DNA of 64,000 bases from Filomicrobium insigne (lineage in GTDB: Bacteria > Pseudomonadota > Alphaproteobacteria > Rhizobiales > Hyphomicrobiaceae): contig NZ_FNJC01000004.1 in NCBI RefSeq assembly GCF_900104305.1, positions 310,001 to 374,000 of the forward strand, written 5' to 3'. Below the pieces are notes generated by a model, which saw only the letters and a program-made list of their open reading frames with translations, did no database searches and was not told the origin of the DNA. Position 1 is the first letter of the stretch, and every line of letters begins with the position of its first letter. The position numbers were made by a program, and so were the translations under genes. Of this stretch, positions 1 to 64,000 are shown piece by piece.

Positions 1-492
1 GTCGAGTCCGATCTCAACATTACCAGTTGGGAAAGCCCTGACCTTGTCAAGGCGGACAAGATCGGTTTTGTGCCCGGTTCTCCCGCACAGGTCATGCTGA
101 CAAAGCTTGATCTCTTCAACGTACATTTCAACTACATGAACTCGCTGACGAACTTCAAAAGCCGTCGCAACCAATACACCCGCATTGATCCAAAACGGCT
201 CATTGGGGAAGTCGCCGACGGCACGTCTGATCTTGCCGTTGCCTTTGCCCCTGAGGTGGCGCGGTACGTCAAAGCGAATCCTAAGCTCAAGATGGTTGTC
301 ATCCCAGACAACAACGTTCGCGTTGATGGCGAGAAAGTTCCACATCACTTCAGTCAGTCGATCGCCGTTCGCAAAGAAGATGCGGCATTGCTCGATGCCA
401 TAAATCTCGCGATCGAAAAGGCTCGTCCGCAGATCAGAGAGATCCTGACAGAAGAAGGGATCCCGCTCGTTGAAACGTCATCGAGAAGCTAG
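1..492 (+). CDS. mxaJ: MxaJ, methanol dehydrogenase-associated periplasmic protein (3' part)
   Basis: The reading frame is open from the first base of the window, so only the C-terminal 163 residues are present. They resemble a family 3 extracellular solute-binding fold, which is the MxaJ family, a periplasmic protein needed for assembly or stability of PQQ-dependent methanol dehydrogenase. The assignment rests mainly on context: mxaG and mxaI follow immediately in the order mxaF-J-G-I known from methylotrophs. mxaF should lie just left of the window. The fragment alone would be called only a solute-binding-like protein. Confidence 0.85.
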   Translation, partial: VESDLNITSWESPDLVKADKIGFVPGSPAQVMLTKLDLFNVHFNYMNSLTNFKSRRNQYTRIDPKRLIGEVADGTSDLAVAFAPEVARYVKANPKLKMVVIPDNNVRVDGEKVPHHFSQSIAVRKEDAALLDAINLAIEKARPQIREILTEEGIPLVETSSRS

Positions 493-600
493 CGCGCAGG
501 TCTTGGAGTGCGTGCTGCGATTGCCGTGCACTCCGTGATTGCTCGCTCCAACAGATGTGAATCGCAACGCGATATAAAGGTAGAGAAGCGACCAACAGTA

Positions 601-1197
601 ATGAAAAAATCACTGATCATGACTGCGGCTGCCAGCGCAGTGTTTGTGTTTGGTCTCGGTGTGGCTTCGGGCCAGGTAACATTCCGGCACACGATTACCG
701 GTGAAGTTCTCAATCTCGATGACTCGCTGCCCGAGGGGCGCGATACGGAGGCTGTTCGTCAATTCTTGCAGACTGGAATCAACCCCTACACGGAAGTGAA
801 GGAATGTCTGCCAAAGGGTGAAGAAGCTTATCTGGTCGCTTGCTCGGGATGCCACGGTCACTATGCCGAAGGCAAAGTTGGTCCGGGCTTGAACGATAGC
901 TATTGGACCTATCCCAAAAACAAAACCGACAAGGGATTGTTCGAAACAATCTTTGGTGGTGCGCAAGGCATGATGGGGCCGCATGGAAGCCACCTGCAGT
1001 TGGATGAAATGCTGCTGATGATGGCTTGGATTCGTCATCTCTATACTGGTGATGTGGCCGAGGCCGATTGGCTTACTGACGAGCAAAAGAAAAATTTCAC
1101 GCCATTCAAGCCTGACAAATCCGCAGAAGAAAATAGTTCGGCGTCAGAGGAGCAAAAGACTGCGGCTCTGGATGCCTGCAAAGTTTCCGCGCAATGA
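601..1197 (+). CDS. mxaG: MxaG, cytochrome cL, electron acceptor of methanol dehydrogenase
   Basis: This is a 198-residue periplasmic monohaem cytochrome c with an N-terminal signal peptide (residues 1-24). The haem site is CSGCH at residues 81-85, and a GAQGMMGPHG segment downstream probably supplies the sixth (Met) ligand. Cytochrome cL takes electrons from PQQ methanol dehydrogenase and passes them to a class I cytochrome c. The length is typical of the family. The start was set at the ATG that opens the signal peptide; the frame extends upstream to 508, but that extension is not signal-like. It sits between mxaJ and mxaI, as in other methylotrophs. Confidence 0.95.
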   Translation: MKKSLIMTAAASAVFVFGLGVASGQVTFRHTITGEVLNLDDSLPEGRDTEAVRQFLQTGINPYTEVKECLPKGEEAYLVACSGCHGHYAEGKVGPGLNDSYWTYPKNKTDKGLFETIFGGAQGMMGPHGSHLQLDEMLLMMAWIRHLYTGDVAEADWLTDEQKKNFTPFKPDKSAEENSSASEEQKTAALDACKVSAQ

Positions 1198-1315
1198 GCT
1201 CATCCTTTCCGTCCGAAGTAGGTGGAATTTCCTTTGCGAGTTGGCGGATTGAAGCGGTGGCCGCATGGCCGCCGGGTGAACTGGCAAGACCTGAAGACCC
1301 ATGGAGGAAACGAAA

Positions 1316-1600
1316 ATGAAGACATTGATTTCGGTCATCGCCGCTGCTGCTCTGCTTTCCGTTGCTGGAGGCGCAATGGCCTATGATGGAACGAAATGCA
1401 AAGCCCCTGGCAACTGCTGGGAGCCTAAGCCTGGCTATCCTGAAAAGGTGGCCGGCTCCAAGTATGACCCCAAGCATGATCCCAAGGAGCTGAACAAGCA
1501 GTCGGCATCGATTGCTTCGATGGAAGAGCGGAACGCCAAGCGCGTGGAGAATTTTAAGAAGACCGGAAAATGGGTCTACGACGTTTCCAAGATCCAATAG
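1316..1600 (+). CDS. mxaI: MxaI, small (beta) subunit of methanol dehydrogenase
   Basis: A 94-residue secreted protein: signal peptide at residues 1-22, then a short Lys-rich mature chain with the Cys-Cys pattern YDGTKCKAPGNCWEP and a helical C-terminus (EERNAKRVENFKKTGKW). This is the canonical beta subunit that wraps around MxaF in the alpha2beta2 periplasmic enzyme. Its presence shows the cluster is the calcium-type MxaFI dehydrogenase and not the lanthanide XoxF type, which lacks this subunit. The ATG at 1316 was chosen because GGAGGAAA lies just upstream; the in-frame ATG at 1301 overlaps that ribosome-binding site. Confidence 0.96.
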   Translation: MKTLISVIAAAALLSVAGGAMAYDGTKCKAPGNCWEPKPGYPEKVAGSKYDPKHDPKELNKQSASIASMEERNAKRVENFKKTGKWVYDVSKIQ

Positions 1601-1670
1601 TGAGCTTGGTTTGACGCCTCGGTGCAGTGCTACGCTTGCAAAACCGCTCTGCTTCCTCCCGAGGTGAAAT

Positions 1671-1700
1671 GGGGCGCGGCCAAGTCGCGCCCCTCCTTTT
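1671..1700 (+). terminator. Intrinsic terminator/attenuator between mxaI and mxaR
   Basis: A perfect GC-rich stem, GGGGCGCG (1671-1678) and CGCGCCCC (1686-1693), with a 7-nt loop, is followed by TCCTTTT. It lies between the structural genes mxaFJGI and the accessory genes starting with mxaR. Partial termination here would keep the abundant enzyme subunits well above the chaperone-like accessory proteins. The structure is seen; the attenuation role is inferred. Confidence 0.75.
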
Positions 1701-1796
1701 GCGCCGGTGACCGGCTCTTCAGTGCTCTCCTAGGGTTCTCGTGGAGGATATGATGAGCTGTGACCGGAGTGGCCGCGTGTTACTCCAGGAGCAGGA

Positions 1797-2873
1797 ATGT
1801 CAGTTGAACGCATAGGCCGGCCGGCAGCGCCATCTCCTTCGGAGTTTGCAACAGTGGACTTGGCGCACTGGCGCGAGCGTGCTCGGTCCTTTGAGCGCGA
1901 ACTTGGCCAGGTGATTGCTGGGCAAAAGCGCGCATTGCATTTGATGACCATCGCGGTGTTTGCACGTGGTCACGTTCTGCTTGAAGGCGATGTCGGCGTC
2001 GGAAAGACGACGCTTCTACGCGCGGCGGCCCGAGGAATGGGGGGTGCGTACGAACGCATCGAAGGCACTATCGATCTTATGCCCGCGGACTTTGTCTATC
2101 ACACCTACCTTGCTGAAGACGGGCGCCCGAGAGTTGAACCTGGTCCCGTGCTGCGTCACGGATCAGATCTTGCGGTCTTCTTTTTCAATGAGATCAATCG
2201 CGCCCGTCCGCAGGTGCACTCGCTTCTACTCCGCTTGATGGCAGAGCGCAGCGTCACCGCATTCAATCGCGAATACCCATTGCCGCATCTTCAGGTTTTT
2301 GCCGATCGCAACCGTATTGAACGCGAGGAAACATTCGAGTTGCCTGCAGCCGCACGGGACCGGTTTCTTATGGAGATTGGTATCGAAGCGCCGCAGGATT
2401 TAGAGACACGCAGGCAGCTCGCGTTTGATTCCAAATATCATGATGCGGACGCGTTGGTTGCAACGGTTCCAGAGGCAATTCTGGATCACGTACAACTTGG
2501 TGCTGTTGCGAAGGCCATCCAACATAGCGTGCATACGAGTGCAGCCCTGGAGCGCTATGTGCTCGATCTTTGGCAAGCCGTTCGTTATCCGCAGACAGCG
2601 GGAATTTCGATACCCGGTGTCGACATGGCGCGCTTTGTTCAAGGGGGCGCGAGCCCTCGCGGTGTCAGTTATCTGCTGCGCGCTGCACGTGTTGCGGCGT
2701 GGCTTGCTGGACGCTCGATGGTTGTTCCGGAGGATCTTCGCGATGTCTTTGTGGAGACGATGGCGCATCGGATCTTCCTCGATCCAGTCTACGAGTTGCG
2801 CCGGGATGCCCTTGTCAGAGGGCTCTGTGACGCCCTTTTTGAAACAGTTGCGGCCCCTTCGGATGGCGCATGA
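1797..2873 (+). CDS. mxaR: MxaR, MoxR-family AAA+ ATPase
   Basis: A 358-residue MoxR-type AAA+ ATPase. Walker A is GDVGVGKT at residues 64-71 and a Walker B-like FFFNEINRA lies near residue 130. MoxR ATPases act as chaperones with von Willebrand A domain partners; MxaR is implicated in maturation of methanol dehydrogenase, probably calcium insertion. An AGGAGCAGGA sequence precedes the ATG. The stop codon overlaps the start of mxaS (ATGA), so the two are translationally coupled, fitting MoxR/DUF58 partnership. Confidence 0.95.
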   Translation: MSVERIGRPAAPSPSEFATVDLAHWRERARSFERELGQVIAGQKRALHLMTIAVFARGHVLLEGDVGVGKTTLLRAAARGMGGAYERIEGTIDLMPADFVYHTYLAEDGRPRVEPGPVLRHGSDLAVFFFNEINRARPQVHSLLLRLMAERSVTAFNREYPLPHLQVFADRNRIEREETFELPAAARDRFLMEIGIEAPQDLETRRQLAFDSKYHDADALVATVPEAILDHVQLGAVAKAIQHSVHTSAALERYVLDLWQAVRYPQTAGISIPGVDMARFVQGGASPRGVSYLLRAARVAAWLAGRSMVVPEDLRDVFVETMAHRIFLDPVYELRRDALVRGLCDALFETVAAPSDGA

Positions 2874-3757
2874 TCAACGATCGCGGGAATTCAGTCGGAG
2901 CGATGCCTCCTGCCGTTGATATACCTTTCCGCTTGGCTTGGCGGAGTAGCGCTGTGCGTGCCGGCGCTCACCGATCACGCCAAGGTGGGACAGGCGGACT
3001 ATTCAAAGACCACGTGTCGTTGTTGGATAACCCAGATCCGCGTCGCATCGATTTGCGTGCGAGTGCCCGCGATCCGCTGGAGGCGTTGCGAGTTCGCCGC
3101 TTTGAGCAGAACAGCGCGATTACCGCGTATGCGTTGGTAGATGTTACGGGCTCGATGGGTGTCGTCGGGCATACGAGCAAGATTTCTCTTGCTGCGGATC
3201 TCGTATCGGTTCTTGCAGCCTCTGCCCGTCGCATTGGTGATGCGTTCGGAATTATTGCTTGTGACAGCGACGTGCACGGCGAACTCTTTCAACGCGCCAC
3301 GCGCGCGCGGGCGGGCGAGGTTGAGTTCGCGGCAGAACTGCGCGGGCTTACACCTAACCGCCGGGGCGTTGAGGGATTGATCCGGGCATCTGAATTGATT
3401 GCGGGCCGTCGCAAGCTGGTCATCCTGATTTCAGATTTCCAGATGTCCTCTCAAGAAATGGAGGATGTTTTCGCTGCGCTTAGCCCTCACGACGTGGTTC
3501 CAATTCTTTTGCGCGACTCCGCTGAAGTTGAAGGATTGCCGAATTGGGGACTTTTGGCGCTTCGGGATGTTGAGACAGGGCGTCGGCGACTTGTTGCGAT
3601 GCGCCCGTCGCTTAAGACGCGTTGGTGTCGCGTGGATGCAGACCGTCGTGGGCGTTTGCGTGCAATCGCAAGCCGTCATGGCCGAGAGCCTTTTGAGATC
3701 ACAGATGTGATCGATTGGGATCGCTTGGCCACCTACTTCGCAGGGGGTGGCATATGA
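2870..3757 (+). CDS. mxaS: MxaS, DUF58/vWA-like methanol oxidation accessory protein
   Basis: A 295-residue protein of the DUF58 family with a degenerate von Willebrand A fold. The stretch ALVDVTGSMG carries the metal-site-like D-x-T-x-S motif, and ILISDFQ follows further on. DUF58 proteins pair with MoxR ATPases, and this one is coupled to mxaR by an ATGA overlap and to mxaA by another. It is needed for active methanol dehydrogenase in characterised methylotrophs; the exact chemistry is not known. No signal peptide is visible, so it probably acts on the cytoplasmic side. Confidence 0.92.
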   Translation: MINDRGNSVGAMPPAVDIPFRLAWRSSAVRAGAHRSRQGGTGGLFKDHVSLLDNPDPRRIDLRASARDPLEALRVRRFEQNSAITAYALVDVTGSMGVVGHTSKISLAADLVSVLAASARRIGDAFGIIACDSDVHGELFQRATRARAGEVEFAAELRGLTPNRRGVEGLIRASELIAGRRKLVILISDFQMSSQEMEDVFAALSPHDVVPILLRDSAEVEGLPNWGLLALRDVETGRRRLVAMRPSLKTRWCRVDADRRGRLRAIASRHGREPFEITDVIDWDRLATYFAGGGI

Positions 3758-4680
3758 TCCTTCGTGTTCTTGCAGGGGCCTTGTTTTTAGTTTTGGGGAA
3801 CGGTGTGGCGCGCGCTGACACGCCTACCGTTCATGTTGTCGAGCCACGTTCCGTTGGCTATTTCATCGGGGATGTGCTCACGCGAGATGCCGACGTGGCA
3901 GTGGCCGACGACGCCAAGATTGATCCTGCGAGCATTCCGCGACCAGGGCCGCTCAATTACTGGCTAGAATTGAAGTCGGTTGACGTTGATGAGTATGTTC
4001 GAGGCGTGCGGAAGCATTATCGGATACGGCTCGCATACCAAACATTCTATGCACCGCTCGAGCCGCGTAAGCTGGAAATTCCCGCGATCAGGTTTCGGGT
4101 CCTTCGACCCGAGAGGGAGAGCACGCTGGCAGTTGTTCCGTCCTGGTCGTTCATTTCATCGCCTCTCCGTGAAATCATGCCGGAGAAAAACGGAGAGGGT
4201 GGTCCGGCAAAGTTGTTGCGTGCTGATGCTCCGGTCTCTTTAAGTTCCACGACTCTTGAACGCACCAGTATGGCGATTGCCGGGGTGACCGCAGTCGTTG
4301 CCCTGTTGTTGCTTGCCCATCATCTGGCCCTGTGGCCATTTCACCGTCGTCGTCGCAGGCCCTTCACTCAGGCGATGCGTACCGTGCGTCGAGAAGCAGC
4401 AAAGGCGGCGCAGTCGGCTAACTATAGGCTCGCACTTCTTGCTTTGCACCGCGCGTTTGATGAAGCCTCGCAACGACGCGTGCTGGCGGAGGACCTCGAT
4501 AGTTTTTTGGTTGCGCGTCCGGAATTTGAGTCTTTGCGACCTGATATCGAGCGTTTTTTTCAGACGTCCCGGCGGGCGTTTTTCGCGGACGATATGTTGG
4601 GGAGTCGCGCTGAGCTAACACTCTCGGATCTAGCGACCTTTGCCACGTCTATGAGCGAGTGCGAGAGGGCGGTGGCATGA
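3754..4680 (+). CDS. mxaA: MxaA, membrane accessory protein for methanol dehydrogenase
   Basis: A 308-residue protein starting at an ATG that overlaps the mxaS stop. It has an N-terminal signal peptide, a periplasmic domain of about 150 residues, one transmembrane helix (around residues 172-193, AIAGVTAVVALLLLAHHLAL) and a basic cytoplasmic tail. This layout and its position identify MxaA, which is required for methanol dehydrogenase activation and linked genetically to calcium incorporation. The upstream in-frame ATG at 3715 lies inside mxaS and would spoil the signal sequence. Confidence 0.93.
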   Translation: MILRVLAGALFLVLGNGVARADTPTVHVVEPRSVGYFIGDVLTRDADVAVADDAKIDPASIPRPGPLNYWLELKSVDVDEYVRGVRKHYRIRLAYQTFYAPLEPRKLEIPAIRFRVLRPERESTLAVVPSWSFISSPLREIMPEKNGEGGPAKLLRADAPVSLSSTTLERTSMAIAGVTAVVALLLLAHHLALWPFHRRRRRPFTQAMRTVRREAAKAAQSANYRLALLALHRAFDEASQRRVLAEDLDSFLVARPEFESLRPDIERFFQTSRRAFFADDMLGSRAELTLSDLATFATSMSECERAVA

Positions 4681-5684
4681 ACCTGGCCTTTGCTCACCCT
4701 CTGTTTCTGTTGGCGCTGCCATTGGCATTGGTGCCTCTGGTTTGGCTCAGCCAGCGTACTCACGATTATGCGTCGCTTGATTTTATGGATCCAGATTGGC
4801 TTTCAACCGCGGTCGACTGGGGGCTTCGTGCGCTCCTAAGTTTGAGCCTTCTCGGTTTGGTTTTGGGATTGGCGGGGCTCCATGTTCGCGGGACGAGTAT
4901 CGAACGCGTTGGGACTGGAGCGCATATTGTTCTCTTGATCGATCGGTCAAGTAGCATGGATCAGACGTTTGCTGGCCGTCAGCCGACTGGGGACGAAATG
5001 TCGAAGTCCACGGCGGCGCGGGTTCTGCTCGAAGATTTTATTCAGAAGCGTGCGCATGACCGGTTCGGGGTCGCGGCGTTTTCCACGGCGCCGTTTCTTG
5101 TGCTTCCGATTACGGATCACAAGGAAGCCGTCCTCGCCGCCATTCGTGCAATCGATCGTCCTGGGCTTGCGTTCACAGATGTCGGCCGGGGTTTGGCTTT
5201 GTCATTGGCAACACATGAGGCTGATCCGGCTGCAGCTTCGCGTGCCATCGTGCTTGTGTCCGATGGCGCTGCGGTTATCGACCGTAAAGTTCAGGAACTT
5301 TTGCGGCAGGGCTTCAGTAAACGACGGATCAATCTTTATTGGCTCTATCTGCGCACGGAAGGCAGTCGAGGGATCTACGAAGAACCTCGGCAGGGAGAAG
5401 AGGATACTCCGCAAGCACTGCCCGAGCGGCACCTGCACAAATTCTTCCTGACGCTTGGCGCACCCTACCGAGCCTTTGAGGCGGATAACCCGCAATCCGT
5501 GGCTGATGCCATTGCGGAGATCGATAAGCTCGAGCGCGAACCTATCCGTTATGTCGAGCGTGTTCCTCAAACGGACCTCGCGCATTGGGCCTACGCGATC
5601 GCTGCGGTGTGCCTCGCGATTTTGCTTTTGGCCAAGCTTTGCGAAGTGGGTATCGCGCGAACTTGGAAGGGGGCGAATGTTTGA
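4677..5684 (+). CDS. mxaC: MxaC, vWA-domain membrane protein
   Basis: A 335-residue protein with two N-terminal transmembrane helices, a von Willebrand A domain with a full MIDAS motif (LLIDRSSSMD, residues about 83-92) and a final transmembrane helix near the C-terminus. This BatA-like topology is typical of MxaC, which with MxaL forms the vWA pair of the methanol dehydrogenase activation machinery. The start overlaps the mxaA stop (ATGA). A 25-codon frame overlaps its last codons and leads into mxaK. Confidence 0.93.
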   Translation: MNLAFAHPLFLLALPLALVPLVWLSQRTHDYASLDFMDPDWLSTAVDWGLRALLSLSLLGLVLGLAGLHVRGTSIERVGTGAHIVLLIDRSSSMDQTFAGRQPTGDEMSKSTAARVLLEDFIQKRAHDRFGVAAFSTAPFLVLPITDHKEAVLAAIRAIDRPGLAFTDVGRGLALSLATHEADPAAASRAIVLVSDGAAVIDRKVQELLRQGFSKRRINLYWLYLRTEGSRGIYEEPRQGEEDTPQALPERHLHKFFLTLGAPYRAFEADNPQSVADAIAEIDKLEREPIRYVERVPQTDLAHWAYAIAAVCLAILLLAKLCEVGIARTWKGANV

Positions 5685-5754
5685 GATGCTTAAGACGCGT
5701 CGGTGGTTGCGCCCTGTGATCTTGGTGATTGGTCAATTCCGAGGAACTGCATGA
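5677..5754 (+). CDS. Possible 25-residue coupling ORF between mxaC and mxaK
   Basis: ATG at 5677, preceded by GGAAGGGGG, opens a 25-codon frame (begins MFEMLKTRRW, ends GQFRGTA) whose stop overlaps the mxaK start as ATGA. It also overlaps the mxaC stop. The arrangement would carry ribosomes through the 66-base mxaC-mxaK gap. The peptide has a short hydrophobic core (PVILVIG) but no recognised family. It may be a functional leader or simply chance. Confidence 0.35.
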   Translation: MFEMLKTRRWLRPVILVIGQFRGTA

Positions 5755-6383
5755 TGCGCGCAACAACGCTAAGTGACTCTGCGAGTGCTGGGCGTACAGA
5801 GCGTCTTTCCGATGAGCGGCCGCGATTTCTACCGTCCAGAGGCATCATCATCATAGCGGTGCTGGCTGCCAGTAGCATTGCATTCACGTATGCGGGGGGA
5901 CGCTACCTCGAAAAGCGCGCTAGCAATGCAACGGTGAGAGCTTTGGTGGCGGGAGAGGATGTCGCTGTCGATCCCGTTTACGCGTCTTCGGAGGTTGTGA
6001 TGGCGCGCCTCCATTTTCTCCTATTCCGGGATCGGCTGGATGAAGCGCAAAGTCTTCTTGATGAAGCCGTACCGCATATGAAGCCAGCCGCTCAAGCAGA
6101 TGCACTCTACAATCTGGCGAATGCCCGCATTCGTCTCGCCTTTCATGCGATTGAAAAGCGGGACCTTGATCATGCGATCCCTCTCGTGCGGCTCGCCAAG
6201 GATGACTACCGGAAGGCTCTCGGCGTTCGGCCGGAGAATTGGGATTACAAATACAATCTGGATGTTGCTATGCGGCTCGTGCGTGATTTTCCGCAGCCGG
6301 ATTTCAGTGAAGACGAGGACGCCGAAGGTGAATCCAAGCGCGTTTGGACGGACCTTCCCGGAATTCCAAGAGGCCTACCGTGA
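5751..6383 (+). CDS. mxaK: MxaK, methanol oxidation accessory membrane protein
   Basis: A 210-residue protein with a cytoplasmic N-terminus of about 30 residues, one transmembrane helix (GIIIIAVLAASSIAFTYAGG) and a periplasmic helical domain. Its A-x-A-L-Y-N-L-A-N-A-R and KALGVRPENWDYKYNLD segments look TPR-like. The length and order match MxaK of other methylotrophs, an accessory factor of undefined biochemical role in the MxaR/S/A/C/L assembly. GAGGAAC precedes the ATG. It ends overlapping the mxaL start. Confidence 0.88.
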   Translation: MMRATTLSDSASAGRTERLSDERPRFLPSRGIIIIAVLAASSIAFTYAGGRYLEKRASNATVRALVAGEDVAVDPVYASSEVVMARLHFLLFRDRLDEAQSLLDEAVPHMKPAAQADALYNLANARIRLAFHAIEKRDLDHAIPLVRLAKDDYRKALGVRPENWDYKYNLDVAMRLVRDFPQPDFSEDEDAEGESKRVWTDLPGIPRGLP

Positions 6384-7372
6384 TCAAGATGGCGCTTCGG
6401 GATATCCGGTTCTGGCTGACAGGTGCGGCTTGGCTACTAGCGCTTGCGGCGCTTTTTGTTCCGCGTGTTGAGCTTGTTAGACCGGTTCTCGATGTTGTGG
6501 CTGTGTTCGACATCACCGGCAGTATGAATACGCGCGATATGAACGTAGACGGGCGCGCCGGAAGCCGTCTTGAAGCGTCGCAGGCCGCCGTCCGGCGCTT
6601 GTTGACGAGTCTGCCTTGCGGCTCGCGTTTAGGGCTGGGGGTTTTTACGGAACGCTCGTCTTTCCTGCTGTTTGAACCTGCCGAGGTGTGTGCGAACTAC
6701 GCGGCGCTCGATGGCTCCGTGCGACAACTGGATTGGCGGATGGCGTGGGCGGCTGACAGTCACGTGTCTCGTGGTCTTTACAAAGCAGTTGAGATTGCCA
6801 GCAGTGTCGATGCCAATCTTGCGTTCTTTACAGATGGGCAAGAGGCCCCGCCGCTGCCCGCCTCTGGAGGTCCGGTATTCGATGGTGAGCCTGGCACCGT
6901 TAGCGGATTGATCGTAGGCGTTGGCGGGCGCGAGAAATCGCCAATCCCGAAGTTTGATTTTGATGGTCGGGAGATTGGCACATGGGGCCGCGAAGACGTT
7001 CCTCATGAAAACCGTGTCGGTCTTCCACCTAAGGACGCTTCTTCCCGGCCGGGATATCATCCTCGCAATGCTCCGTGGGGTGGTGCGACTACGGCTGGTG
7101 ATGAACATCTCTCGTCGGTGCGGGAAGCCTACCTTGAAACGCTCGCGGAACAGACCGGGCTTGGATATGCCAATCTCGCCGAGACCCGTGACTTGGTCTT
7201 GTCACTTCAGGCTGTCAGCCGCTCACGGCCTGTCAAAGCCGCTGCGGATATTCGTCCCTACCCTGCGAGTGCCGCTCTAATTCTGCTTCTGCTGATCAGC
7301 GCGGTGCTCCCTGCTCTCGATCGCGTGCGCCGATGGCGTCAGCGCGATGTGATGCCCCGTGTTCCAATTTAA
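6380..7372 (+). CDS. mxaL: MxaL, vWA-domain membrane protein
   Basis: A 330-residue protein with an N-terminal transmembrane helix, a vWA domain carrying the MIDAS motif VFDITGSMN and a C-terminal helix (SAALILLLLISAVLP). MxaL is required for methanol dehydrogenase maturation. The GTG at 6380 overlaps the mxaK stop (GTGA) and has AGAGG upstream; an ATG three codons later is an alternative. The position between mxaK and mxaD is canonical. Confidence 0.92.
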   Translation: MIKMALRDIRFWLTGAAWLLALAALFVPRVELVRPVLDVVAVFDITGSMNTRDMNVDGRAGSRLEASQAAVRRLLTSLPCGSRLGLGVFTERSSFLLFEPAEVCANYAALDGSVRQLDWRMAWAADSHVSRGLYKAVEIASSVDANLAFFTDGQEAPPLPASGGPVFDGEPGTVSGLIVGVGGREKSPIPKFDFDGREIGTWGREDVPHENRVGLPPKDASSRPGYHPRNAPWGGATTAGDEHLSSVREAYLETLAEQTGLGYANLAETRDLVLSLQAVSRSRPVKAAADIRPYPASAALILLLLISAVLPALDRVRRWRQRDVMPRVPI

Positions 7373-7388
7373 ATCGGAGAGAAGATCA

Positions 7389-7928
7389 ATGATGCGATGG
7401 TCCTTGCTGTTGCTGGGTGCCCTGACGTGTTTAGGGCCGTTGGCCGCATCGGCTCACGGTCCCACCCCGCAGAAGGTCGAAGAAAAGATTGTTTTGAAGA
7501 GTTCGCCCGCGGACGTCTGGGCTGTCGTCAGCGATTTCGGAGGAATAGTTAATTGGCATCCCGGCGTCGAAACAGCAGAGGCCACTGGGGGCAATAAACC
7601 GGGTGCCGAGCGTACTCTGACCCTTAAGTCCGGTGGCGTCATTGTCGATGGACTGGATGAGTACAATGCCGAAGAGATGTCCTACGGATATCGTCTTTCC
7701 AAGGAAAATATCGAAGCGTTGCCGGTAAGCTTTTACTCGGCGACCTTGTCGGTAAAGCCAGGCGATGGCGGCGGTAGCGAAGTCGTTTGGCTCGGACGAT
7801 TTTATCGGGCGGACACGAGTAATTTTCCTCCCGAGAACCTGAATGATCAAGCTGCCGTGAAAGCCATGGAGACGTTTTTCCGCGAGGGGCTCGAGGGTTT
7901 GAAAGCTAAAGTCGCCGCAGGCAAATGA
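7389..7928 (+). CDS. mxaD: MxaD, periplasmic SRPBCC-fold protein
   Basis: A 179-residue secreted protein: signal peptide ending at ASA-HG, then a START/SRPBCC-like domain containing IVNWHPGVE and a C-terminal helix. MxaD is a periplasmic protein reported to help electron transfer between methanol dehydrogenase and cytochrome cL; that role comes from the family. GGAGAGAAG precedes the chosen ATG. The stop overlaps the next gene's start (ATGA), so the beta-propeller gene belongs to the same operon. Confidence 0.9.
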   Translation: MMRWSLLLLGALTCLGPLAASAHGPTPQKVEEKIVLKSSPADVWAVVSDFGGIVNWHPGVETAEATGGNKPGAERTLTLKSGGVIVDGLDEYNAEEMSYGYRLSKENIEALPVSFYSATLSVKPGDGGGSEVVWLGRFYRADTSNFPPENLNDQAAVKAMETFFREGLEGLKAKVAAGK

Positions 7929-8899
7929 TCATGCGCTGCAGCGTTGTGACGTGGTGGCGAACGGGCCTTCTTTTTGTGGTTAGCCTACTGGTGTCTTTTC
8001 CTTCGGTCGCTTCGTCTTCTGAACGGCTCTTTGTGGTCAACCAGGCCGGTTCCTCAATCAGCGTTATCGATGTTGAGGCGATGGCGGTTACAGACACGAT
8101 ATCCGTGGCAACGGCGCCCGCAGCTATTGCGGCGTCAGCCAAGATGCGCCGGATCTTCATCACGCATCCGGAACGGAGTGAGGTGACGGTTCTTGATGCC
8201 GATCGCCTCACTGTTGAGAAGACGTTTGAGGTGAAGGGGACGCCTTTCGGCATCGCTGTGGATGCCGATGATCGTCTACTTATCAGCGATTGGAATTTGC
8301 ACTGTGTTCACGTGATTGATGCGGTATCCGGAACTGAGATTGTGCGCATTCCGGTGGGGCAGTCGCCAGCGGGAATCGTTGCGGGTGCTCAGTTCGCGTA
8401 CGTTGCTAATCGTGAGAGCGATAGTGTGAGCGTCATCGATCTGTCGACGCTTCAAGTCTCTGCTACAGTTGATGTGGGCCGCGCGCCCTTTGCCATTGCG
8501 CTTAGTTCAGATGAAACTCAGGCCTACGTTGCGAACGTGCAGGCCTCCACCCTTAGCGTGATCGACACGGACGTTCCGGCCAAGTTGCGCGATCTGGAGA
8601 CCGGCAAACTTCCTTACGGTATTGGTTTGCCTCCAAATGGCGCGCGCATTGTGGTTGCCAATCAGCAGTCAGGCACGGCTTCGATTTTTGCGCGCGATGG
8701 ATTTGAACTGCAACACGCCGTGCGCATCGGAGATTATCCGGAGGGTGTTGTCGTCGCGGACGATGGACGCAAAGCGTTCATCGCGAATTGGTTTTCGGAT
8801 GATGTCTCCGTCATCGATCTCGATGCTGCGCGCGAGATTGCACGGATTAAAACAGGCAAAGGCCCGCGAGGATTGGCTTTAATATGTTTCAATCCCTAG
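7925..8899 (+). CDS. Periplasmic YVTN-type beta-propeller protein of the mxa operon
   Basis: A 324-residue secreted protein with repeats of about 40 residues built on (A/V)YVANxxSxSVSVID and G(x)xPxGIAV, the YVTN/cytochrome D1-like beta-propeller pattern; about seven blades fit the length. Such proteins are often found beside PQQ-dependent dehydrogenases. It takes the position of mxaE in the classical operon, but I do not recognise the sequence well enough to use that name. Its start overlaps the mxaD stop. Likely a periplasmic scaffold or assembly factor for methanol oxidation; no catalytic residues are visible. Confidence 0.85.
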   Translation: MIMRCSVVTWWRTGLLFVVSLLVSFPSVASSSERLFVVNQAGSSISVIDVEAMAVTDTISVATAPAAIAASAKMRRIFITHPERSEVTVLDADRLTVEKTFEVKGTPFGIAVDADDRLLISDWNLHCVHVIDAVSGTEIVRIPVGQSPAGIVAGAQFAYVANRESDSVSVIDLSTLQVSATVDVGRAPFAIALSSDETQAYVANVQASTLSVIDTDVPAKLRDLETGKLPYGIGLPPNGARIVVANQQSGTASIFARDGFELQHAVRIGDYPEGVVVADDGRKAFIANWFSDDVSVIDLDAAREIARIKTGKGPRGLALICFNP

Positions 8900-8930
8900 C
8901 GGTGATGTGCTGCTCCAAAACGCGCCTAGC

Positions 8931-9440
8931 CTATTTTGTGAGGTGCTCTAATGAGAAGATGTGCTGCGTATCTTTTAAGGGGGCATGACATCCCCGACAG
9001 CTGTTGAGATCCTTGTTCAGCCGCTTGCCATCGGGGGAGAATATGGCGAAGTCCCAGTCGCCGTTTTTCAACTCTTCAGGGAAGGCTGAACCCCATCCCG
9101 TCCTTTTTTCCATGACTGCTACAGCTAACAATTTGTCCTTGATACGGCGTCCTAGTGAGCTCGTGATTATGTTGCCCTGCGTGTCCTTCTTAGCGGCGTA
9201 GATTTCACCAACCAGAATTGAGCCTGAGGGAAGCACCCCATCTTCCTTTGCTGCACTGAGCGCTCGGTCGTTCGCGAATAGTCGTATGATCTGATCCGGG
9301 TTCTGTACGCGGTCGAGACTCAGGTAGTTTTTGAAATCGCTGGCATAGTCTTTGGGGAACGCAATGCGCTGTTCGTTCGCGCTGGCTGCGGTTGTCGTGA
9401 TTATTGCCGCGATCGCCATGCCAAGTAATTTCCTCGACAT
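8931..9440 (-). CDS. Cytochrome P460-like periplasmic haem protein
   Basis: A 169-residue protein with a signal peptide (residues 1-21) and one C-terminal haem motif, CRGCH (148-152). The mature N-terminus (IAFPKDYASDFKNYLSLDR) and the WGSAFPEELKNGDWDFAIFSPDGK block match the cytochrome P460 fold. Characterised members oxidise hydroxylamine or bind NO using a lysine-crosslinked haem; which lysine, if any, is crosslinked cannot be read here. GGGAGGAA precedes the ATG at 9440; the longer open frame to 9551 lacks a signal-like start. It converges on the mxa operon 31 bases away. Confidence 0.75.
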   Translation of the reverse strand: MSRKLLGMAIAAIITTTAASANEQRIAFPKDYASDFKNYLSLDRVQNPDQIIRLFANDRALSAAKEDGVLPSGSILVGEIYAAKKDTQGNIITSSLGRRIKDKLLAVAVMEKRTGWGSAFPEELKNGDWDFAIFSPDGKRLNKDLNSCRGCHAPLKDTQHIFSLEHLTK

Positions 9441-9682
9441 GCTTTCCTCCCTTATCGCGCCCGCGACTGGTCTTGCCGGCATTCGGGCGGACCCTCCGCA
9501 GGACCTGTGTAGCCAAGTTGCTTGGCCGGCAAACATGCATTGATGATGCATGTTATTTCGGGGGCAAGGTTAAAGCAATATCAAATATACATCTTTTAAC
9601 TGGTCATGCATGCAGGTGTGCGTTCGCTCCGCCCGTGCAACACACTGGTGCAACGTCGATCCTGTTACGAAATGTGAGTTTT

Positions 9683-10681
9683 CTAGACCGCCGCTGTCGC
9701 CTGTTCTTTTTGAGGCTTAGCGCGCGGGGGGGCGAGAAGTGATGCCAAGGCTAAAGAGGCCAAGCGCGCTTCCGGTGGATCTGCGCGGCTCGTCAGAACG
9801 ATCGGAACCAGACCGCCTAGGACCACGCCAGCGGCACAAGCCGAACGGAAATAGACCAGCGCTTTAAAGAGTACGTTGCCGGAGACGAGATCGGGAACGA
9901 CGATTGCGTCGGCAGCACCTGCGACTTCGTCGTTTTGGAGGTTCTTCGCTTGGGCCGCAGTCTTGGACAAAATGAGGTCGAGCGCGAGCGGACCACTGAA
10001 AGCCGCGTCCGAAATGTTTTCGCGCGCCCAGTCTCTAAGCTCACGGGCTTCTTGTGCTGAAGGCACCGATGGAATTGGTTCTTCGGTTGCTGAAAGCAGA
10101 GCGACCTTTGGTTTCGCGATGCCGACGGCATGTGCAACATCGACGACGGCTCGAAGAGCCAATTTGCGTGTCTCAAGATCTGGCGCGACGTTGACAGCGC
10201 CGTCCGACAGAATGATCGGGTGGTCGCTGTGTGGTGGCGTCATGTGGAAGACGTGTACGAGGCGGCTGTCGCGGCGAATACCCGTCTGCTTATTCAGCAC
10301 CGCTTTCATCATAACGTCGGTGTGAATCTGGCCCTTCATCACGATATCTGCGCGCCCGTCGCGAACGAGCTGCATGCCGGCAAGCGCAGCGTCCTGCTCG
10401 CTGTCGGCCTCAATGATTTCGTATGGGGTGATGTCCCAGGAAAGTTTGGCGGCTTCTGCTTCGATGCGCGCGCGATTGCCGATGAGGATCGGCTCGCATA
10501 TCCCGGCGCGCACGGCGCCTTCTACGGACATCATCGGCAATGCGGCATCGGCACAAATCACGGCTGTGCGGGCCTTGCCCATCTGTTGAGCCCGCGCGAG
10601 GAGTTCGCGCGGGCATCTTGGTGTGATGTCAAGAAAATGGTGCTGGCCGCGATCGGGGGCCTTCGATTCCGAAGTTGTCAT
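9683..10681 (-). CDS. pta: Phosphate acetyltransferase (Pta) of the sulfonate operon
   Basis: A 332-residue protein of the PTA/PTB family, short form without the N-terminal DRTGG domain. Characteristic segments are DIVMKGQIHTDVMMKAVL, HVFHMTPP, DGAVNVAPDLE and GPLALDLILSKTAA. It converts acetyl phosphate and CoA to acetyl-CoA and phosphate. It lies 48 bases downstream of xsc, whose product is acetyl phosphate, so it is the final step of the sulfoacetaldehyde pathway and brings carbon to central metabolism. It is the last gene of a leftward operon. Confidence 0.93.
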   Translation of the reverse strand: MTTSESKAPDRGQHHFLDITPRCPRELLARAQQMGKARTAVICADAALPMMSVEGAVRAGICEPILIGNRARIEAEAAKLSWDITPYEIIEADSEQDAALAGMQLVRDGRADIVMKGQIHTDVMMKAVLNKQTGIRRDSRLVHVFHMTPPHSDHPIILSDGAVNVAPDLETRKLALRAVVDVAHAVGIAKPKVALLSATEEPIPSVPSAQEARELRDWARENISDAAFSGPLALDLILSKTAAQAKNLQNDEVAGAADAIVVPDLVSGNVLFKALVYFRSACAAGVVLGGLVPIVLTSRADPPEARLASLALASLLAPPRAKPQKEQATAAV

Positions 10682-10729
10682 TTGCTTCCCTCTCGTGCGT
10701 CGCGGCGCAGCCTTTTCTAGTGACGTGTT

Positions 10730-12517
10730 TTATAGAGACGCGAGAACTTGTTCAGACTGCATGTCGCCCGGCTCGATGCCAGCGACCTTCACAGGCTTCT
10801 TCATCGCATCGCGACGGAATGGTTCGCCAAGTTCCTGGTTGAGCAGAATTTCGATGAACGTGGTCACCTTATTTTCCATCTGCTCGCGCACGGCTTCCTT
10901 AAGCGCCGCTGAGAGTTCTTCCATCGTCTTCACCGTAACACCCTTGAGCCCGCAAGCATCGGCGATGCGTGCATAGCTGCACTCACGGCTGAGCTCGGTT
11001 CCGACGAAGTTGTTGTCGAACCAGAGCGTGGTGTTGCGCTTCTCAGCACCCCATTGGTAGTTGCGGAAGATTACCATGGTGATGGCCGGCCAATCTTCGC
11101 GACTGCAGGCTGTCATCTCGTTCATCGAGATGCCAAATGCTCCATCGCCAGCAAAGCCGATCACAGGAACATCCGGGCAGCCGATCTTTGCGCCGAGGAT
11201 CGCCGGGAAGCCGTAACCGCAAGGACCGAACAGGCCCGGTGCGAGATACTTTCTCGGCTCTTCAAACGTCGGGTACGCGTTGCCGATTGCGCAGTTGTTG
11301 CCGATGTCCGACGACACGATCGCATCCGCAGGAAGCGCAGACTGAATGGCACGCCAAGCCATGCGTGGTGACATGTGCTCGGGTTCGCGCTTGCGAGCTT
11401 CTTCGTTCCAGTGCGTGCCGGGATCATCGTCTTCATGGTCCATGCTCGACAACGTCTGCAGCCATGCCGACTTGGTCTGGTGGATGAGCGCCTTGCGCTC
11501 TTCGCGGCCAGCGTTACCGGCGGACGCATCCATCTTCTCGAGGATCTGCTCGGCAACTTTCTTGGCGTCGCCGCAGATGCCCACCGTGACCTTCTTCGTC
11601 AGGCCAATGCGATCGGCATTGATATCGACCTGAATGATCTTGGCCGACTTTGGCCAGTAGTCGATGCCGTAGCCCGGCAGCGTGGAGAAAGGATTGAGGC
11701 GCGTGCCGAGGGCCAGAACGACGTCCGCTTTTGCGATCAGCTCCATCGCGGCCTTCGAGCCGTTGTAGCCGAGCGGACCGCAAGCCAGTGGATGCGAACC
11801 GGGGAAGCTGTCGTTGTGCTGGTAGTTGCTGCAGACTGGAGCGTCGAGGCGTTCCGCAAGCGTCTTGCATGCGTCGATCGCGCCGGCCAGGACAACACCT
11901 GCGCCGGAGAGAATGACGGGGAACTTCGCTTCGGAGAGAAGCTTTGCTGCTTCGGCGATTGAATTGTCTGCACCGCCCGTGCGTTCAATCTTCACGATCT
12001 GCGGCAGTTCGATGTCGACGACCTGGGTCCAGAAATCACGCGGCACGTTGATCTGTGCCGGTGCCGAACCACGCCAAGCCTTGCTGATGACGCGGTTCAG
12101 AACTTCCGCAACGCGAGAGGCATCGCGGACTTCTTCCTGATAGCAAACCATGTCACGGAACAGAGCCATCTGTTCGACTTCCTGGAAGCCACCTTGGCCG
12201 ATGGTTTTGTTGGCCGCCTGCGGCGTGACCAGCAGCATCGGTGTGTGGTTCCAGTATGCCGTCTTAATCGCCGTGACAAATCCCGTTACGCCCGGACCGT
12301 TCTGGGCGATGGCCATGGCCATCTTGCCCGTTGCGCGGGTGTAACCGTCAGCCATGATGCCGGCGTTGCTTTCGTGTGCGCAGTCCCAAAACGTAATGCC
12401 GGCCCGAGGGAATAGATCGGAAACCGGCATCATCGCGGAACCGATGATGCCAAACGCGTGCTGGATGCCGTGCATCTGCAGCACTTTCACGAAGGCTTCT
12501 TCGGTGGTCATTTTCAC
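10730..12517 (-). CDS. xsc: Sulfoacetaldehyde acetyltransferase (Xsc)
   Basis: A 595-residue thiamine diphosphate enzyme. The N-terminus (MTTEEAFVKVLQMHGIQHAF, then IGSAMMPVSDLFPRAG) and the cofactor segment GDGAFGISMNEM are typical of Xsc and differ from acetolactate synthase. It cleaves the C-S bond of sulfoacetaldehyde with phosphate, giving acetyl phosphate and sulfite. The GTG at 12517 (protein start V-K-M-T-T) was chosen because AAGGA lies at good spacing; the ATG at 12511 is possible. The frame is open to 12775 but that extension is low-complexity readthrough. pta follows; sucCD-like and sauS-like genes precede. Confidence 0.95.
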   Translation of the reverse strand: MKMTTEEAFVKVLQMHGIQHAFGIIGSAMMPVSDLFPRAGITFWDCAHESNAGIMADGYTRATGKMAMAIAQNGPGVTGFVTAIKTAYWNHTPMLLVTPQAANKTIGQGGFQEVEQMALFRDMVCYQEEVRDASRVAEVLNRVISKAWRGSAPAQINVPRDFWTQVVDIELPQIVKIERTGGADNSIAEAAKLLSEAKFPVILSGAGVVLAGAIDACKTLAERLDAPVCSNYQHNDSFPGSHPLACGPLGYNGSKAAMELIAKADVVLALGTRLNPFSTLPGYGIDYWPKSAKIIQVDINADRIGLTKKVTVGICGDAKKVAEQILEKMDASAGNAGREERKALIHQTKSAWLQTLSSMDHEDDDPGTHWNEEARKREPEHMSPRMAWRAIQSALPADAIVSSDIGNNCAIGNAYPTFEEPRKYLAPGLFGPCGYGFPAILGAKIGCPDVPVIGFAGDGAFGISMNEMTACSREDWPAITMVIFRNYQWGAEKRNTTLWFDNNFVGTELSRECSYARIADACGLKGVTVKTMEELSAALKEAVREQMENKVTTFIEILLNQELGEPFRRDAMKKPVKVAGIEPGDMQSEQVLASL

Positions 12518-12590
12518 GGTGATGGTCCTTGTCCTACAGTTGACGAGTTGCACCGGATTGCCCGGTTGATGTGACAAACGTTTGTATGTG

Positions 12591-13466
12591 TTAGGCCGCT
12601 GCGAAGTGACGCGACAAGAGCGCGGGGAGCGCGCTTGGCGTGTCTGCGACCGCCACGCCGGCCTTTTCCAAAGCGGCGCGTTTGGATGGATAATCACCCT
12701 TGCCCCCGGCAACGATGGCACCGGCGTGGCCCATCTTCTTGCCTGGTGGTGATTGGCGACCCGCGATGAATGCAACGACGGGCTTCTTCATTGTGCTCGC
12801 ATATTCGGCAGCTTCTTCTTCAGCGGAGCCACCAATTTCGCCGCATAAGACGATGGCATCGGTTTTCTCGTCCGCATCGAGAATACGCAGAGCCTGAGCA
12901 GAGTTCGTTCCGATCATCGGGTCGCCCCCGACGCCGTAGAAAACGGACTGCCCCATGCCGGCCTGCGTTAGGTTCAAGCTGACGAGCGTTCCGAGGCTAC
13001 CGGAGCGCGAAATAACACCAACGCGTCCCGGTTGGAAGACACGTTCGTTGAATGCGGGCATTATACCTACGAAGCATTCGCCTGGCGTGACGAGACCCGC
13101 AGTATTCGGTCCAACTATCTGAGTTCCATTGGCTTTTGCGGCGACGTGCATTTCCATGACGTCGTGCGCAGGGATGTGCTCAGTGAGGCAGACAAGCAGT
13201 TTTGTTCCAGCTTCGCACGCGTCGATCGCTGCCGATTTGGCAAGCATTGGCGGAATGAACATTACGGAGATGTCGAAGGGGCGTTCCTTTGCCGCGTCGC
13301 GGGCTGTCGCATAGACGGGAACACCGAGGTGCTCGGTGCCGGCCTTCTTCGGGTTAACGCCACCGACCACGTTAGAGCCGTAGTCCTGCATCGCCTTGGT
13401 CCAGAAGGTCCCCTGCTTACCGGTAATACCCTGCACCAGGATTGTATGAGATTTACGTGGGATCAT
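12591..13466 (-). CDS. CoA ligase alpha subunit, SucD-like (candidate sulfoacetate-CoA ligase)
   Basis: A 291-residue homologue of succinyl-CoA ligase alpha subunit: N-terminal CoA-binding Rossmann domain (GITGKQGTFWTKAMQDYG) and the phosphohistidine site GKKMGHAGAI with H247. Family chemistry is ADP- or GDP-forming activation of a carboxylate via an enzyme phosphohistidine. It sits between an acylating aldehyde dehydrogenase and xsc, with its beta subunit 12 bases upstream. The natural substrate is therefore inferred to be sulfoacetate. Housekeeping SucD or malate-CoA ligase MtkB are alternatives, but neither would be expected in this operon. Confidence 0.85.
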   Translation of the reverse strand: MIPRKSHTILVQGITGKQGTFWTKAMQDYGSNVVGGVNPKKAGTEHLGVPVYATARDAAKERPFDISVMFIPPMLAKSAAIDACEAGTKLLVCLTEHIPAHDVMEMHVAAKANGTQIVGPNTAGLVTPGECFVGIMPAFNERVFQPGRVGVISRSGSLGTLVSLNLTQAGMGQSVFYGVGGDPMIGTNSAQALRILDADEKTDAIVLCGEIGGSAEEEAAEYASTMKKPVVAFIAGRQSPPGKKMGHAGAIVAGGKGDYPSKRAALEKAGVAVADTPSALPALLSRHFAAA

Positions 13467-13478
13467 TTCAGCACCTCG

Positions 13479-14606
13479 TCAGTTCGCAGCCGCTGCGACA
13501 GCAGCTTTGACGGCATCGTCCATAAGATCGAAAGGTTCGATGCCAAGCCGGTCCTTGACCAGTGCTACGGCTTCATCTTCTCCGGTACCGTGAATTGTGA
13601 AGAAGATCGGAACGTCAGGCTTAAGTTCCAACCACGCGGAAACAACGCCTTCTGCCATGACGTCAGTGCGGGCGAATGCGCCGCAGAAATTGACGAGCAG
13701 GCTTTTCATATTCTTGTTTTCGAGAAGGATCGAAAGCGCCGTTTTTGCCTTCGTATAAGCTTCGCCGCCGATCTCAAGGAAGTTTGCGGGCGAGCCACCA
13801 TAGTGCGCGATGGCATCCATCGTCGTCATCGTCAGGCCAGCGCCGTTTGCGAGCACACCGACCGAGCCACCGAGCTCGATGTATTTCAGGCCCTCGGCTG
13901 CGGCTGCAGCCTCAAGCGTGGTGTATTTCTCAGGGGCGGCCAGACCGATGATTTCTTGTTGGCGCGGCGCAGCACTGTCATCCACCGTGAGCTTACAATC
14001 GAGCGCAATGACGCGATTATCTTTCGTGATCACCAGTGGATTGATTTCGAGAAGCTCTGCGTCAAGTGCGCGATAGGCCTCATAGAGCTTTAACAGTGTT
14101 GAGACCAGGTCGTCCTCGACGGCATTCAGGTCCAGCCCCGAAACGGCCTGCCGCGCCGCGGCTTCGCTCAATCCCTCGGCGATCGGAATGACCACGTGCC
14201 GCATCGCGTTGGGATCAGCCTCTGCGGCTTCTTCCACGTCCATGCCGCCCATTGGAGAGAAGAGCAGCATGGGGCCTTTGGAGGCGGAGTCGTTCACGAT
14301 CGCAGCATAGAGTTCTCGCGCGATTGGCGTCTGTGCTTCGATCATGACCTTTTCGACAGGCCACCCGCCGATGGTCATGCCGATAATGTTCGAGGCATGA
14401 GTTCTGGCCTCGTCGGCGTTTGCTGCAAGCTTAATGCCGCCAGCCTTACCGCGCTTGCCTGTCGGAACCTGGGCCTTGACGACGCACGGACCAATTTCGG
14501 AAGCCGCTGCAGCAGCTTCGTCTGGAGTTTTTGCAAGACGGCTGGCAGGCACGGCGATGCCGTGGTTAGCCAGCAGCGGTTTTGCTGCGTGTTCTTCGAA
14601 GTTCAT
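13479..14606 (-). CDS. CoA ligase beta subunit, SucC-like with altered substrate motifs
   Basis: A 375-residue ATP-grasp protein homologous to succinyl-CoA ligase beta. It keeps EINPLVITKDNRVIALD, GSVGVLANGAGLTMTTMD and GGSPANFLEIGG. It departs from canonical SucC at QVPTGKRGKAGG (46-57; normally QVHAGGRGKAGG), NFCGAFARTD (306-315; normally NIFGGIVRCD) and TIHGTG (337-342; normally RLEGNN). These positions lie in nucleotide or substrate regions of the family, so a substrate other than succinate is likely. In this operon sulfoacetate is the best candidate. It probably works as a heterotetramer with the adjacent alpha subunit. Confidence 0.85.
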   Translation of the reverse strand: MNFEEHAAKPLLANHGIAVPASRLAKTPDEAAAAASEIGPCVVKAQVPTGKRGKAGGIKLAANADEARTHASNIIGMTIGGWPVEKVMIEAQTPIARELYAAIVNDSASKGPMLLFSPMGGMDVEEAAEADPNAMRHVVIPIAEGLSEAAARQAVSGLDLNAVEDDLVSTLLKLYEAYRALDAELLEINPLVITKDNRVIALDCKLTVDDSAAPRQQEIIGLAAPEKYTTLEAAAAAEGLKYIELGGSVGVLANGAGLTMTTMDAIAHYGGSPANFLEIGGEAYTKAKTALSILLENKNMKSLLVNFCGAFARTDVMAEGVVSAWLELKPDVPIFFTIHGTGEDEAVALVKDRLGIEPFDLMDDAVKAAVAAAAN

Positions 14607-14628
14607 TGTTTGCGGCCTTCTTTCTTAT

Positions 14629-16080
14629 TTATTTGCCGTAGCGCTGCCAGTAGGGGCCGAACAGCTCCTCCTCTGACGGCTTGTCCTCTGGAATGGTCGT
14701 CACCAGGTGGGTGATGTTGATGAAATGGCGGTAGTTGAGGTTCTCGGTGATGGTGTTGCCGGCCCAGGTGCCGCCACCCATCGACAGCGTGAACGGCAGG
14801 GCGTTGTTGAAGCCGCCACCATTTCCAAATGTGTGTGCCTGATTGACGAGAATGCGCACGACATCGGTATCCGCCGCCAGTTCGCGTGCGTGGTCGAGAT
14901 TTTTCGTATGGATACCGGCAGAGTGGCCCTTGCCGGTCACTTCCAATACGTCGTGCACGATGCGCTTCGCATCGGCAAAGTCCTTGGCGCGATAGACCGT
15001 GAGGACCAGCGAAAGCTTCTCATCTGCAAAGGTATGCTTGCCGTCGATATGGTCTTCTTCGACCATGAAGAACTTTGACTGTTCAGCCTCTGGAGCCAGG
15101 CCAAGGGCCTTCGCGGTGACGTCAGGGTCCCTCGCGATGACGTGGCGGTTGAGCTTGCCATCAATCCATAGCTTTTCAGAAACCTTGTCGCGTTCTTCTC
15201 TCGTGCAGCGCCAGCCCCCGGCCCGGGTTAACGCGGCGATCGCATCCTCGTAGATGTCATCAAGGATGATGACCGAGTTTTCCGATGAGCATGATGTGGA
15301 GTTGTCGAAGATCTTGGATGCGCAGATTTTCTCAGCGGCATCGTCGAGGTCTGCGGTGGAGTCGATGATGACCGGAACGTTGCCGGCGCCGACGCCGATC
15401 GCAACCGTGCCCGACTGCATGGCCCGCTTGACGTTATTCTGAGAGCCCGTGACGACGGCCAAGTCTACCTGGTTCATGAGTTCCTGCGTCGTCTCCTTCG
15501 AGACGGGGGCAGGGAGGAGTTGAACCAGATCTTCTGGATGGCCGGACTTCTTCAGCTCGGCGCGCATGAATTCGACGGTCTTGGCTGTCGTGATCTGTCC
15601 CGAAGGTGAGGGGGCAATGATCACGGCGTTGCCGCCCTTGATCGCCATCATGGCTTTGTTGACGGGCGTGGCAGCTGGATTGGTCGAGGGGCAAACAGCG
15701 GCAACGACGCCGACTGGCTTGCCATACTTCACCATGCCGCGTTCTGGATTTTCTTCGATCACGCCGACCGTTTTGGCCCGAAGCAGGTCGCGCAATGTCC
15801 CGAATGTTTTGCGCGTGTTCTTGATGATCTTGGAGGGTACGTTGCCCAAGCCCGTATCTTCCACGGCCATCTCAGCCAGAAACTTCGCGTTTTCGGGCTT
15901 ATAGATCGACCACGCTAGGGCGCGGACAGCGTCGTCTACGCGTTCCGGATCGTGGTTCTCGTAAGCCTCCATCGCGGCGCGCGCTCGGCGCACAAGCTCC
16001 GCAACAATCTCCTTTGGAGACAGGTTGGTCTGAGCGGTTTTGTTTCCCGATACTTCTAGTGTCGATGCTTCAGATGTCAT
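14629..16080 (-). CDS. sauS: CoA-acylating aldehyde dehydrogenase, SauS-like sulfoacetaldehyde dehydrogenase
   Basis: A 483-residue member of the acylating aldehyde dehydrogenase family (EutE/AdhE N-domain type). The catalytic cysteine is C264 in STSCSSENSVI, and KPVGVVAAVCPSTNPAATP and GNGGGFNNALPFTLSMGGGTW are typical of the family. The expected reaction here is NAD(P)H-dependent reduction of sulfoacetyl-CoA to sulfoacetaldehyde, as for SauS. The call rests on its place between tctA and the CoA-ligase genes, with xsc in the same operon. An acetaldehyde or propionaldehyde role is possible from sequence alone. Confidence 0.8.
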   Translation of the reverse strand: MTSEASTLEVSGNKTAQTNLSPKEIVAELVRRARAAMEAYENHDPERVDDAVRALAWSIYKPENAKFLAEMAVEDTGLGNVPSKIIKNTRKTFGTLRDLLRAKTVGVIEENPERGMVKYGKPVGVVAAVCPSTNPAATPVNKAMMAIKGGNAVIIAPSPSGQITTAKTVEFMRAELKKSGHPEDLVQLLPAPVSKETTQELMNQVDLAVVTGSQNNVKRAMQSGTVAIGVGAGNVPVIIDSTADLDDAAEKICASKIFDNSTSCSSENSVIILDDIYEDAIAALTRAGGWRCTREERDKVSEKLWIDGKLNRHVIARDPDVTAKALGLAPEAEQSKFFMVEEDHIDGKHTFADEKLSLVLTVYRAKDFADAKRIVHDVLEVTGKGHSAGIHTKNLDHARELAADTDVVRILVNQAHTFGNGGGFNNALPFTLSMGGGTWAGNTITENLNYRHFINITHLVTTIPEDKPSEEELFGPYWQRYGK

Positions 16081-16182
16081 CGTTGTCTCCAGCGCGAAGT
16101 GAATTCGGCGAAGTTGCCGCGTTCAAAAAATGGGACATTGCGTCTTGTTTTTGTGTCATGACGATTGTCGCGAGTCAAGGTG

Positions 16183-16209
16183 CGTCGAAGGCGAAATTCG
16201 CCTTCGACG
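16183..16209 (-). other. Perfect 13-bp inverted repeat between tctA and sauS
   Basis: CGTCGAAGGCGAA (16183-16195) and TTCGCCTTCGACG (16197-16209) form a long stem with a tiny central loop in the 154-base gap between tctA and sauS. No T-run follows on the coding strand, so it does not look like a simple terminator. It may stabilise or process the transporter mRNA relative to the catabolic genes. Confidence 0.6.
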
Positions 16210-16234
16210 GCCGTGTTTGCCGGCATGTTGCCGG

Positions 16235-17758
16235 TTAATTCGATTGCGTAGTTTGAGCGTTTATCTCGCTCGTACGTTTGAAACGGGATGAGATGGCCGG
16301 ATACAACGACCAGAGCACGAACGCGGCGGCCAACGCGAGGATAGTTCCGCTGATCGGGCGCTCGACGAAGATCCAGAAATTATCTTCGTAGTTTGCAAGC
16401 GACGTCAGGAAGTAGCGCTCTGCCAACGGGCCGAGAATTACGCCCAGAACGAGCGGAGCCGTCGGGAAGTTTGCGCGCTTCATGATGAAGCCTAGGACGC
16501 CGAAAATCAGGCATACGTAGACGTCGAAAATATTGTTGCGGACGCCGTAGGCCCCGACGACGGACAATACGATGATAAAGGCCCCGAGGATGGCGGGGGG
16601 AACCTTCATCAACGTAGAGAAGCCGCGGGCGACGACGACGGCAGCTATGATCATCAGGAAGTTGGCGATGATCATGCTAACGAAGATCGTATAGACCAAT
16701 GATGGATCCATGCGGAACAGCAACGGCCCCGGATTAATGCCGTGGATGAGCATCGCAGCCAACATAATCGCGGTTGCTGCGCTGCCTGGGATGCCGAGCG
16801 TCAGCAGTGGGATCATGGCCGCACCAGTGGTTGCGTTTTTAGCGGCTTCGGGAGCAGCAAGCGCCTGTTCGACGCCCGTACCGAACTCGGCGCCGCGACC
16901 CGAGGCCTGACGTTCCACGCCGTAGGCCAGAACCGCGCCGACGGTGGCGCCTGCGCCTGGGATCATGCCGACCATGCAACCCAGACCTGAGCCACGCAGC
17001 ATTGATCCCTTGTACTGCCAGAGTTCACGCCAGGTGATCTGTTTGCCTGGTTTGGGTGCGAACGAGCTCTTCAGGTTTACGTTTTTTGCCAACAGGTCGA
17101 CGACCTCGCCAATGGCGAAAAGACCGATCATCACGACCGTGAAGTTGATCCCGCTTTCAATTTGCGGGATTCCAAAGGTGAAGCGGCTAAGGCCATGATG
17201 AGGATCAATGCCGACGCAACCGATCACCAGCCCGATGAACATAGAAAGGGCGCTGAGGACCGGCATGTCCTTTGCGATTGCCACGACGCTGGCGAGACCG
17301 AGGATGGTTGCCGCAAAAAATTCCGGTTGGTCGAACCGTAATGCAAAGGCAGCGAAGGGCGGGGATCCGACGGCGAGCAAGATTGCCGACAGGAGGCCAC
17401 CAGTAGCAGAGGCCGTAATCGCGATGCGTAACGCACGCGTCGAAAGGCCTTTGACCGTCATAGGATAGCCGTCCCAGCACGCGGGGAGTGATGCGGGTGT
17501 ACCGGGAATGTTGATGAGGATCGAAGAGATCGATCCGCCGAATACGCCACCTGCGTAGATGCCCCCGAGGAAGCACATCGCCGTGACCGGTTCCATTACA
17601 TAGGTAAAAGGCAGAGCCATCGCCATGGCGTTGACGAAAGAGATGCCTGGTAACGCGCCTGCGATGGTGCCCATCATCAAGCCCGTTATGAGGATCAGGA
17701 AGTTATGGGGCTGGAGGGCTCCATGCAGACCGGTCAAGAAAAGAGAAAGGAGATCCAT
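16235..17758 (-). CDS. TctA-type large membrane subunit of a tripartite tricarboxylate transporter
   Basis: A 507-residue integral membrane protein with about 11-12 predicted helices. It shows the TctA signatures GALPGISFVNAMAMALP near the N-terminus and GMIPGAGATVGAVLAYG in the middle, which form the two pseudo-symmetric substrate loops. With TctB and the TctC binding protein it makes an ion-driven carboxylate importer. It starts 11 bases after tctB and leads into sauS, so the cargo is inferred to be a C2 sulfonate such as sulfoacetate; family members also take citrate and other acids. Confidence 0.93.
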   Translation of the reverse strand: MDLLSLFLTGLHGALQPHNFLILITGLMMGTIAGALPGISFVNAMAMALPFTYVMEPVTAMCFLGGIYAGGVFGGSISSILINIPGTPASLPACWDGYPMTVKGLSTRALRIAITASATGGLLSAILLAVGSPPFAAFALRFDQPEFFAATILGLASVVAIAKDMPVLSALSMFIGLVIGCVGIDPHHGLSRFTFGIPQIESGINFTVVMIGLFAIGEVVDLLAKNVNLKSSFAPKPGKQITWRELWQYKGSMLRGSGLGCMVGMIPGAGATVGAVLAYGVERQASGRGAEFGTGVEQALAAPEAAKNATTGAAMIPLLTLGIPGSAATAIMLAAMLIHGINPGPLLFRMDPSLVYTIFVSMIIANFLMIIAAVVVARGFSTLMKVPPAILGAFIIVLSVVGAYGVRNNIFDVYVCLIFGVLGFIMKRANFPTAPLVLGVILGPLAERYFLTSLANYEDNFWIFVERPISGTILALAAAFVLWSLYPAISSRFKRTSEINAQTTQSN

Positions 17759-17769
17759 TGGTTAGCCTC

Positions 17770-18309
17770 TCAGTAGATGCGCAGCACGCGATAGAGCGAA
17801 ATCGTCCATTGATTAAAGGGTTCGACGCCGCGGTTGAGAGGCATCTTGGCCAGGGCAACGAACATGTAGAGAAGGACGATTGTACCGATGATGCTGACAA
17901 GGCTGATGGTTATGGGCGACCGGATCTGGCCCATGAGGCACCAGGTCACGATAAAGAGGAATGTGGCCAGTGCGAAGCCCAGGTAAGGGATTGCAAAGCC
18001 GTAAATCAGGATCACCCCGACTCCGGCGATGGCCATAACGGCTGAGCCGTTATTTGCCTTTTCGCCGTTTTGTGTTGTGTCGTTCCCGTCGCGCGCACTG
18101 ATGCGCCAGTTGTTTAATTCGACAAGGAACGCAAGCAGGGAGAAAAATGCCAAGCCGGCCAACATGGCTTTGGGCCACCCGCCAGGGCCGACGGCATTAG
18201 GAACGTTAAGCATGGCGGGGTTTGAGGCGATGTGCGTCCACAAGAATGCGCAGGCCAGCAGCATCGACAGAGGGAACGCTGTACGGATCAGGCGTTTTGA
18301 AGATGTCAT
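17770..18309 (-). CDS. TctB-type small membrane subunit of a tripartite tricarboxylate transporter
   Basis: A 179-residue protein with four predicted transmembrane helices separated by a polar loop (residues about 67-87, NWRISARDGNDTTQNGEKAN), the usual layout of TctB. It is poorly conserved in sequence across the family; identity comes from topology, size and position directly upstream of tctA. It is separated from tctC by a terminator-like hairpin. Confidence 0.88.
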   Translation of the reverse strand: MTSSKRLIRTAFPLSMLLACAFLWTHIASNPAMLNVPNAVGPGGWPKAMLAGLAFFSLLAFLVELNNWRISARDGNDTTQNGEKANNGSAVMAIAGVGVILIYGFAIPYLGFALATFLFIVTWCLMGQIRSPITISLVSIIGTIVLLYMFVALAKMPLNRGVEPFNQWTISLYRVLRIY

Positions 18310-18471
18310 CTTTTATCGATCTCGGTGTGCGTCGTCGGGTGGGCGGCGCGTCTCAGCAGGAAGTGCGCGGCTATACCGTAACCAGTCCAGTGCCAAAGTG
18401 ATCAGCGCTGGTTAGTCGGGCGCATCGTAGTCAGCAGACGGTGCAGGCATATTTTGCCGTGCGAGGTCTTA

Positions 18472-18507
18472 AAAACGAAAGCCGGCGTCGCGATAACGCG
18501 ACGCCGG
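18472..18507 (-). terminator. Intrinsic terminator/attenuator after tctC
   Basis: An 11-bp perfect stem, CCGGCGTCGCG (18482-18492) and CGCGACGCCGG (18497-18507), with a 4-nt loop. On the minus strand it is followed by a T-rich run (complement of 18472-18480). It lies just downstream of tctC and upstream of tctB. Partial termination would yield more binding protein than membrane subunits. Confidence 0.8.
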
Positions 18508-18522
18508 GTAGTCCAATCATCA

Positions 18523-19527
18523 TCACTTTTTCTTCGACGCGCTCTTTTCTTCGGCGGTCGTGGGGAAGCGCTCCAGATAGGATTTTACCGTTTGGTAGAA
18601 CTTCGCAACGGTTTCCTTGGTCTCTTCAGGAGAAAGAGGCTTGGTGCAGGTGTAAGTTCCTTCGCAGAATTCTTTCCATTCTGGCGAAGCGAGGATTTTG
18701 TTTGCAGCTTCGTTCAGCACTGCAACGCGATCAGCGGGAGTCTTGGACGAAACAGCGATGGTTCTAAAATTTGGAAGGTCGTTGATTTCGAGGCCGTTTT
18801 CTTTCGACGTTTCGATATCGGGGAACGACTCGTGGCTCTTTTCGTCAAACACAATGAGCGGACGCAGGTCGCCGGATTTGAGGAACTGCGCGACGTCGCC
18901 GGGTTCTTCGTAGATCATGTCCGTATGACCGCCGACGGCAGAAGCATAGCGCTCGGCGGGCTTACCAAACGGTACGTTCACGATCTTCACGCCCTTGGTG
19001 GCTAGGTACTTTAGCGTGATGTCGTCCATCGTGCCGTAACCCGACGTTGCGCACCGCAACTTGCCTGGGTTGGCTTTCGCGAATTCAGCGAGGTCCTTGT
19101 AGGATTTGAACGGGCTGTCCTTACGGACGAACAACATCGAGGGCGAGCTCTGCATCATGCCGACATAGGCAAACTCATCCGGGTTGTGATTCCCGATTCC
19201 GGCTGCCCATGCAGAGACCGAAAGTGCGATAAGTGTCGCTGCGCTGTGTCCATCACTCGAGTCCGTGAGCAGGCGGGTGAGGCCAGCGTTGCCGGAAGCG
19301 CCGGATACGTTGGCGACAGGCAGAGGAACGCCGAGAATGGGTTCTGCGAGCTGCGCAAATTTACGACCCATCAAGTCCGCGCCGCCGCCGGGACCGAAGG
19401 TAACAATCATATCAATCGGCCGGGACGGGTATTTTTCATCGGCCGCGGCTTGCGTCGCTACGCCGCCGAGTACCAATAGCGCAAGGGTCGAGGCGCAGGC
19501 CGCCTCGCGCAAGGATCGTCTTAGCAT
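18523..19527 (-). CDS. TctC-type periplasmic binding protein of a tripartite tricarboxylate transporter
   Basis: A 334-residue secreted protein of the Bug/TctC family. It has a signal peptide, then YPSRPIDMIVTFGPGGGADL and VANVSGASGNAGLTRLL, the two loops that grip carboxylates through ordered water in this family. The ATG at 19527 has GGAG upstream and opens the signal peptide directly; the longer frame to 19593 does not. It is the first gene of the leftward operon and is divergent from an IclR regulator. Confidence 0.93.
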   Translation of the reverse strand: MLRRSLREAACASTLALLVLGGVATQAAADEKYPSRPIDMIVTFGPGGGADLMGRKFAQLAEPILGVPLPVANVSGASGNAGLTRLLTDSSDGHSAATLIALSVSAWAAGIGNHNPDEFAYVGMMQSSPSMLFVRKDSPFKSYKDLAEFAKANPGKLRCATSGYGTMDDITLKYLATKGVKIVNVPFGKPAERYASAVGGHTDMIYEEPGDVAQFLKSGDLRPLIVFDEKSHESFPDIETSKENGLEINDLPNFRTIAVSSKTPADRVAVLNEAANKILASPEWKEFCEGTYTCTKPLSPEETKETVAKFYQTVKSYLERFPTTAEEKSASKKK

Positions 19528-19994
19528 CTTGAGTGTCTCCTCTCCGTGGAATTCGAACCATTGTAGCCTGGCTCGTTGTTCCGTTAAATTCATCGTTGTT
19601 AAGAACGGCTCGGGCCGTGATGCGATTGAATTTTTCCTTGTCGTGTGCGCCTGCCGAGCCTCGTCAGCGTCTCAAAAATGTGAGACACTGCGTCCAGCTT
19701 TGCGTATCGTAGGGGCTCGTGTCAACGCTCTATCGAGTATGCCAAGAAAAAACAAAGGTAATGCGGCAGAGCAAAAACAAATGCTGCACTGCGGCAATTG
19801 AAAAGTGTGATTCGACCCTTTGAAAACAGGCTCGAGCAATATGCGTGACTAATTCTGGAATTTGAAATGTCGGATTGCTCTGCGCCCGAGCGTCGGTTAT
19901 CGGCATACGGACATCTCACTCCAGTTCGTTGCGGAAGTTCTGACTTTCTTTCAGCTGGCTTTAGCGCAGACGCGCAGATTGTTACCTTGCGGAC
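19528..19994. promoter_or_regulatory. Divergent tctC/IclR promoter region with GTCTCA-N6-TGAGAC palindrome
   Basis: This 467-base gap separates the divergent tctC and IclR genes and holds no credible gene. The strongest element is GTCTCA at 19669-19674 and TGAGAC at 19681-19686, a perfect inverted repeat with a 6-base spacer. IclR proteins bind short palindromes of this kind, so it is a candidate operator controlling the sulfonate operon. The gap is AT-richer than its neighbours. No sigma-factor boxes can be assigned with confidence. Confidence 0.55.
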
Positions 19995-20822
19995 GTGGAG
20001 ACGCACTGGAGAATGAAAAAACAAAACGAAAAATCTCTAGCCTCTAAGTCGGCGGGTGAGGGTGACAGTTCAGATCGGCTGTCCGCGCTTGAAAAATCTA
20101 TGCTTGTTATTGAGGCAATCGTGGACCATCCGCAGCCGGTCAGCTTGCCAGAGTTAACGTTGCGTCTTGGCATGCCACGCCAGACGATTCACAGGCTGCT
20201 CCAGCAATTGACGGATAACCGGCTCATTGTTCGTGATGCTTCGCGAGATCGTTATACTGTGGGTCCGCGTTTGTCTCATTTGGCATTCGCTACGTTGCGC
20301 TCACGTAATCAGACGGCGCCGGTCCGGGCAATTTTGTCCGCCCTCGTTGACGAAACCGGCGAGACCTGCAACGTCGGCGCGCTCGATGGCTGGGATTTTG
20401 TCTATCTGGAACGCATTGAATGCGAGTGGTCACTTCGCGTGCATCTTGTTGCGGGATCGCGCGTGCGAGCGCATAGCACATCAGGCGGTAAGGTCATGCT
20501 TGCCTACCTTGAGCCCGGAGTTCGCAAAACGCTTCTTCAATCCCGAAAGCTAGAGTCGTTCACGCCCAACACAATCACTAATTACGCCAAACTGGAGCAG
20601 CATTTGGCCAGCGTGCGCGAGTTGGGTTATGCGTTGAATGACAAGGAGCAGAACATCGGCATCGTCGGCGTCGCCGTGCCAATCTTGGATGAACACGGCA
20701 CCGCGCTGGCGGCACTTGCATTGCACGGCCCTGAATCGCGTCTCACGGCGAAGACTGCTGTGAAATATGTGCCAACTCTCCAGCGCGCCGCCAAAAAGCT
20801 TGCGGCAGTCTGGACCCGGTAA
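19995..20822 (+). CDS. IclR-family transcriptional regulator of the sulfonate operon
   Basis: A 275-residue IclR protein: winged helix-turn-helix at about residues 28-88 (SLPELTLRLGMPRQTIHRLL) and a C-terminal effector domain with VDETGETCNVGALDG, HSTSGGKVMLAYL and GIVGVAVPI. It is transcribed divergently from tctC, which suggests control of the tct-sau-xsc operon with a sulfonate or pathway acid as effector. The start is uncertain: GTG at 19995, or ATG at 20013 which has GGAGA too close upstream. It converges on the GntR gene. Confidence 0.9.
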   Translation: METHWRMKKQNEKSLASKSAGEGDSSDRLSALEKSMLVIEAIVDHPQPVSLPELTLRLGMPRQTIHRLLQQLTDNRLIVRDASRDRYTVGPRLSHLAFATLRSRNQTAPVRAILSALVDETGETCNVGALDGWDFVYLERIECEWSLRVHLVAGSRVRAHSTSGGKVMLAYLEPGVRKTLLQSRKLESFTPNTITNYAKLEQHLASVRELGYALNDKEQNIGIVGVAVPILDEHGTALAALALHGPESRLTAKTAVKYVPTLQRAAKKLAAVWTR

Positions 20823-20866
20823 GTTTTTTCGGCGCAGCTGCTACTCGAGCGATCACGCCTGCGGCG

Positions 20867-21538
20867 TCAGATCAGGGCCTGCAGGGTCTTCATTGTGTAC
20901 TCTTCGACATAGTCGATCAGGGCATCGGATGCGGCGCGGGCCCCATCCGCGTCGTTGGCGGCGATGGCGCGCGCTATATCGGCATGCATCGCGCTCACTT
21001 TTTTCAAGTCTCCGAACTTGTTGAAGTTGAGGAACCAGAACCGGCGTGTTTGTGCCTGAATTGGCGCCATTGCGGCGGCCGCGTACTTATTGTCCGCCGT
21101 TGCGACGACCAGGTGATTGAACTCACGGTCTGCGGCGATGAAGATCATCTCGTCGTTTTCGTGGGACGCATGATCAAACCGTTCGGCAAGGCTGATGAAT
21201 TGTGTTTTTTCCGCCTGACCAGCCAACCGTGCAGCCCGTGCTGCGATCACGCGCTCCAACTCGCGACGTACCTCGATCAGCTTGAACTGGTCCGTGATAT
21301 CGATTTCGGAGACGATCGCGCCAGCGCGCGGCATGATTGTGAGGCTGCCCTCACGGGCAAGCCGCTGCATCGCCTCGCGAACTGGCGTGCGGCCCAGGCC
21401 GAGCTTGTTGCTGATCGAGTTTTCCGAAATGCGGCACCCGGGAGGTAGCCTCAGGGTGACGATCATTTCTTCGATCACACGATATGCCTGCTGGGCTCGC
21501 GTTTCCTCTGAGACGTCAAGTGCCAACGTTTCATTCAT
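20867..21538 (-). CDS. GntR-family regulator, FCD (FadR-like) subgroup
   Basis: A 223-residue regulator with an N-terminal winged helix (ENSISNKLGLGRTPVREAMQRL, residues about 40-61) and an all-helical FCD domain. The acidic and histidine positions expected to bind a metal and a carboxylate effector appear in ADREFNHLVVATADN. FadR-type GntR proteins commonly sense organic acids. It converges with the IclR gene 44 bases away. Whether it regulates the sulfonate genes is not shown by sequence. Confidence 0.9.
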   Translation of the reverse strand: MNETLALDVSEETRAQQAYRVIEEMIVTLRLPPGCRISENSISNKLGLGRTPVREAMQRLAREGSLTIMPRAGAIVSEIDITDQFKLIEVRRELERVIAARAARLAGQAEKTQFISLAERFDHASHENDEMIFIAADREFNHLVVATADNKYAAAAMAPIQAQTRRFWFLNFNKFGDLKKVSAMHADIARAIAANDADGARAASDALIDYVEEYTMKTLQALI

Positions 21539-22262
21539 CAGTGAATCCGTGATTGCGCAGGTATTGATTGTCTTACTCGGTGCGTAGCTATTCAGACGGC
21601 GCGATTTGATTGAGCCAGATCTGTGGGCTTTGTACCAAATCGCCAGCGATCGCTGTGCTTACGCACGCTTATCATACGTGCCCGAGTCTCCGATGGGCAA
21701 GGATGGGCTTGTGTGCGTGCTGGGTTTCGCCTCAAGTTTGTGTTTATAGGCCTTCGATCGAAGAGTGCGTCTGGATTGGGATGATGTGCAACTTTATCTT
21801 TCCATCCCTTCGGATTTATCTAAGTCGTTCGTAGATCAGACGTTTTTGATCATCCTTTTGGAAATAGTCGGTAAGCCTACAAAACGCCATCGTTGCGTGA
21901 TGTTTCACGAGGCGTGGCCATACATGGACGATACGTCCCTGCTCCCACATTCTAGATGTCGTCGACAATAAATGCCGGCGGGGTTGAACATGATGGCTGG
22001 GTGGAACTGATCAGATATAACTGAATCAGGGGGGATATCGTTACCTTTCTCAAAATCGCTGGATGATGTGGTGAACGTTAGTTCATCGCGGGTTGGAAAC
22101 ATGGGCTTCGCGCGCATGTCAGTCAAACAAGCGTAGTCGGGAGTATGGGGTTGCGGGAGGACTTTAGGGGGTGAGGTCAACAAGCTTTGCGGGGGCTTGG
22201 CAGCTTCAGCCGATTGGAAAATCTGTCGTGTGGAAGCACGCAGAAAGGGAGTAGGGCTTAGG
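21539..22262. other. 724-base intergenic region upstream of the flavocytochrome gene
   Basis: No open frame here looks like a real gene. Two small perfect palindromes occur: CGTGA-TGTT-TCACG (21896-21909) and TGAAC-GTTA-GTTCA (22072-22085). The second lies about 180 bases before the fccB-like start. Either might be an operator for the flavocytochrome gene or the divergent GntR gene; no regulator can be named. No tRNA, IS or attachment site was recognised. Confidence 0.4.
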
Positions 22263-23567
22263 ATGAAAAAGATCACGCGCAGGCAGCTTGGCTATATGGC
22301 TGGTGCGGCAGGTGTTGCTGCGGTTGGAACCTTAACATTCGGCCGGGCAGCCATTGCTCAGGGGAGTGCCAAGGTTGTTGTCGTCGGCGGTGGCGCCGGT
22401 GGCGCAACGGTGGCTAACAAGATCAAAGCTGCCGCTCCGAATCTCGATGTGACGTTGGTCGAGGCTAATCCGGCGTTCACGACTTGCTTCTTCTCGAACT
22501 TGTATCTCGGTGGTCTCGTTTCTTTTGACGACATTACCCATGACTATAAGAACATCTCAGATCTTGGCGTCAAAGTCGTTCACGACTGGGCCGAGGACGT
22601 GGATACAGCTGCGAAGGTTGTGAAGCTGAAGGGCGGCACGCAATTGCCCTACGATCGTTTGGTGCTGTCACCTGGCATCGAGCTCAAATACGATTCCGTT
22701 CCGGGCTATTCGAAGGAAGCTGCCGAGCTCATGCCGCATGCGTGGCAAGCCGGTGCGCAGACAAAGCTTCTCAAGGCGAAACTTGAAGCCATGGATGACG
22801 GGGGCCTCGTTGTTCTTGCGGCTCCACCTAACCCTTATCGCTGCCCGCCTGGGCCTTACGAGCGTATGTGCATGATCGCGCACTACCTGAAGACGGCGAA
22901 GCCGAAATCAAAGCTCATCCTGTTTGATCCGAAAACGAAGTTTTCCAAACAGGGAGCCTTCATGGAAGGGTTCAAGGCTCACTACGCGGATATCATCGAA
23001 GTGAATCTCACTGACGAGATTGATTCTTATGCTTTGACGCGTGTCGATCCCAAAACGGGTGAGATCGAGACTGCCAGTGGGCGCAAGGAGAAGGCCGATG
23101 TCGCCAACATTGTGCCAGCGCAACGCGCGGGCTTGATCGCGCATCGCGCAGGGTGTGCCGAAGGAGATTGGTGCCCCACCAATCCGGAGAACATGTCTTC
23201 CACGAAGGTGGAAAACGTCTACGTGCTGGGTGATGCTTCCGTGGCGACAGAGATGCCCAAGTCGGCGTTTTCTGCAAACAGCCAGGCCAAAGTCGTTGCG
23301 GCTGACATTCTGGCAGAACTTGCCGAGAAGAAGAAGTTCCCGCCGCGCTTCCGCAACACATGTTGGTCGGCTATTGCGCCGAAGGACGGCATCAAGGTCG
23401 GAGCCAACTACACTCCGGGTGAGAAGGAGGGTAAGCCGGCGCTCGTTGCGAAGGACAGCTTTGTCTCGAAGCCGGGAGAGCCGGTAGGCTTGCGCGAGGA
23501 AACCTTCACCGAAAGCTTCGGATGGTACTCGGGCATTGTGTCGGACATCTTTGCGAAACCGGCTTGA
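22263..23567 (+). CDS. fccB: Flavocytochrome c sulfide dehydrogenase flavoprotein subunit (FccB-like)
   Basis: A 434-residue secreted flavoprotein. A twin-arginine signal (TRRQLGYMAGAAG) precedes the FAD-binding motif VVVGGGAGGATVANKI. The redox-active disulfide cysteines of the family are seen as C194 (NPYRCPPGPYERMC) and C367 (FRNTCWS), and the C-terminal ETFTESFGWYSGIVSDIF block is typical. It oxidises sulfide (or polysulfide) in the periplasm and passes electrons to a haem subunit. The cytochrome gene is nearby but on the opposite strand. GGGAGTAGGG lies upstream of the ATG. Confidence 0.9.
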   Translation: MKKITRRQLGYMAGAAGVAAVGTLTFGRAAIAQGSAKVVVVGGGAGGATVANKIKAAAPNLDVTLVEANPAFTTCFFSNLYLGGLVSFDDITHDYKNISDLGVKVVHDWAEDVDTAAKVVKLKGGTQLPYDRLVLSPGIELKYDSVPGYSKEAAELMPHAWQAGAQTKLLKAKLEAMDDGGLVVLAAPPNPYRCPPGPYERMCMIAHYLKTAKPKSKLILFDPKTKFSKQGAFMEGFKAHYADIIEVNLTDEIDSYALTRVDPKTGEIETASGRKEKADVANIVPAQRAGLIAHRAGCAEGDWCPTNPENMSSTKVENVYVLGDASVATEMPKSAFSANSQAKVVAADILAELAEKKKFPPRFRNTCWSAIAPKDGIKVGANYTPGEKEGKPALVAKDSFVSKPGEPVGLREETFTESFGWYSGIVSDIFAKPA

Positions 23568-23629
23568 AGCCGGAGTTGCGGATCTTCCGGATTAGGAGAT
23601 CGGCAGCTTTTCATGAGACCAAATTCATG

Positions 23630-23668
23630 AAAAAGGCCGAACGCTTCGGATAAGCGTTCGGCCTTTTT
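23630..23668. terminator. Strong bidirectional intrinsic terminator
   Basis: A 12-bp perfect stem, GGCCGAACGCTT (23635-23646) and AAGCGTTCGGCC (23652-23663), with a 5-nt loop. It is flanked by A5 on the left and T5 on the right. It works on both strands and separates the convergent flavoprotein and cytochrome genes. Confidence 0.93.
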
Positions 23669-23700
23669 GACGTGTGGTGCACAGGTGGTTCTGGCCGTCG

Positions 23701-24033
23701 TTATTTGTTCGGATTGAGCGAGCCAAAATAAACCGCGAGGGCCCTTATCTGTTCTGCGTCGAGCGAGCGCGCGACTGAGATCATTGTGGTGTTGGTGCGT
23801 GATCCGCTTTTGTAGGCTTCGAGTGCTGAAACAAAGTGATCGGTATCGAGGCCCGTTATGGCCGGGATTCCATCCGAACTGCTCTTTGTCTGATGGCAGG
23901 TCGTGCATTCTCCAGCCAGGTATTCTCCGTAAGCCATCAATTCCGGATTTGTGGCTGTTTGAGCTCGGGCTGCATATTCTGTAGCTGTCACACCTAGGAC
24001 GGCCATGGTCGTGGCAAGGCAAAGTAAGCGCAT
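23701..24033 (-). CDS. Monohaem c-type cytochrome, FccA-like haem subunit
   Basis: A 110-residue periplasmic cytochrome with a signal peptide (residues about 1-24) and one haem site, CTTCH (43-47). SLDAEQIRALAVYFGSL is the usual C-terminal helix of class I cytochromes. The proximity to the sulfide dehydrogenase flavoprotein suggests it is the haem partner, resembling the monohaem FccA type. The genes are convergent, which is unusual for an obligate pair. GGGAG precedes the ATG at 24033; the longer frame to 24135 has no signal-like N-terminus. Confidence 0.8.
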   Translation of the reverse strand: MRLLCLATTMAVLGVTATEYAARAQTATNPELMAYGEYLAGECTTCHQTKSSSDGIPAITGLDTDHFVSALEAYKSGSRTNTTMISVARSLDAEQIRALAVYFGSLNPNK

Positions 24034-24280
24034 TGATCTCGTCTTCTCCCATTCCCGTCGCGATCGGATTGGCTGATCATCTTGTTGCCCAAACATACGC
24101 GACACATAGTAATATGCGAATATAATTTTGAGCATTTCAGGACAGGCGCCGCAGCGGAAGCGTGTCGGAGATCTTGCTGTGTCAGAAGGGGGCTATTGCC
24201 GCTGAATTATGCGATTGCGCGGCGCTCTTTGACGGGATGCGTCAACCGGTAGATTCGCTGCGCCACGCCTTTTGCCGCCT

Positions 24281-25600
24281 TTACTCCGCAGGGATGTTGT
24301 TGGGCGCCGATGATCCGTAGCCGCGGTCGCGTGTCCTTGAGGCCGTGGCGCTCTGGCGGGCGGCGCGCTTCTTGAACCAGATGACGATGCCGGTGATGGA
24401 CAGCAGCGCCACAACTAGCCCCATGAACGACAGGAACACACGCCCCGGAATCCCGGCGATGCGGCCCGAGTGTAATGGGAACTGCAGCTGCATGAAGATG
24501 TCGGCGGCTGTACCCTCCCACGGGATGCGGCCGCCCTTGAAGGATCCGTCTGAGGCGTCGACAAACAGCATCTTCATCGCCATCGTGTTGTGGTCGTCTT
24601 CTGGGCGGTAAAAGCTCACCGCGTAAAGCCCGTGCTGGGTGCCGTAGAACACGCTGCCGGGGGGCTCGTTCCAGCCTTGGCGTTGCATTTCGCGCCCAGC
24701 TGCTTTGATGGCTTCTGCGAAGTTCAGCTTAGGCTCGATCGGCTTGTTCAACGGAGTTCCCGCCACGTCGTCGAAGGCATCGGGCGTGAGTGTCGAAACG
24801 GTGCTGAGGATCGGCCGTACGACTTCATCGTTGAGATTCATTGAGATCGACGTGAAGGCGAGGATGAATAGCATCAGCCACAACCACAGCCCGAAGGCGC
24901 GGTGCAGGTCGAGGTTGAGCCGGTAGGTGCTGGCTCCCCGCTTGATTTTCCACGCTGGTTTCCAGCGTTGCCACCAAGATTGGCTAGTACCGGCCTGAGG
25001 ACCTTCGGCATGCTTGGCTCCGGTCGCTACGGCTGCGGCGGCACTGCCGCGACGCCGACGTGGCAGCGTGAGATAGAAGCCGACGAAACAATCAAACAGC
25101 CAGACGATGCCGACCAGTCCCATGAACCACATGCCGATCTCGATGTTCCACATATCCGGGATGTGCATCGAGTAATGCAGCTTGTAGAGGAACGGCAGGA
25201 TGTTCTCTGAGTCGAGCGAGATTGCGCCCCAGAAGCGTTTGCCCGCGACCTCGCCGGTTACGGGATCCAGGAATACCTGGTTGTAGTCTACTGAATAAAG
25301 CTCACCCGTTTTGGGATCGACGCGCGGCTGCACAAAGGCCTCGAAGTTGTGACCTTCCTCGATCGCAAGGGGGAAGAAGGTGGCTCTTACCCTCGGATCG
25401 GCTTCTTCGATTTTTTTGGCGAGGGCTAGCGGATCAATTGATGGGCCACCGGTGCTCTTGGCGTGGAAGAGATGCGGGTTGAGCGCCTCGTCAAGCTCAT
25501 GGTCCCATGAAATCAGCGCGCCGGTGAGCCCCGCGATCAACAGGAACACCGCGATAAAGAGCCCTGCCCACCGGTGAATGATGACGAATGCGTTGCGCAT
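24281..25600 (-). CDS. PepSY-associated TM protein (putative siderophore reductase)
   Basis: A 439-residue membrane protein with four main transmembrane helices and a large periplasmic PepSY region. It begins MRNAFVIIHRWAGLFIAVFL, whose His-Arg-Trp helix is typical. Conserved HYSMHIPD, DLHRAFGLW and FPLHSGRIAG motifs offer membrane histidines that may bind haem. Family members such as FhuF-like or FoxB proteins help release iron from siderophores at the inner membrane. It follows the TonB receptor gene by 26 bases on the same strand, which supports that role. Confidence 0.88.
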   Translation of the reverse strand: MRNAFVIIHRWAGLFIAVFLLIAGLTGALISWDHELDEALNPHLFHAKSTGGPSIDPLALAKKIEEADPRVRATFFPLAIEEGHNFEAFVQPRVDPKTGELYSVDYNQVFLDPVTGEVAGKRFWGAISLDSENILPFLYKLHYSMHIPDMWNIEIGMWFMGLVGIVWLFDCFVGFYLTLPRRRRGSAAAAVATGAKHAEGPQAGTSQSWWQRWKPAWKIKRGASTYRLNLDLHRAFGLWLWLMLFILAFTSISMNLNDEVVRPILSTVSTLTPDAFDDVAGTPLNKPIEPKLNFAEAIKAAGREMQRQGWNEPPGSVFYGTQHGLYAVSFYRPEDDHNTMAMKMLFVDASDGSFKGGRIPWEGTAADIFMQLQFPLHSGRIAGIPGRVFLSFMGLVVALLSITGIVIWFKKRAARQSATASRTRDRGYGSSAPNNIPAE

Positions 25601-25626
25601 ATTTTTCTTTTAAAAAACCTTAGTGA

Positions 25627-27957
25627 TCAGAACTTGTAGGTTAGTCCGGTGGTGATGGTGCGCGCGTTGCCGTACCAGCAATCACCGCGATTAAGGCACG
25701 TCGAAACGTATTCCTTATCCTCGAGGTTCTTGGCATTGATGGACCAGCGCCAGTGGTCTTCTTCGTAGGCGATCATCGCGTCGAACAGCGCAACGTCAGG
25801 GACCTCTATCGTGGCGTGATCATCCCAGGACTTGCCGATGTACCGGACGCCAGCGCCGACCGACCAGCCTTTGAGGTAGGGTTGATCGAACTCCCAAATG
25901 CCCCACAGCGAAGCCAGATGCTTGGGGATGGACTCGATCTGGTTGCCATCGACCTCAGTACCGTCGTCGTACTGCGCGTCCGTGTAGGAGTAGCCGGTGA
26001 CGATTTTCAAGTTATCGGTGACTTTGCCGGTAAACTCGATTTCAAAGCCTTTGATCGCAACGGCGCCAATCTGCCTGCCGTAGAGAGCCGGATTAGTGGA
26101 GTGGTAAACGACGCGGTTGCTCTCGGCGATGTCGTAAATCGCGCTGTTGATCATCCACTGTGCGCCGAGTGGCTGATATTTGAAGCCGAGCTCGTACATG
26201 CGGCCTTCCTGGGGGGCGAATGGATTACTGGGGGGACCACCCGCGACAGGAAGGAACGATTCTCCGTAGCTGAAGTAAGGCGTGAAGCCTGACGCAAACT
26301 CGTACATGAGCCCGGCGCGGTAGGTAACGGCGTCGTCTTTCTTTACGGTCGTCCCGGATTCGTTCTCGGCCCAATCCTTACGCATGCCAACTATACCGAT
26401 CCAGTTGCCCAGACGCATCTGATCCTGAATGTAAAGACCGGTCTGGGTGATTTTCTGATCGCCATAGGAGCAGACCTCCAGGTTGGGCGTAGTAGCGCCG
26501 CTATAGGCGCCACTGCAATCCGTTCCTGCCCAGCTCCCCTGACCATAGACCGGGTTGTAGACGTTGAACCCGCCAGTATCATAAGCGCTAGCAGTGCCTT
26601 GGCTCGCCCTGAAGTTCGTGTAGTCGATGCCACCCAAGACTTTGTGCGTTAGAAAGCCGGTCGCGAACTTGGCTTCGAGATTGGTATCCTGATTGAAGAC
26701 CTGCGTGTCGGTGATCGCTCTCCATCCGTAGCGATTGACCGTTTCTTGGTCCGCGTCCGTATAGCCAGTGTAAAAATCGGAGTAGGTGCTGGTGTAGTCG
26801 TTATGGATGTCGGCATAGCGCGACGCATGGCTTAGTTTGAACACCGAGTTGAACTTGTGCTCAAAGAGAAGCGTCCCTGAAGCGACGTCCGTGTCGTAGT
26901 GGTCTCCCAGTTCGCCCGCGAAGTTTTCGCGCGGGATGGTGCGGCCATTGACGTTGGGAAATAGAGTGCCGGCGAATGGGTAAAACTGCGAGCTGGAGCC
27001 GGTCTCGTCCTTCTGGAAATGGCCGAGGAGCGTAATGCTGGTGTCGGTTGTTGGACGATAGGTGATCGAGGGTGCGATGGCGTAACGATCGTCCTCGACG
27101 TAGTTCACCTGCGTATCGGCATCACGCGCAAGACCGGTCAGGCGGTAGGACCATTTGCCGTCCGAGGTCACGGGCCCCGTCATATCGAACTTCACTTGCT
27201 TGAAGTCGAATGTACCGTACTCGGCTGTGATCTCACCGCCTTGCTCGTTCTGCGGGCGCTTGGTGACGCCGTTTATGATACCGCCAACCGGGGCTTGACC
27301 ATAAAGCACCGACGCGGGTCCGCGCAGGACTTCGACGCGTTCCATGAAGTATGGATCGATGCGGTAGTTAAAGGTGTAGTAGCTAAATGTCCGGCGAAGG
27401 CCATCAAGGTATTCCGCAGCCTCCGTTCCACGAATTAACGCACTGTCTGTGCGGCTGTCGAAACCGTAGGCGTCGGCTACGACGCCTGGAACATAGCGCA
27501 GCGTGTCTTGGATTGACTGTGCGCCCTGGTCGCGGATCTGCTCGGCACCGACCACGGAGATTGACTGAGGGACTTCACGTAGCGGCGTGTCCGTTTTGGT
27601 GCCCGTAGCTGTCTGCGTGGCGACATAGCCCTGGACCGGGCTCGTGGCCGTTTCAGCCTGAATTGTCCCTTCCGCAGGACCCGTTGGTGCCGTTGCCGCG
27701 ACGGGCTGTGGGGGCGCTTGCGCCGGGGCCGTTGATTTCTGTGCTGTCTTCTTTGTCTGTTTAGGCGTCGGTTCCGGCGAGGTGATGACCTCCACTTCGG
27801 GCAACGTCATTGCTGGCGAAGTTGGCTGCTCATCGCTATTTTGTTCAGTCGTCGATAAAGGGGGATCGGCTTGTTGGGCCAGGACCGGTGCTTGTTGGGC
27901 CAGAACGACTACGACCATTGCGCCTGCTATTGATGTCGCCTCTAAAATTCTCGCCAT
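25627..27957 (-). CDS. TonB-dependent siderophore receptor
   Basis: A 776-residue outer-membrane receptor. A signal peptide (1-28) is followed by a Pro/Thr-rich stretch, then the plug domain (PLREVPQSISVVGAEQIRDQ, then VEVLRGPASVLYGQAPVGG) and a 22-strand barrel ending in the aromatic signature TTGLTYKF. It belongs to the FhuA/FpvA-type ferric siderophore group. A C-S-G and C-S-Y pair in an extracellular loop may form a disulfide. Regulation by iron is expected, but no convincing Fur or Irr box was identified upstream. Confidence 0.92.
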   Translation of the reverse strand: MARILEATSIAGAMVVVVLAQQAPVLAQQADPPLSTTEQNSDEQPTSPAMTLPEVEVITSPEPTPKQTKKTAQKSTAPAQAPPQPVAATAPTGPAEGTIQAETATSPVQGYVATQTATGTKTDTPLREVPQSISVVGAEQIRDQGAQSIQDTLRYVPGVVADAYGFDSRTDSALIRGTEAAEYLDGLRRTFSYYTFNYRIDPYFMERVEVLRGPASVLYGQAPVGGIINGVTKRPQNEQGGEITAEYGTFDFKQVKFDMTGPVTSDGKWSYRLTGLARDADTQVNYVEDDRYAIAPSITYRPTTDTSITLLGHFQKDETGSSSQFYPFAGTLFPNVNGRTIPRENFAGELGDHYDTDVASGTLLFEHKFNSVFKLSHASRYADIHNDYTSTYSDFYTGYTDADQETVNRYGWRAITDTQVFNQDTNLEAKFATGFLTHKVLGGIDYTNFRASQGTASAYDTGGFNVYNPVYGQGSWAGTDCSGAYSGATTPNLEVCSYGDQKITQTGLYIQDQMRLGNWIGIVGMRKDWAENESGTTVKKDDAVTYRAGLMYEFASGFTPYFSYGESFLPVAGGPPSNPFAPQEGRMYELGFKYQPLGAQWMINSAIYDIAESNRVVYHSTNPALYGRQIGAVAIKGFEIEFTGKVTDNLKIVTGYSYTDAQYDDGTEVDGNQIESIPKHLASLWGIWEFDQPYLKGWSVGAGVRYIGKSWDDHATIEVPDVALFDAMIAYEEDHWRWSINAKNLEDKEYVSTCLNRGDCWYGNARTITTGLTYKF

Positions 27958-28335
27958 TGCTTGTGCTAACCGCCCTGGTTTTCAAAACTCTGAAAATCGC
28001 GTACGACTTCTACTGCGCACGTGATTGGCGGAGGCAGAGTTCCTGGGCCGCGCGCAGAGTTCGCATTGGTGGGCGTGATTCTTAACTCAATAAGTATAGA
28101 ATCGGCAATGCAAAGCTGCTAATTTTTTTGTTATTGAGTTCTCCGTGATCATGTTGTCAAACGGGCACATGGTATTTTTCAATCGATGCTCGTGCCTTTG
28201 AAAATTCCGCTCGCTCAGCTGTCGGCGGATACTCTGTAGGCGGACAATTACCCCTCCTAACGGTGACTGAGTTTTTATCCGCTTGCTGCTGCGGCGCGGG
28301 AGGTGCAATGTCCGCTGCCTTGCTGCGAGGGGAAG
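27958..28335. promoter_or_regulatory. Divergent TonB receptor/tauE intergenic region with 10-bp inverted repeat
   Basis: A 378-base gap between divergent genes with no credible small gene. It contains AACTCAATAA (28084-28093) and its exact reverse complement TTATTGAGTT (28131-28140), separated by 37 bases that include a T7 run. The element could be a paired operator allowing looping or an RNA stem. No known regulator motif matches. Confidence 0.45.
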
Positions 28336-29061
28336 ATGACACAAGAGTTGATCGCTGCCGTTGGGATTGCTGTGGCGGCAGGTTTATTGCGTGGGTTTGC
28401 TGGCGTCGGTTCCGGCATGTTTATGGCGCCGTTCTTTGTCCATCTGTTTGGACCGGTCCAAACAGTTGGCATCATCATCCTCATCGAGATTGTTGCGACA
28501 GCTCAGTTGTTGCCCTCGGTACGCAACGACATTCAGTGGCGTATGATCTCGCCGATGGGATTAGCAGCCGCGGCGCTCATGCCGTTGGGAGGATGGTTTC
28601 TCGTTAGTCTCGACCGAGCTAGTATCCAGTTTGGCGTTGCGCTTCTGGTCTCGTTGTCGGCGCTGCTCTTAATGAGTGGTTGGCGCTATGAAGGGCGCCG
28701 TCCCACGATGCTGAGTGTTGCCGTGGGGGGGCTCTCTGGATTTTTGATGGCGGTGACGAGCCTCGGAAATCCTCCGGTCATGGTCTATCTTCTGTCGAGT
28801 GACGCGCCAGCTCGGGTCAATCGTGCGAACTTCACTGGATACTTTGCGCTTACGCTTGTGGCTCTTATAGCCCTGATGAGTTTGCGCGGGTTGATTACGC
28901 GAGATGTTCTCTTCACGGCCGTGGCGTTGATGCCCGGCTTTTTGCTTGCCACCTGGCTCGGCAGTCGCATGTTCCGGTCTTCCAACGAACTCACCTATCG
29001 GCGCGTGGCGCTGGGTATTCTGCTGCTCGCGGGACTCTATGGGATATATCTGTCGATGTGA
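28336..29061 (+). CDS. tauE: TauE/SafE family sulfite/organosulfonate exporter
   Basis: A 241-residue membrane protein with about eight helices in the two-repeat TauE/SafE layout. Repeat motifs are GLLRGFAGVGSGMFMAPFF at the N-terminus and GGLSGFLMAVTSLGNPPVMVY in the middle. TauE-type proteins are thought to export sulfite released by Xsc, protecting the cell. The gene is 16 kb from xsc but inside the same sulfonate-rich island, between it and the TRAP/GMC operon. GAGGGGAAG immediately before 28336 decides the start. The family also includes transporters for other anions. Confidence 0.75.
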   Translation: MTQELIAAVGIAVAAGLLRGFAGVGSGMFMAPFFVHLFGPVQTVGIIILIEIVATAQLLPSVRNDIQWRMISPMGLAAAALMPLGGWFLVSLDRASIQFGVALLVSLSALLLMSGWRYEGRRPTMLSVAVGGLSGFLMAVTSLGNPPVMVYLLSSDAPARVNRANFTGYFALTLVALIALMSLRGLITRDVLFTAVALMPGFLLATWLGSRMFRSSNELTYRRVALGILLLAGLYGIYLSM

Positions 29062-29082
29062 CAGGTGTAGCTGACCCGTCAG

Positions 29083-29913
29083 CTAGACGTCATCCTTGTC
29101 CGCGTCGTCGGTGGGCAGCGTGTCTTCCAAATCTGCAGCGGCGTTTCTCAACGACGGGAGGAATGAGAGGATTTGGTCGAGCGTCAGCCGCGCTGTCGGG
29201 CCGTGACACGCTATGCCGGCGACAACGCGTCCCTGCTTGTTGCGCACCGGGACAGCCAGCGCGACGAGCCCTTCAAGAAACTCCTCGTCGTCGATGCTGT
29301 AGCCGCGTTTGCGGATCAATTCGATCTCTCGCTCCATCGCGTCCAGGTCCGTTATGGTGCGCGGTGTGTGCGTGGGCAGCTGTGTAACCGAGAGCAATTT
29401 CTGCCGTCGGGCCCGGTTCATATCGGAGAGGAAAAGTTTGCCGCTGGCTGTGCAATGGAGCGGCACCATCGAACCTGGCTCTAGATGCATGCGAAGCGGC
29501 CAGCGTGATTCGACACGGTCAATGTAGATGGATTGATCGTGGATGCGCATGGAGAGATTGCAGGTTTCGCCGATCTCGTTGACGAGCTTCTGAAGGATGG
29601 CGCGGCGTTCCGGTTTCATGCCGGCGTTTACGACTTCAAGGCCGAGGTGCCAAAGGCGATGGCCCACACCGTAGTGCCGGCTGTCGATATCTCTCAGCAA
29701 ATAGCCCGCTGCTTCGAGCTGCTGGCACATGCGGTGTACAGTTGGCTTGGGTAAGCCGATCTTGGCTGCGATCTCTGCGACCGAGAGAGTTCCTTCGTTT
29801 TCTGCGACAGCCGATATGACGCTCATGGCGCGCAGCATTACCGAGCTCGTTTCCCGTTCCTCAGCCTTTGGCCGTGTGCGCGAGGGTCCAAGTTTTGCTT
29901 TTGCTAGGGGCAT
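29083..29913 (-). CDS. IclR-family transcriptional regulator of the TRAP/GMC operon
   Basis: A 276-residue IclR protein with the winged helix (LSVAEIAAKIGLPKPTVHRMCQQL without its last residues, about 43-62) and effector domain motifs GETCNLSMRI, HCTASGKLFLSDM and GLVALAVPV. It is divergent from the TRAP transporter gene and resembles the other IclR gene in the window. It most likely controls the TRAP/GMC operon. It converges on tauE, with only 21 bases between the stops. Confidence 0.9.
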   Translation of the reverse strand: MPLAKAKLGPSRTRPKAEERETSSVMLRAMSVISAVAENEGTLSVAEIAAKIGLPKPTVHRMCQQLEAAGYLLRDIDSRHYGVGHRLWHLGLEVVNAGMKPERRAILQKLVNEIGETCNLSMRIHDQSIYIDRVESRWPLRMHLEPGSMVPLHCTASGKLFLSDMNRARRQKLLSVTQLPTHTPRTITDLDAMEREIELIRKRGYSIDDEEFLEGLVALAVPVRNKQGRVVAGIACHGPTARLTLDQILSFLPSLRNAAADLEDTLPTDDADKDDV

Positions 29914-30257
29914 TTCCGCTGATTTTCTTTCAAAGTTTTTTTGATGCTCGCGCCTAGGAGCGCACGTCCATTGATTTGCTTTTCTCTGCCTACATCAAGG
30001 TCTGGATGTCTACATCACTTGTTTCCTAGTCCGTTTAATTCCTGCGCCCTTAGTCGTAGGCCGTTCCATTTTCCGCGAATTTGAATGTGGGATGCTGCGA
30101 TGCAGCACGGAATTTGTATTGCGTCGACACTATAAAGCAGCTCAAATGATATGTATCGTCTCAAATGACGATAATTGGTTCTGGTGAAGATGATGTCTAC
30201 GGCTGTGGCTGAGTCCACCTGCCGGAACATAAAAAACGGTATTTTGGGAGAACGCAC
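29914..30257. promoter_or_regulatory. Divergent IclR/TRAP promoter region with TATCGTC-N6-GACGATA palindrome
   Basis: A 344-base gap. A perfect 7-bp inverted repeat, TATCGTC (30154-30160) and GACGATA (30167-30173), lies about 85-105 bases before the TRAP gene start. CTCAAATGA occurs twice, at 30141-30149 and 30160-30168, 19 bases apart. The palindrome core CGTCTCAAA is shared with the operator candidate upstream of tctC, suggesting related IclR binding sites. Confidence 0.55.
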
Positions 30258-31478
30258 ATGGAGCTTAAGGCAAAGGGATTGAGCCGACGGGACCTCGGCC
30301 GCATAGCGTTCCAATACGGATGGACCTCAACGCTCTTTGCTCTGGCAGGGATGTCGGGTGTCGTCACTGCCAGCAGCTTGGCGCGGGCAGCGGAAGAAAC
30401 TGCTAAGAAGCGGAAACCGGCGAAGCACACGCTGAAATTCGGTGCGTCGGGCTTTAACGAGAACAACCTGAATATTCAAAAATCGGGGCAGTTATTTTTT
30501 GCAAAGGATCTCGAGGATCGCACCGACGGTGAAATTCGTGTCGAGTTCCTGGGTTCCAACCAGATCTGCGGTCAGCTCGATTGCGTGCAGAAGACGCAGC
30601 AGGACATTGTACAGATCTTTTCGGCGTCGACTCAGAACTCCGCAGGCAACGCGCCGTACTACAACGTTCTCGACTTTGCCTACATGTTCCCTACACGGGC
30701 TTCGCAGTATCACTTCTTTTACAGCCCGAAGAGCAACAAGGTCTTTCGTGAGCCGCTAGAAGCTCGCCACAAGATCAAGTTCCTTTTTACGCACTGCGAA
30801 CTTCGTGGCCTGATGCTCGGCAAGAAGTGGGCTGATAAGCCTGTCGTTACCAAGATTGAAGATCTCGCTGGCACGAAGAACCGCGTTACCGGCACACAGC
30901 TTGGCCGTATCGCGATGCAGCTTTTGAACCTCAATCCCGTTCCGATCGCTTGGGAAGAAACGCTCGATGGTTTGCGCCAGGGGCTGATCGACGGCGCGGA
31001 AACTTGGATGGGTGCTGCGGCCTATGCCAACATGACGCCAGTTCTCGGGCAGGCGGTTGATCTCCGCTTCTTCTGCGGGACGGAACACACGGCCATGAGC
31101 GCTCCCGTCTTCAACAAGCTCGAGCCGCATCTGCAGGATGCCATCATGGAATCGTCTTACACCGCGCAGGTGCACGTCCAAGGCTGTCACGAAGCGGCCC
31201 TGGTCGACATCGTGGGTGCAACGAACCCGCCGCGTCCGGGAACGTTGTTCAATGAGTACGGCGTCAAGGTCGCCGTGCTTTCGAAGGAAGAGCTGAAGAG
31301 GGCCGAGCAGATGTGCTCGCCTGAGTTCAAGCCGGAGCCTTGGGAGCAATGGCGTGAACGGTTGAACGGCTGGTCCGGCGGACAGGACGTCTACAAGACG
31401 ATCTACGACATCGCTCGCGAAATCCCAGAGGATACGAGCCCGGTGAACGTGCCTCCGCAGCGCTGGTGGAAGGCATAA
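30258..31478 (+). CDS. TRAP transporter substrate-binding protein (DctP family)
   Basis: A 406-residue periplasmic binding protein. The N-terminus has a twin-arginine motif (SRRDLGRIAFQYGW) before a hydrophobic stretch, suggesting Tat export. The DctP fold shows in NRVTGTQLGRIAMQLLN, with the arginine that usually ion-pairs the substrate carboxylate or sulfonate nearby, and in GLRQGLIDGAETW. It begins a rightward operon with the two TRAP membrane subunits and a GMC oxidase. Isethionate is the inferred ligand from context. Confidence 0.9.
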   Translation: MELKAKGLSRRDLGRIAFQYGWTSTLFALAGMSGVVTASSLARAAEETAKKRKPAKHTLKFGASGFNENNLNIQKSGQLFFAKDLEDRTDGEIRVEFLGSNQICGQLDCVQKTQQDIVQIFSASTQNSAGNAPYYNVLDFAYMFPTRASQYHFFYSPKSNKVFREPLEARHKIKFLFTHCELRGLMLGKKWADKPVVTKIEDLAGTKNRVTGTQLGRIAMQLLNLNPVPIAWEETLDGLRQGLIDGAETWMGAAAYANMTPVLGQAVDLRFFCGTEHTAMSAPVFNKLEPHLQDAIMESSYTAQVHVQGCHEAALVDIVGATNPPRPGTLFNEYGVKVAVLSKEELKRAEQMCSPEFKPEPWEQWRERLNGWSGGQDVYKTIYDIAREIPEDTSPVNVPPQRWWKA

Positions 31479-31567
31479 GCCCTCAAAGTCGCAATGGCAC
31501 AGCACATTGGTAGCCACTGTTGTGCTGTGCCGACTTTATCCTACCTAACCCAGCGGAATAAGACGCC

Positions 31568-32098
31568 ATGTCCGTGATTGTGAAGCCGTTCAAGTGGCTT
31601 GACGCCAATCTTGAGCGATATCTCATCATTCTCGCCTACGGCACCATGACTTCGATCATTTTCGTCGAAGTAATTCAGCGCTTTGCCTTCAATCAGCAGG
31701 CGCCATGGTCGACAACGATTCCCGTTTATCTGTTCGTTTGGATCACGTGGATCGGGGCGGCTTATAACGTTCGGCGGCGCAGCCATCTCGCTTTTACCGA
31801 GCTGCGGGCTTCAATGCCTTACGTGCTTCAATTTCTATGCACGTTGCTCGATCACATTCTCTGGATCGGCTTTGGCACGATGGTGATCTACTATTCGATC
31901 GATCTTGTTCAGCTGCTTCGCGACAACTACGCGATCGTTCCGGGCACCGACGATGTGATGCAGTGGTGGTTCTATCTCGCCATTCCGGTGGGTTGGGGGA
32001 TGCTCGTTCTGAGATCACTCCAAAATATCATCGAGGATATCGGACGTTTTTGGCGTAGTGAGCCGTTCACGTTTACCGCCTCCATTGGCAGCAACTAA
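31568..32098 (+). CDS. TRAP transporter small permease (DctQ family)
   Basis: A 176-residue membrane protein with four helices. The family motif appears in QQAPWSTTIPVYLFVWITWIG, followed by RRSHLAF, the usual E-E-x-x-R-x-W-x-x-x-G/A-x-H block in variant form. DctQ subunits connect the binding protein to DctM in the sodium-driven TRAP system. It lies 89 bases after the binding-protein gene and 13 bases before dctM. Confidence 0.9.
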   Translation: MSVIVKPFKWLDANLERYLIILAYGTMTSIIFVEVIQRFAFNQQAPWSTTIPVYLFVWITWIGAAYNVRRRSHLAFTELRASMPYVLQFLCTLLDHILWIGFGTMVIYYSIDLVQLLRDNYAIVPGTDDVMQWWFYLAIPVGWGMLVLRSLQNIIEDIGRFWRSEPFTFTASIGSN

Positions 32099-32111
32099 GG
32101 GCGGGGAAACG

Positions 32112-33395
32112 ATGGATACGACAACACTTGTAATCCTTGCCTCGATCGGGGGAACTGTACTGTTCCTGATCGGCGTTCCGGTCTTTCTGGTGCTTGGGCT
32201 GTGGATCGTGATGGCAAGCAATGCCATTGGTTTCACACTTTCAAATATCCCGACGACACTGTTCGAAGGCATCAACTTCTTCGGCTTGTTGGCTTTGCCG
32301 CTGTTTATCCTGACGGGTGACATGATCAGTGCTGCGGGTATCGCCCGTCGGCTAACGGATTTTTCGCGCGCAGCACTAAGCTGGCTGTCAGGCGGTATGG
32401 CTATTTCTACGCTTGGCGCTTGCGGCCTCTTTGCTGCTATCTCCGGCTCCAACGCTGCGACGACCGCGACGATCGGCAAGATCATGTATCCGCAGCTGGT
32501 TGATGAGAACTACGACAAGCGTTTTGCAGCCGCGACGATCGCGGCAGGAGGCGTGGTCGGCATCATCATTCCACCAAGTGTTATCTTCATCGTTTACGGG
32601 TTCATTATGAACCTGCCCATCGGCACGTTGTTTATCGCGGGCCTGTTGCCGGGCATCCTGATGGTCATCGCGATGCAGCTGGTTGCGCTCTACATGGCGT
32701 GGCGAAACGGATGGGGAATGACATTTGCCTTTTCGCTGAAGAAAACGCTCATAGCGGGCGCTAAAGCCTATCTTGGCTTCTTGGCGATCTTCATCGTTCT
32801 GTTCGGAATTTACTCCGGCATTTTCTCGCCAACGGAAGCTGCTGCGATGACGGTGGGATACTGCTTCGTGGCCGGTACGTTCGTAACGCGGGAAATCAAG
32901 CTACGTCAGGTGCCTTCGATCCTGATGAGTTCAGGCCAGATTACCGGTCTGCTCGCTCCCTTAATCGCGATTTCAATCGTGATGCAGCAGATGTTCTCGC
33001 TTATGGGCGCAGAGCAGGCGATCCGTGATTTCGTCATGAGTTTCGGTGGTGGTTACGCAGTGACGCTGGCAGTCTGCATGGCCATCGTGTTGATTACCGG
33101 TACGATCCTAGAGAGCCTTCCGGTTACCGTCATTCTGGCACCAGTGCTCGCGCCGCTTGCGGCGCACGTCGGCGTGGATCCCGTGCATTTCGCGGTGATC
33201 TTCCTCGTCGGCGCGTCTATCGGTTTCATCACGCCACCGTACGGACTCAATCTCTATGTTGCGTCTAGCGTGACGTCTCTGCCGTACCTGCAACTTGTCC
33301 GGTTCGTGGTGCCCTACTTCGTCGCCCTGGTTCTTGTCTGGGCGCTCGTAGCGGCATTTCCTGTGCTCTCGCTGTGGCTTACGCAATTCATGTAA
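32112..33395 (+). CDS. TRAP transporter large permease (DctM family)
   Basis: A 427-residue protein with about 12 transmembrane segments. Recognisable DctM features are LPLFILTGDMISAAGIARRL, ISGSNAATTATIGKIMYP, GVVGIIIPPSVIFIVYG and GFITPPYGLNLYVAS, the two re-entrant loops around the sodium and substrate sites. GCGGGGAAAC precedes the ATG at 32112; the frame extends to 32058 but that part overlaps dctQ. Part of the TRAP/GMC operon. Confidence 0.93.
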   Translation: MDTTTLVILASIGGTVLFLIGVPVFLVLGLWIVMASNAIGFTLSNIPTTLFEGINFFGLLALPLFILTGDMISAAGIARRLTDFSRAALSWLSGGMAISTLGACGLFAAISGSNAATTATIGKIMYPQLVDENYDKRFAAATIAAGGVVGIIIPPSVIFIVYGFIMNLPIGTLFIAGLLPGILMVIAMQLVALYMAWRNGWGMTFAFSLKKTLIAGAKAYLGFLAIFIVLFGIYSGIFSPTEAAAMTVGYCFVAGTFVTREIKLRQVPSILMSSGQITGLLAPLIAISIVMQQMFSLMGAEQAIRDFVMSFGGGYAVTLAVCMAIVLITGTILESLPVTVILAPVLAPLAAHVGVDPVHFAVIFLVGASIGFITPPYGLNLYVASSVTSLPYLQLVRFVVPYFVALVLVWALVAAFPVLSLWLTQFM

Positions 33396-33478
33396 GGGCG
33401 GGCGCAGCGAGACGGCACTGACGAAGTATCAATTGAATATGGTCCGAACCCCGGCGAGAGCCGGGGCAGGGAGAGAGC

Positions 33479-35086
33479 ATGCCTAAGTCTTGGGGTGAAT
33501 TCGATTATGTGATCGTCGGCGCTGGGTCGGCGGGCTGCGTTATCGCCAATCGGCTCAGCAGCAATCCATCGGTAAGCGTTGCGATCCTCGAAGCGGGCGG
33601 TCGCGATTGGAACCCCTGGATCCACGTGCCGGTCGGCTATTTCAAGACAATGCATAACCCGAGTGTCGATTGGTGCTACCAGACCGAGCCGGACAAGGGA
33701 CTGAACGGCCGTCGGCTGGAGTGGCCGCGCGGAAAAGTGCTCGGCGGTTCAAGCTCACTGAATGGCTTGCTCTATGTGCGTGGCCAGAAAGAAGACTACG
33801 ACGGCTGGCGTCAGATGGGGAACGTCGGTTGGGGTTGGGATGACGTGTTGCCCTACTTCAAGCGCGCAGAGGATCAAGAACGTGGTGAGGACGATTTCCA
33901 CGGTGTCGGTGGTCCGCTTGCTGTCTCGAATATGCGGTTGAGCCGTCCTATCTGTGATGCATGGGTGGCTGCTGCGCAGAGCGCGGGATATCCGTTCAAT
34001 CCTGACTACAACGGAGCTTCGCAAGAGGGTGTTGGCTATTTTCAGCTAACAGCTCGGAAGGGACGTCGCTGCAGTACGGCTGTCGGCTATCTGCATCCGA
34101 TCAAGCACCGTAAGAACCTGCAGATCTTTACGCACGCGCAGACAAAGCGCCTTCTGATCGAAGAGGGACGTGCAGCTGGGGTCGTGCTTTCTCATCATGG
34201 TTCTGAATGCTTGGTGCGCGCCAAGCGAGAGGTGATCCTTAGCGCAGGTGCGATCGGTTCTCCGCAGATTCTTATGTACTCCGGAATCGGGCCAGGAAAG
34301 GAACTTGCGGAGCATGGCATCTCACCAGTGGTCGATCAGCCTGAAGTGGGCAAGAATCTGCAAGATCACTTGCAGGCACGATTGGTTTACAAGTGCAACG
34401 AACCGACCTTGAATGATGAGGTGCGTAGTCTGTTCAACCAGGCGCGGATTGGGCTCAAGTACATCATGTTCCGGGCTGGTCCGATGACGATGGCGGCAAG
34501 CCTTGCGACCGGGTTCATGCGGACAAACGACGCTGTTGCAACGCCTGATATCCAGTTTCACATTCAGCCGTGGTCTGCAGATAGTCCCGGCGAAGGCGTG
34601 CATCCGTTTTCAGCATTTACGGCATCGGTTTGCCAACTGCGCCCCGAGAGCAAGGGCGAGATTCGGATCGGCGGTCCAGATCCGCTGCAATATCCGAAGA
34701 TCTATCCGAACTACCTTGCCACAGGTACGGATCAGCGGACGATTGTCGACGGCATCCGTATTGCGATGCGGATTGCAGAGGAGCAACCGCTCGCCGGAAA
34801 GATTGCATCGCGGTTCCGTCCGGGGCCGGATGTGGCGAGCGACGAGGACATCCTTGAATGGGCGCGCAATACTGCAACGACGATTTATCACCCCACGGGA
34901 ACCTGCCGCATGGGGCCTGATGATCGTGCGGTTGTTGATCCGCGGCTGCGGGTGCGTGGCGTACGCGGTCTCAGGATCGCAGATTGCTCGATCATGCCGC
35001 GGATCGTGTCCGGCAATACCAACGCTCCTGCGATCATGATCGGTGAAAAGGCAAGCGACATGATTGCCGAGGATGCCGCGGCCTAG
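33479..35086 (+). CDS. GMC-family flavoprotein oxidoreductase (candidate isethionate dehydrogenase, IseJ-like)
   Basis: A 535-residue FAD enzyme with the N-terminal dinucleotide motif DYVIVGAGSAGCVIANRLS, the GMC signature near GKVLGGSSSLNGLLYVRGQ, and the C-terminal active-site region YHPTGTCRMGPDD, whose histidine is the expected catalytic base. Choline-dehydrogenase-like GMC enzymes include isethionate dehydrogenase, which makes sulfoacetaldehyde. Next to a TRAP importer, and with xsc in the same island, that substrate is favoured but not proven. Other primary alcohols are possible. GGAGAG precedes the ATG. Confidence 0.9.
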   Translation: MPKSWGEFDYVIVGAGSAGCVIANRLSSNPSVSVAILEAGGRDWNPWIHVPVGYFKTMHNPSVDWCYQTEPDKGLNGRRLEWPRGKVLGGSSSLNGLLYVRGQKEDYDGWRQMGNVGWGWDDVLPYFKRAEDQERGEDDFHGVGGPLAVSNMRLSRPICDAWVAAAQSAGYPFNPDYNGASQEGVGYFQLTARKGRRCSTAVGYLHPIKHRKNLQIFTHAQTKRLLIEEGRAAGVVLSHHGSECLVRAKREVILSAGAIGSPQILMYSGIGPGKELAEHGISPVVDQPEVGKNLQDHLQARLVYKCNEPTLNDEVRSLFNQARIGLKYIMFRAGPMTMAASLATGFMRTNDAVATPDIQFHIQPWSADSPGEGVHPFSAFTASVCQLRPESKGEIRIGGPDPLQYPKIYPNYLATGTDQRTIVDGIRIAMRIAEEQPLAGKIASRFRPGPDVASDEDILEWARNTATTIYHPTGTCRMGPDDRAVVDPRLRVRGVRGLRIADCSIMPRIVSGNTNAPAIMIGEKASDMIAEDAAA

Positions 35087-35835
35087 GTTTTCCTTTGAGT
35101 GTTCGGGGATGCATGACGGTCGTGCGGCGAAAGCTGCGCGGCCGTTTATGTGTTTGCCTTTTGGGCCGACCCTAAGACCGTCATCTCGCCTATGCGAATT
35201 AATAGGCTTGGGCATCTTGATTTTAATGTGCAGCCCGTGACGCGCCCTAACAGGGCGTGCGGGTGTTGAAGTGTACGCGCTAAAGTTCTGAGAAGCCACA
35301 TCCGTCGGTGTTGATAGCCGCGCTTTATTATTCTTCTTGCGTGTGAGAGTTTTCCGTTTCGACGATCCAGCGCCGACTTCCTCTTTAATCGACGTTTGTG
35401 CATCCTCTCCATCAATTGATGCGATCAATCGAACCTATGGTTTCGTCAAACACACGGCGAAATTATTTTCCATTTCTGTGGGTTGATTTTTTAATTGAAG
35501 ACTTCCGCATTTTGCTCGTTGGAACTCTCAAACTCGACTTGTTGAATTTTTGTTGCAGATGAATCTGTGCATTTTTTTAGTGCGATTTTCGATCCTTTGT
35601 TTGATTTAGGTGCGGCAACATTTTTTTCAAAATCGGTCGCCGAGTAATAAATGATTTAATATTTTTTCGGCATTACTACTGAGTAATGACGTCACCATCG
35701 ATGTAATTTTAGACAGCTTTCGATGTGGGGCGTTGCGCACAAAGTTTTTGGTTTGAAGCTTTGTGTATTAGCGGGCGTGGGGGCGTCCGGATATCGGTTC
35801 AGAATTTGTGGCCGGTGATAAATGGGGGGCAGGAT
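35087..35835. promoter_or_regulatory. AT-rich intergenic leader of the chemosensory operon
   Basis: A 749-base gene-poor stretch that becomes strongly AT-rich from about 35440. It contains a hairpin CGCCCT-AAC-AGGGCG (35243-35257) without a T-run. Nearer the operon is a perfect palindrome CATTACT-ACTG-AGTAATG (35671-35688), with an extra upstream copy of AGTAAT at 35643-35648 that could pair with the same ATTACT, giving two exclusive hairpins. Open frames here lack ribosome sites and recognisable products. It probably holds the che promoter. Confidence 0.5.
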
Positions 35836-36180
35836 ATGGCTCGGAAACGGCGCGCCAAAATCGCGCTTGCTGGTGGTCTTGGCTTACAGGACGCCAAAGA
35901 CACTTGTGCGAAACTCGTTCAGGCGCTTGAGAAGTTTGACACAGTGGAAGTCGACCTCAGCGAATTGACAAGTGTCGATGTCAGTATTGTCCAACTTCTG
36001 ATTGCCGCTCGCAAAAGCGCGAGCGCTAGAGGCAAAGCGCTGACGATTTCATCGAATAGTTCTGAAAATTTTCGCGGAACGCTTGCTGAAATCGGGCTGA
36101 GTGGAACGCAGGGCGGGGGCTGCAATCTGGATGCGGCCTTTTGGTTTGGTGGCAAAGGCCTGGAGGGGCAGACGCTATGA
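35836..36180 (+). CDS. STAS-domain protein of the chemosensory operon
   Basis: A 114-residue single-domain STAS protein. The core VEVDLSELTSVDVSIVQLLI contains the D-x-S position that is phosphorylated in anti-sigma factor antagonists. It begins the operon; its stop overlaps the cheY start (ATGA). STAS proteins inside chemosensory clusters may link the kinase to another output, but the partner is unknown. GGGGGCAGG precedes the ATG; the frame extends to 35725 without good start signals. Confidence 0.82.
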   Translation: MARKRRAKIALAGGLGLQDAKDTCAKLVQALEKFDTVEVDLSELTSVDVSIVQLLIAARKSASARGKALTISSNSSENFRGTLAEIGLSGTQGGGCNLDAAFWFGGKGLEGQTL

Positions 36181-36545
36181 GTAAGACGATACTTACAATC
36201 GACGATTCCGCTTCTGTAAGGCAGATGGTGGCTATGACTTTGACTGGTGCGGGTTACACCGTCATTGAAGCCGCCGATGGCGCAGAGGGTTTCGCCAAGG
36301 CGACCTCCAATAAGGTCAATGCGATTATTACCGATCTCAATATGCCGGTCATGACGGGTATTGAGTTTATTCGCAAGTATCGTGCGCATCCTTCCAGCGC
36401 CGGCGTTCCGATCGTTTTTCTGACGACGGAATCCGACGAAGAGCTCAAGAGTCAAGCTAAAGCGGCTGGCGCAACCGGGTGGATCGTAAAGCCCTTCAAA
36501 CAGGACCAGTTGTTGGCCGTAGTCAAAAAGATTGCAGGGTCATGA
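36177..36545 (+). CDS. cheY: CheY-type single-domain response regulator
   Basis: A 122-residue receiver domain. Acidic pocket D9/D10, phosphoacceptor D53 (ITDLNMPVMTG), conserved Thr in FLTTES and Lys in VKPFK are all present. No output domain is fused. It receives phosphate from the CheA encoded just downstream and acts on a motor or other target. Both ends overlap neighbours by ATGA junctions. Confidence 0.93.
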   Translation: MSKTILTIDDSASVRQMVAMTLTGAGYTVIEAADGAEGFAKATSNKVNAIITDLNMPVMTGIEFIRKYRAHPSSAGVPIVFLTTESDEELKSQAKAAGATGWIVKPFKQDQLLAVVKKIAGS

Positions 36546-36892
36546 CAGCAACAGATCCAAACGAAACTTTTCGCCAGGAGGCGCGTGAACTTCTGGAAAG
36601 CCTTGAGCAGTCACTTCTTGATCTCGACCAAAATCCGGAGGATCGCGATCTCGTTGACACCGCATTTCGGGCGTTGCACACGCTCAAAGGCTCTGGGGCC
36701 ATGTTCGGCTTCGATGAAGTTGCAGACTTCGTGCATGACTTTGAGACGGCCTTTGATCAGGTGCGCAAGGGCAAGGCCGATATTGGCCCGAAGCTCATTA
36801 GCATTGCGCTCGCTGCAAAGGACCATGTCACTAAGCTTATTGCAGAGCCAGGTGTTGGAAGAACGCCGCACCAAAGGATGTCGCTGCTGTAG
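36542..36892 (+). CDS. cheA: CheA N-terminal HPt (P1) fragment, cut off by a frameshift
   Basis: 116 residues encoding the histidine phosphotransfer domain of CheA, with phosphoacceptor H46 in FRALHTLKGSGAMFGF. The frame then runs into a stop after an unnatural tail from about residue 107. The rest of CheA continues in the next reading frame, open from 36835, beginning N-A-A-P-K-D-V-A-A-V-A-E. Adding one base near 36858-36866 would join them. A real mutation, a programmed shift or a sequence error are all possible. The start overlaps the cheY stop. Confidence 0.85.
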   Translation: MTATDPNETFRQEARELLESLEQSLLDLDQNPEDRDLVDTAFRALHTLKGSGAMFGFDEVADFVHDFETAFDQVRKGKADIGPKLISIALAAKDHVTKLIAEPGVGRTPHQRMSLL

Positions 36893-36918
36893 CCGAACCG
36901 ACGCCTTTAGCCGAGGGT

Positions 36919-38493
36919 ATGCAAAGCTGGCGGATCAGATTCCGGTTGCCGGACGATGCGCTCATGCTCGGGACAAATCCCGCGTTGTTGCTTGCCGAGT
37001 TGAGAGAGCTGGGCGACTGCATCGTTACGGCGTTGAGTGATGACGTTCCCTTGCTTGAGGAGATTGACGTCGAAGTTTGTTATCTGCACTGGGACGTGGT
37101 GCTCAACACGACGCGCGGGCAGGACGCAATTGAAGACGTTTTCATCTTCCTTCGCGAGGGCATGGACCTCAATATCGAGTTGATAGAGGCTCCTCCTGTA
37201 GGCGTGAACGGTGATGCCGTCGCCCCGGCTTTGTCTGCCGACGCGCCATCTGGAGCATCGAAGATCAAGCAAGGCGGACGCAAGCCAGGTTCATCCGAGC
37301 AGGCGAGCTCATCTTTGCGTGTTCCAGCGGAACGCCTCGATGAGCTTATGGACCGCGTGGGTGAATTGGTCATTGCACAGGCGCGTCTCTTGCAAATCGC
37401 GTCGGTGAGCGATGACGGCAGCCTCAAGGCGGTTGCCGAGGAGATTGAGCGGCTTGCTTCGGGGTTGCGCGATACCACCATGGGTATTCGCATGGTGCCT
37501 ATCGGTACGCTGTTTGGTCGTTTCCGTCGCTTGGTTCACGACCTATCTAGCGAGCTTGGCAAGGATATCGAATTCCTCACATCCGGCGAAGAGACCGAAC
37601 TCGACAAGACCGTCATTGAACGGCTGGCCGATCCGCTGGTTCACGTGATCCGGAACTCCGTTGATCATGGTCTAGAGAATCCCGTGCGTCGTGCGGCGGC
37701 TGGGAAGCCTATTCGAGGCCGTGTCAAGCTTGCCGCGGTCCATAAGGGGGCCGAGGTTGCAATCTCAATCACCGACGATGGCGCAGGGCTTGATGTCGAA
37801 CGCATTCGGGCCAAGGCGGAAGAGGTTGGGTTGGTCGCACCTGATGCGAAGGTCGCCGATCATGATCTCTTCCAACTCATTTTCCATCCAGGGTTTTCGA
37901 CGGCGAAGGAAGTTACTTCCGTCTCGGGTCGCGGCGTCGGCATGGATGTGGTCAAGCGTACAATCGATGCGCTGCGTGGCAGCATTGACGTTGTCTCGAC
38001 GCGTGGCGAAGGAACGACTGTCACCCTGCGGTTGCCCCTTACGCTGGCAATCATCGACGGCATGTTGGTGCGGGTTGGGAACAGTCGATACACCATCCCG
38101 CTTTCGGCGGTTGAAGAATGTGTAGAGCTGCCGAACGCCGTATCCTCAGGTGGCAAAGGCCGCAACTTCCTGAATATCCGAGGTTCCCTGATCCCGTTCC
38201 TGCGTTTGCGGGAGCTTTTCAAGACGCAGGCGCCGGCTGATCTCCACCAGAAGGTGGTCATTGTTTCGGCCGGTGAGCATCGGGTCGGACTCGTCGTCGA
38301 TCAGATCCTTGGCAACAACCAGACTGTCATCAAGTCACTCTCGAAACTGCACTCAGATGTCGAGACCTTTTCCGGGGCGACCATCCTTGGGGATGGCACG
38401 GTCGCGCTCATTCTCGATGTCGTGCACCTCGTTCGCTTTGGGCAAAATTTCGAGGAGCGCCTGAGGAACATGCACAGCGGGAGGGCGGCATGA
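36919..38493 (+). CDS. cheA: CheA C-terminal part: dimerisation, kinase and CheW-like domains
   Basis: 524 residues from the first internal ATG. A P2-like region (WRIRFRLPDDALMLGTNP) is followed by the P3 helices, the HATPase domain with N-box HVIRNSVDHGLENP, G boxes TDDGAGLDVERI and SGRGVGMDVV, and a C-terminal CheW-like domain. It lacks its own phosphorylatable histidine, which sits in the upstream fragment. The frame is open from 36835, so translation could begin only here or follow a frameshift. If split in vivo, P1 would have to be phosphorylated in trans. The stop overlaps the cheW start. Confidence 0.88.
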   Translation: MQSWRIRFRLPDDALMLGTNPALLLAELRELGDCIVTALSDDVPLLEEIDVEVCYLHWDVVLNTTRGQDAIEDVFIFLREGMDLNIELIEAPPVGVNGDAVAPALSADAPSGASKIKQGGRKPGSSEQASSSLRVPAERLDELMDRVGELVIAQARLLQIASVSDDGSLKAVAEEIERLASGLRDTTMGIRMVPIGTLFGRFRRLVHDLSSELGKDIEFLTSGEETELDKTVIERLADPLVHVIRNSVDHGLENPVRRAAAGKPIRGRVKLAAVHKGAEVAISITDDGAGLDVERIRAKAEEVGLVAPDAKVADHDLFQLIFHPGFSTAKEVTSVSGRGVGMDVVKRTIDALRGSIDVVSTRGEGTTVTLRLPLTLAIIDGMLVRVGNSRYTIPLSAVEECVELPNAVSSGGKGRNFLNIRGSLIPFLRLRELFKTQAPADLHQKVVIVSAGEHRVGLVVDQILGNNQTVIKSLSKLHSDVETFSGATILGDGTVALILDVVHLVRFGQNFEERLRNMHSGRAA

Positions 38494-39014
38494 GCAACGC
38501 AGCTATAAAGACCGAAACCGACTTAGCGGCGACTGGCCCAATGATGCGGGCGCTGACCCTGGGACTTCAGGATGAAGTCTTCGCCATAGAAGCGGAAAGC
38601 GTGCGTGAGATTCTCGATGTCGTTCCAATTACCGAAGTTCCCAACGCACGTCCTTTCGTGGGCGGGCTCATCAATGTGCGGGGGCGGGTCGTTCCGCTGG
38701 CCGATCTTAGGGTGATGTTCGGCATGGATCGTCCTCCGCCAGGACGCGACACCCGCATTGTCGTGATCGAAATTGAACTGGATGGCGAACCGACAATCGC
38801 GGCGATTCTCGCTGACCGGGTTCATGACGTCACCGACATCGAGTTGGCGAACATCGAAGAGGCGCCGAAGGTCGGCATGCGCTGGCGGTCTGAATATGTG
38901 CGCGGGATCGGTAAGCACGCGGAGAATTTTATCATCATCCCCGATCTGGGGCGAATCTTTGGAGTGGACGGGGGCGGAGACGCCTTGGCATCGGAGGGAA
39001 GGGTAGACCAATGA
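38490..39014 (+). CDS. cheW: CheW-type coupling protein (first copy)
   Basis: A 174-residue CheW domain with the signature [36 protein letters not shown] and RDTRIVVIE. It links the receptor tip to CheA. An N-terminal extension of about 20 residues is polar. Both ends overlap neighbours with ATGA junctions. A second CheW gene follows the receptor, so the array may use two adaptors. Confidence 0.92.
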
Positions 39015-41134
39015 GACTTACATTGAAATTCAAACTGGGGATGGCATTTGCTGCTGTCGTCCTCTTGTCTGCCGGGGGGATGTTCCTCGGAATTACCAGC
39101 ATGGCGCAGCTCAATGAGAACTTCGACGCCGTATTGGACGGTCAGGTTGAGCGTATCCGCATGGCGAACCGGATCAATGCTCGTACACTGCGCGTGACAC
39201 GCGATGAAAAGAATATGATCCTTGCAACCTCGGTCGAGGAGATGGATCAGTTCGCGAAGCAGATGGCGGATGAAGACAAGAAGATCCAAGAAGAATTGGC
39301 TAATCTGCGGGCTTCCTCCAGCGATGAAGGAAAACGTCGTGCTGACGCTTTCCTTTCAGCTTGGGAGAATTACATTTCTCTCAATGAAAAGATTCAGGAT
39401 TTCGCGCGGCTTCAGTCGAGCCTCAGGGCACGCCGTCTGTCTCAGAACGAGGAACGGCAGGGCTTTGATGCCGCGAATGCAGAATTGTTGCGTCTAGCAG
39501 ATCGAATGAGGGGTGAGGTTGAGGCTGGACAGGCTTCGCTCGCTGTCTTCCGAGATATCGAAAGAGTCATTCCCGAGATGATGAATCTTCAGCGCATCTC
39601 AAAGAATATCATTCTTTCGCTGGACAACCGTAGCACTGTGGAGCGCTATTCAAAGGCTATGGATGAAGCCCTGGCAGGGCTTCAGACAAGGCTCGAGGCG
39701 GTCCACTCGCGTCTCAGTGACGGCGATCGTGTCATCTTGGATTCTTTCAATGCACGCTATGCCGAATGGGTCAAAGTTCTGCATCAGGTCCGTGATGTTG
39801 CCGTGGAAAACGGTAATCAGAAAGCATTTGAACTCGCGAACGGCTCCGCTGCGGAGGCCCGCAGCAAAGCTGTCGCCACATTCCAATCCATCCTTGAGCT
39901 GAATGCCAGCCAGTTGGATGAAGCGAAGGTCGCGTCTGATGCAACCTATGAGTCCAGCCGGATGATGTTGCTTGCCTTTCTTGCCGCGGCCGCTCTGATC
40001 GGAACAGGTATGGCAGTATGGATCGTTCGTGATGTTATGCGTCAGCTCGGTGGTGAGCCGGCGTATGCTCAGGAAATGGTGCGCGAAGTTGCGTCTGGAA
40101 ATCTGGGTGTTGAGATTGCCACGCGCAAAGGCGACACGACGAGCCTTTTGGCTTCCGTCAATGACATGACTCTCAAGCTTCGCGAGATTATTGGTGAAGT
40201 GACCTCGGCCACGCGTAACGTTGCCTCTGGTAGTCAGGAGATGTCTGCGGCTGCCGAGCAGCTCAGCCAGGGTGCTGTCGAGCAATCATCCTCCACCGAA
40301 GAAGCGTCGTCATCGGTTGAGCAGATGGCTGCCAATATCAAGCAGAACGCTGATAACGCCGGCCAGACCGAAACCATTGCCCGTAAGGCTGCGGTTGATG
40401 CAGAGGCTTCAGGGTTGGCTGTCGGTGACGCCGTCAAGGCCATGGAGGCGATCGCAGAGAAGATTATGATCGTCCAAGAGATTGCTCGTCAGACCGATCT
40501 CTTGGCGCTCAACGCTGCGGTAGAGGCCGCTCGCGCTGGTGAGCATGGTCGTGGTTTTGCCGTGGTGGCGTCGGAAGTGCGTAAGCTTGCGGAGCGCAGC
40601 CAGGCGGCGGCTCAGGAAATCTCCGGACTATCTGGTGACACTGTGAAATCGGCGCAGTCGGCTGGCGAAATGCTCTCCAAGCTGGTGCCGGACATCAAGA
40701 GAACGGCGGAACTTGTTTCCGAAATCTCTGCGGCGTCCAACGAGCAGAATGCTGGGGCAAGTCAGATCAACGCTGCCATACAGCAGCTTGATAAGGTCAC
40801 CCAGCAGAATACCTCGGCCGCTGAGGAAATGTCTTCGACCGCGGAGGAACTCGCTACTCAGGCAGAGCAGCTGCAGAATTCAATCAGCTACTTCAAGCTG
40901 GATGAAACCTCGGTTGTGTCCGCGAAAGTTCGCACAGCCAGCAAGACGCAGGGCGCACGTCGTATGACACCTTCCGCTAAGTCGGGAGTCGCGGCTCTGC
41001 AGGATGCGGTTAAAGCTGCAGCTCCACAGATTGCAGCCAAACGTCCGGCGAAAGCAAATGGTGGCTTCTCGTTCGACATGGGTGAGGGTTCCGACGAACT
41101 CGACGCTGAGTTCAAACGCCAGGGTGCGGCGTAA
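39011..41134 (+). CDS. Methyl-accepting chemotaxis protein
   Basis: A 707-residue receptor. An N-terminal helix (residues 8-29) and a second helix (around 316-337) bracket a periplasmic helical bundle of about 285 residues, of the four-helix type. A HAMP domain follows, then the signalling domain with the hairpin tip [21 protein letters not shown]. Glu/Gln-rich heptads ([14 protein letters not shown]) give likely methylation sites for the encoded CheR and CheB. The C-terminal 80 residues are a flexible Ala/Lys tail without a CheR-tethering pentapeptide. The ligand is unknown. Confidence 0.93.
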
Positions 41135-41146
41135 AGGGGGACACTC

Positions 41147-41635
41147 ATGGCTGACATGGCCCAATATGTCACCCTTGGCATCGCGAGCGAATTGCTCGCG
41201 GTGCCAGTCGAGCGGGTGCAAGAGATTTTGGAAGTACAACTCGTATCCCGTCTGCCGCATGCACCCGACTATCTTCTCGGAATGATCGATGTGAGAGGGC
41301 AGGGCGTACCGGTGGTTGATCTCTGCCGGAAGCTGGGCTTCGACGCGAGCGAGGACACTGAGAACACGCGTATCATCGTGCTCAATGTCACGGTCTCAGG
41401 GCGTGAGCTTACGTTTGGTCTCAAAACTGACCGCGTATTTGAGGTTACGGTGCTCGATGAGCCCGACCTCGAACCGCCGCCGGAGATTGGGGTCAAATGG
41501 CGGTCTGAGTTCATCGCGGGAATCGGCCGGCGGCACCGTGCGTTTGTTACAGTTCTCGATTTAAACCGGCTCTTTGAGGCTAGCGAAATCTCCGTCATCG
41601 CTCCGTCTAATCAGGCTGATGGACGGGCGGCCTAG
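41147..41635 (+). CDS. cheW: CheW-type coupling protein (second copy)
   Basis: A 162-residue CheW domain (VERVQEILEVQLVSRLPHAP, then YLLGMIDVRGQGVPVVDL). It is clearly homologous to the first CheW but not near-identical. It lies 12 bases downstream of the receptor gene with GGGGGAC upstream of its ATG. Confidence 0.92.
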   Translation: MADMAQYVTLGIASELLAVPVERVQEILEVQLVSRLPHAPDYLLGMIDVRGQGVPVVDLCRKLGFDASEDTENTRIIVLNVTVSGRELTFGLKTDRVFEVTVLDEPDLEPPPEIGVKWRSEFIAGIGRRHRAFVTVLDLNRLFEASEISVIAPSNQADGRAA

Positions 41636-41659
41636 AAATACTTCGCGGAGTGCATCGAT

Positions 41660-42631
41660 GTGCTCCGCGATCCTTCCCTTTCTCATTCTCCATATGTGTC
41701 TCTGATGGAGCTCTTAGCGAGTTCCAGACTTTCGGGGGTTGTCGTGTCACAGGCTTTGCTTCTTGAAGACCCAGCGGAGGAAGCGCTGGGCTATGACCGC
41801 TTGAGCGAGGCGAATTTTCGTCGCATCGCGTCGCTTATCAGCGGCAAGGTGGGCATCAAGTTGCCGAATGCCAAGCGGCTTATGGTTGAGGGGCGCTTGC
41901 GTAAGCGCATGCGTACATTGGGTCACCCAAGCCTTACGGCCTATTGCCGATTTCTCTTTGACCAGAACGGGCTCGCCACGGAACTTGTCCACGTCATTGA
42001 TGCCGTGACAACAAACAAGACGGATTTCTTCCGTGAGCCTGAGCATTTTAAAGTTCTGGAAAATAAACTCTTACCATCACTTCTTGCGCGGCGTCCGAGG
42101 GGTGGAAGGCCGAGGCTCAAGTTCTGGAGTGCCGCCAGTTCGAACGGCGCTGAAGCGTATACCATTGCGATGGTGATGGCGAACTTGGCCGAGCAAACGA
42201 AGGCGTTTGATTTTGCCGTTCTTGGGACGGATATCTCTACGCGCATTTTGGCTGCGGCTGATCTAGCTGTCTATCCCGCCGAGATGGTGGTGCCGGTGCC
42301 GCCGGAATTTCAGGAGCGCTATCTTATGCGTGGGCGCTCTCCTTCCCACACGAGGGACGTTCGAATGGTTCCGGAGCTACGCCGCCGGGTACAGTTCCGT
42401 AAACTCAACCTTATGGATGACCGCTATTCCATCGATCGGGATGTGGACGTCATCTTCCTGCGCAATGTGCTCATCTATTTTGAAAAGGCGACACAGGAAG
42501 CTGTGGTGCGCCGGCTCATGGGGCATTTACGTCCAGGCGGCTTCATTATTCTCGGTCATTCCGAATCAATGATTGGCACTAATATGTCCCTGCGTCAGTG
42601 GGCGCCAGGCGTATTCCAATATGATGCGTGA
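41660..42631 (+). CDS. cheR: CheR receptor methyltransferase
   Basis: A 323-residue S-adenosylmethionine-dependent methyltransferase. The N-terminal helical domain (LSEANFRRIASLISGKVGIKL) is followed by the Rossmann core with KFWSAASSNGAEAYTIAM, VLGTDISTRIL and FLRNVLIYF. It methylates glutamates on the receptor. Where CheR usually has a Gly-Glu-Glu-like segment this one reads SSNGAEAY. A GTG at 41660 with GGAG upstream is used; ATG at 41705 or a later GTG are alternatives because the first 35 residues are not conserved. Confidence 0.92.
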   Translation: MLRDPSLSHSPYVSLMELLASSRLSGVVVSQALLLEDPAEEALGYDRLSEANFRRIASLISGKVGIKLPNAKRLMVEGRLRKRMRTLGHPSLTAYCRFLFDQNGLATELVHVIDAVTTNKTDFFREPEHFKVLENKLLPSLLARRPRGGRPRLKFWSAASSNGAEAYTIAMVMANLAEQTKAFDFAVLGTDISTRILAAADLAVYPAEMVVPVPPEFQERYLMRGRSPSHTRDVRMVPELRRRVQFRKLNLMDDRYSIDRDVDVIFLRNVLIYFEKATQEAVVRRLMGHLRPGGFIILGHSESMIGTNMSLRQWAPGVFQYDA

Positions 42632-42646
42632 GCGGGGGAGGGGTTG

Positions 42647-43774
42647 ATGCTCGACAGATTGGCCAAGTCGGCGTCATCGGAGAAAATTCGGGTTCTTATT
42701 GTCGATGACTCCGCCACCGTGCGGCGTGCTCTTTCCGACATCATATCGAGCGCACCGGATCTCGAAGTTATGGCAACGGCGTCGGATCCCTATAAGGCGG
42801 CCGAGCGCATGCGCGATGAGATTCCCGATGTCATGTTCCTGGACATTGAAATGCCGCGCATGGATGGCCTCACATTCCTGCGCCGAATTATGGCTCAGCG
42901 ACCTATTCCGGTCGTGATCTGCTCAACGCTGACGGCTGAGGGTTCGACGGCGTTCATGCAGGCACTCGAAGCCGGTGCCGTCGATGTCATTACAAAGCCG
43001 CGCGTTGATACGGCGCAGGCGCTTTCTGATTCACGGATGCGTATCTGTGACGTGGCCCGCGCCGCCGCTCATGCCCGGATTGGTGTCCGGCGGCGTGTTG
43101 TTCAGCCGGTCAAGATCGAGAAGAAGCTTACAGCGGATGCGATCATTCCCCACGTTACCCTGCGCAAACGGCCCGGTTTGATCACCGATAGGATCATTGC
43201 TATCGGGGCTTCTACCGGCGGGACGGAAGCTTTGCGGGCGGTTCTGACGGCTCTGCCTCTGGATTGTCCTGGCATCGTCATCGTTCAGCACATGCCGGAG
43301 CGGTTTACGGCATCTTTCGCCGAGCGGCTTGATGGACTTTGCCGGATTGCGGTCAAAGAAGCCGAAACGGGGGATCCCGTCATTCCCGGTCGCGCTCTTA
43401 TCGCACCTGGCAATCATCATATGTTGCTGGAGCGGCTTGGGAAGCAATACCGGGTCGTCATCAAAGATGGTCCGCACGTGTCACGGCATCGGCCATCTGT
43501 AGACGTCCTGTTCCGGTCTGCGGCCCAGGCCGCGGGGGCGAACGCGATGGGCATTTTGCTCACGGGGATGGGTGATGATGGTGCGCATGGACTTCTGGAA
43601 ATGCGCTCTGCCGGTGCGCGCACAGTCGCGCAGGATGAGGCGACCTGCGTCGTATTCGGAATGCCGAAAGAAGCGATCGCGTTGGGCGCGGCCGAAAAGA
43701 TTTTACCCCTAGATCGTATAGCCCGTCAGATTACAGAGGACGTCCGGCGTAGCCCGGAGGCGTGTGCATCGTGA
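42647..43774 (+). CDS. cheB: CheB receptor methylesterase/response regulator
   Basis: A 375-residue two-domain protein. The receiver domain has D20/D21, phosphosite D66 ([11 protein letters not shown]) and Lys in TKPR. The C-terminal esterase has the catalytic triad S189 ([11 protein letters not shown]), H215 (QHMPERF) and D310 or D311 (GMGDDGAHG). It demethylates or deamidates the receptor when phosphorylated by CheA. The linker of about 55 residues is basic. The stop overlaps the next start (GTGA). Confidence 0.93.
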
Positions 43775-45549
43775 GTAAGTCTGAGAATCTAGCTGTGTCA
43801 GCCTCGTCGTTCGACCCGCGAGCGGTCTCATTTGCTGGGAAGAGGAAACAGCTTGCGGAGCCGCGCGATACGATTGAGCAGACCTTTACCGAGATGGGTG
43901 GGAGGCTGATTGGCTGCACAAGTCAGCTGCGCCAAATCGCTGACGCCCATGAGAATATGCCTGCGGAACTGCAGAGCGCAGAGTTTGAGTCCGCCATCGA
44001 GATGCTGGAGGCAATTCGCGAGCAGTTGGCAGAGTTGGTGGTGGCGCACTCTGCCGAGCAGGACGATATTGTTCAGCTGACGAGCACTGCCGGACGCGTG
44101 AAAAAGCCTCTCACCGATTTGCGGGAGGCGGTGCGTGCCATCCGCTTTATTGCGGTCAACGCGCGTGTCGTCGCTGCGGGGATCAAGGGCGCACATGGGA
44201 CGTTTGACGCTTCCACAACGGATATGGCCGAATTAGGCCGCAGCGTCGAAGGTGCCGTTTCCGCATTTTCCCGTTCATTCGAGGGACTAGGAGCTGGTCT
44301 TGCAGTCGCTCGTTCGGCGAATGCTGCTTTTGCTGTTCGGCACGAAGCGACGCTCAATCATGTCTCGGGCAAATTGAGCGAACATCTTTCTATCCTTACA
44401 CAGCACCGTTCGAGAGCCGCGGATAAGGCCGGAGATCATGCCGCCTCTCTCAGCCGTCTCACGGCACGAGTAGGAGAGGCTGTCGCAGCTCTTCAGATCG
44501 GGGATATTACGCGCCAACGCGTGGAGCATATTGAAGAAGCGCTGGGTATGCTTGACGACTATTCCAACGACACGGAGAAGTCGGCTATCGATCCGACACT
44601 TGGTTCCAATACCATTTCCGTAGTTCTCGGTATTCAAGCTGAGCAACTGGATGAAGCTATTTCGGACTTTGATGAACAAGTCGCGGGACTCGCACAGATA
44701 CTCGGCCAGCTTGCAGAAGATACGGCCGCGGTTTTGAGGGAGAACAGCGAAGAAGCAGAGCAGCTGTTTTCAAAGAGTGGTACGGCCTTGGCGGCGTTGA
44801 TCGACGACCTTCGCGAAATCTGCGTTTTGTTCGACGATTTTGAGAAGACGCATGCTGGCTTACAGAAAATTACCGGAGAAGTTGCGAAATCGGTTGGTGC
44901 GATGGTGGCGGCAATGGCTGAACACGTCGAGACTATCCGCGATATCGAGCTGCGCATCCGTATGCTCAGCCTCAACACTGTTATTCAGTGCAGTCAGTTG
45001 GGGGATCAGGGTGATGCATTGATGGTTGTGGCACAGAACCTGCGTTCTCTGGCGGAAGCGACGGTGGAAGCGGCGGAGTCGATTATGACCGAGTTGGCTG
45101 AGGTTGATATGCTCGCGCAGCGACTCGTTGAACGACGTTCGGCAGCGGCGGCTGATAACGCCTCGGCTCTCGGCCAAGGCGCACGGGACGCTATCGCCTT
45201 GTTTGAAACGGCCGTTGGCCGCATGCGGGCATGCGTAGAGACGATGTCGTCCGCCGGGCCTCGGACGATTTCTCTTTTGGATGAAACAATTCGAAGCGTT
45301 TCCGGACGTCGTGAGTTTGCGGACACCTGGCCGGCGGTTCTGCGCGAATTCCAGGTGATTGCTCCGACAAATGTTCAGAAGACGGCAGCTTCCGGGTTCG
45401 ATCAGGCCTTCATGGGTAAGTTGCGCGCCCGTTATACGATGGACAGTGAGCGTCGCTTGCATGATCTATTGTTGGGTGCGGCTCCGGATAGTCAGGCCGT
45501 CACCGCACCGTTGGAGCTGGAAACGAGCCTCGACGACATTTTCTTTTAA
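43771..45549 (+). CDS. Large soluble coiled-coil chemosensory protein with MCP-like hairpins and a CheZ-like motif
   Basis: A 592-residue, almost entirely helical protein without transmembrane segments. Two segments resemble degenerate MCP hairpin tips: residues 119-140 ([18 protein letters not shown]) and 389-430 ([15 protein letters not shown], then [11 protein letters not shown]). Between them, [14 protein letters not shown] (241-254) resembles the CheZ phosphatase motif D-x-T-x-Q, with D245 and Q249 at the expected spacing. No recognised family covers its full length. It ends the che operon and overlaps the cheB stop. It may be a cytoplasmic array protein or a CheY phosphatase. Confidence 0.7.
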
Positions 45550-45662
45550 CAGGCGGGAACACCCTCGCACCACGCTGACGGTGCCTGCTCAGATCGCCCG
45601 CATGTCGCTGGGGTGAGTAAATCGAGGCCCCGGGGTCCCTTCCGTATTTTCTGTTGTCCTAA

Positions 45663-45725
45663 GCGTGGATTTACACGCTCCGTATCCGTTGCACAATTCA
45701 TCGTGATGATGCGTGCAACGGATTT
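45663..45725 (+). terminator. Hairpins downstream of the chemosensory operon
   Basis: A small stem GCGTG-GATTTA-CACGC (45663-45678) precedes an 11-bp perfect stem, ATCCGTTGCAC (45684-45694) and GTGCAACGGAT (45713-45723), with an 18-nt loop, followed by a short T-run. It lies in the 269-base gap before the RND operon and may end the che transcript. The large loop is atypical, so an operator function is also possible. Confidence 0.45.
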
Positions 45726-45818
45726 TGCCGGGCTTTCTCGTTGTGCTGTTTGAATTGACGGTTGGTCGTGTCTCGGCGACTAGTACCGCGCAATAGGGCA
45801 CACCTTGAGGGTCACCGG

Positions 45819-46886
45819 ATGATTGGGATTTTTCCTGGTTCTACTCGTGGTTACGGGCAGAACGTGATTTATACGGCCGCCGTCTTCTTGTTGGCGGCCT
45901 CGTTTTTCGCTCCGCCTGCCGAAGCGCAACGCCGTCGCGGCGGGGATGAACCTCCGGCAATCACGTTTGTCGACGTGTCTATGCGGCCACGCAATGACCG
46001 TGTTGCCGCAGTCGGGTCAAGCCGCGCACGTCAGGAAGTGACGCTTACGGCTCGAGTGGCTGGTGTGGTGTCGGATGTACTTTTTGAAGGTGGGTCCAAG
46101 GTCTCAGAGGACGAGCCTCTATTAAAGCTCTTATCGGAGCCGGAGGCTATTGCCGTTGAAACCGCTGAGGCTCAGCGCGCCCAGGCATTTGATACCGTCG
46201 AAAGATACAATCAGCTCAGTTCCGGTTCCATTACCCGCGTGGCGAAGTCGGAGGCTGAAACCGCGCTCAAAGTCGCCGATGCTGCGCTACGCGCGGCGCG
46301 TTACCAGCTCGATCAGATGACCATCCGGGCTCCTTTTGCAGGTGTCATGGGACTGACGAATTTGCAACCTGGTGATTACGTTGCTGTTGGTGATGCGATC
46401 GCCACGATCGACGATCGATCTACCTTGATCATCGAATTCACGGTGCCGGAAGCGGTCGCGTCCTCGGTCAAGATTGGGCTGCCGGTTCGGGCCAACCCGA
46501 TCGCGCGAACAGGTGATGTTTCCAATGGCAAAGTACAGGCTGTGGGTACGCGCATCGACCCAGTTTCACGGACATTGCGGGTCCGCGCCGAAATCCCGAA
46601 TACAGATCTTTCCCTCATCCCGGGTTCAACCTTTTCTGTCAGCATTCGCCTCCCTGGCGAAGAAGCTCCAGAGCTTCCTGGTCTCGCGATTCAATGGGAT
46701 CGCGCGGGTGCATTCGTCTGGCGCTTGACTGAGGAGAACACCGTCGAACGCGTCGATGCCGTAATCCTTGCCCGTAACGGCGACCGTGTGCTTGTCGAGG
46801 CCGATCTCGAGGCCGGCGATAAAGTTGTGCATGAAGGCGGTGGCTTTCTGCGCGCGGGACAAACCGTCAATCCGCAAAACTCCTAA
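45819..46886 (+). CDS. RND efflux periplasmic adaptor (pump 1)
   Basis: A 355-residue membrane fusion protein of the RND type. A signal region (residues about 17-38) is followed by a lipoyl half (VTLTARVAGVVSDVLFEGG), a helical hairpin, the second lipoyl half (IRAPFAGVMGLTNLQPGDYV) and the barrel (IARTGDVSNGKVQAVGTRI). GAGG eight bases before the ATG at 45819 sets the start. It is followed 57 bases later by the cognate pump gene. No lipobox is visible, so it is probably soluble or anchored by its signal. Confidence 0.92.
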   Translation: MIGIFPGSTRGYGQNVIYTAAVFLLAASFFAPPAEAQRRRGGDEPPAITFVDVSMRPRNDRVAAVGSSRARQEVTLTARVAGVVSDVLFEGGSKVSEDEPLLKLLSEPEAIAVETAEAQRAQAFDTVERYNQLSSGSITRVAKSEAETALKVADAALRAARYQLDQMTIRAPFAGVMGLTNLQPGDYVAVGDAIATIDDRSTLIIEFTVPEAVASSVKIGLPVRANPIARTGDVSNGKVQAVGTRIDPVSRTLRVRAEIPNTDLSLIPGSTFSVSIRLPGEEAPELPGLAIQWDRAGAFVWRLTEENTVERVDAVILARNGDRVLVEADLEAGDKVVHEGGGFLRAGQTVNPQNS

Positions 46887-46943
46887 CGAGCGCCTTCCTG
46901 GTGTCGTGAACGTTTCCCTCGGAACAACTTTGGAATTCAGACG

Positions 46944-49900
46944 ATGACCGCTGCGCCCGAAGGCTCGCAATCAAGCTCGAAACCGGATGATGGGGGATGG
47001 GTTGGCGTCTTTATTCGCCGGCCGATTCTCGCCTTGGTGGTCAATCTGTTGATCATCATTGCCGGTGTCGCGGCTCTGCAATCTATCGAAATTCGCGAGC
47101 TTCCTGACGTTGACCGTCCCGTCGTTACGGTGCGCGCGAGTTATCCCGGGGCAACACCGGAAAGTATGGATGCTCAAATCACGGCGATCATCGAAAGTGC
47201 TGTGTCTCGGGTGCAGGGGATTACCGGCATATCGTCAACGTCCTCGTACGGCTCGAGCCGCGTTTCCATCGAGTTCTCCAGTGAGACGAACATGGAAACT
47301 GCGGCGATGGACGTGCGTGATGCCGTTGCCGGGATCACCAATCAACTGCCCGACGATATGGATGAAGAACCCCGCGTGATTAAAGCTGACTCGGATGCTT
47401 CGCCGATCATTCGGATAGCCGTTTCTTCGACGACGCTTTCCGAAAGTGAGCTTACGGACTACGTCGAAAACATCATCGAGGATCGTCTCGCTGCCGTTGA
47501 GGGCGTCGCGGCTGCCAACTCCTACGGCTTACGTGCCAAGACCATCGAGGTGAGGGCGTCGCTCGTCGCTCTGGCGGGACGTGGCTTAAGCCTTCAGGAT
47601 CTCATCGCCGCGATCAACAAAGCTTCTGTGGTCACGCCATCAGGTGCTCTTGAAAACGAGACGCAGCAGCTTCTCGTTCGTGCGGAAGCGCCCGTTATGT
47701 CTCCAACAGATGTGAGCGCCTTAGAGATCAATTCACACACGAAGGTTGGCGACGTTGCCTTTGTCCGGTGGGCGTTTCAAGAGGCGACCGCCGTGACCCG
47801 TCTCAATGGGGAAACCGCCATCGGAATGGAGATCATCCGTCAGGCGCAAGCGAACACGATCCGAATCTCCGATGGTGTGCGCGCCGCGGTCGAAGAGCTT
47901 CGCAAATCATTGCCCGAAGGCGTGACCATCGCGATCACGTCTGATGACGCGACGTTCATACGTGAGTCCATCTCGGAAGTTTTCATCAGCCTTTTGTTGG
48001 CGACGGCAATTGTGATCTTGATCATTTTTGCCTTTCTGCAGTCGGTGCGTGCGACGGTGGCGCCAGCGTTGGCGATCCCTGTATCGCTTATCGGAACGTT
48101 AGCCGCGATATGGATGGCAGGGTTTTCGATAAACCTACTGACGCTTTTGGCGCTCGTAGTCGCGACGGGCCTCGTTGTCGACGACGCTATTGTGGTTCTT
48201 GAAAACATAGCCAGACGGCGAGCGATGGGCGCAGGTCCTCGCGCGGCCGCGGTTCTTGGAACGAAGGAGATCGTCTTCGCCGTGCTTTCCACCACGGCGA
48301 CGCTCGCGGCTGTGTTTGTGCCCATTTCGTTCATGCCGGGCATCGTGGGCAACCTGTTCTCCGAGTTCGGATTTGTGCTGGCCTTCGCGGTGACGATTTC
48401 GTCTGCGGTGGCGTTGATCCTTTGCCCGATGTTGGCATCGAAGCTTGGAACCGGGGTCTCGATCTCTGATGGAGAAACACGCAAAGGCCTGTTGGGAGGC
48501 GTGGGAGCGCTGGGGGCCGCCGCTTACGGTGCAATTCTCAATCTATGTTTGAAGTTGCGTTATCTCTTCATTGCACTTTGCCTCGGCTTTGCTGCGCTGG
48601 GCTGGCTTGCGTACGAGAACTTGCCTAAGGAGATCACGCCGACGGAGGATCGTGGCGTTGTGCTTATCCGTCTTGGGACGCAGCAAGGCAGCAATCTCCA
48701 GTATTCAGCGCAGAAGACAGAGCGCGTCGAGGCCGTTCTTCACGAACTCAAGGATCGTGGAGAAGTGACCGATGTGTTGGCGATGATCGGTCGCGGTGGG
48801 GTGAATCGGGCTTTTGTGATTGCCCCGCTCGCGCCTTGGTCGGAGAGATCACGTAGCCAGCAGGAGATACAAGCTGAGCTTCAACGCCGCTTCGCATCCA
48901 TACCGGGTATAACGGTTTCACTGTTGTCACCAAACAGTCTTGGTATTCGTGGTGGCGGGCAAGGCCTGAGGTTTGCGGTTGCAGGGCCGAACTATGACCG
49001 GCTTGCCGACGTCGCTCTTAAGATTGCAAACAAACTTTCTGAGACGCCCGGCTTTCGTAACGCGCGGACTGATTACGACACCACGCAACCGCAGCTTTCC
49101 GTTCGCATCAACCGCGAGGCGGCGACGACGCTCGGCGTGTCGATCGACACCATCACAAGCCTGATCAACACGATGGTGGACTATGGCAAGGCGGCGGATC
49201 TCTTCATTGACGATGAGATCGTTGAAGTGCAGGTCAAGGCGGGTGGGCGCCCGATCAATGATCCTTCGGACCTTGAAAATCTTTTCGTCAAAGCATCGGA
49301 TGGTAGCTTCATCACCTTGTCCTCCCTTGTAACAATGGAGGAGGTGGCTATTGCTCCAAGCTTAAGCCGTGAGGATCGACAACGGTCCGTGCCGATCACC
49401 GCGTCGTTGAATCAGGATGTCGTGCTCGGTGACGCGGTGACAACGATGCGAACGGTGGCTGCCCCGCTTATGGATCCGAACATGTCAATTATCCTGCTCG
49501 GTGAAGCACGGACACTATCGGAAACTAGCGAAAACACGGCACTGGTTTTCTCAATAGCGCTTATCATTGTCTTCCTAGTTCTGGCGGCTCAGTTTGAGAG
49601 CATTGTCAGCGCGCTCGTCATCCTCCTGACCGTTCCATTTGGCTTGGCGGCTGCGGTCTTCGCTATCCAGCTCACGGGTGGGACGCTCAATGTTTATAGC
49701 CAGATTGGGCTCGTTCTCCTCGTGGGTGTGATGGCGAAGAATGGTATTCTGATTGTTGAATTCGCAAACCAGCGCCGGGATGAAGGCGCGGACGTCGATA
49801 CTGCGATCCGTGATGCGGCGACGACCCGGTTGCGTCCCGTGATGATGACGATGGCGTCGACCGTCTTGGGTGCGCTCCCCCTGATATTCGCGACGGGTGC

Positions 49901-50075
49901 CGGTGCGGAGTCGCGTTTGGCTTTGGGCTGGGTGATTATCGGCGGCTTGGGGTTTGCGACGATCTTCACGCTCTTCCTGACGCCGATTACATTTCGGATA
50001 CTGGCGCCGTTTTCAAAACCGCGGGCTGATGAAACGCGCTTGCTGGTGGAGGAGTTGAAATCGGCGCCGCAGTAG
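46944..50075 (+). CDS. RND efflux permease (pump 1)
   Basis: A 1043-residue RND transporter of the hydrophobe/amphiphile family. TM1 (RRPILALVVNLLIIIAGVAA), pore domain start ELPDVDRPVVTVRASYPGATP, and TM4 with the paired proton-relay aspartates GLVVDDAIVVLENI are all present, as is LVLLVGVMAKNGILIVEFAN in the second half. It exports drugs, solvents or lipids with its adaptor. No outer-membrane factor gene accompanies it. It ends before a stem-loop facing the convergent PilZ gene. Confidence 0.94.
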   Translation: MTAAPEGSQSSSKPDDGGWVGVFIRRPILALVVNLLIIIAGVAALQSIEIRELPDVDRPVVTVRASYPGATPESMDAQITAIIESAVSRVQGITGISSTSSYGSSRVSIEFSSETNMETAAMDVRDAVAGITNQLPDDMDEEPRVIKADSDASPIIRIAVSSTTLSESELTDYVENIIEDRLAAVEGVAAANSYGLRAKTIEVRASLVALAGRGLSLQDLIAAINKASVVTPSGALENETQQLLVRAEAPVMSPTDVSALEINSHTKVGDVAFVRWAFQEATAVTRLNGETAIGMEIIRQAQANTIRISDGVRAAVEELRKSLPEGVTIAITSDDATFIRESISEVFISLLLATAIVILIIFAFLQSVRATVAPALAIPVSLIGTLAAIWMAGFSINLLTLLALVVATGLVVDDAIVVLENIARRRAMGAGPRAAAVLGTKEIVFAVLSTTATLAAVFVPISFMPGIVGNLFSEFGFVLAFAVTISSAVALILCPMLASKLGTGVSISDGETRKGLLGGVGALGAAAYGAILNLCLKLRYLFIALCLGFAALGWLAYENLPKEITPTEDRGVVLIRLGTQQGSNLQYSAQKTERVEAVLHELKDRGEVTDVLAMIGRGGVNRAFVIAPLAPWSERSRSQQEIQAELQRRFASIPGITVSLLSPNSLGIRGGGQGLRFAVAGPNYDRLADVALKIANKLSETPGFRNARTDYDTTQPQLSVRINREAATTLGVSIDTITSLINTMVDYGKAADLFIDDEIVEVQVKAGGRPINDPSDLENLFVKASDGSFITLSSLVTMEEVAIAPSLSREDRQRSVPITASLNQDVVLGDAVTTMRTVAAPLMDPNMSIILLGEARTLSETSENTALVFSIALIIVFLVLAAQFESIVSALVILLTVPFGLAAAVFAIQLTGGTLNVYSQIGLVLLVGVMAKNGILIVEFANQRRDEGADVDTAIRDAATTRLRPVMMTMASTVLGALPLIFATGAGAESRLALGWVIIGGLGFATIFTLFLTPITFRILAPFSKPRADETRLLVEELKSAPQ

Positions 50076-50103
50076 CGTTAGAGGACGCATCAAGCATTTT
50101 CAA

Positions 50104-50155
50104 AACCATTGCGGCCTCTAACGATCTGTTCGCTAGAGGCCGCGATCTTATGGTT
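50104..50155. terminator. Long stem-loop between convergent RND pump 1 and PilZ genes
   Basis: GCGGCCTCTA (50111-50120) pairs with TAGAGGCCGC (50134-50143), and an outer arm AACCAT (50104-50109) pairs with ATGGTT (50150-50155). It lies between two convergent genes and is likely a bidirectional terminator, though the T-runs are weak. Confidence 0.6.
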
Positions 50156-50168
50156 ATGGTATCGGACG

Positions 50169-50486
50169 TCACGTGAAGACGGGGGAAAGGTCCTTCAGGT
50201 GTTTTAAGGCGCGTGCACGTTCGCTGTTTGCGGAAAGCGGTTCCGACAACCGGACACCCACCGTTTTATAGGCACGGCGGACGACGGTGGCTTCGCGAAG
50301 TGACAACTCAGCTCTTCTGAACAGAAAAAATTGGTCAGGAAGCTCCTCATTGCTTTCCATAAGAAGGCGCGCGCCGCCTTCTGACGTGTCGAGTATGATG
50401 CAATTCACGGGAGTGCGGCCGTCGTCAAAGACAATCTTGGCCAGCTTCTTAGTGTGGGTTCTACGGGATTTTCGGTGTTCGTTCAT
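50169..50486 (-). CDS. PilZ-domain protein
   Basis: A protein of about 105 residues made of a single PilZ-like domain. The motif pair is degenerate: RKSRRTHTKK at the N-terminus and DTSEGGARL for the D-x-S-x-x-G loop. It is a putative cyclic-di-GMP receptor. The ATG at 50486 is preferred; a GTG at 50498 is possible. It stands alone between two RND operons, with no GGDEF or EAL gene near. Confidence 0.75.
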   Translation of the reverse strand: MNEHRKSRRTHTKKLAKIVFDDGRTPVNCIILDTSEGGARLLMESNEELPDQFFLFRRAELSLREATVVRRAYKTVGVRLSEPLSANSERARALKHLKDLSPVFT

Positions 50487-50703
50487 GGGGCGATACACCA
50501 GCCTTTTCGGGACAATTGCTCTAGATGACAGAAATCCCTCATACTTTAGCTGTCACTCATTTAAAATCGGATAATCGAATTGCAGATTTCTAGTTTTATT
50601 AATTTGTGCGCAGATGTCCCTTTTCTAGGCAGCGATTTATCTCTTTGCGCCGCGCTATCGGCATCTTCTTCCGTCAGCGCGGCGCATGATCATTGTGTTC
50701 TTT

Positions 50704-53700
50704 CTAGGTGTGCACGGGATCAGCAGAGATTGATCCTTGGCTTTGATTTGTTGCTTGTCTGCGGGTGAGCAGACGGCGCACCGTCACGTAGAAGACCGGC
50801 GTAAAGAACAGGCCGAATACGGTGACGCCGAGCATCCCAAAGAATACCGCTGTACCAATGGCGTGGCGTAGTTCTGCGCCGGCACCTTCAGCGATCATCA
50901 GTGGCACAACGCCGAGAATGAACGCCAGCGATGTCATCAAGATCGGACGCAACCGCAAGCGGCCAGCCTGCACGACGGCATCGTCAATGGATTGGCCATG
51001 AGCTTCGAGGTCACGTGCAAACTCGACGATCAGGATTGCGTTCTTTGCGGCCAAGCCAACGAGAACAACGAGGCCCACCTGCGTCAGAATGTTGTTGTCC
51101 TGGCCCATCCACATCACGCCGCCGATTGCTGAGAGTAAGCACATTGGAACGATCAGGATGACGGCAAGTGGCAACGACCAGCTTTCGTATTGTGAGGCCA
51201 GGACGAGGTAGACGAAGACCACGCTCAGGAGGAAGATCACAATACCGCCTCCGGCCAAACGCTGCTGATAGGACAGCTCGGTCCATTCGATGGCGTAATC
51301 GCTCGATAAGGTCTTTGCTGCGATTTCCTCCACCAGATCGAGTGCGGCGCCAGAACTTACATTCGGGACTGCGGACCCAATGACTTCAGCGGTTGGGAAC
51401 AAGTTATAGCGTGGCACGCGATCGGGTGCGGCTTGGGTCTTGAAGGTCGCAATCGACCCCAGCGGAACCATCGCACCGGAGTCGCCCTTCGTTTTGAGCC
51501 TGCTAATTTGCTCGATATCGAGACGGTTCCGGCCCTCCGCCTGGGCGATTACCTGATACGTGCGTCCGGAGAGGTTAAAGTCATTGACGTAGCTGCTGCC
51601 GAGATAGGTTTCGAGGGTTTCGTGGACGCTTGCTACGGCGACGCCGAGCATCTCAGCTTGCGTGCGGTCGATGTCGAAGAAGTACTCCGGCGCCGACGCG
51701 TTGAACGGCGTGAACGTAAACGCAATTCGAGGATCCGCCCTGAGCGCAGCCAACAGTTTCTGGGTGGCATCTTCGAGCGCTACAGAGCCGTGGTTGTTGA
51801 GATCCTGCACCCGCAATGAGAAGCCGCCGGATGCGCCAATGCCACGGATCGTCGGAGGTGCGATGATTGTAATCTGGGCACCTGCGATATCGGCGAAACG
51901 CTTGTTCAGCTCGGCTTGGATTGCCGTTGCGGATTTTGATTTGTCATGGCGTTTTTTAAAATCCTCCAGCTGGACGAAGACCACGCCAGCGCTGCTGCTC
52001 TGTGTTCCGGTTGCCAGATTTTGGCCTGGGAACATGTGTGCCCACTCCACTCCTGGAATTTGGCGGGAGCGGGCTCCCACTTCGCGAACGATGTCGTCTG
52101 TCCGCTGCAAGGATGCGCCTGGCGGCAACTGAACCAAGGCAATGAGATAGCCCTGGTCCGCAGCGGGGACGAAGCCGCGCGGAACCTGGACGAACGCCCA
52201 GACAGCCGCCGCGATCAATCCCGCGTAGAGCACCAACATGAAACCCGTCCTGCGGATCGCTTGTCGCGTTAGTGCGGCGTATCCGGAAGCCAACTTGTCG
52301 AAGAAAGTATTGAAGCCGTTGATGAGGGGCTGAAGCAGTCTGGCCAAGATACTCGGACGGCGCGTATGGGTGTCGTGCTTTTTGAGAAGCAACCCAGCTA
52401 GGGCAGGACTCAAGGTCAGCGAGTTGAACGCCGAGATCAACGTCGCGACTGCGATCACTACGGCAAACTGCCGGAAGAACTCACCAGAGATGCCATCGAG
52501 GAACATGGTTGGAACGAACACCGACGTCAGCACGAGTGCGATTGAAATCAGTGCCCCGCCCACTTCGTCCATGGTCTTGCGCGCAGCTTCCTTGGGTGAC
52601 AATCCCTCGCGTAGATAGCGTTCGACGTTTTCGACGACGACGATGGCGTCGTCGACAACGATGCCAACGGCCAGCACCAATGCGAACAGTGTCAGGGTAT
52701 TGATGGTGTAACCGAGCGCCGCCATGACGGCGAACGTTCCAACAAGAGATACTGGAATAGCCAGAAGCGGAATGATCGTGGCTCTTCCGCTTTGCAAGAA
52801 GAGGATGACCACGAAGACGACGAGGGCGATGGCCTCGTAGATGGTGTGTTCCAACGCTTCGATGGATGTCCGGACGAAGAATTCGGTTGGATTATAGGTC
52901 ATCCGATAATCGACACCGGATGGAAAACCTTCCGCCAATTTCGCCATCGTCGATTGAATAGACGTCGAGGCATCGAGCGCGTTGGTGCCGGGTCGCTGGA
53001 AGACGAGCAGCGCGACCACGGGAGTGTCGTTGATGTAGGCATTAGTGCCGTAGTTGCGGGCACCGAGTTCGGTCCGTGCGATATCGCGCAGACGCACGAC
53101 ACGGCCGTCGTCGGTGCGCTTGACAATGATTTGCTCGAACTCTTGGGGTTCGATGAAGCGGCCTTGGACAGTCAAAGACGGTTGAAAGGCGCGATCCGTC
53201 GGAACTGGCGGCTGGCCGAGAACGCCGCCTGCAACCTGTACGTTCTGGGCGCGCAAAGCTTCTACAACTTCCGATGCCGACAAGCCCATTTCAGCGACTT
53301 TGTCAGGGTCCAACCACACGCGCATTGCGTAGTCGCGTGCACCCAGTATCTGGACGCTGCCGATGCCGGACAACCGGCTGAGAACCGGGACAATTCGTTG
53401 GGTCGCGTAGTTGGATAGATAGAGCTGGTCGCGGCTATTGTCGGGAGAAATGAGCTGGGCAACAAGAAGGAAATCGGGTGAGTTTTTCTCTACCGTGACG
53501 CCGATGCGCCGAACGACCTCGGGAAGGCGAGGTTCGGCGAGTGCAACGCGGTTCTGAACCAGCATCTGCGCTTTGTCCAAATCGGTTCCGATGCGGAATG
53601 TCACAGTGAGACTGAGGCGACCGTCCTGAGTTGATTGAGACTGCATGTAGAGCATGTCGTCGACGCCGTTCACTTCTTGCTCAATTGGCGTCGCGACCGT

Positions 53701-53883
53701 GTCGGCAATCGTTTTAGCGTTGGCGCCGGGGTATTGAGCTGACACCGTCACTGTTGGCGGAATAACTTCTGGGTACTGGGAAATTGGGAGCCGGCTTGCG
53801 GCGACGGCTCCGATGATCAGGGTAGCGATCGACAAGGCGATCGCGAATACCGGCCGATCAATGAAGTAGCGACCGAGTGTCAT
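50704..53883 (-). CDS. RND multidrug efflux permease (pump 2, AcrB/MexF type)
   Basis: A 1059-residue RND protein close to the AcrB/MexF branch. It begins MTLGRYFIDRPVFAIALSIA and has RLPISQYPEVIPPTVTVSAQ, TM4 with paired aspartates VGIVVDDAIVVVENVERYL, and LVGLAAKNAILIVEFARDL. The periplasmic cleft supports broad drug export. The start overlaps the adaptor stop (ATGA-like), so the two are coupled. No outer-membrane channel gene is present. Confidence 0.95.
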   Translation of the reverse strand: MTLGRYFIDRPVFAIALSIATLIIGAVAASRLPISQYPEVIPPTVTVSAQYPGANAKTIADTVATPIEQEVNGVDDMLYMQSQSTQDGRLSLTVTFRIGTDLDKAQMLVQNRVALAEPRLPEVVRRIGVTVEKNSPDFLLVAQLISPDNSRDQLYLSNYATQRIVPVLSRLSGIGSVQILGARDYAMRVWLDPDKVAEMGLSASEVVEALRAQNVQVAGGVLGQPPVPTDRAFQPSLTVQGRFIEPQEFEQIIVKRTDDGRVVRLRDIARTELGARNYGTNAYINDTPVVALLVFQRPGTNALDASTSIQSTMAKLAEGFPSGVDYRMTYNPTEFFVRTSIEALEHTIYEAIALVVFVVILFLQSGRATIIPLLAIPVSLVGTFAVMAALGYTINTLTLFALVLAVGIVVDDAIVVVENVERYLREGLSPKEAARKTMDEVGGALISIALVLTSVFVPTMFLDGISGEFFRQFAVVIAVATLISAFNSLTLSPALAGLLLKKHDTHTRRPSILARLLQPLINGFNTFFDKLASGYAALTRQAIRRTGFMLVLYAGLIAAAVWAFVQVPRGFVPAADQGYLIALVQLPPGASLQRTDDIVREVGARSRQIPGVEWAHMFPGQNLATGTQSSSAGVVFVQLEDFKKRHDKSKSATAIQAELNKRFADIAGAQITIIAPPTIRGIGASGGFSLRVQDLNNHGSVALEDATQKLLAALRADPRIAFTFTPFNASAPEYFFDIDRTQAEMLGVAVASVHETLETYLGSSYVNDFNLSGRTYQVIAQAEGRNRLDIEQISRLKTKGDSGAMVPLGSIATFKTQAAPDRVPRYNLFPTAEVIGSAVPNVSSGAALDLVEEIAAKTLSSDYAIEWTELSYQQRLAGGGIVIFLLSVVFVYLVLASQYESWSLPLAVILIVPMCLLSAIGGVMWMGQDNNILTQVGLVVLVGLAAKNAILIVEFARDLEAHGQSIDDAVVQAGRLRLRPILMTSLAFILGVVPLMIAEGAGAELRHAIGTAVFFGMLGVTVFGLFFTPVFYVTVRRLLTRRQATNQSQGSISADPVHT

Positions 53884-55079
53884 CGGGCGATCTCCTCAGA
53901 GGTAATGCGAGCAGTTTTGATATCGGGCTCGGAGGGGGTAGAGCTGATGGCGACTTCCTGGCCGGCTCGAATGCGCTGCAGGCCGGAGGTCACCACAATA
54001 TCGCTGGGCGTAATGCCGGTGCGAATGACGCGTAGGCCGTCGACGATGGGCCCTAGCGTGACATTGCGCAGTTCGGCCTTGCCATTTTTAACGACGTAGA
54101 CGACGCGGGAAGCTTGGTCGGTGGCGATGGCTTCGTCTGGGATCAACACGGCATCGTAAGCACCGCTCGCGATAAGCTTAACGCGTGCGAACAGTCCAGG
54201 AGTGAAGACGAGATCCTGGTTACTCACGATGGCGCGCGCCCGAACCGTTGCGCTTGCCCGATCCACCTGATTGGACAGAAAGTCCATGGTTCCGGAATGG
54301 GGAAATCCCTTATCGTCTGGCAGTGCAATTTGAACTGGGTTGGGGGCTTCGCGTGAACTTGGCCGCGTGCCATTCCGCGCGGCGCGGACGTATTTCAGGT
54401 ATGCGTTCTGATCGACGTCGAAAACCACGTGGATGGGGTCCAGAGACACGATGTCAGTGAGAACCGTGGCGTCAATTCCGCCGCCGCCGATCAAGTTGCC
54501 GACGTCGACCTTATGACTGTCGATGCGCCCAGAAACGGGTGCACGGATTTCCGTGAACTCCAGGTCGAGCAGCGCGCGGTCCAACGCAGCTTTCGCGGTG
54601 AGGACGCGTGCTTCGGCCTGCCGGACGCCTGACGCGCGCTCGTCATAAAGCCGCTCAGGTACGGTCTGCGACGGACGCAACGCTGCCGCGCGAGACAGTT
54701 CCTGGCGAGCGAATTCCAGTGCGGCTTCCGCAGCCCCGACATCGGCTTGCGTGGATGCGACTGCCAGTTTGAAGGGTCGCTGATCGATCGTGAACAGCAA
54801 GTCACCCTCTTTTACGAGCTGGCCATCCTTGAAGTGAATGGCGGTGAGGTAGCCGCTTACACGCGCTCGGACCTGGACGCTTTCAACGGCGGTGAACCGT
54901 CCTGTGTATTCGTCCCACTCGGTGATTTTTTTGACTGTCGGCGCTACAGCGACGACCTGCGGTGGCGCAGGGGATGCGGCGGCGGTTTTGGTCTCGTTGA
55001 GGTCGCAGCCAGCAAGCACCATCGCGATGGCCACGAGGAAGGCAAGCCCTAGGGCTATAAAGGCGGGGGATCGGATCAT
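53880..55079 (-). CDS. RND efflux periplasmic adaptor lipoprotein (pump 2, AcrA type)
   Basis: A 399-residue AcrA-like adaptor. A lipoprotein signal with lipobox LAGC (cysteine at about residue 25) is followed by the barrel and lipoyl regions (VRARVSGYLTAIHFKDGQLV, then EIRAPVSGRIDSHKVDVGNL) and a membrane-proximal domain. It is the cognate partner of the downstream pump. A 29-codon frame with a strong ribosome site lies 54 bases upstream. Confidence 0.93.
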   Translation of the reverse strand: MIRSPAFIALGLAFLVAIAMVLAGCDLNETKTAAASPAPPQVVAVAPTVKKITEWDEYTGRFTAVESVQVRARVSGYLTAIHFKDGQLVKEGDLLFTIDQRPFKLAVASTQADVGAAEAALEFARQELSRAAALRPSQTVPERLYDERASGVRQAEARVLTAKAALDRALLDLEFTEIRAPVSGRIDSHKVDVGNLIGGGGIDATVLTDIVSLDPIHVVFDVDQNAYLKYVRAARNGTRPSSREAPNPVQIALPDDKGFPHSGTMDFLSNQVDRASATVRARAIVSNQDLVFTPGLFARVKLIASGAYDAVLIPDEAIATDQASRVVYVVKNGKAELRNVTLGPIVDGLRVIRTGITPSDIVVTSGLQRIRAGQEVAISSTPSEPDIKTARITSEEIAR

Positions 55080-55133
55080 CTCTTATGGGCTCCGTTTGGG
55101 ACCGTTTGTTGTTGTGGCAGCGAGCGTTCTGTT

Positions 55134-55223
55134 TCAGCTGCTGCCTAGGATGAGGACGCTGAACAAGACGATGAGAACGGCTTCGCCGGCGAAGACGCGG
55201 AGCAGGAATTGATTGCGGCTCAT
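55134..55223 (-). CDS. 29-residue single-pass membrane peptide upstream of RND pump 2
   Basis: ATG at 55223 is preceded by a near-ideal AGGAGG with 5-6 bases spacing. The frame encodes 29 residues: a short polar head (MSRNQFLLRVFAGE) and a hydrophobic helix (AVLIVLFSVLILG), then stop. It is on the same strand as the adaptor and pump, 54 bases upstream. It may be a small pump-associated membrane protein or a leader. No family was recognised. Confidence 0.55.
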   Translation of the reverse strand: MSRNQFLLRVFAGEAVLIVLFSVLILGSS

Positions 55224-55413
55224 GACTGCCTCCTGTGACTTTTTGATTGGCTGCTGTCGGGCAACAGTTCCCCGTTCGGTGTGTCGAGCGTCAGCGGAGG
55301 TCGCTGTCGTTCGGCACGCCGGGACATGGGTGAAAGTGATGTGAGAGGCGGTAGATCAGGACACTTGGCTGAGTGCCGGATCCTCCAGAAGTGGTTGGGG
55401 GCGGCTTAGGGAA

Positions 55414-56166
55414 TTAGGCTGTGTAACCCCCGTCGATTGTCAGGACGGTGCCGGTTACATACGAAGCCGCTGGGCTTGCGAGGAATGCTACGCCTGCTGC
55501 GATTTCTTCCGGGCGACCGTACCGACCGAGGGCCGTCACGGCATTAAGGTGACTGGCAAAATCACCGTCCGCCGGGTTCATGTCCGTATCAACAGCGCCG
55601 GGTTGCACCACGTTGACTGTGATGTTGCGCGATGCGAGGTCGCGCGCGATGCCCTTTGTGTAACCAACGATAGCGCCCTTCGTCGCCGCGTAGTCGGCGA
55701 GATTTGGAAAGCCGACGCGCGTTGCAATGGCGGACCCGATTGTGATGATCCGGCCGTTATCGCTTAGGACTTTGGATGCTTCGCGAATGGCCGCAACAAC
55801 GCCGTTCACGTTGATGGCCTGCTGGCGATCAAGTGCGTTGTAGTCATTGTTCGCGTCGTCGCCGACCGCACCGGTCACGAACACACCGGCGTTGTTGACG
55901 AGGATGTCCAGGCGACCAAATTTGTCGACGACAGCCTTTACGAGACCAGCCGCCTCTGTGGGATTGGCTTGGTCAGCCTTGAAAGCTGCGGCCTTGACAC
56001 CTTTCTTTTCAAGTTCGCGAACGACGGCCTCAGCCTTGTCTGCTGAGGCTGCGTAACTGATTGCGACGTGGGCGCCTTCGTTGGCGAGTGCGTATGCCGC
56101 TGCTGCGCCGATTCCGCGAGATGCTCCTGTGACAAGAGCAACCTTACCTTTGAGGGAATGTGACAT
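55414..56166 (-). CDS. SDR-family oxidoreductase (FabG-like)
   Basis: A 250-residue classical short-chain dehydrogenase. Cofactor motif VTGASRGIG (12-20), NNAG (around 91-94), catalytic Ser in TIGSAIA, Y-x-x-x-K in YAATKGA and the C-terminal DGGYTA are all present. Substrate unknown; such genes beside a TetR regulator are often annotated as 3-oxoacyl-ACP reductases or quinone/aldehyde detoxifiers. It is divergent from the TetR gene and shares its operator region. Confidence 0.92.
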   Translation of the reverse strand: MSHSLKGKVALVTGASRGIGAAAAYALANEGAHVAISYAASADKAEAVVRELEKKGVKAAAFKADQANPTEAAGLVKAVVDKFGRLDILVNNAGVFVTGAVGDDANNDYNALDRQQAINVNGVVAAIREASKVLSDNGRIITIGSAIATRVGFPNLADYAATKGAIVGYTKGIARDLASRNITVNVVQPGAVDTDMNPADGDFASHLNAVTALGRYGRPEEIAAGVAFLASPAASYVTGTVLTIDGGYTA

Positions 56167-56188
56167 TGTATGCCTCGTGCTCTATATT

Positions 56189-56204
56189 TGTACTGTACGG
56201 TACA
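56189..56204. promoter_or_regulatory. Candidate TetR operator TGTAC-N6-GTACA
   Basis: TGTAC (56189-56193) and GTACA (56200-56204) flank a GTAC-containing centre within the divergent SDR/TetR gap. The site lies about 23 bases upstream of the SDR start, where binding would block that promoter. TetR proteins usually bind palindromes of this size in the gap between divergent genes. Confidence 0.6.
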
Positions 56205-56296
56205 CATATAGGTCTGGCATCCGGGCTGTCAATCACTATTTGTATCGATGAGTATGTTAATGGTATAGGGGGTTCGTTCAAGAAAGGAGAAGAGCG

Positions 56297-56887
56297 GTGC
56301 AGAAAGGCCGTCCGAGAGAATTCGATACTGACAAAGCGCTAGATAAGGCCCTCCACGTTTTCTGGAGTCGGGGCTATGAAGGAACGTCTTTGTCCGATCT
56401 AACCGAGGCCATGGGCATCAATCGCCCGAGCCTCTATGCCGCGTTCGGCAACAAGGAGGAGTTATTCCGCCTCGCCTTGGACCGTTATGTCGAGACCGGG
56501 CCGGGTGCACTCCAACGTGCCGCATTGGAAGAGCCCACCGCCCGCGCCGTGGTTGAGCGACTCCTTACAAGCGCAGCCAAGAGCTTGACGGATCCCTGTA
56601 ACCCACGTGGTTGTCTTGCCGTCCAGGGCGCTTTGTCGTGTGGTGAAGCCGCACAGTCCATCAAGGATGAGCTGTGCTCACGCCGGTCCGCCAGTGAAAC
56701 AGCGCTTCGCGCACGACTTGAACGGGCCAAAGTGGAGGGTGACTTGTCGCCTGACAGCGATCCGGCTTCTCTTGCACGCTATGTGGAGACGGTTGTTCAG
56801 GGCATGTCGGTTCAAGCGTCAGGTGGCGCGTCGCACGCGGATCTCCTGAACGTGGTGGAGATGTCATTGAAGGCGTGGCCTGACTGA
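56297..56887 (+). CDS. TetR/AcrR-family transcriptional regulator
   Basis: A 196-residue repressor with the N-terminal helix-turn-helix ([20 protein letters not shown], residues about 31-50) and a C-terminal helical domain of the TetR_C type ([32 protein letters not shown]). The Cys pair in CNPRGC may be structural. It probably represses the divergent SDR gene and itself. The GTG at 56297 has AGGAGAAG upstream. Confidence 0.92.
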
Positions 56888-56997
56888 TCGGCTAGCTGGT
56901 ACAAGTCTGACAACTCCTCAATCTCAAGCCATCGCGAAATTCGCTTGCGACGCTTTTAAGCGGGCAACGTCTCGCACCGGCGGTGCGCCGATAGTCA

Positions 56998-59900
56998 TCA
57001 GGCTTTGGAGGTCTCCGCGCCGCTCGCAGTAGACGGCGAGCGGATGTACTGAAACACAAGAGCTGTGAGCGACGGCAGGAACGTCAAGGTGACGATCGTG
57101 CTGCCGAGAATCCCGAACAGAACGATCGCTCCAACGCCGCGATAAAGCTCGGTTCCGGCGCCGGGGATGAAGACGAGTGGCGCCAAGGCGATGATCGTCG
57201 TCAGGGTTGTCATTGTGATGGGGCGTATACGGGATTGAACCGCTTCAGTGACGGCTTGCCGCGCGTCCATGCCCATCTCCCGAACGTTATATGACGTACG
57301 GTCCACGACAAGAATTGGGTTGTTTACCACTGTTCCCATCAGGATCAGGAAGCCCAGCATCGAGATCATGTCGAAGGGCTGATGGAAGCCCGTCAGTCCA
57401 ATTGAAGGCAAGGCCGCGCCAGCCAAGTTCATGAGCGCCAGCCCGACAATGCCGCTTGCGATGCCGAGAGGTATCGTCGTCATAATCAGTATCGGATAGC
57501 CCCAGTGGCTGAAGACTGCGACCAGCAACAAATAGATGATGATGATGGCCACCACGTAGTTGCCGGAGAGCGCATCACGCGTGCGTTCCAGTTGGTCGCT
57601 TGCCCCTGAGATGTCGAGAGCAATGTTCTGCGGAATTTGGCCGGTCCGCCGTAAATGCTCGACGACTTCCCGCTCGACGATTTCAACGCCGGTTTCAAGC
57701 GCAATGGACGGCGGGGGGATGATGTTGAGTGTCACCGTTCGTCTTCCGTTTATGCGCCGGATGGTGCTCGTATCGACAGTTTCGCGTACGTCCGCGAGTG
57801 CGGACAGCGGCACCATCGTTCCTTGCGGTGTGTAAACGGGCAGCTTCTCGATATTTTCGACGGCGACGTTGGAGGGATCGTGCGCGTAGAAGTAGAGATC
57901 GATCTTCTCGTCGTCTTGATAGAAATATCCGGCAAAGGCGCCGTCCGTCAGTGCTGCGACGGTAAAGCCGAGATCATTGGCGTTCATGCCAAGCTCTGCA
58001 GCACGTTGCCAATTGGGCCGTATTTCCACGAGGGGCTGCGAGAGGGTTAGCGTAGGCGGATCGGCTTGAATCCGTGGGTTGTTGAAGACTTCCCCCGCTC
58101 GGCGGTATGCGGCTGCGGCGACCGCAAAAATGTCTTCAAGCCTCGGGCCGGAAATATCGAGGCTGACGCTCCGCGTCCCCCCATCATTGCTGGTAATGAT
58201 TGAGCCTCGCGAGGCGAAGGCCTGCATACCGGCGTAGGTCTGATACTTGGCCGATATAGCCGTCATAAACGGTTCTATATCAGCGGGATCGACTGTTTCA
58301 CCGATGATGCGAAGACCTTCGGCATTCACTCTCAAAAAAACGTATTTGAGAGCTGGGAAGGGGACTTCGCCGCGCTTGAAACGCTCAGGGTCGTCGTTGA
58401 CGTACTGCAGGAGTTCAGTCTGCAATCCCAAGCCGAGTCGGTGCATCGTTTCGAGATTGTAGCCGGGCGGTGCGTTCATTCGGGCGAAGACCTTTGGCTC
58501 TTCGCCCTCGGGCAAATATTCTGCGGACGGAGTCAAATACGTGATGACGGCGGTGCCCAATCCAGTGATCACCGCAATACACATCACGGCGCGTACGCGG
58601 CTTTTCACGAGCCAGCCGACGAGCGTGGTTGAACCCGCTTCGAGCATGCTCCCGGTCTGCTTGTTCTTTCCTGCAATGTCGATGCGTGCGCAGGCTGTCG
58701 GGATCACCGTGATGGCTACGAGCATCGAAGCCAATACGGACGCAGCGACCGCAATCGCAATGTCAGAGTAAAGCTGCCCTGCTTCTTCCTCGATGAAGAC
58801 GATGGGGACGAACACCAGCACGGTTGTCATCGTGGATGCGATCACAGCGGGCCAAACCTTGCGTACCCCCTCGATCGCGGCCTGCATTCGGTCAAGGCCC
58901 CGCCGCCGCTCGTATTCGATGCTTTCGAGCACGACAATGGAATTGTCGACTGTCATGCCGATGGCAAACGCAACGCCTGCGAGCGAGATGACGTTGATGG
59001 TGCGCCCGAATAGCAAAAGGCCGAGGAAGGCTGCGATCGTACAGATCGGAATGCCGATGACGCCGATTAGTGTTCCCGACAAGGTGCGCAGGAACAGAAA
59101 CATTACGAGGGTTGCGAGAACCGCGCCGATGGCGAGGTTCGTCCAGACATTCGTGATTGAGGCTTCAACGTACACAACGTCGTCGGCGGTGAGTTCCAGG
59201 GCCATACCGGCGGGTTTCAGCACATTCCGGTTTATCGCTTCCATTTCTTCGAGCACCAGCTTTTTGATGTCGATGACGTTGGAGCCGGCTTCCCGTTGGA
59301 TGGAAAGGAATATGATCGGTTTGCCGTTGACGTAAGCGTGCTGTCGTATCTCGAAGTGATCGAGTCTCACATCGGCCACATCACGGAGTCTGGTGACCGT
59401 GTCGCCGCGGCGAACGATGATCAGGTCTTTGAGTGACTCCAAGTCGTCGAAGCGACCTATGGTGCGTAACAAGTACCGGCGCTTGCCGCTTTCGATTTCG
59501 CCGCCGGATGTGTCGCGGTTTCTTGAGGCTAGCGCATTGCGAACATCGGAGAGGGTGAGCCCGCGTTCTGCCAGAGCTGGGGCGTTGACGAGAATCTGAA
59601 CCTGTTTTTCTGCGCCACCACCAATATTGACGCGCGAAACGTTTGGCACCCCTTCGAGACGAACCCGCACGTGGTCGTCGACGAAGTCGCGCATCATGTC
59701 CATGTCGAGCTGGTTTGGATTCCCGTCCAGCGGCGAGACGCGCAAGTACATGAATGAGTTTGCGCTGAAGGAACTTGCGAAGATGCGCGGCTGGTCAACG
59801 TTCTCAGGGTAGGATGGGACTTGGCTTAGCGCGTTGTTGATACGTATCAGCGTTTCGTTGAGGTCGATGTCGTAGGGAAATTCAAGTTCAATTTCCGCAC

Positions 59901-60156
59901 TGCCGCTCGATGAACGCGAGATGATCCGTTCGAGGCTTGGAATCGAGCGGAGGTATTCCTCTTGCTCGATGAGAATTTCCTTCTCGATATCTTGCGGTGT
60001 CGCGCCAGACCAAGTGGTTTCGACGGTGACGGTCCTTACGTCGAGGTCCGGAATCATCTGCACGGGAATGCGCATCGTTGCTACGATGCCTATAACGCAA
60101 ACGATCAGTGTGATCACTGCCGTTAGCGTGCCTCTCTTGATCAAGGCCTCGAACAC
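56998..60156 (-). CDS. RND efflux permease (pump 3, single-aspartate TM4 type)
   Basis: A 1052-residue RND protein. TM1 follows LIKRGTLTAVITLIVCVIGI, and the pore domain has QMIPDLDVRTVTVETTWSGA. TM4 reads GMTVDNSIVVLESIEYERR, so the second relay aspartate of AcrB is Asn. This D-N form is found in a separate branch of hydrophobe/amphiphile RND pumps and the protein is not CzcA-like. It lies 32 bases downstream of its adaptor. The substrate is unknown. Confidence 0.93.
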   Translation of the reverse strand: MFEALIKRGTLTAVITLIVCVIGIVATMRIPVQMIPDLDVRTVTVETTWSGATPQDIEKEILIEQEEYLRSIPSLERIISRSSSGSAEIELEFPYDIDLNETLIRINNALSQVPSYPENVDQPRIFASSFSANSFMYLRVSPLDGNPNQLDMDMMRDFVDDHVRVRLEGVPNVSRVNIGGGAEKQVQILVNAPALAERGLTLSDVRNALASRNRDTSGGEIESGKRRYLLRTIGRFDDLESLKDLIIVRRGDTVTRLRDVADVRLDHFEIRQHAYVNGKPIIFLSIQREAGSNVIDIKKLVLEEMEAINRNVLKPAGMALELTADDVVYVEASITNVWTNLAIGAVLATLVMFLFLRTLSGTLIGVIGIPICTIAAFLGLLLFGRTINVISLAGVAFAIGMTVDNSIVVLESIEYERRRGLDRMQAAIEGVRKVWPAVIASTMTTVLVFVPIVFIEEEAGQLYSDIAIAVAASVLASMLVAITVIPTACARIDIAGKNKQTGSMLEAGSTTLVGWLVKSRVRAVMCIAVITGLGTAVITYLTPSAEYLPEGEEPKVFARMNAPPGYNLETMHRLGLGLQTELLQYVNDDPERFKRGEVPFPALKYVFLRVNAEGLRIIGETVDPADIEPFMTAISAKYQTYAGMQAFASRGSIITSNDGGTRSVSLDISGPRLEDIFAVAAAAYRRAGEVFNNPRIQADPPTLTLSQPLVEIRPNWQRAAELGMNANDLGFTVAALTDGAFAGYFYQDDEKIDLYFYAHDPSNVAVENIEKLPVYTPQGTMVPLSALADVRETVDTSTIRRINGRRTVTLNIIPPPSIALETGVEIVEREVVEHLRRTGQIPQNIALDISGASDQLERTRDALSGNYVVAIIIIYLLLVAVFSHWGYPILIMTTIPLGIASGIVGLALMNLAGAALPSIGLTGFHQPFDMISMLGFLILMGTVVNNPILVVDRTSYNVREMGMDARQAVTEAVQSRIRPITMTTLTTIIALAPLVFIPGAGTELYRGVGAIVLFGILGSTIVTLTFLPSLTALVFQYIRSPSTASGAETSKA

Positions 60157-60188
60157 GATGGCAATCCTTTCGTGGCGCTGATCACGGT

Positions 60189-61292
60189 TCAGCTCGAGAG
60201 CCGAACGGCTTGTCCCTCATTTAATGATTCATTGCCGCGGACAACGACCTGATCATCGAGTTTGAGGCCGGAGCGAATCTCCGTCAGCCCATCAAATGAA
60301 ATACCGATTTCGACACGCCGTTCGCGAACCAGATTTGCCTTGCCATTCGGTTCGACGACCCAAACCGTGATGCGGCCATCAGGTTGGCGTAGCAGAGCGT
60401 CGCGGCTGACAACGAGACCCTTCCTATTCGTTTGCAGGCTTATGCTTGCGCGCGCCGACATCCCCGGCGTGATGTCGCTGCGCTCGGTCTTAGGAATGAC
60501 CCGCAGGGTAAATGTACGTGCGGTCGGATCGCTCACTGGGATGATTGCTTCGACGCGGGCTGGAACATTGGTATTTGGGACGGCGTCGAAGTTCAGATTG
60601 ATGTCGATGTCATCGTCAATTTTCGCGAAATGCTGTTGGGGGACGGGCAGCTCGATCCGCAGGCCCGACATTTCGACCAGTTCGAAAACGGCTGTTCCAG
60701 GTACGACCCATTGACCTGCTTCAGCCAGTTTGCGTGAGATGGTTCCGGCGAATGGCGCCTTTACAACGTGTCGAACAAGGCGCTCATCGGATGCATTGCG
60801 CTGGGCGTGGAGCCGTTCCAACGTGGCTTTGCGAATTGCGATCTCTGTCTTGATCGTGTCGACAGCATTCTGCGGCCCATGCGACCTGGTAGCCAGGTCT
60901 TCCGCGATTTTTAGGCGTCTATGGGCATCCGCCAGCTGTGCTTCAGCCTCGGCGATATTAGCCAGCGTCTGTTCCTGCGTAATCTGTTCGAGTTTGGGAT
61001 CCAGCTCCAGTAGGACTTCTCCGGCTTTAACCTGTGCGCCGGCGTCATAGTGAACCGTCGTGATCAAGCCTGGGACGGCGGTTGAAAGTTGCGAGACACG
61101 TCGTGAGGTCACGGTTCCGGAAAGCTCAAGCTTACTGATGAGTGGAACTTCTCGAACCCTTTCTACGATCACCGGGGCAGCATCTGCTGCATGCAGCCCT
61201 TTCGTGGGAAGTGTGAAGACCGCCGTGACAAACAGGCAAGCTAGAACTCTATAGCTCTGTCCAGCGACAATACCTGCAAGCGTCCTCAGCAA
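60189..61292 (-). CDS. RND efflux periplasmic adaptor (pump 3)
   Basis: A 367-residue adaptor with a signal peptide (about 1-36), lipoyl half VSQLSTAVPGLITTVHYDAG, an extended coiled-coil hairpin (residues about 110-190) and KAPFAGTISRKLAEAGQWV. The start is a TTG preceded by GGGAGAG at good spacing. The permease gene follows. Two palindromes lie 20-85 bases upstream and are likely operators. Confidence 0.9.
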   Translation of the reverse strand: MLRTLAGIVAGQSYRVLACLFVTAVFTLPTKGLHAADAAPVIVERVREVPLISKLELSGTVTSRRVSQLSTAVPGLITTVHYDAGAQVKAGEVLLELDPKLEQITQEQTLANIAEAEAQLADAHRRLKIAEDLATRSHGPQNAVDTIKTEIAIRKATLERLHAQRNASDERLVRHVVKAPFAGTISRKLAEAGQWVVPGTAVFELVEMSGLRIELPVPQQHFAKIDDDIDINLNFDAVPNTNVPARVEAIIPVSDPTARTFTLRVIPKTERSDITPGMSARASISLQTNRKGLVVSRDALLRQPDGRITVWVVEPNGKANLVRERRVEIGISFDGLTEIRSGLKLDDQVVVRGNESLNEGQAVRLSS

Positions 61293-61924
61293 CTGGTCTC
61301 TCCCAAGACTACTATGACTAAAATTTTATCATAGCATTTAGCTCAATACTCCGTAATTGAAGCCAACTTACGGAGTACATCGGGCGGGTCAACCCAGTAA
61401 ATATCTTTGTTGGTCTGATATATTTTGCGCTTAGCTAAGATGTTCGCGAACTTGGAAGTTGAACGTGCAAAGCGTTCATCGCGCACATTCAGAGTATTTA
61501 ACCTTTAAATGATTGCTCGAGAGAAAATGTCACCGCCGCGGAGGGGGTAAGGGGTCGGCTTTGTCTTTACTCCGCAGCCATCTGTCTGCCATGCGGTTGT
61601 TAAGGCGAAGGCTTGTTAAATCTGGTTTTGTTTGATCTGCAGTAGCTAGGGATGATGAGTGTTCAAGTAAGAATAATCCAATGAATTGCGAGAATGTCAC
61701 TTTCGCTAGGTGTTTGCTTGGGTCGATGGGTTATCCCCTGCCCTCTCGCTTTCTTGAGCTCACTCGATCTGGTACCCGCACGGTCCTCGCTATACCCATG
61801 GGCATAGCGGGTTGATCCTGGTCCGAGCGCTTCTGCCTCGCCAGCGACCTTAGAAAATAATAGATATACAACCGAGCCTCAATGCGCAGGGGCTTTGTTG
61901 GGTTGGCGTGAGCAGGAGGGGGCG
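61293..61924. promoter_or_regulatory. Divergent promoter region of RND pump 3 and the flippase-ligase gene, with three palindromes
   Basis: This 632-base gap has no credible gene. Near the pump 3 start are a near-perfect AT-core palindrome CTATGA-N11-TCATAG (61312-61334) and TACTCCGTAA-N11-TTACGGAGTA (61347-61377). Closer to the fusion gene is CGCTAT-N10-ATAGCG (61788-61809), centred on CCCATGGG. The first two are well placed to control pump 3 and the third to control the fusion gene. No regulator gene adjoins them. Confidence 0.6.
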
Positions 61925-64000
61925 ATGCGTCTCCAGCGCGGCATAACAATCGTTATAACAGCGCTTGCTGCGACGGTTATCGCCTTTCAGATCAACCTCA
62001 CAACGGTGGTGGAAACCCTTGGTCGCGGGTTTGGGGTTCCGACTGCAGTTGCGTTTTCGTGCATCCTTGCCAATCTGCTTCTGTCGTTCCTGCGGTTCCA
62101 CTACTCGTTCCGGATTCTCGGGCTTCAAGTGCCCATGTCCGACACGTTCAGGTCGTTTCTTGTCGGACACTTGGGCAGTCTTCTCATATTCAGTGTGGTC
62201 GGTCAGGCGGTCGGTCGCGCTGCGATCCTGACGAACGCCGGTGTGTCTGCTTCGGCTGTTACATTTCTTAGTCTCGTTGAGCGCATGATAGCGCTTGGAT
62301 CGTTGCTAATCTTTGCGCTCATCGGCGGGGGCTACACTCTCGGATCTCTTGGCTTCGATATGGAGCATGGCGGTCTTTACCTGCTGAATCTCTTGGTCTC
62401 TCTCCCTCTGATCTTTTTGCTTTACGCGTTCTTCAATCGACGTCGTATCCGCATCCTGTTTGCTCAGCTGGCGGATCGCTTGTCGTGGCCTGCGATTGCG
62501 GGTTGCTTTCTCCTGTCAGTGGTTGCCCATTGCGCGATGCTCGGTGCGTTTTATGCGCAGTTTTCCGCGTATGATCAGCCTGTGCCGGTCGCTTCGGCGC
62601 TCGGTGCCCTGGCGGTCGTCATGTTTCTTGCTGCTTTGCCGATCAGCTTTGCCGGGTGGGGTATTCGAGAACTCAGCGCTGCGCACGTCTTGGGGCAATT
62701 GGGGGTACCGGCTGCCATCGGCGTTGCTGTCGGCGCTGCGATCGGGATTTTGTCGTTGCTGCTTGTCGCGGTTTGTTTTGTCGCGACCATTTTCCTTTCA
62801 GTACGCTCTCGCTCGCACCCCCGTTTCGCTGTTGACCGTCTAGGCGCAGAAGCCGCCAAGCATGACATCGATCGGTTGTTTGCGGCGATCATTTCTGTTC
62901 TGTTGCCTTTCGCGATTATGTTTCAGGTGCGTGTTCCAATGCCGGAGCATTCCCTGAACGTGAATCTGGCAGACATTCTTGCAATCTCGGCCTCTGCCGT
63001 TCTGGCACTTACGTGGGGTTCTACCCGGAGCACCGTACGGCGGGCCCAGTGGCTTTTTGCACCGCTGGGTGCGATCACCGCGGCGATCGTCATTTCCTTG
63101 ATCGTAGGGGTCGTTTCTCACGGCTTTCTGTCGTGGGCTTTCGTTAACCGCACACTCGGTTGGTTTGTTATTCTTTCCTACGTGAGTGTTGGTCTTTTGC
63201 TGTGGGGACACGGTGGGCGTAGCCGCATTGTGCAAACGCTACGTCTCCTGGTTTCGGCCGTTGCGATCGTGGCTGCGTTACAAATTGTTTTGTTTGTGAT
63301 CGACAGCATGATCGTCAAGTTGCCACGCGATATTCTTGGGAAGGAGCTTGAGGGGTTCCTCGCCGATAGGAATGCCTTTGCATTCCAGTGCGTCATTGCC
63401 TTCATTGGATACTTTTTCTTGCGGTCCTATGTGATCTGTCGCGATGCGTGGGGTTTCAGGTTGATCCCGGCGGTGCTTGCGCTTGCGGTTGTACTCGCGC
63501 AATCGCGTACCGGATGGATTATGCTTGGTGCTTCATCCCTTTTGATCTTCGTTTTGTATCCGTCCTGCCGACGCGAACTCAGCGCTGGTGTGGTGATTGG
63601 GCTGGTCTTGGCCGTCGCGATCTCAAATGTTCCGCTTCTGTGGCAAGGCGACGGTATACAGTTGGCGCAGATCAGCAAAACCGTCGTTCGCAAGGGGTCC
63701 GATCAGGAGCGTATGGAGTCAATCGTGCAGGGTCTTGAGCTCTGGCGTCAGGCTCCATTGTTGGGGCACGGGCTTGGCGGGTTTATTCATGACCGCATTG
63801 CACATGGGCAAAAGGCGCTGGTTATTCACAACGTACCTGTTTGGATCTTGGCTGAGATGGGGCTCGTCGGTTTTGCGCTCATCGCCACGGGGTTTGTGAT
63901 GTTCGTTGGTGGCTTAATGAGCTATCGGCTGTTGCCCAACGCCAAAATTGTGGCGAATGCAGCCTTCATCTGTCTTGTCGCGTTTTGTCTTGGGGGGCTC
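61925..64000 (+). CDS. Fused flippase-like (UPF0104/LPG-synthase TM) and O-antigen ligase-like (Wzy/WaaL) membrane protein, 5' part
   Basis: A single frame runs without a stop from the ATG at 61925 to the window end, at least 692 residues. AGGAGG five bases before the ATG makes the start firm. Residues about 1-300 form roughly eight helices with the flippase-domain signature near AALPISFAGWGIRELSA. After a polar linker (about 292-316), further helices carry O-antigen ligase features: FLADRNAFAFQ, AQSRTGWIML, an ERMESIVQGLELWRQAPLLG loop, GHGLGGF and IHNVPVWILAEMG. It likely acts in polysaccharide transfer or polymerisation at the inner membrane. The 3' end is missing. Confidence 0.8.
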   Translation, partial: MRLQRGITIVITALAATVIAFQINLTTVVETLGRGFGVPTAVAFSCILANLLLSFLRFHYSFRILGLQVPMSDTFRSFLVGHLGSLLIFSVVGQAVGRAAILTNAGVSASAVTFLSLVERMIALGSLLIFALIGGGYTLGSLGFDMEHGGLYLLNLLVSLPLIFLLYAFFNRRRIRILFAQLADRLSWPAIAGCFLLSVVAHCAMLGAFYAQFSAYDQPVPVASALGALAVVMFLAALPISFAGWGIRELSAAHVLGQLGVPAAIGVAVGAAIGILSLLLVAVCFVATIFLSVRSRSHPRFAVDRLGAEAAKHDIDRLFAAIISVLLPFAIMFQVRVPMPEHSLNVNLADILAISASAVLALTWGSTRSTVRRAQWLFAPLGAITAAIVISLIVGVVSHGFLSWAFVNRTLGWFVILSYVSVGLLLWGHGGRSRIVQTLRLLVSAVAIVAALQIVLFVIDSMIVKLPRDILGKELEGFLADRNAFAFQCVIAFIGYFFLRSYVICRDAWGFRLIPAVLALAVVLAQSRTGWIMLGASSLLIFVLYPSCRRELSAGVVIGLVLAVAISNVPLLWQGDGIQLAQISKTVVRKGSDQERMESIVQGLELWRQAPLLGHGLGGFIHDRIAHGQKALVIHNVPVWILAEMGLVGFALIATGFVMFVGGLMSYRLLPNAKIVANAAFICLVAFCLGGL

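Follow-up and report, generated by a model that had tools for sequence, protein, structure and literature searches.

Gene content and layout of the operon

The window analysed here is a 64-kb stretch of DNA from Filomicrobium insigne. Its minus strand carries eight open reading frames, running from position 19527 to position 9683 in the order tctC-tctB-tctA-sauS-sauC-sauD-xsc-pta, just as an earlier note on this DNA had claimed. The gaps in the direction of transcription are 213 bases between tctC and tctB, 11 between tctB and tctA, 154 before sauS, 22 before sauC, 12 before sauD, 79 before xsc, and 48 before pta, counted with the ATG at 12511 as the xsc start (alternative, a GTG at 12517).

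The first three genes encode a TTT importer, and all three products exceeded the Pfam gathering scores. The periplasmic binding protein TctC (SauX/Y/Z-type, 18523..19527, 334 aa; PF03401, 6e-24; 85.4 versus 27 bits) had as its top PDB match the TTT substrate-binding protein 25hk (6e-36). The small membrane protein TctB (17770..18309, 179 aa; PF07331, 2e-16; 60.6 versus 29.1 bits) is 37 to 40% identical to annotated TctB proteins on Indioceanicola and Azospirillum plasmids, and the large permease TctA (16235..17758, 507 aa; PF01970, 6e-139; 463.8 versus 28.9 bits) is 72 to 74% identical to the annotated TTT permeases in the corresponding cluster of these plasmids. Directly 3′ of tctC lies a GC hairpin followed by a T-rich stretch (18482..18507, minus strand; 11-bp stem with 10 G-C pairs, z -4.5). 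Hairpins of other sequence were found behind tctC at the corresponding position in two further loci, L028 (z -2.7) and L040 (z -4.6); in the hairpin-scan region as a whole there were 20 terminator-like sites, compared to 11.7 in shuffled sequences. The tctC-tctB hairpin may allow more binding protein than permease to be made. The tctA-sauS intergenic stretch (16150..16234, minus strand) holds a perfect 12-bp hairpin without a T run (z -6.4), and because two strong hairpins split the unit, a single transcript for the operon is not assured.

SauS (14629..16080, 483 aa), an acylating sulfoacetaldehyde dehydrogenase, scored 796.7 bits against the NCBIfam equivalog NF047625 (cut-off 600). The sulfoacetaldehyde acetyltransferase Xsc (10730..12511, 593 aa) reached 970.8 bits with TIGR03457 (cut-off 676.4) and 1052.7 with PRK07525 (cut-off 620). 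It is the only protein of the genome above the TIGR03457 cut-off, two further matches scoring 285 and 238 bits. The short phosphate acetyltransferase Pta (9683..10681, 332 aa; PF01515, 1.5e-31) matched PRK08190 best among the NCBIfam models, with 280.8 bits just below the cut-off of 282, and the remaining Pta/Ptb models scored lower.

The aerobic fate of sulfoacetate is usually described by way of the sauRSTU genes of Cupriavidus necator H16. SauS, SauT, and SauU are named in PMC12625764 and SauR in PMC7057948. A locus of this type would have SauT and SauU beside SauS; among the open reading frames scanned (6.3-35.1 kb) we found neither an AMP-forming ligase nor an MFS gene, as the earlier note had held. 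A genome-wide search with one SauS-linked SauT-like protein gave a best match that was 33% identical over part of its length.

The SucCD-like ligase pair and its association with SauS

The genes between sauS and xsc encode the two subunits of an ADP-forming acyl-CoA ligase, a SauC-like beta (ATP-grasp) subunit (13479..14606, 375 aa; PF08442 and PF00549) and a SauD-like alpha (CoA-binding, phospho-histidine) subunit (12591..13466, 291 aa; PF02629 and PF00549). The beta subunit missed both NCBIfam succinate-CoA ligase models (357.5 bits, cut-off 370; 323.2, cut-off 375.55); the alpha subunit barely passed one (339.0, cut-off 336) and missed the other (339.3, cut-off 353.2). We rejected the housekeeping succinate-CoA ligase as an identity for the pair: the beta subunit is below both cut-offs, and a housekeeping beta copy is encoded elsewhere in the genome (595 bits). 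The malate-CoA ligase MtkAB was likewise rejected, with 295.8 bits for the beta subunit against PRK14046 (cut-off 604) and a gene elsewhere in the genome reaching 704.5. In a phylogenetic tree, the SauC clade formed one side of a branch, with 71 rows and an SH-aLRT of 100, apart from SucC and MtkA. The pair combines succinyl-CoA synthetase domains with residues that we take to be the catalytic histidine (67/67 SauD rows) and the power-helix glutamates (alpha Glu208, 67/67; beta Glu197, 71/71). Further positions are exchanged as a block: alpha Cys123 is threonine in all 67 rows versus cysteine in 31/31 of the comparison rows, and beta Ala269 is threonine in 71/71 versus alanine in 31/31. The loci fetched included no Bilophila sequence.

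The association of this ligase with SauS was analyzed in 397 evenly drawn genomes of the order, among them the window's own, with an E value of up to 1e-95 as the criterion for SauC. SauC was present in 34 genomes, SauS above its cut-off in 50, and both in 33; the 34th SauC genome (G463) has an end piece of SauS, truncated by the start of the contig. The co-occurrence gave a Fisher p of 2e-34, computed before the correction for G463 and ignoring relatedness. SauC lies immediately behind SauS in 30 of the 34 genomes; in the remaining four, SauS is on another contig and the pair stands without it in the DNA fetched. Seventeen of the 397 genomes had SauS without SauC. Among the SauC matches listed for 398 genomes of the phylum, identity exceeded 43% in just two cases (100 and 61%), each of them next to SauS. 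Among 97 non-duplicate SauS stretches, a sample that is biased because most were picked by likeness to the window's SauS, an ADP-forming pair lies directly behind SauS in 69 and an AMP-forming ligase in 9. An xsc gene of at least 600 bits was also present, within the DNA fetched, in only 21 of the 69 sauS-sauC stretches.

Similar clusters with TTT, SauS, SauCD, SoeABC-like genes, and Xsc together were found in other bacteria and on plasmids; the order sauS-sauC-sauD-xsc is retained in several relatives and in Pararhizobium, and some related loci also carry SoeABC-like or acetate kinase genes. The association of the operon's genes is more than chance, as they recur together in other genomes. 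The family models, the link between the SucCD-like pair and SauS, and this recurrence support well the functions that the earlier note assigned, namely TTT import, activation by an ADP-forming ligase, SauS, Xsc, and Pta. Sulfoacetate is the predicted substrate of the pair.

Candidate regulators, possible sulfite disposal, and a neighboring isethionate-type cluster

Divergent to the operon lies a gene for an IclR-family regulator, candidate SauR (19995..20822, plus strand; PF01614/PF09339), whose homologues (48-79% identity) adjoin TTT/SauS genes in nine stretches. This protein probably controls the sulfoacetate operon; a search for a conserved operator found none.

At 28.3-35.1 kb, 9-15 kb from the operon, lie an isethionate-type cluster and a gene for a TauE/SafE-family exporter, which is a candidate sulfite exporter (28303..29061, plus strand; PF01925, 2e-24). 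The earlier note's account stands in its sulfoacetate reading, but its coordinates left out this module and the exporter. The cluster begins with a second IclR regulator, candidate IseR (29083..29913, minus strand; 41-44% identical to the IclR proteins of roseobacter-type clusters). It is followed on the plus strand by three TRAP genes, for which identities also refer to roseobacter-type clusters: the DctP binding protein, candidate IseK (30258..31478; 65-68%), the small permease, candidate IseL (31568..32098; 43-44%, without a match in NCBIfam), and the large permease, candidate IseM (32058..33395; 55-56%; TIGR00786, 332 bits, cut-off 268). The first PDB match of candidate IseK was the DHPS-binding protein 24gc (8e-12) and the third the isethionate-binding protein 8t9t (3e-10). 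The last gene (33479..35086, plus strand) encodes a flavin dehydrogenase of the GMC family (PF00732 and PF05199), a candidate for the isethionate dehydrogenase IseJ, with 626 bits above the subfamily cut-off of PRK02106 (605); it missed the cut-off of the choline dehydrogenase equivalog TIGR01810. It is 72-73% identical to the GMC proteins of IclR-TRAP-GMC clusters, one of which is flanked by xsc and pta. Each of the five iseRKLMJ candidates has a counterpart in plasmid clusters of Ruegeria, Leisingera, and Paracoccus seriniphilus. Since an isethionate-type cluster lies nearby and the operon's Xsc is the genome's only one above the cut-off, two sulfonates probably converge on this Xsc, and the cluster, with isethionate as the presumed substrate, seems to feed the enzyme. 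The reading frames of a SoeA-like (62%) and a SoeB-like (70%) gene, which lie on another contig together with a third, DmsC-like gene, are open.

At the start of the window are a cytochrome cL gene, which scored above the cut-off of the MoxG model, and a MoxJ-like open reading frame (174.8 bits, below the cut-off of 258.1, with a match to the model's second half only); MoxR-type AAA, DUF58, and VWA genes come after them. Three PQQ alcohol dehydrogenases of the genome exceeded the cut-off, one of them encoded just left of the window. Together with the malate-CoA ligase elsewhere in the genome, these genes support the earlier description of the organism as a methylotroph.

Proposed pathway, alternatives, and comparison with known systems

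On the basis of gene identity, clade, context, and conserved catalytic residues, we are quite confident that the operon serves to take up sulfoacetate and to break it down to acetyl-CoA and sulfite, the substrates, the direction, and the regulation being predictions. TctC would capture sulfoacetate and TctBA would bring it into the cell, where ATP would phosphorylate the active-site histidine of SauCD, yielding sulfoacetyl-CoA, ADP, and Pi. SauS would then reduce sulfoacetyl-CoA to sulfoacetaldehyde, Xsc would cleave the C-S bond to release sulfite and acetyl phosphate, and Pta would convert the latter to acetyl-CoA. Sulfite might be exported by the TauE/SafE protein or oxidized by a SoeABC-like molybdoenzyme whose genes lie outside the window, and the divergent IclR protein would be the probable control. 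The second cluster would import isethionate by the TRAP transporter and its GMC dehydrogenase would probably form sulfoacetaldehyde, which would then enter the operon's Xsc. In such a pathway, an activation step of the SauCD type is joined to an aerobic, oxygen-tolerant Xsc-Pta ending.

SauS and SauCD might also run in reverse, like SqwD/SqwKL of sulfoquinovose fermenters: surplus sulfoacetaldehyde, for example from isethionate, would be oxidized to sulfoacetyl-CoA and leave the cell as sulfoacetate, and ATP and NADH would be gained. The reaction pair has been reported in that direction (PMC12890257, PMC11489063), and the GMC/TRAP cluster would be a candidate source of sulfoacetaldehyde, but we consider this very improbable, as a TTT importer at the front, Xsc and Pta at the end, and SoeABC-like or acetate kinase genes at some related loci fit consumption. 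Just as improbable is a ligase and importer for a different short sulfonate (3-sulfopropionate) or for a dicarboxylate (succinate, malate), with SauS and Xsc as secondary neighbors, to which the marginal pass of the SucD-like subunit would lend itself; the 3-sulfopropionate ligase HpfYZ, a SucCD-like superfamily pair, is specific for that compound and rejects sulfoacetate (PMC11489063). Against it speak the tight genome-wide tie of the pair to SauS and the separate housekeeping SucC and MtkA above their cut-offs. Moreover, Xsc acts on a C2 aldehyde.

Slightly less probable still is that Xsc and Pta serve mainly isethionate or taurine and that the sulfoacetate genes are passengers, silent or seldom used. 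The single Xsc and the proximity of the isethionate-type cluster would suit this idea, but xsc and pta are located in the sulfoacetate operon and not in that cluster, and the retention of sauS-sauC-sauD-xsc in other bacteria also argues against it.

We also lean, with less assurance than for the operon itself, towards a broader reading of sulfoacetate degradation: one dedicated ADP-forming ligase clade, now annotated as succinate-CoA ligase, would serve aerobic sulfoacetate mineralization in many Alphaproteobacteria as well as in some Gammaproteobacteria and Actinomycetota, at a cost of one phosphoanhydride bond less than SauT, and the only Xsc of this genome would be a hub for sulfoacetate and isethionate in a methanol oxidizer. 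If the assignment is true, a common sulfonate route is hidden in public annotation, as on three plasmids where the ligase is named "succinate--CoA ligase" or "CoA-binding protein"; a family model and a few diagnostic residues would correct this, and a methylotroph would have a C2-sulfonate diet encoded beside its methanol dehydrogenase genes. The natural sulfonate sulfoacetate arises in some bacteria from taurine metabolism (PMC12625764) and is also formed in sulfoquinovose fermentation (PMC12890257).

The earlier note had regarded the operon as a variant with a different importer and activation chemistry. Importer and chemistry are supported but not new: an ADP-forming sulfoacetate-CoA ligase SauCD with the TTT importer SauXYZ has been described for the gut bacterium Bilophila wadsworthia (PMC12890257, PMC12625764), and a SauCD-TTT cluster was reported in the sponge-symbiont MAG OTU3 (PMC12625764); the note mentions neither. 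By its published description, B. wadsworthia has, like the window, SauS and a TTT importer, together with an ADP-forming sulfoacetate-CoA ligase, the function predicted for the window's pair; its sulfoacetaldehyde, however, goes via TauF and IseG, the latter a glycyl radical enzyme (PMC12890257), whereas the operon ends in Xsc and Pta, and a 2019 paper states that no Xsc homologue was found in sequenced Bilophila species (PMC6453916). OTU3 likewise has SauS, SauCD, and TTT together, but its account in section 17 of PMC12625764 describes neither an Xsc-Pta operon nor an adjoining isethionate cluster. C. necator shares SauS and, according to a title cited in PMC7057948, a route via sulfoacetyl-CoA and sulfoacetaldehyde; the window has SauCD in place of the AMP-forming SauT and TTT in place of the MFS protein SauU. 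SqwD-SqwKL of sulfo-TK fermenters are described with the two reaction types of SauS and SauCD, but in the direction of sulfoacetate release. Regulator, TRAP, and candidate isethionate dehydrogenase genes are grouped in the window as in Ruegeria pomeroyi SPO2355-2359 (iseR-iseM-iseL-iseK-iseJ; PMC4334477). Our comparison used the Ruegeria, Leisingera, and Paracoccus plasmid homologues rather than the R. pomeroyi genes themselves; in these homologues the dehydrogenase gene is divergent, whereas in the window it lies behind the TRAP genes, on their strand. What was already known are the first steps by SauCD and TTT; what is added here is the Xsc-Pta ending and the isethionate-type cluster and TauE/SafE gene nearby.

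The predicted sulfoacetate operon and its surroundings

The earlier note had described a predicted sulfoacetate operon of eight genes, and this layout was borne out exactly: tctC-tctB-tctA-sauS-sauC-sauD-xsc-pta occupies positions 9683–19527 on the minus strand. Family models place the identities of SauS (acylating sulfoacetaldehyde dehydrogenase) and Xsc (sulfoacetaldehyde acetyltransferase) beyond doubt, and TctC, TctB, and TctA, the components of the TTT importer, all reached their Pfam gathering scores. The Pta protein belongs to the short type (PF01515); its top NCBIfam model, PRK08190, gave 280.8 bits, marginally below the cut-off of 282, and an annotated Pta homologue (43–44%) lies within the same cluster on plasmids of Azospirillum and Indioceanicola.

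An IclR gene (19995–20822) is divergent from the operon. A gapped-palindrome search of nine regions revealed no conserved element that could act as a common IclR operator between the divergent genes, and sigma-70-like promoters numbered four, compared to 3.8 expected from shuffled sequences. Strong hairpins are present 3′ of tctC (18482–18507, minus strand) and between tctA and sauS (16150–16234, minus strand). Hairpins at the tctC end were also found in the loci L028 and L040, at the same position and with different sequence, in a comparison that leaves out L117:5000–5060, which is an arbitrary stretch and not a tctC end. The hairpins may serve to keep the binding protein in excess over the permeases.

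To the left of the operon lies an mxa-type gene group encoding cytochrome cL (above the cut-off), a MoxJ-like ORF (below the cut-off), and MoxR-type AAA, DUF58, and VWA proteins; a PQQ dehydrogenase gene is located immediately left of the window. This group and the operon are separated only by a gene for a cytochrome P460-domain protein (8931–9551, minus strand), which is next to pta and convergent with a beta-propeller gene. SoeA-, SoeB-, and SoeC-like genes lie on another contig of the genome, their reading frames open over 1029, 249, and 315 amino acids, respectively. The match to the SoeB-like gene shows one TGA, which would suggest a broken gene, but this reading was rejected because the 249-amino-acid open frame begins behind the TGA.

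The SucCD-like pair and its linkage to SauS

Five SucC-like genes are present in the genome. The copy in the operon stayed under the cut-offs set for the beta subunits of succinate-CoA and malate-CoA ligase, the enzymes of the two known reactions. A role of the SucCD-like pair as housekeeping or serine-cycle enzyme was ruled out because the genome has proper copies elsewhere, namely a housekeeping subunit adjoining malate dehydrogenase (595 bits, cut-off 370) and a malate-CoA ligase (704.5 bits, cut-off 604). The two further SucC-like genes are distant and below the cut-offs.

Maximum-likelihood analysis of 104 rows, run as a quick tree, put 71 SauC rows (the window, 66 loci, three plasmids, and genome G199) on one side of a branch with an SH-aLRT value of 100, apart from the 33 others; as the tree has long branches, the distant paralogues L051 and L052 beside the SauC clade may be misplaced. 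Besides copies, one partial SauC was left out (67 to 66 locus rows). Catalytic residues (E. coli numbering) are conserved in every row examined. With L051 and L052 set aside, the position of alpha Cys123 holds Thr in 67 of 67 SauD rows and Cys in 31 of 31 others, that of the Glu in the TYEA motif holds Leu in 67 of 67, and those of beta Ala269 and Gly321 hold Thr and Ala, respectively, in 71 of 71, counts that are not independent because related rows have common ancestry. A structural comparison of the superfamily counts a P-x-C loop in this part of the protein as one of the reference loops lying close to the bound substrate (PMC11494057). On our reading, alpha Cys123 may correspond to this loop, and the other diverging positions may line the pocket.

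The two distant paralogues have settings of their own. L051 (G000:C9:893000–901000) contains a second distant SucCD-like pair, with a beta subunit below the cut-offs, directly upstream of a NuoF-like flavoprotein gene. L052 (G000:C5:1000–13000) combines a formyl-CoA transferase above the cut-off, a lone SucC-like subunit, an ORF that we read as formyltransferase-like, and a TPP enzyme that reached no cut-off among the models listed, of which acetolactate synthase and 2-hydroxyacyl-CoA lyase scored best and oxalyl-CoA decarboxylase lower. A possible function of this gene set is C1/C2 acyl-CoA chemistry in a methylotroph.

In a sample of 397 genomes spread evenly over the order, with the window's own among them, SauC had a match in 34 (57–100% identity, E up to 1e-95) and SauS exceeded the cut-off in 50, of which 17 genomes had SauS without SauC. 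In 29 of the 34, SauC starts –1 to 164 bases past SauS. A further case is G463, whose SauS end is truncated by the contig start, with SauC behind it, and in G017, G039, G482, and G515 SauS is on a different contig; in three of these four an IclR gene instead of SauS adjoins the pair. In a draw of 398 genomes from the phylum, SauC above 43% identity occurred in two among the matches listed, both with SauS adjoining, and SauS exceeded the cut-off in six. Both searches scored up to four candidates per genome.

SauC was next to SauS on the same strand in 69 of 97 non-duplicate SauS stretches, a set that favours SauS proteins like the window's because it was drawn from relatives and the best 80 matches. 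A SauT-like AMP-forming gene was next in nine; the others had neither (12), ended (4), or had SauT farther off (2) or SauC on the opposite strand (1). The set comprises stretches of 20 relatives, taken from the 22 besides the window's genome with SauS above the cut-off (G005 and G007 were left out), together with the top 80 from a list of at least 570 relatives, minus L055, L126, and L073, which are copies of L040, L042, and L041.

An isethionate-type neighbour

A second putative sulfonate cluster, at 28303–35086, encodes a TauE/SafE protein, an IclR regulator, a TRAP trio, and a GMC dehydrogenase; right of 35.1 kb, the ORF scan of the window covered a single ORF. The IclR, TRAP, and GMC proteins, all five, match IclR-TRAP-GMC clusters on plasmids of Ruegeria, Leisingera, and Paracoccus seriniphilus (GMC 72–73%, DctP 65–68% identity), and the P. 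seriniphilus cluster has xsc on both flanks and pta nearby. Ruegeria pomeroyi SPO2355–2359 are annotated as iseR, iseM, iseL, iseK, and iseJ for isethionate (PMC4334477); a second paper describes IseJ as a flavin-dependent dehydrogenase bound to the membrane (PMC6453916). DctP may alternatively bind DHPS, which is kept as a candidate ligand because the first PDB match of DctP is a DHPS-binding protein and the third an isethionate-binding protein. If isethionate is the substrate, it would have to use the same Xsc as sulfoacetate, because no second Xsc in the genome exceeds the cut-off. Of the 69 sauS-sauC stretches, 7 include GMC genes (at least 350 bits); GMC genes also lie near sulfoacetate genes in L206, L207, and L211, and L069 contains both modules, TRAP trio included.

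Between both sulfonate clusters, a flavocytochrome c sulfide dehydrogenase-like flavoprotein is encoded at 22197–23567 (plus strand). A tie to sulfur oxidation is possible, as a 50% homologue also adjoins the sulfoacetate operon in L206.

Recurrence of the operon and comparison with known systems

The eight-gene synteny that the earlier note proposed to look for occurs in Pararhizobium haloflavum (L058), with tctC, tctB, tctA, sauS, sauC, sauD, xsc, and pta in the same order. Downstream of pta, this locus has three genes that we take to be SoeABC-like, coding for a molybdoenzyme, a 4Fe-4S protein, and a DmsC-like anchor. The order tctC-tctB-tctA-sauS-sauC-sauD-xsc is kept in three relatives, L028 (to the contig end), L040, and L117. 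Some loci have an acetate kinase gene next in line. Plasmids of Azospirillum brasilense and Indioceanicola carry pta-tctC-tctB-tctA-sauS-sauC-sauD-soeABC-like with xsc nearby, and a Rhodococcus plasmid (Actinomycetota) carries sauS-sauC-sauD with xsc, a phosphotransacetylase gene, and a TauE/SafE gene. All three plasmids carry the annotation succinate--CoA ligase for the beta subunit and "CoA-binding protein" for the alpha subunit.

Within the window's genus, sauS-sauC-sauD is constant and the importer variable: G003 has TctC and TctA 82% and 88% identical, whereas G001, G002, G006, and G008 have another TTT set (TctA 34–36%) and a different gene order. Compared with the window, L029, L030, L039, and L043 represent a swap of the importer module ahead of a conserved sauS-sauC-sauD in the same genus.

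The earlier note had compared the operon solely with the route using SauT and SauU. The combination of SauCD, SauS, and a TTT importer has already been reported: SauCD, SauS, and SauXYZ (TTT) are described for Bilophila (PMC12890257, PMC12625764) and sauSCD with TTT for the MAG of a sponge symbiont (PMC12625764). Our literature search, as far as the texts were accessible, met no published description of the operon in a methylotroph, by which we do not claim its absence from print. What the window adds is an operon of a methylotroph that couples this predicted activation step to Xsc-Pta, the recurrence of this junction, and the isethionate-type neighbour.
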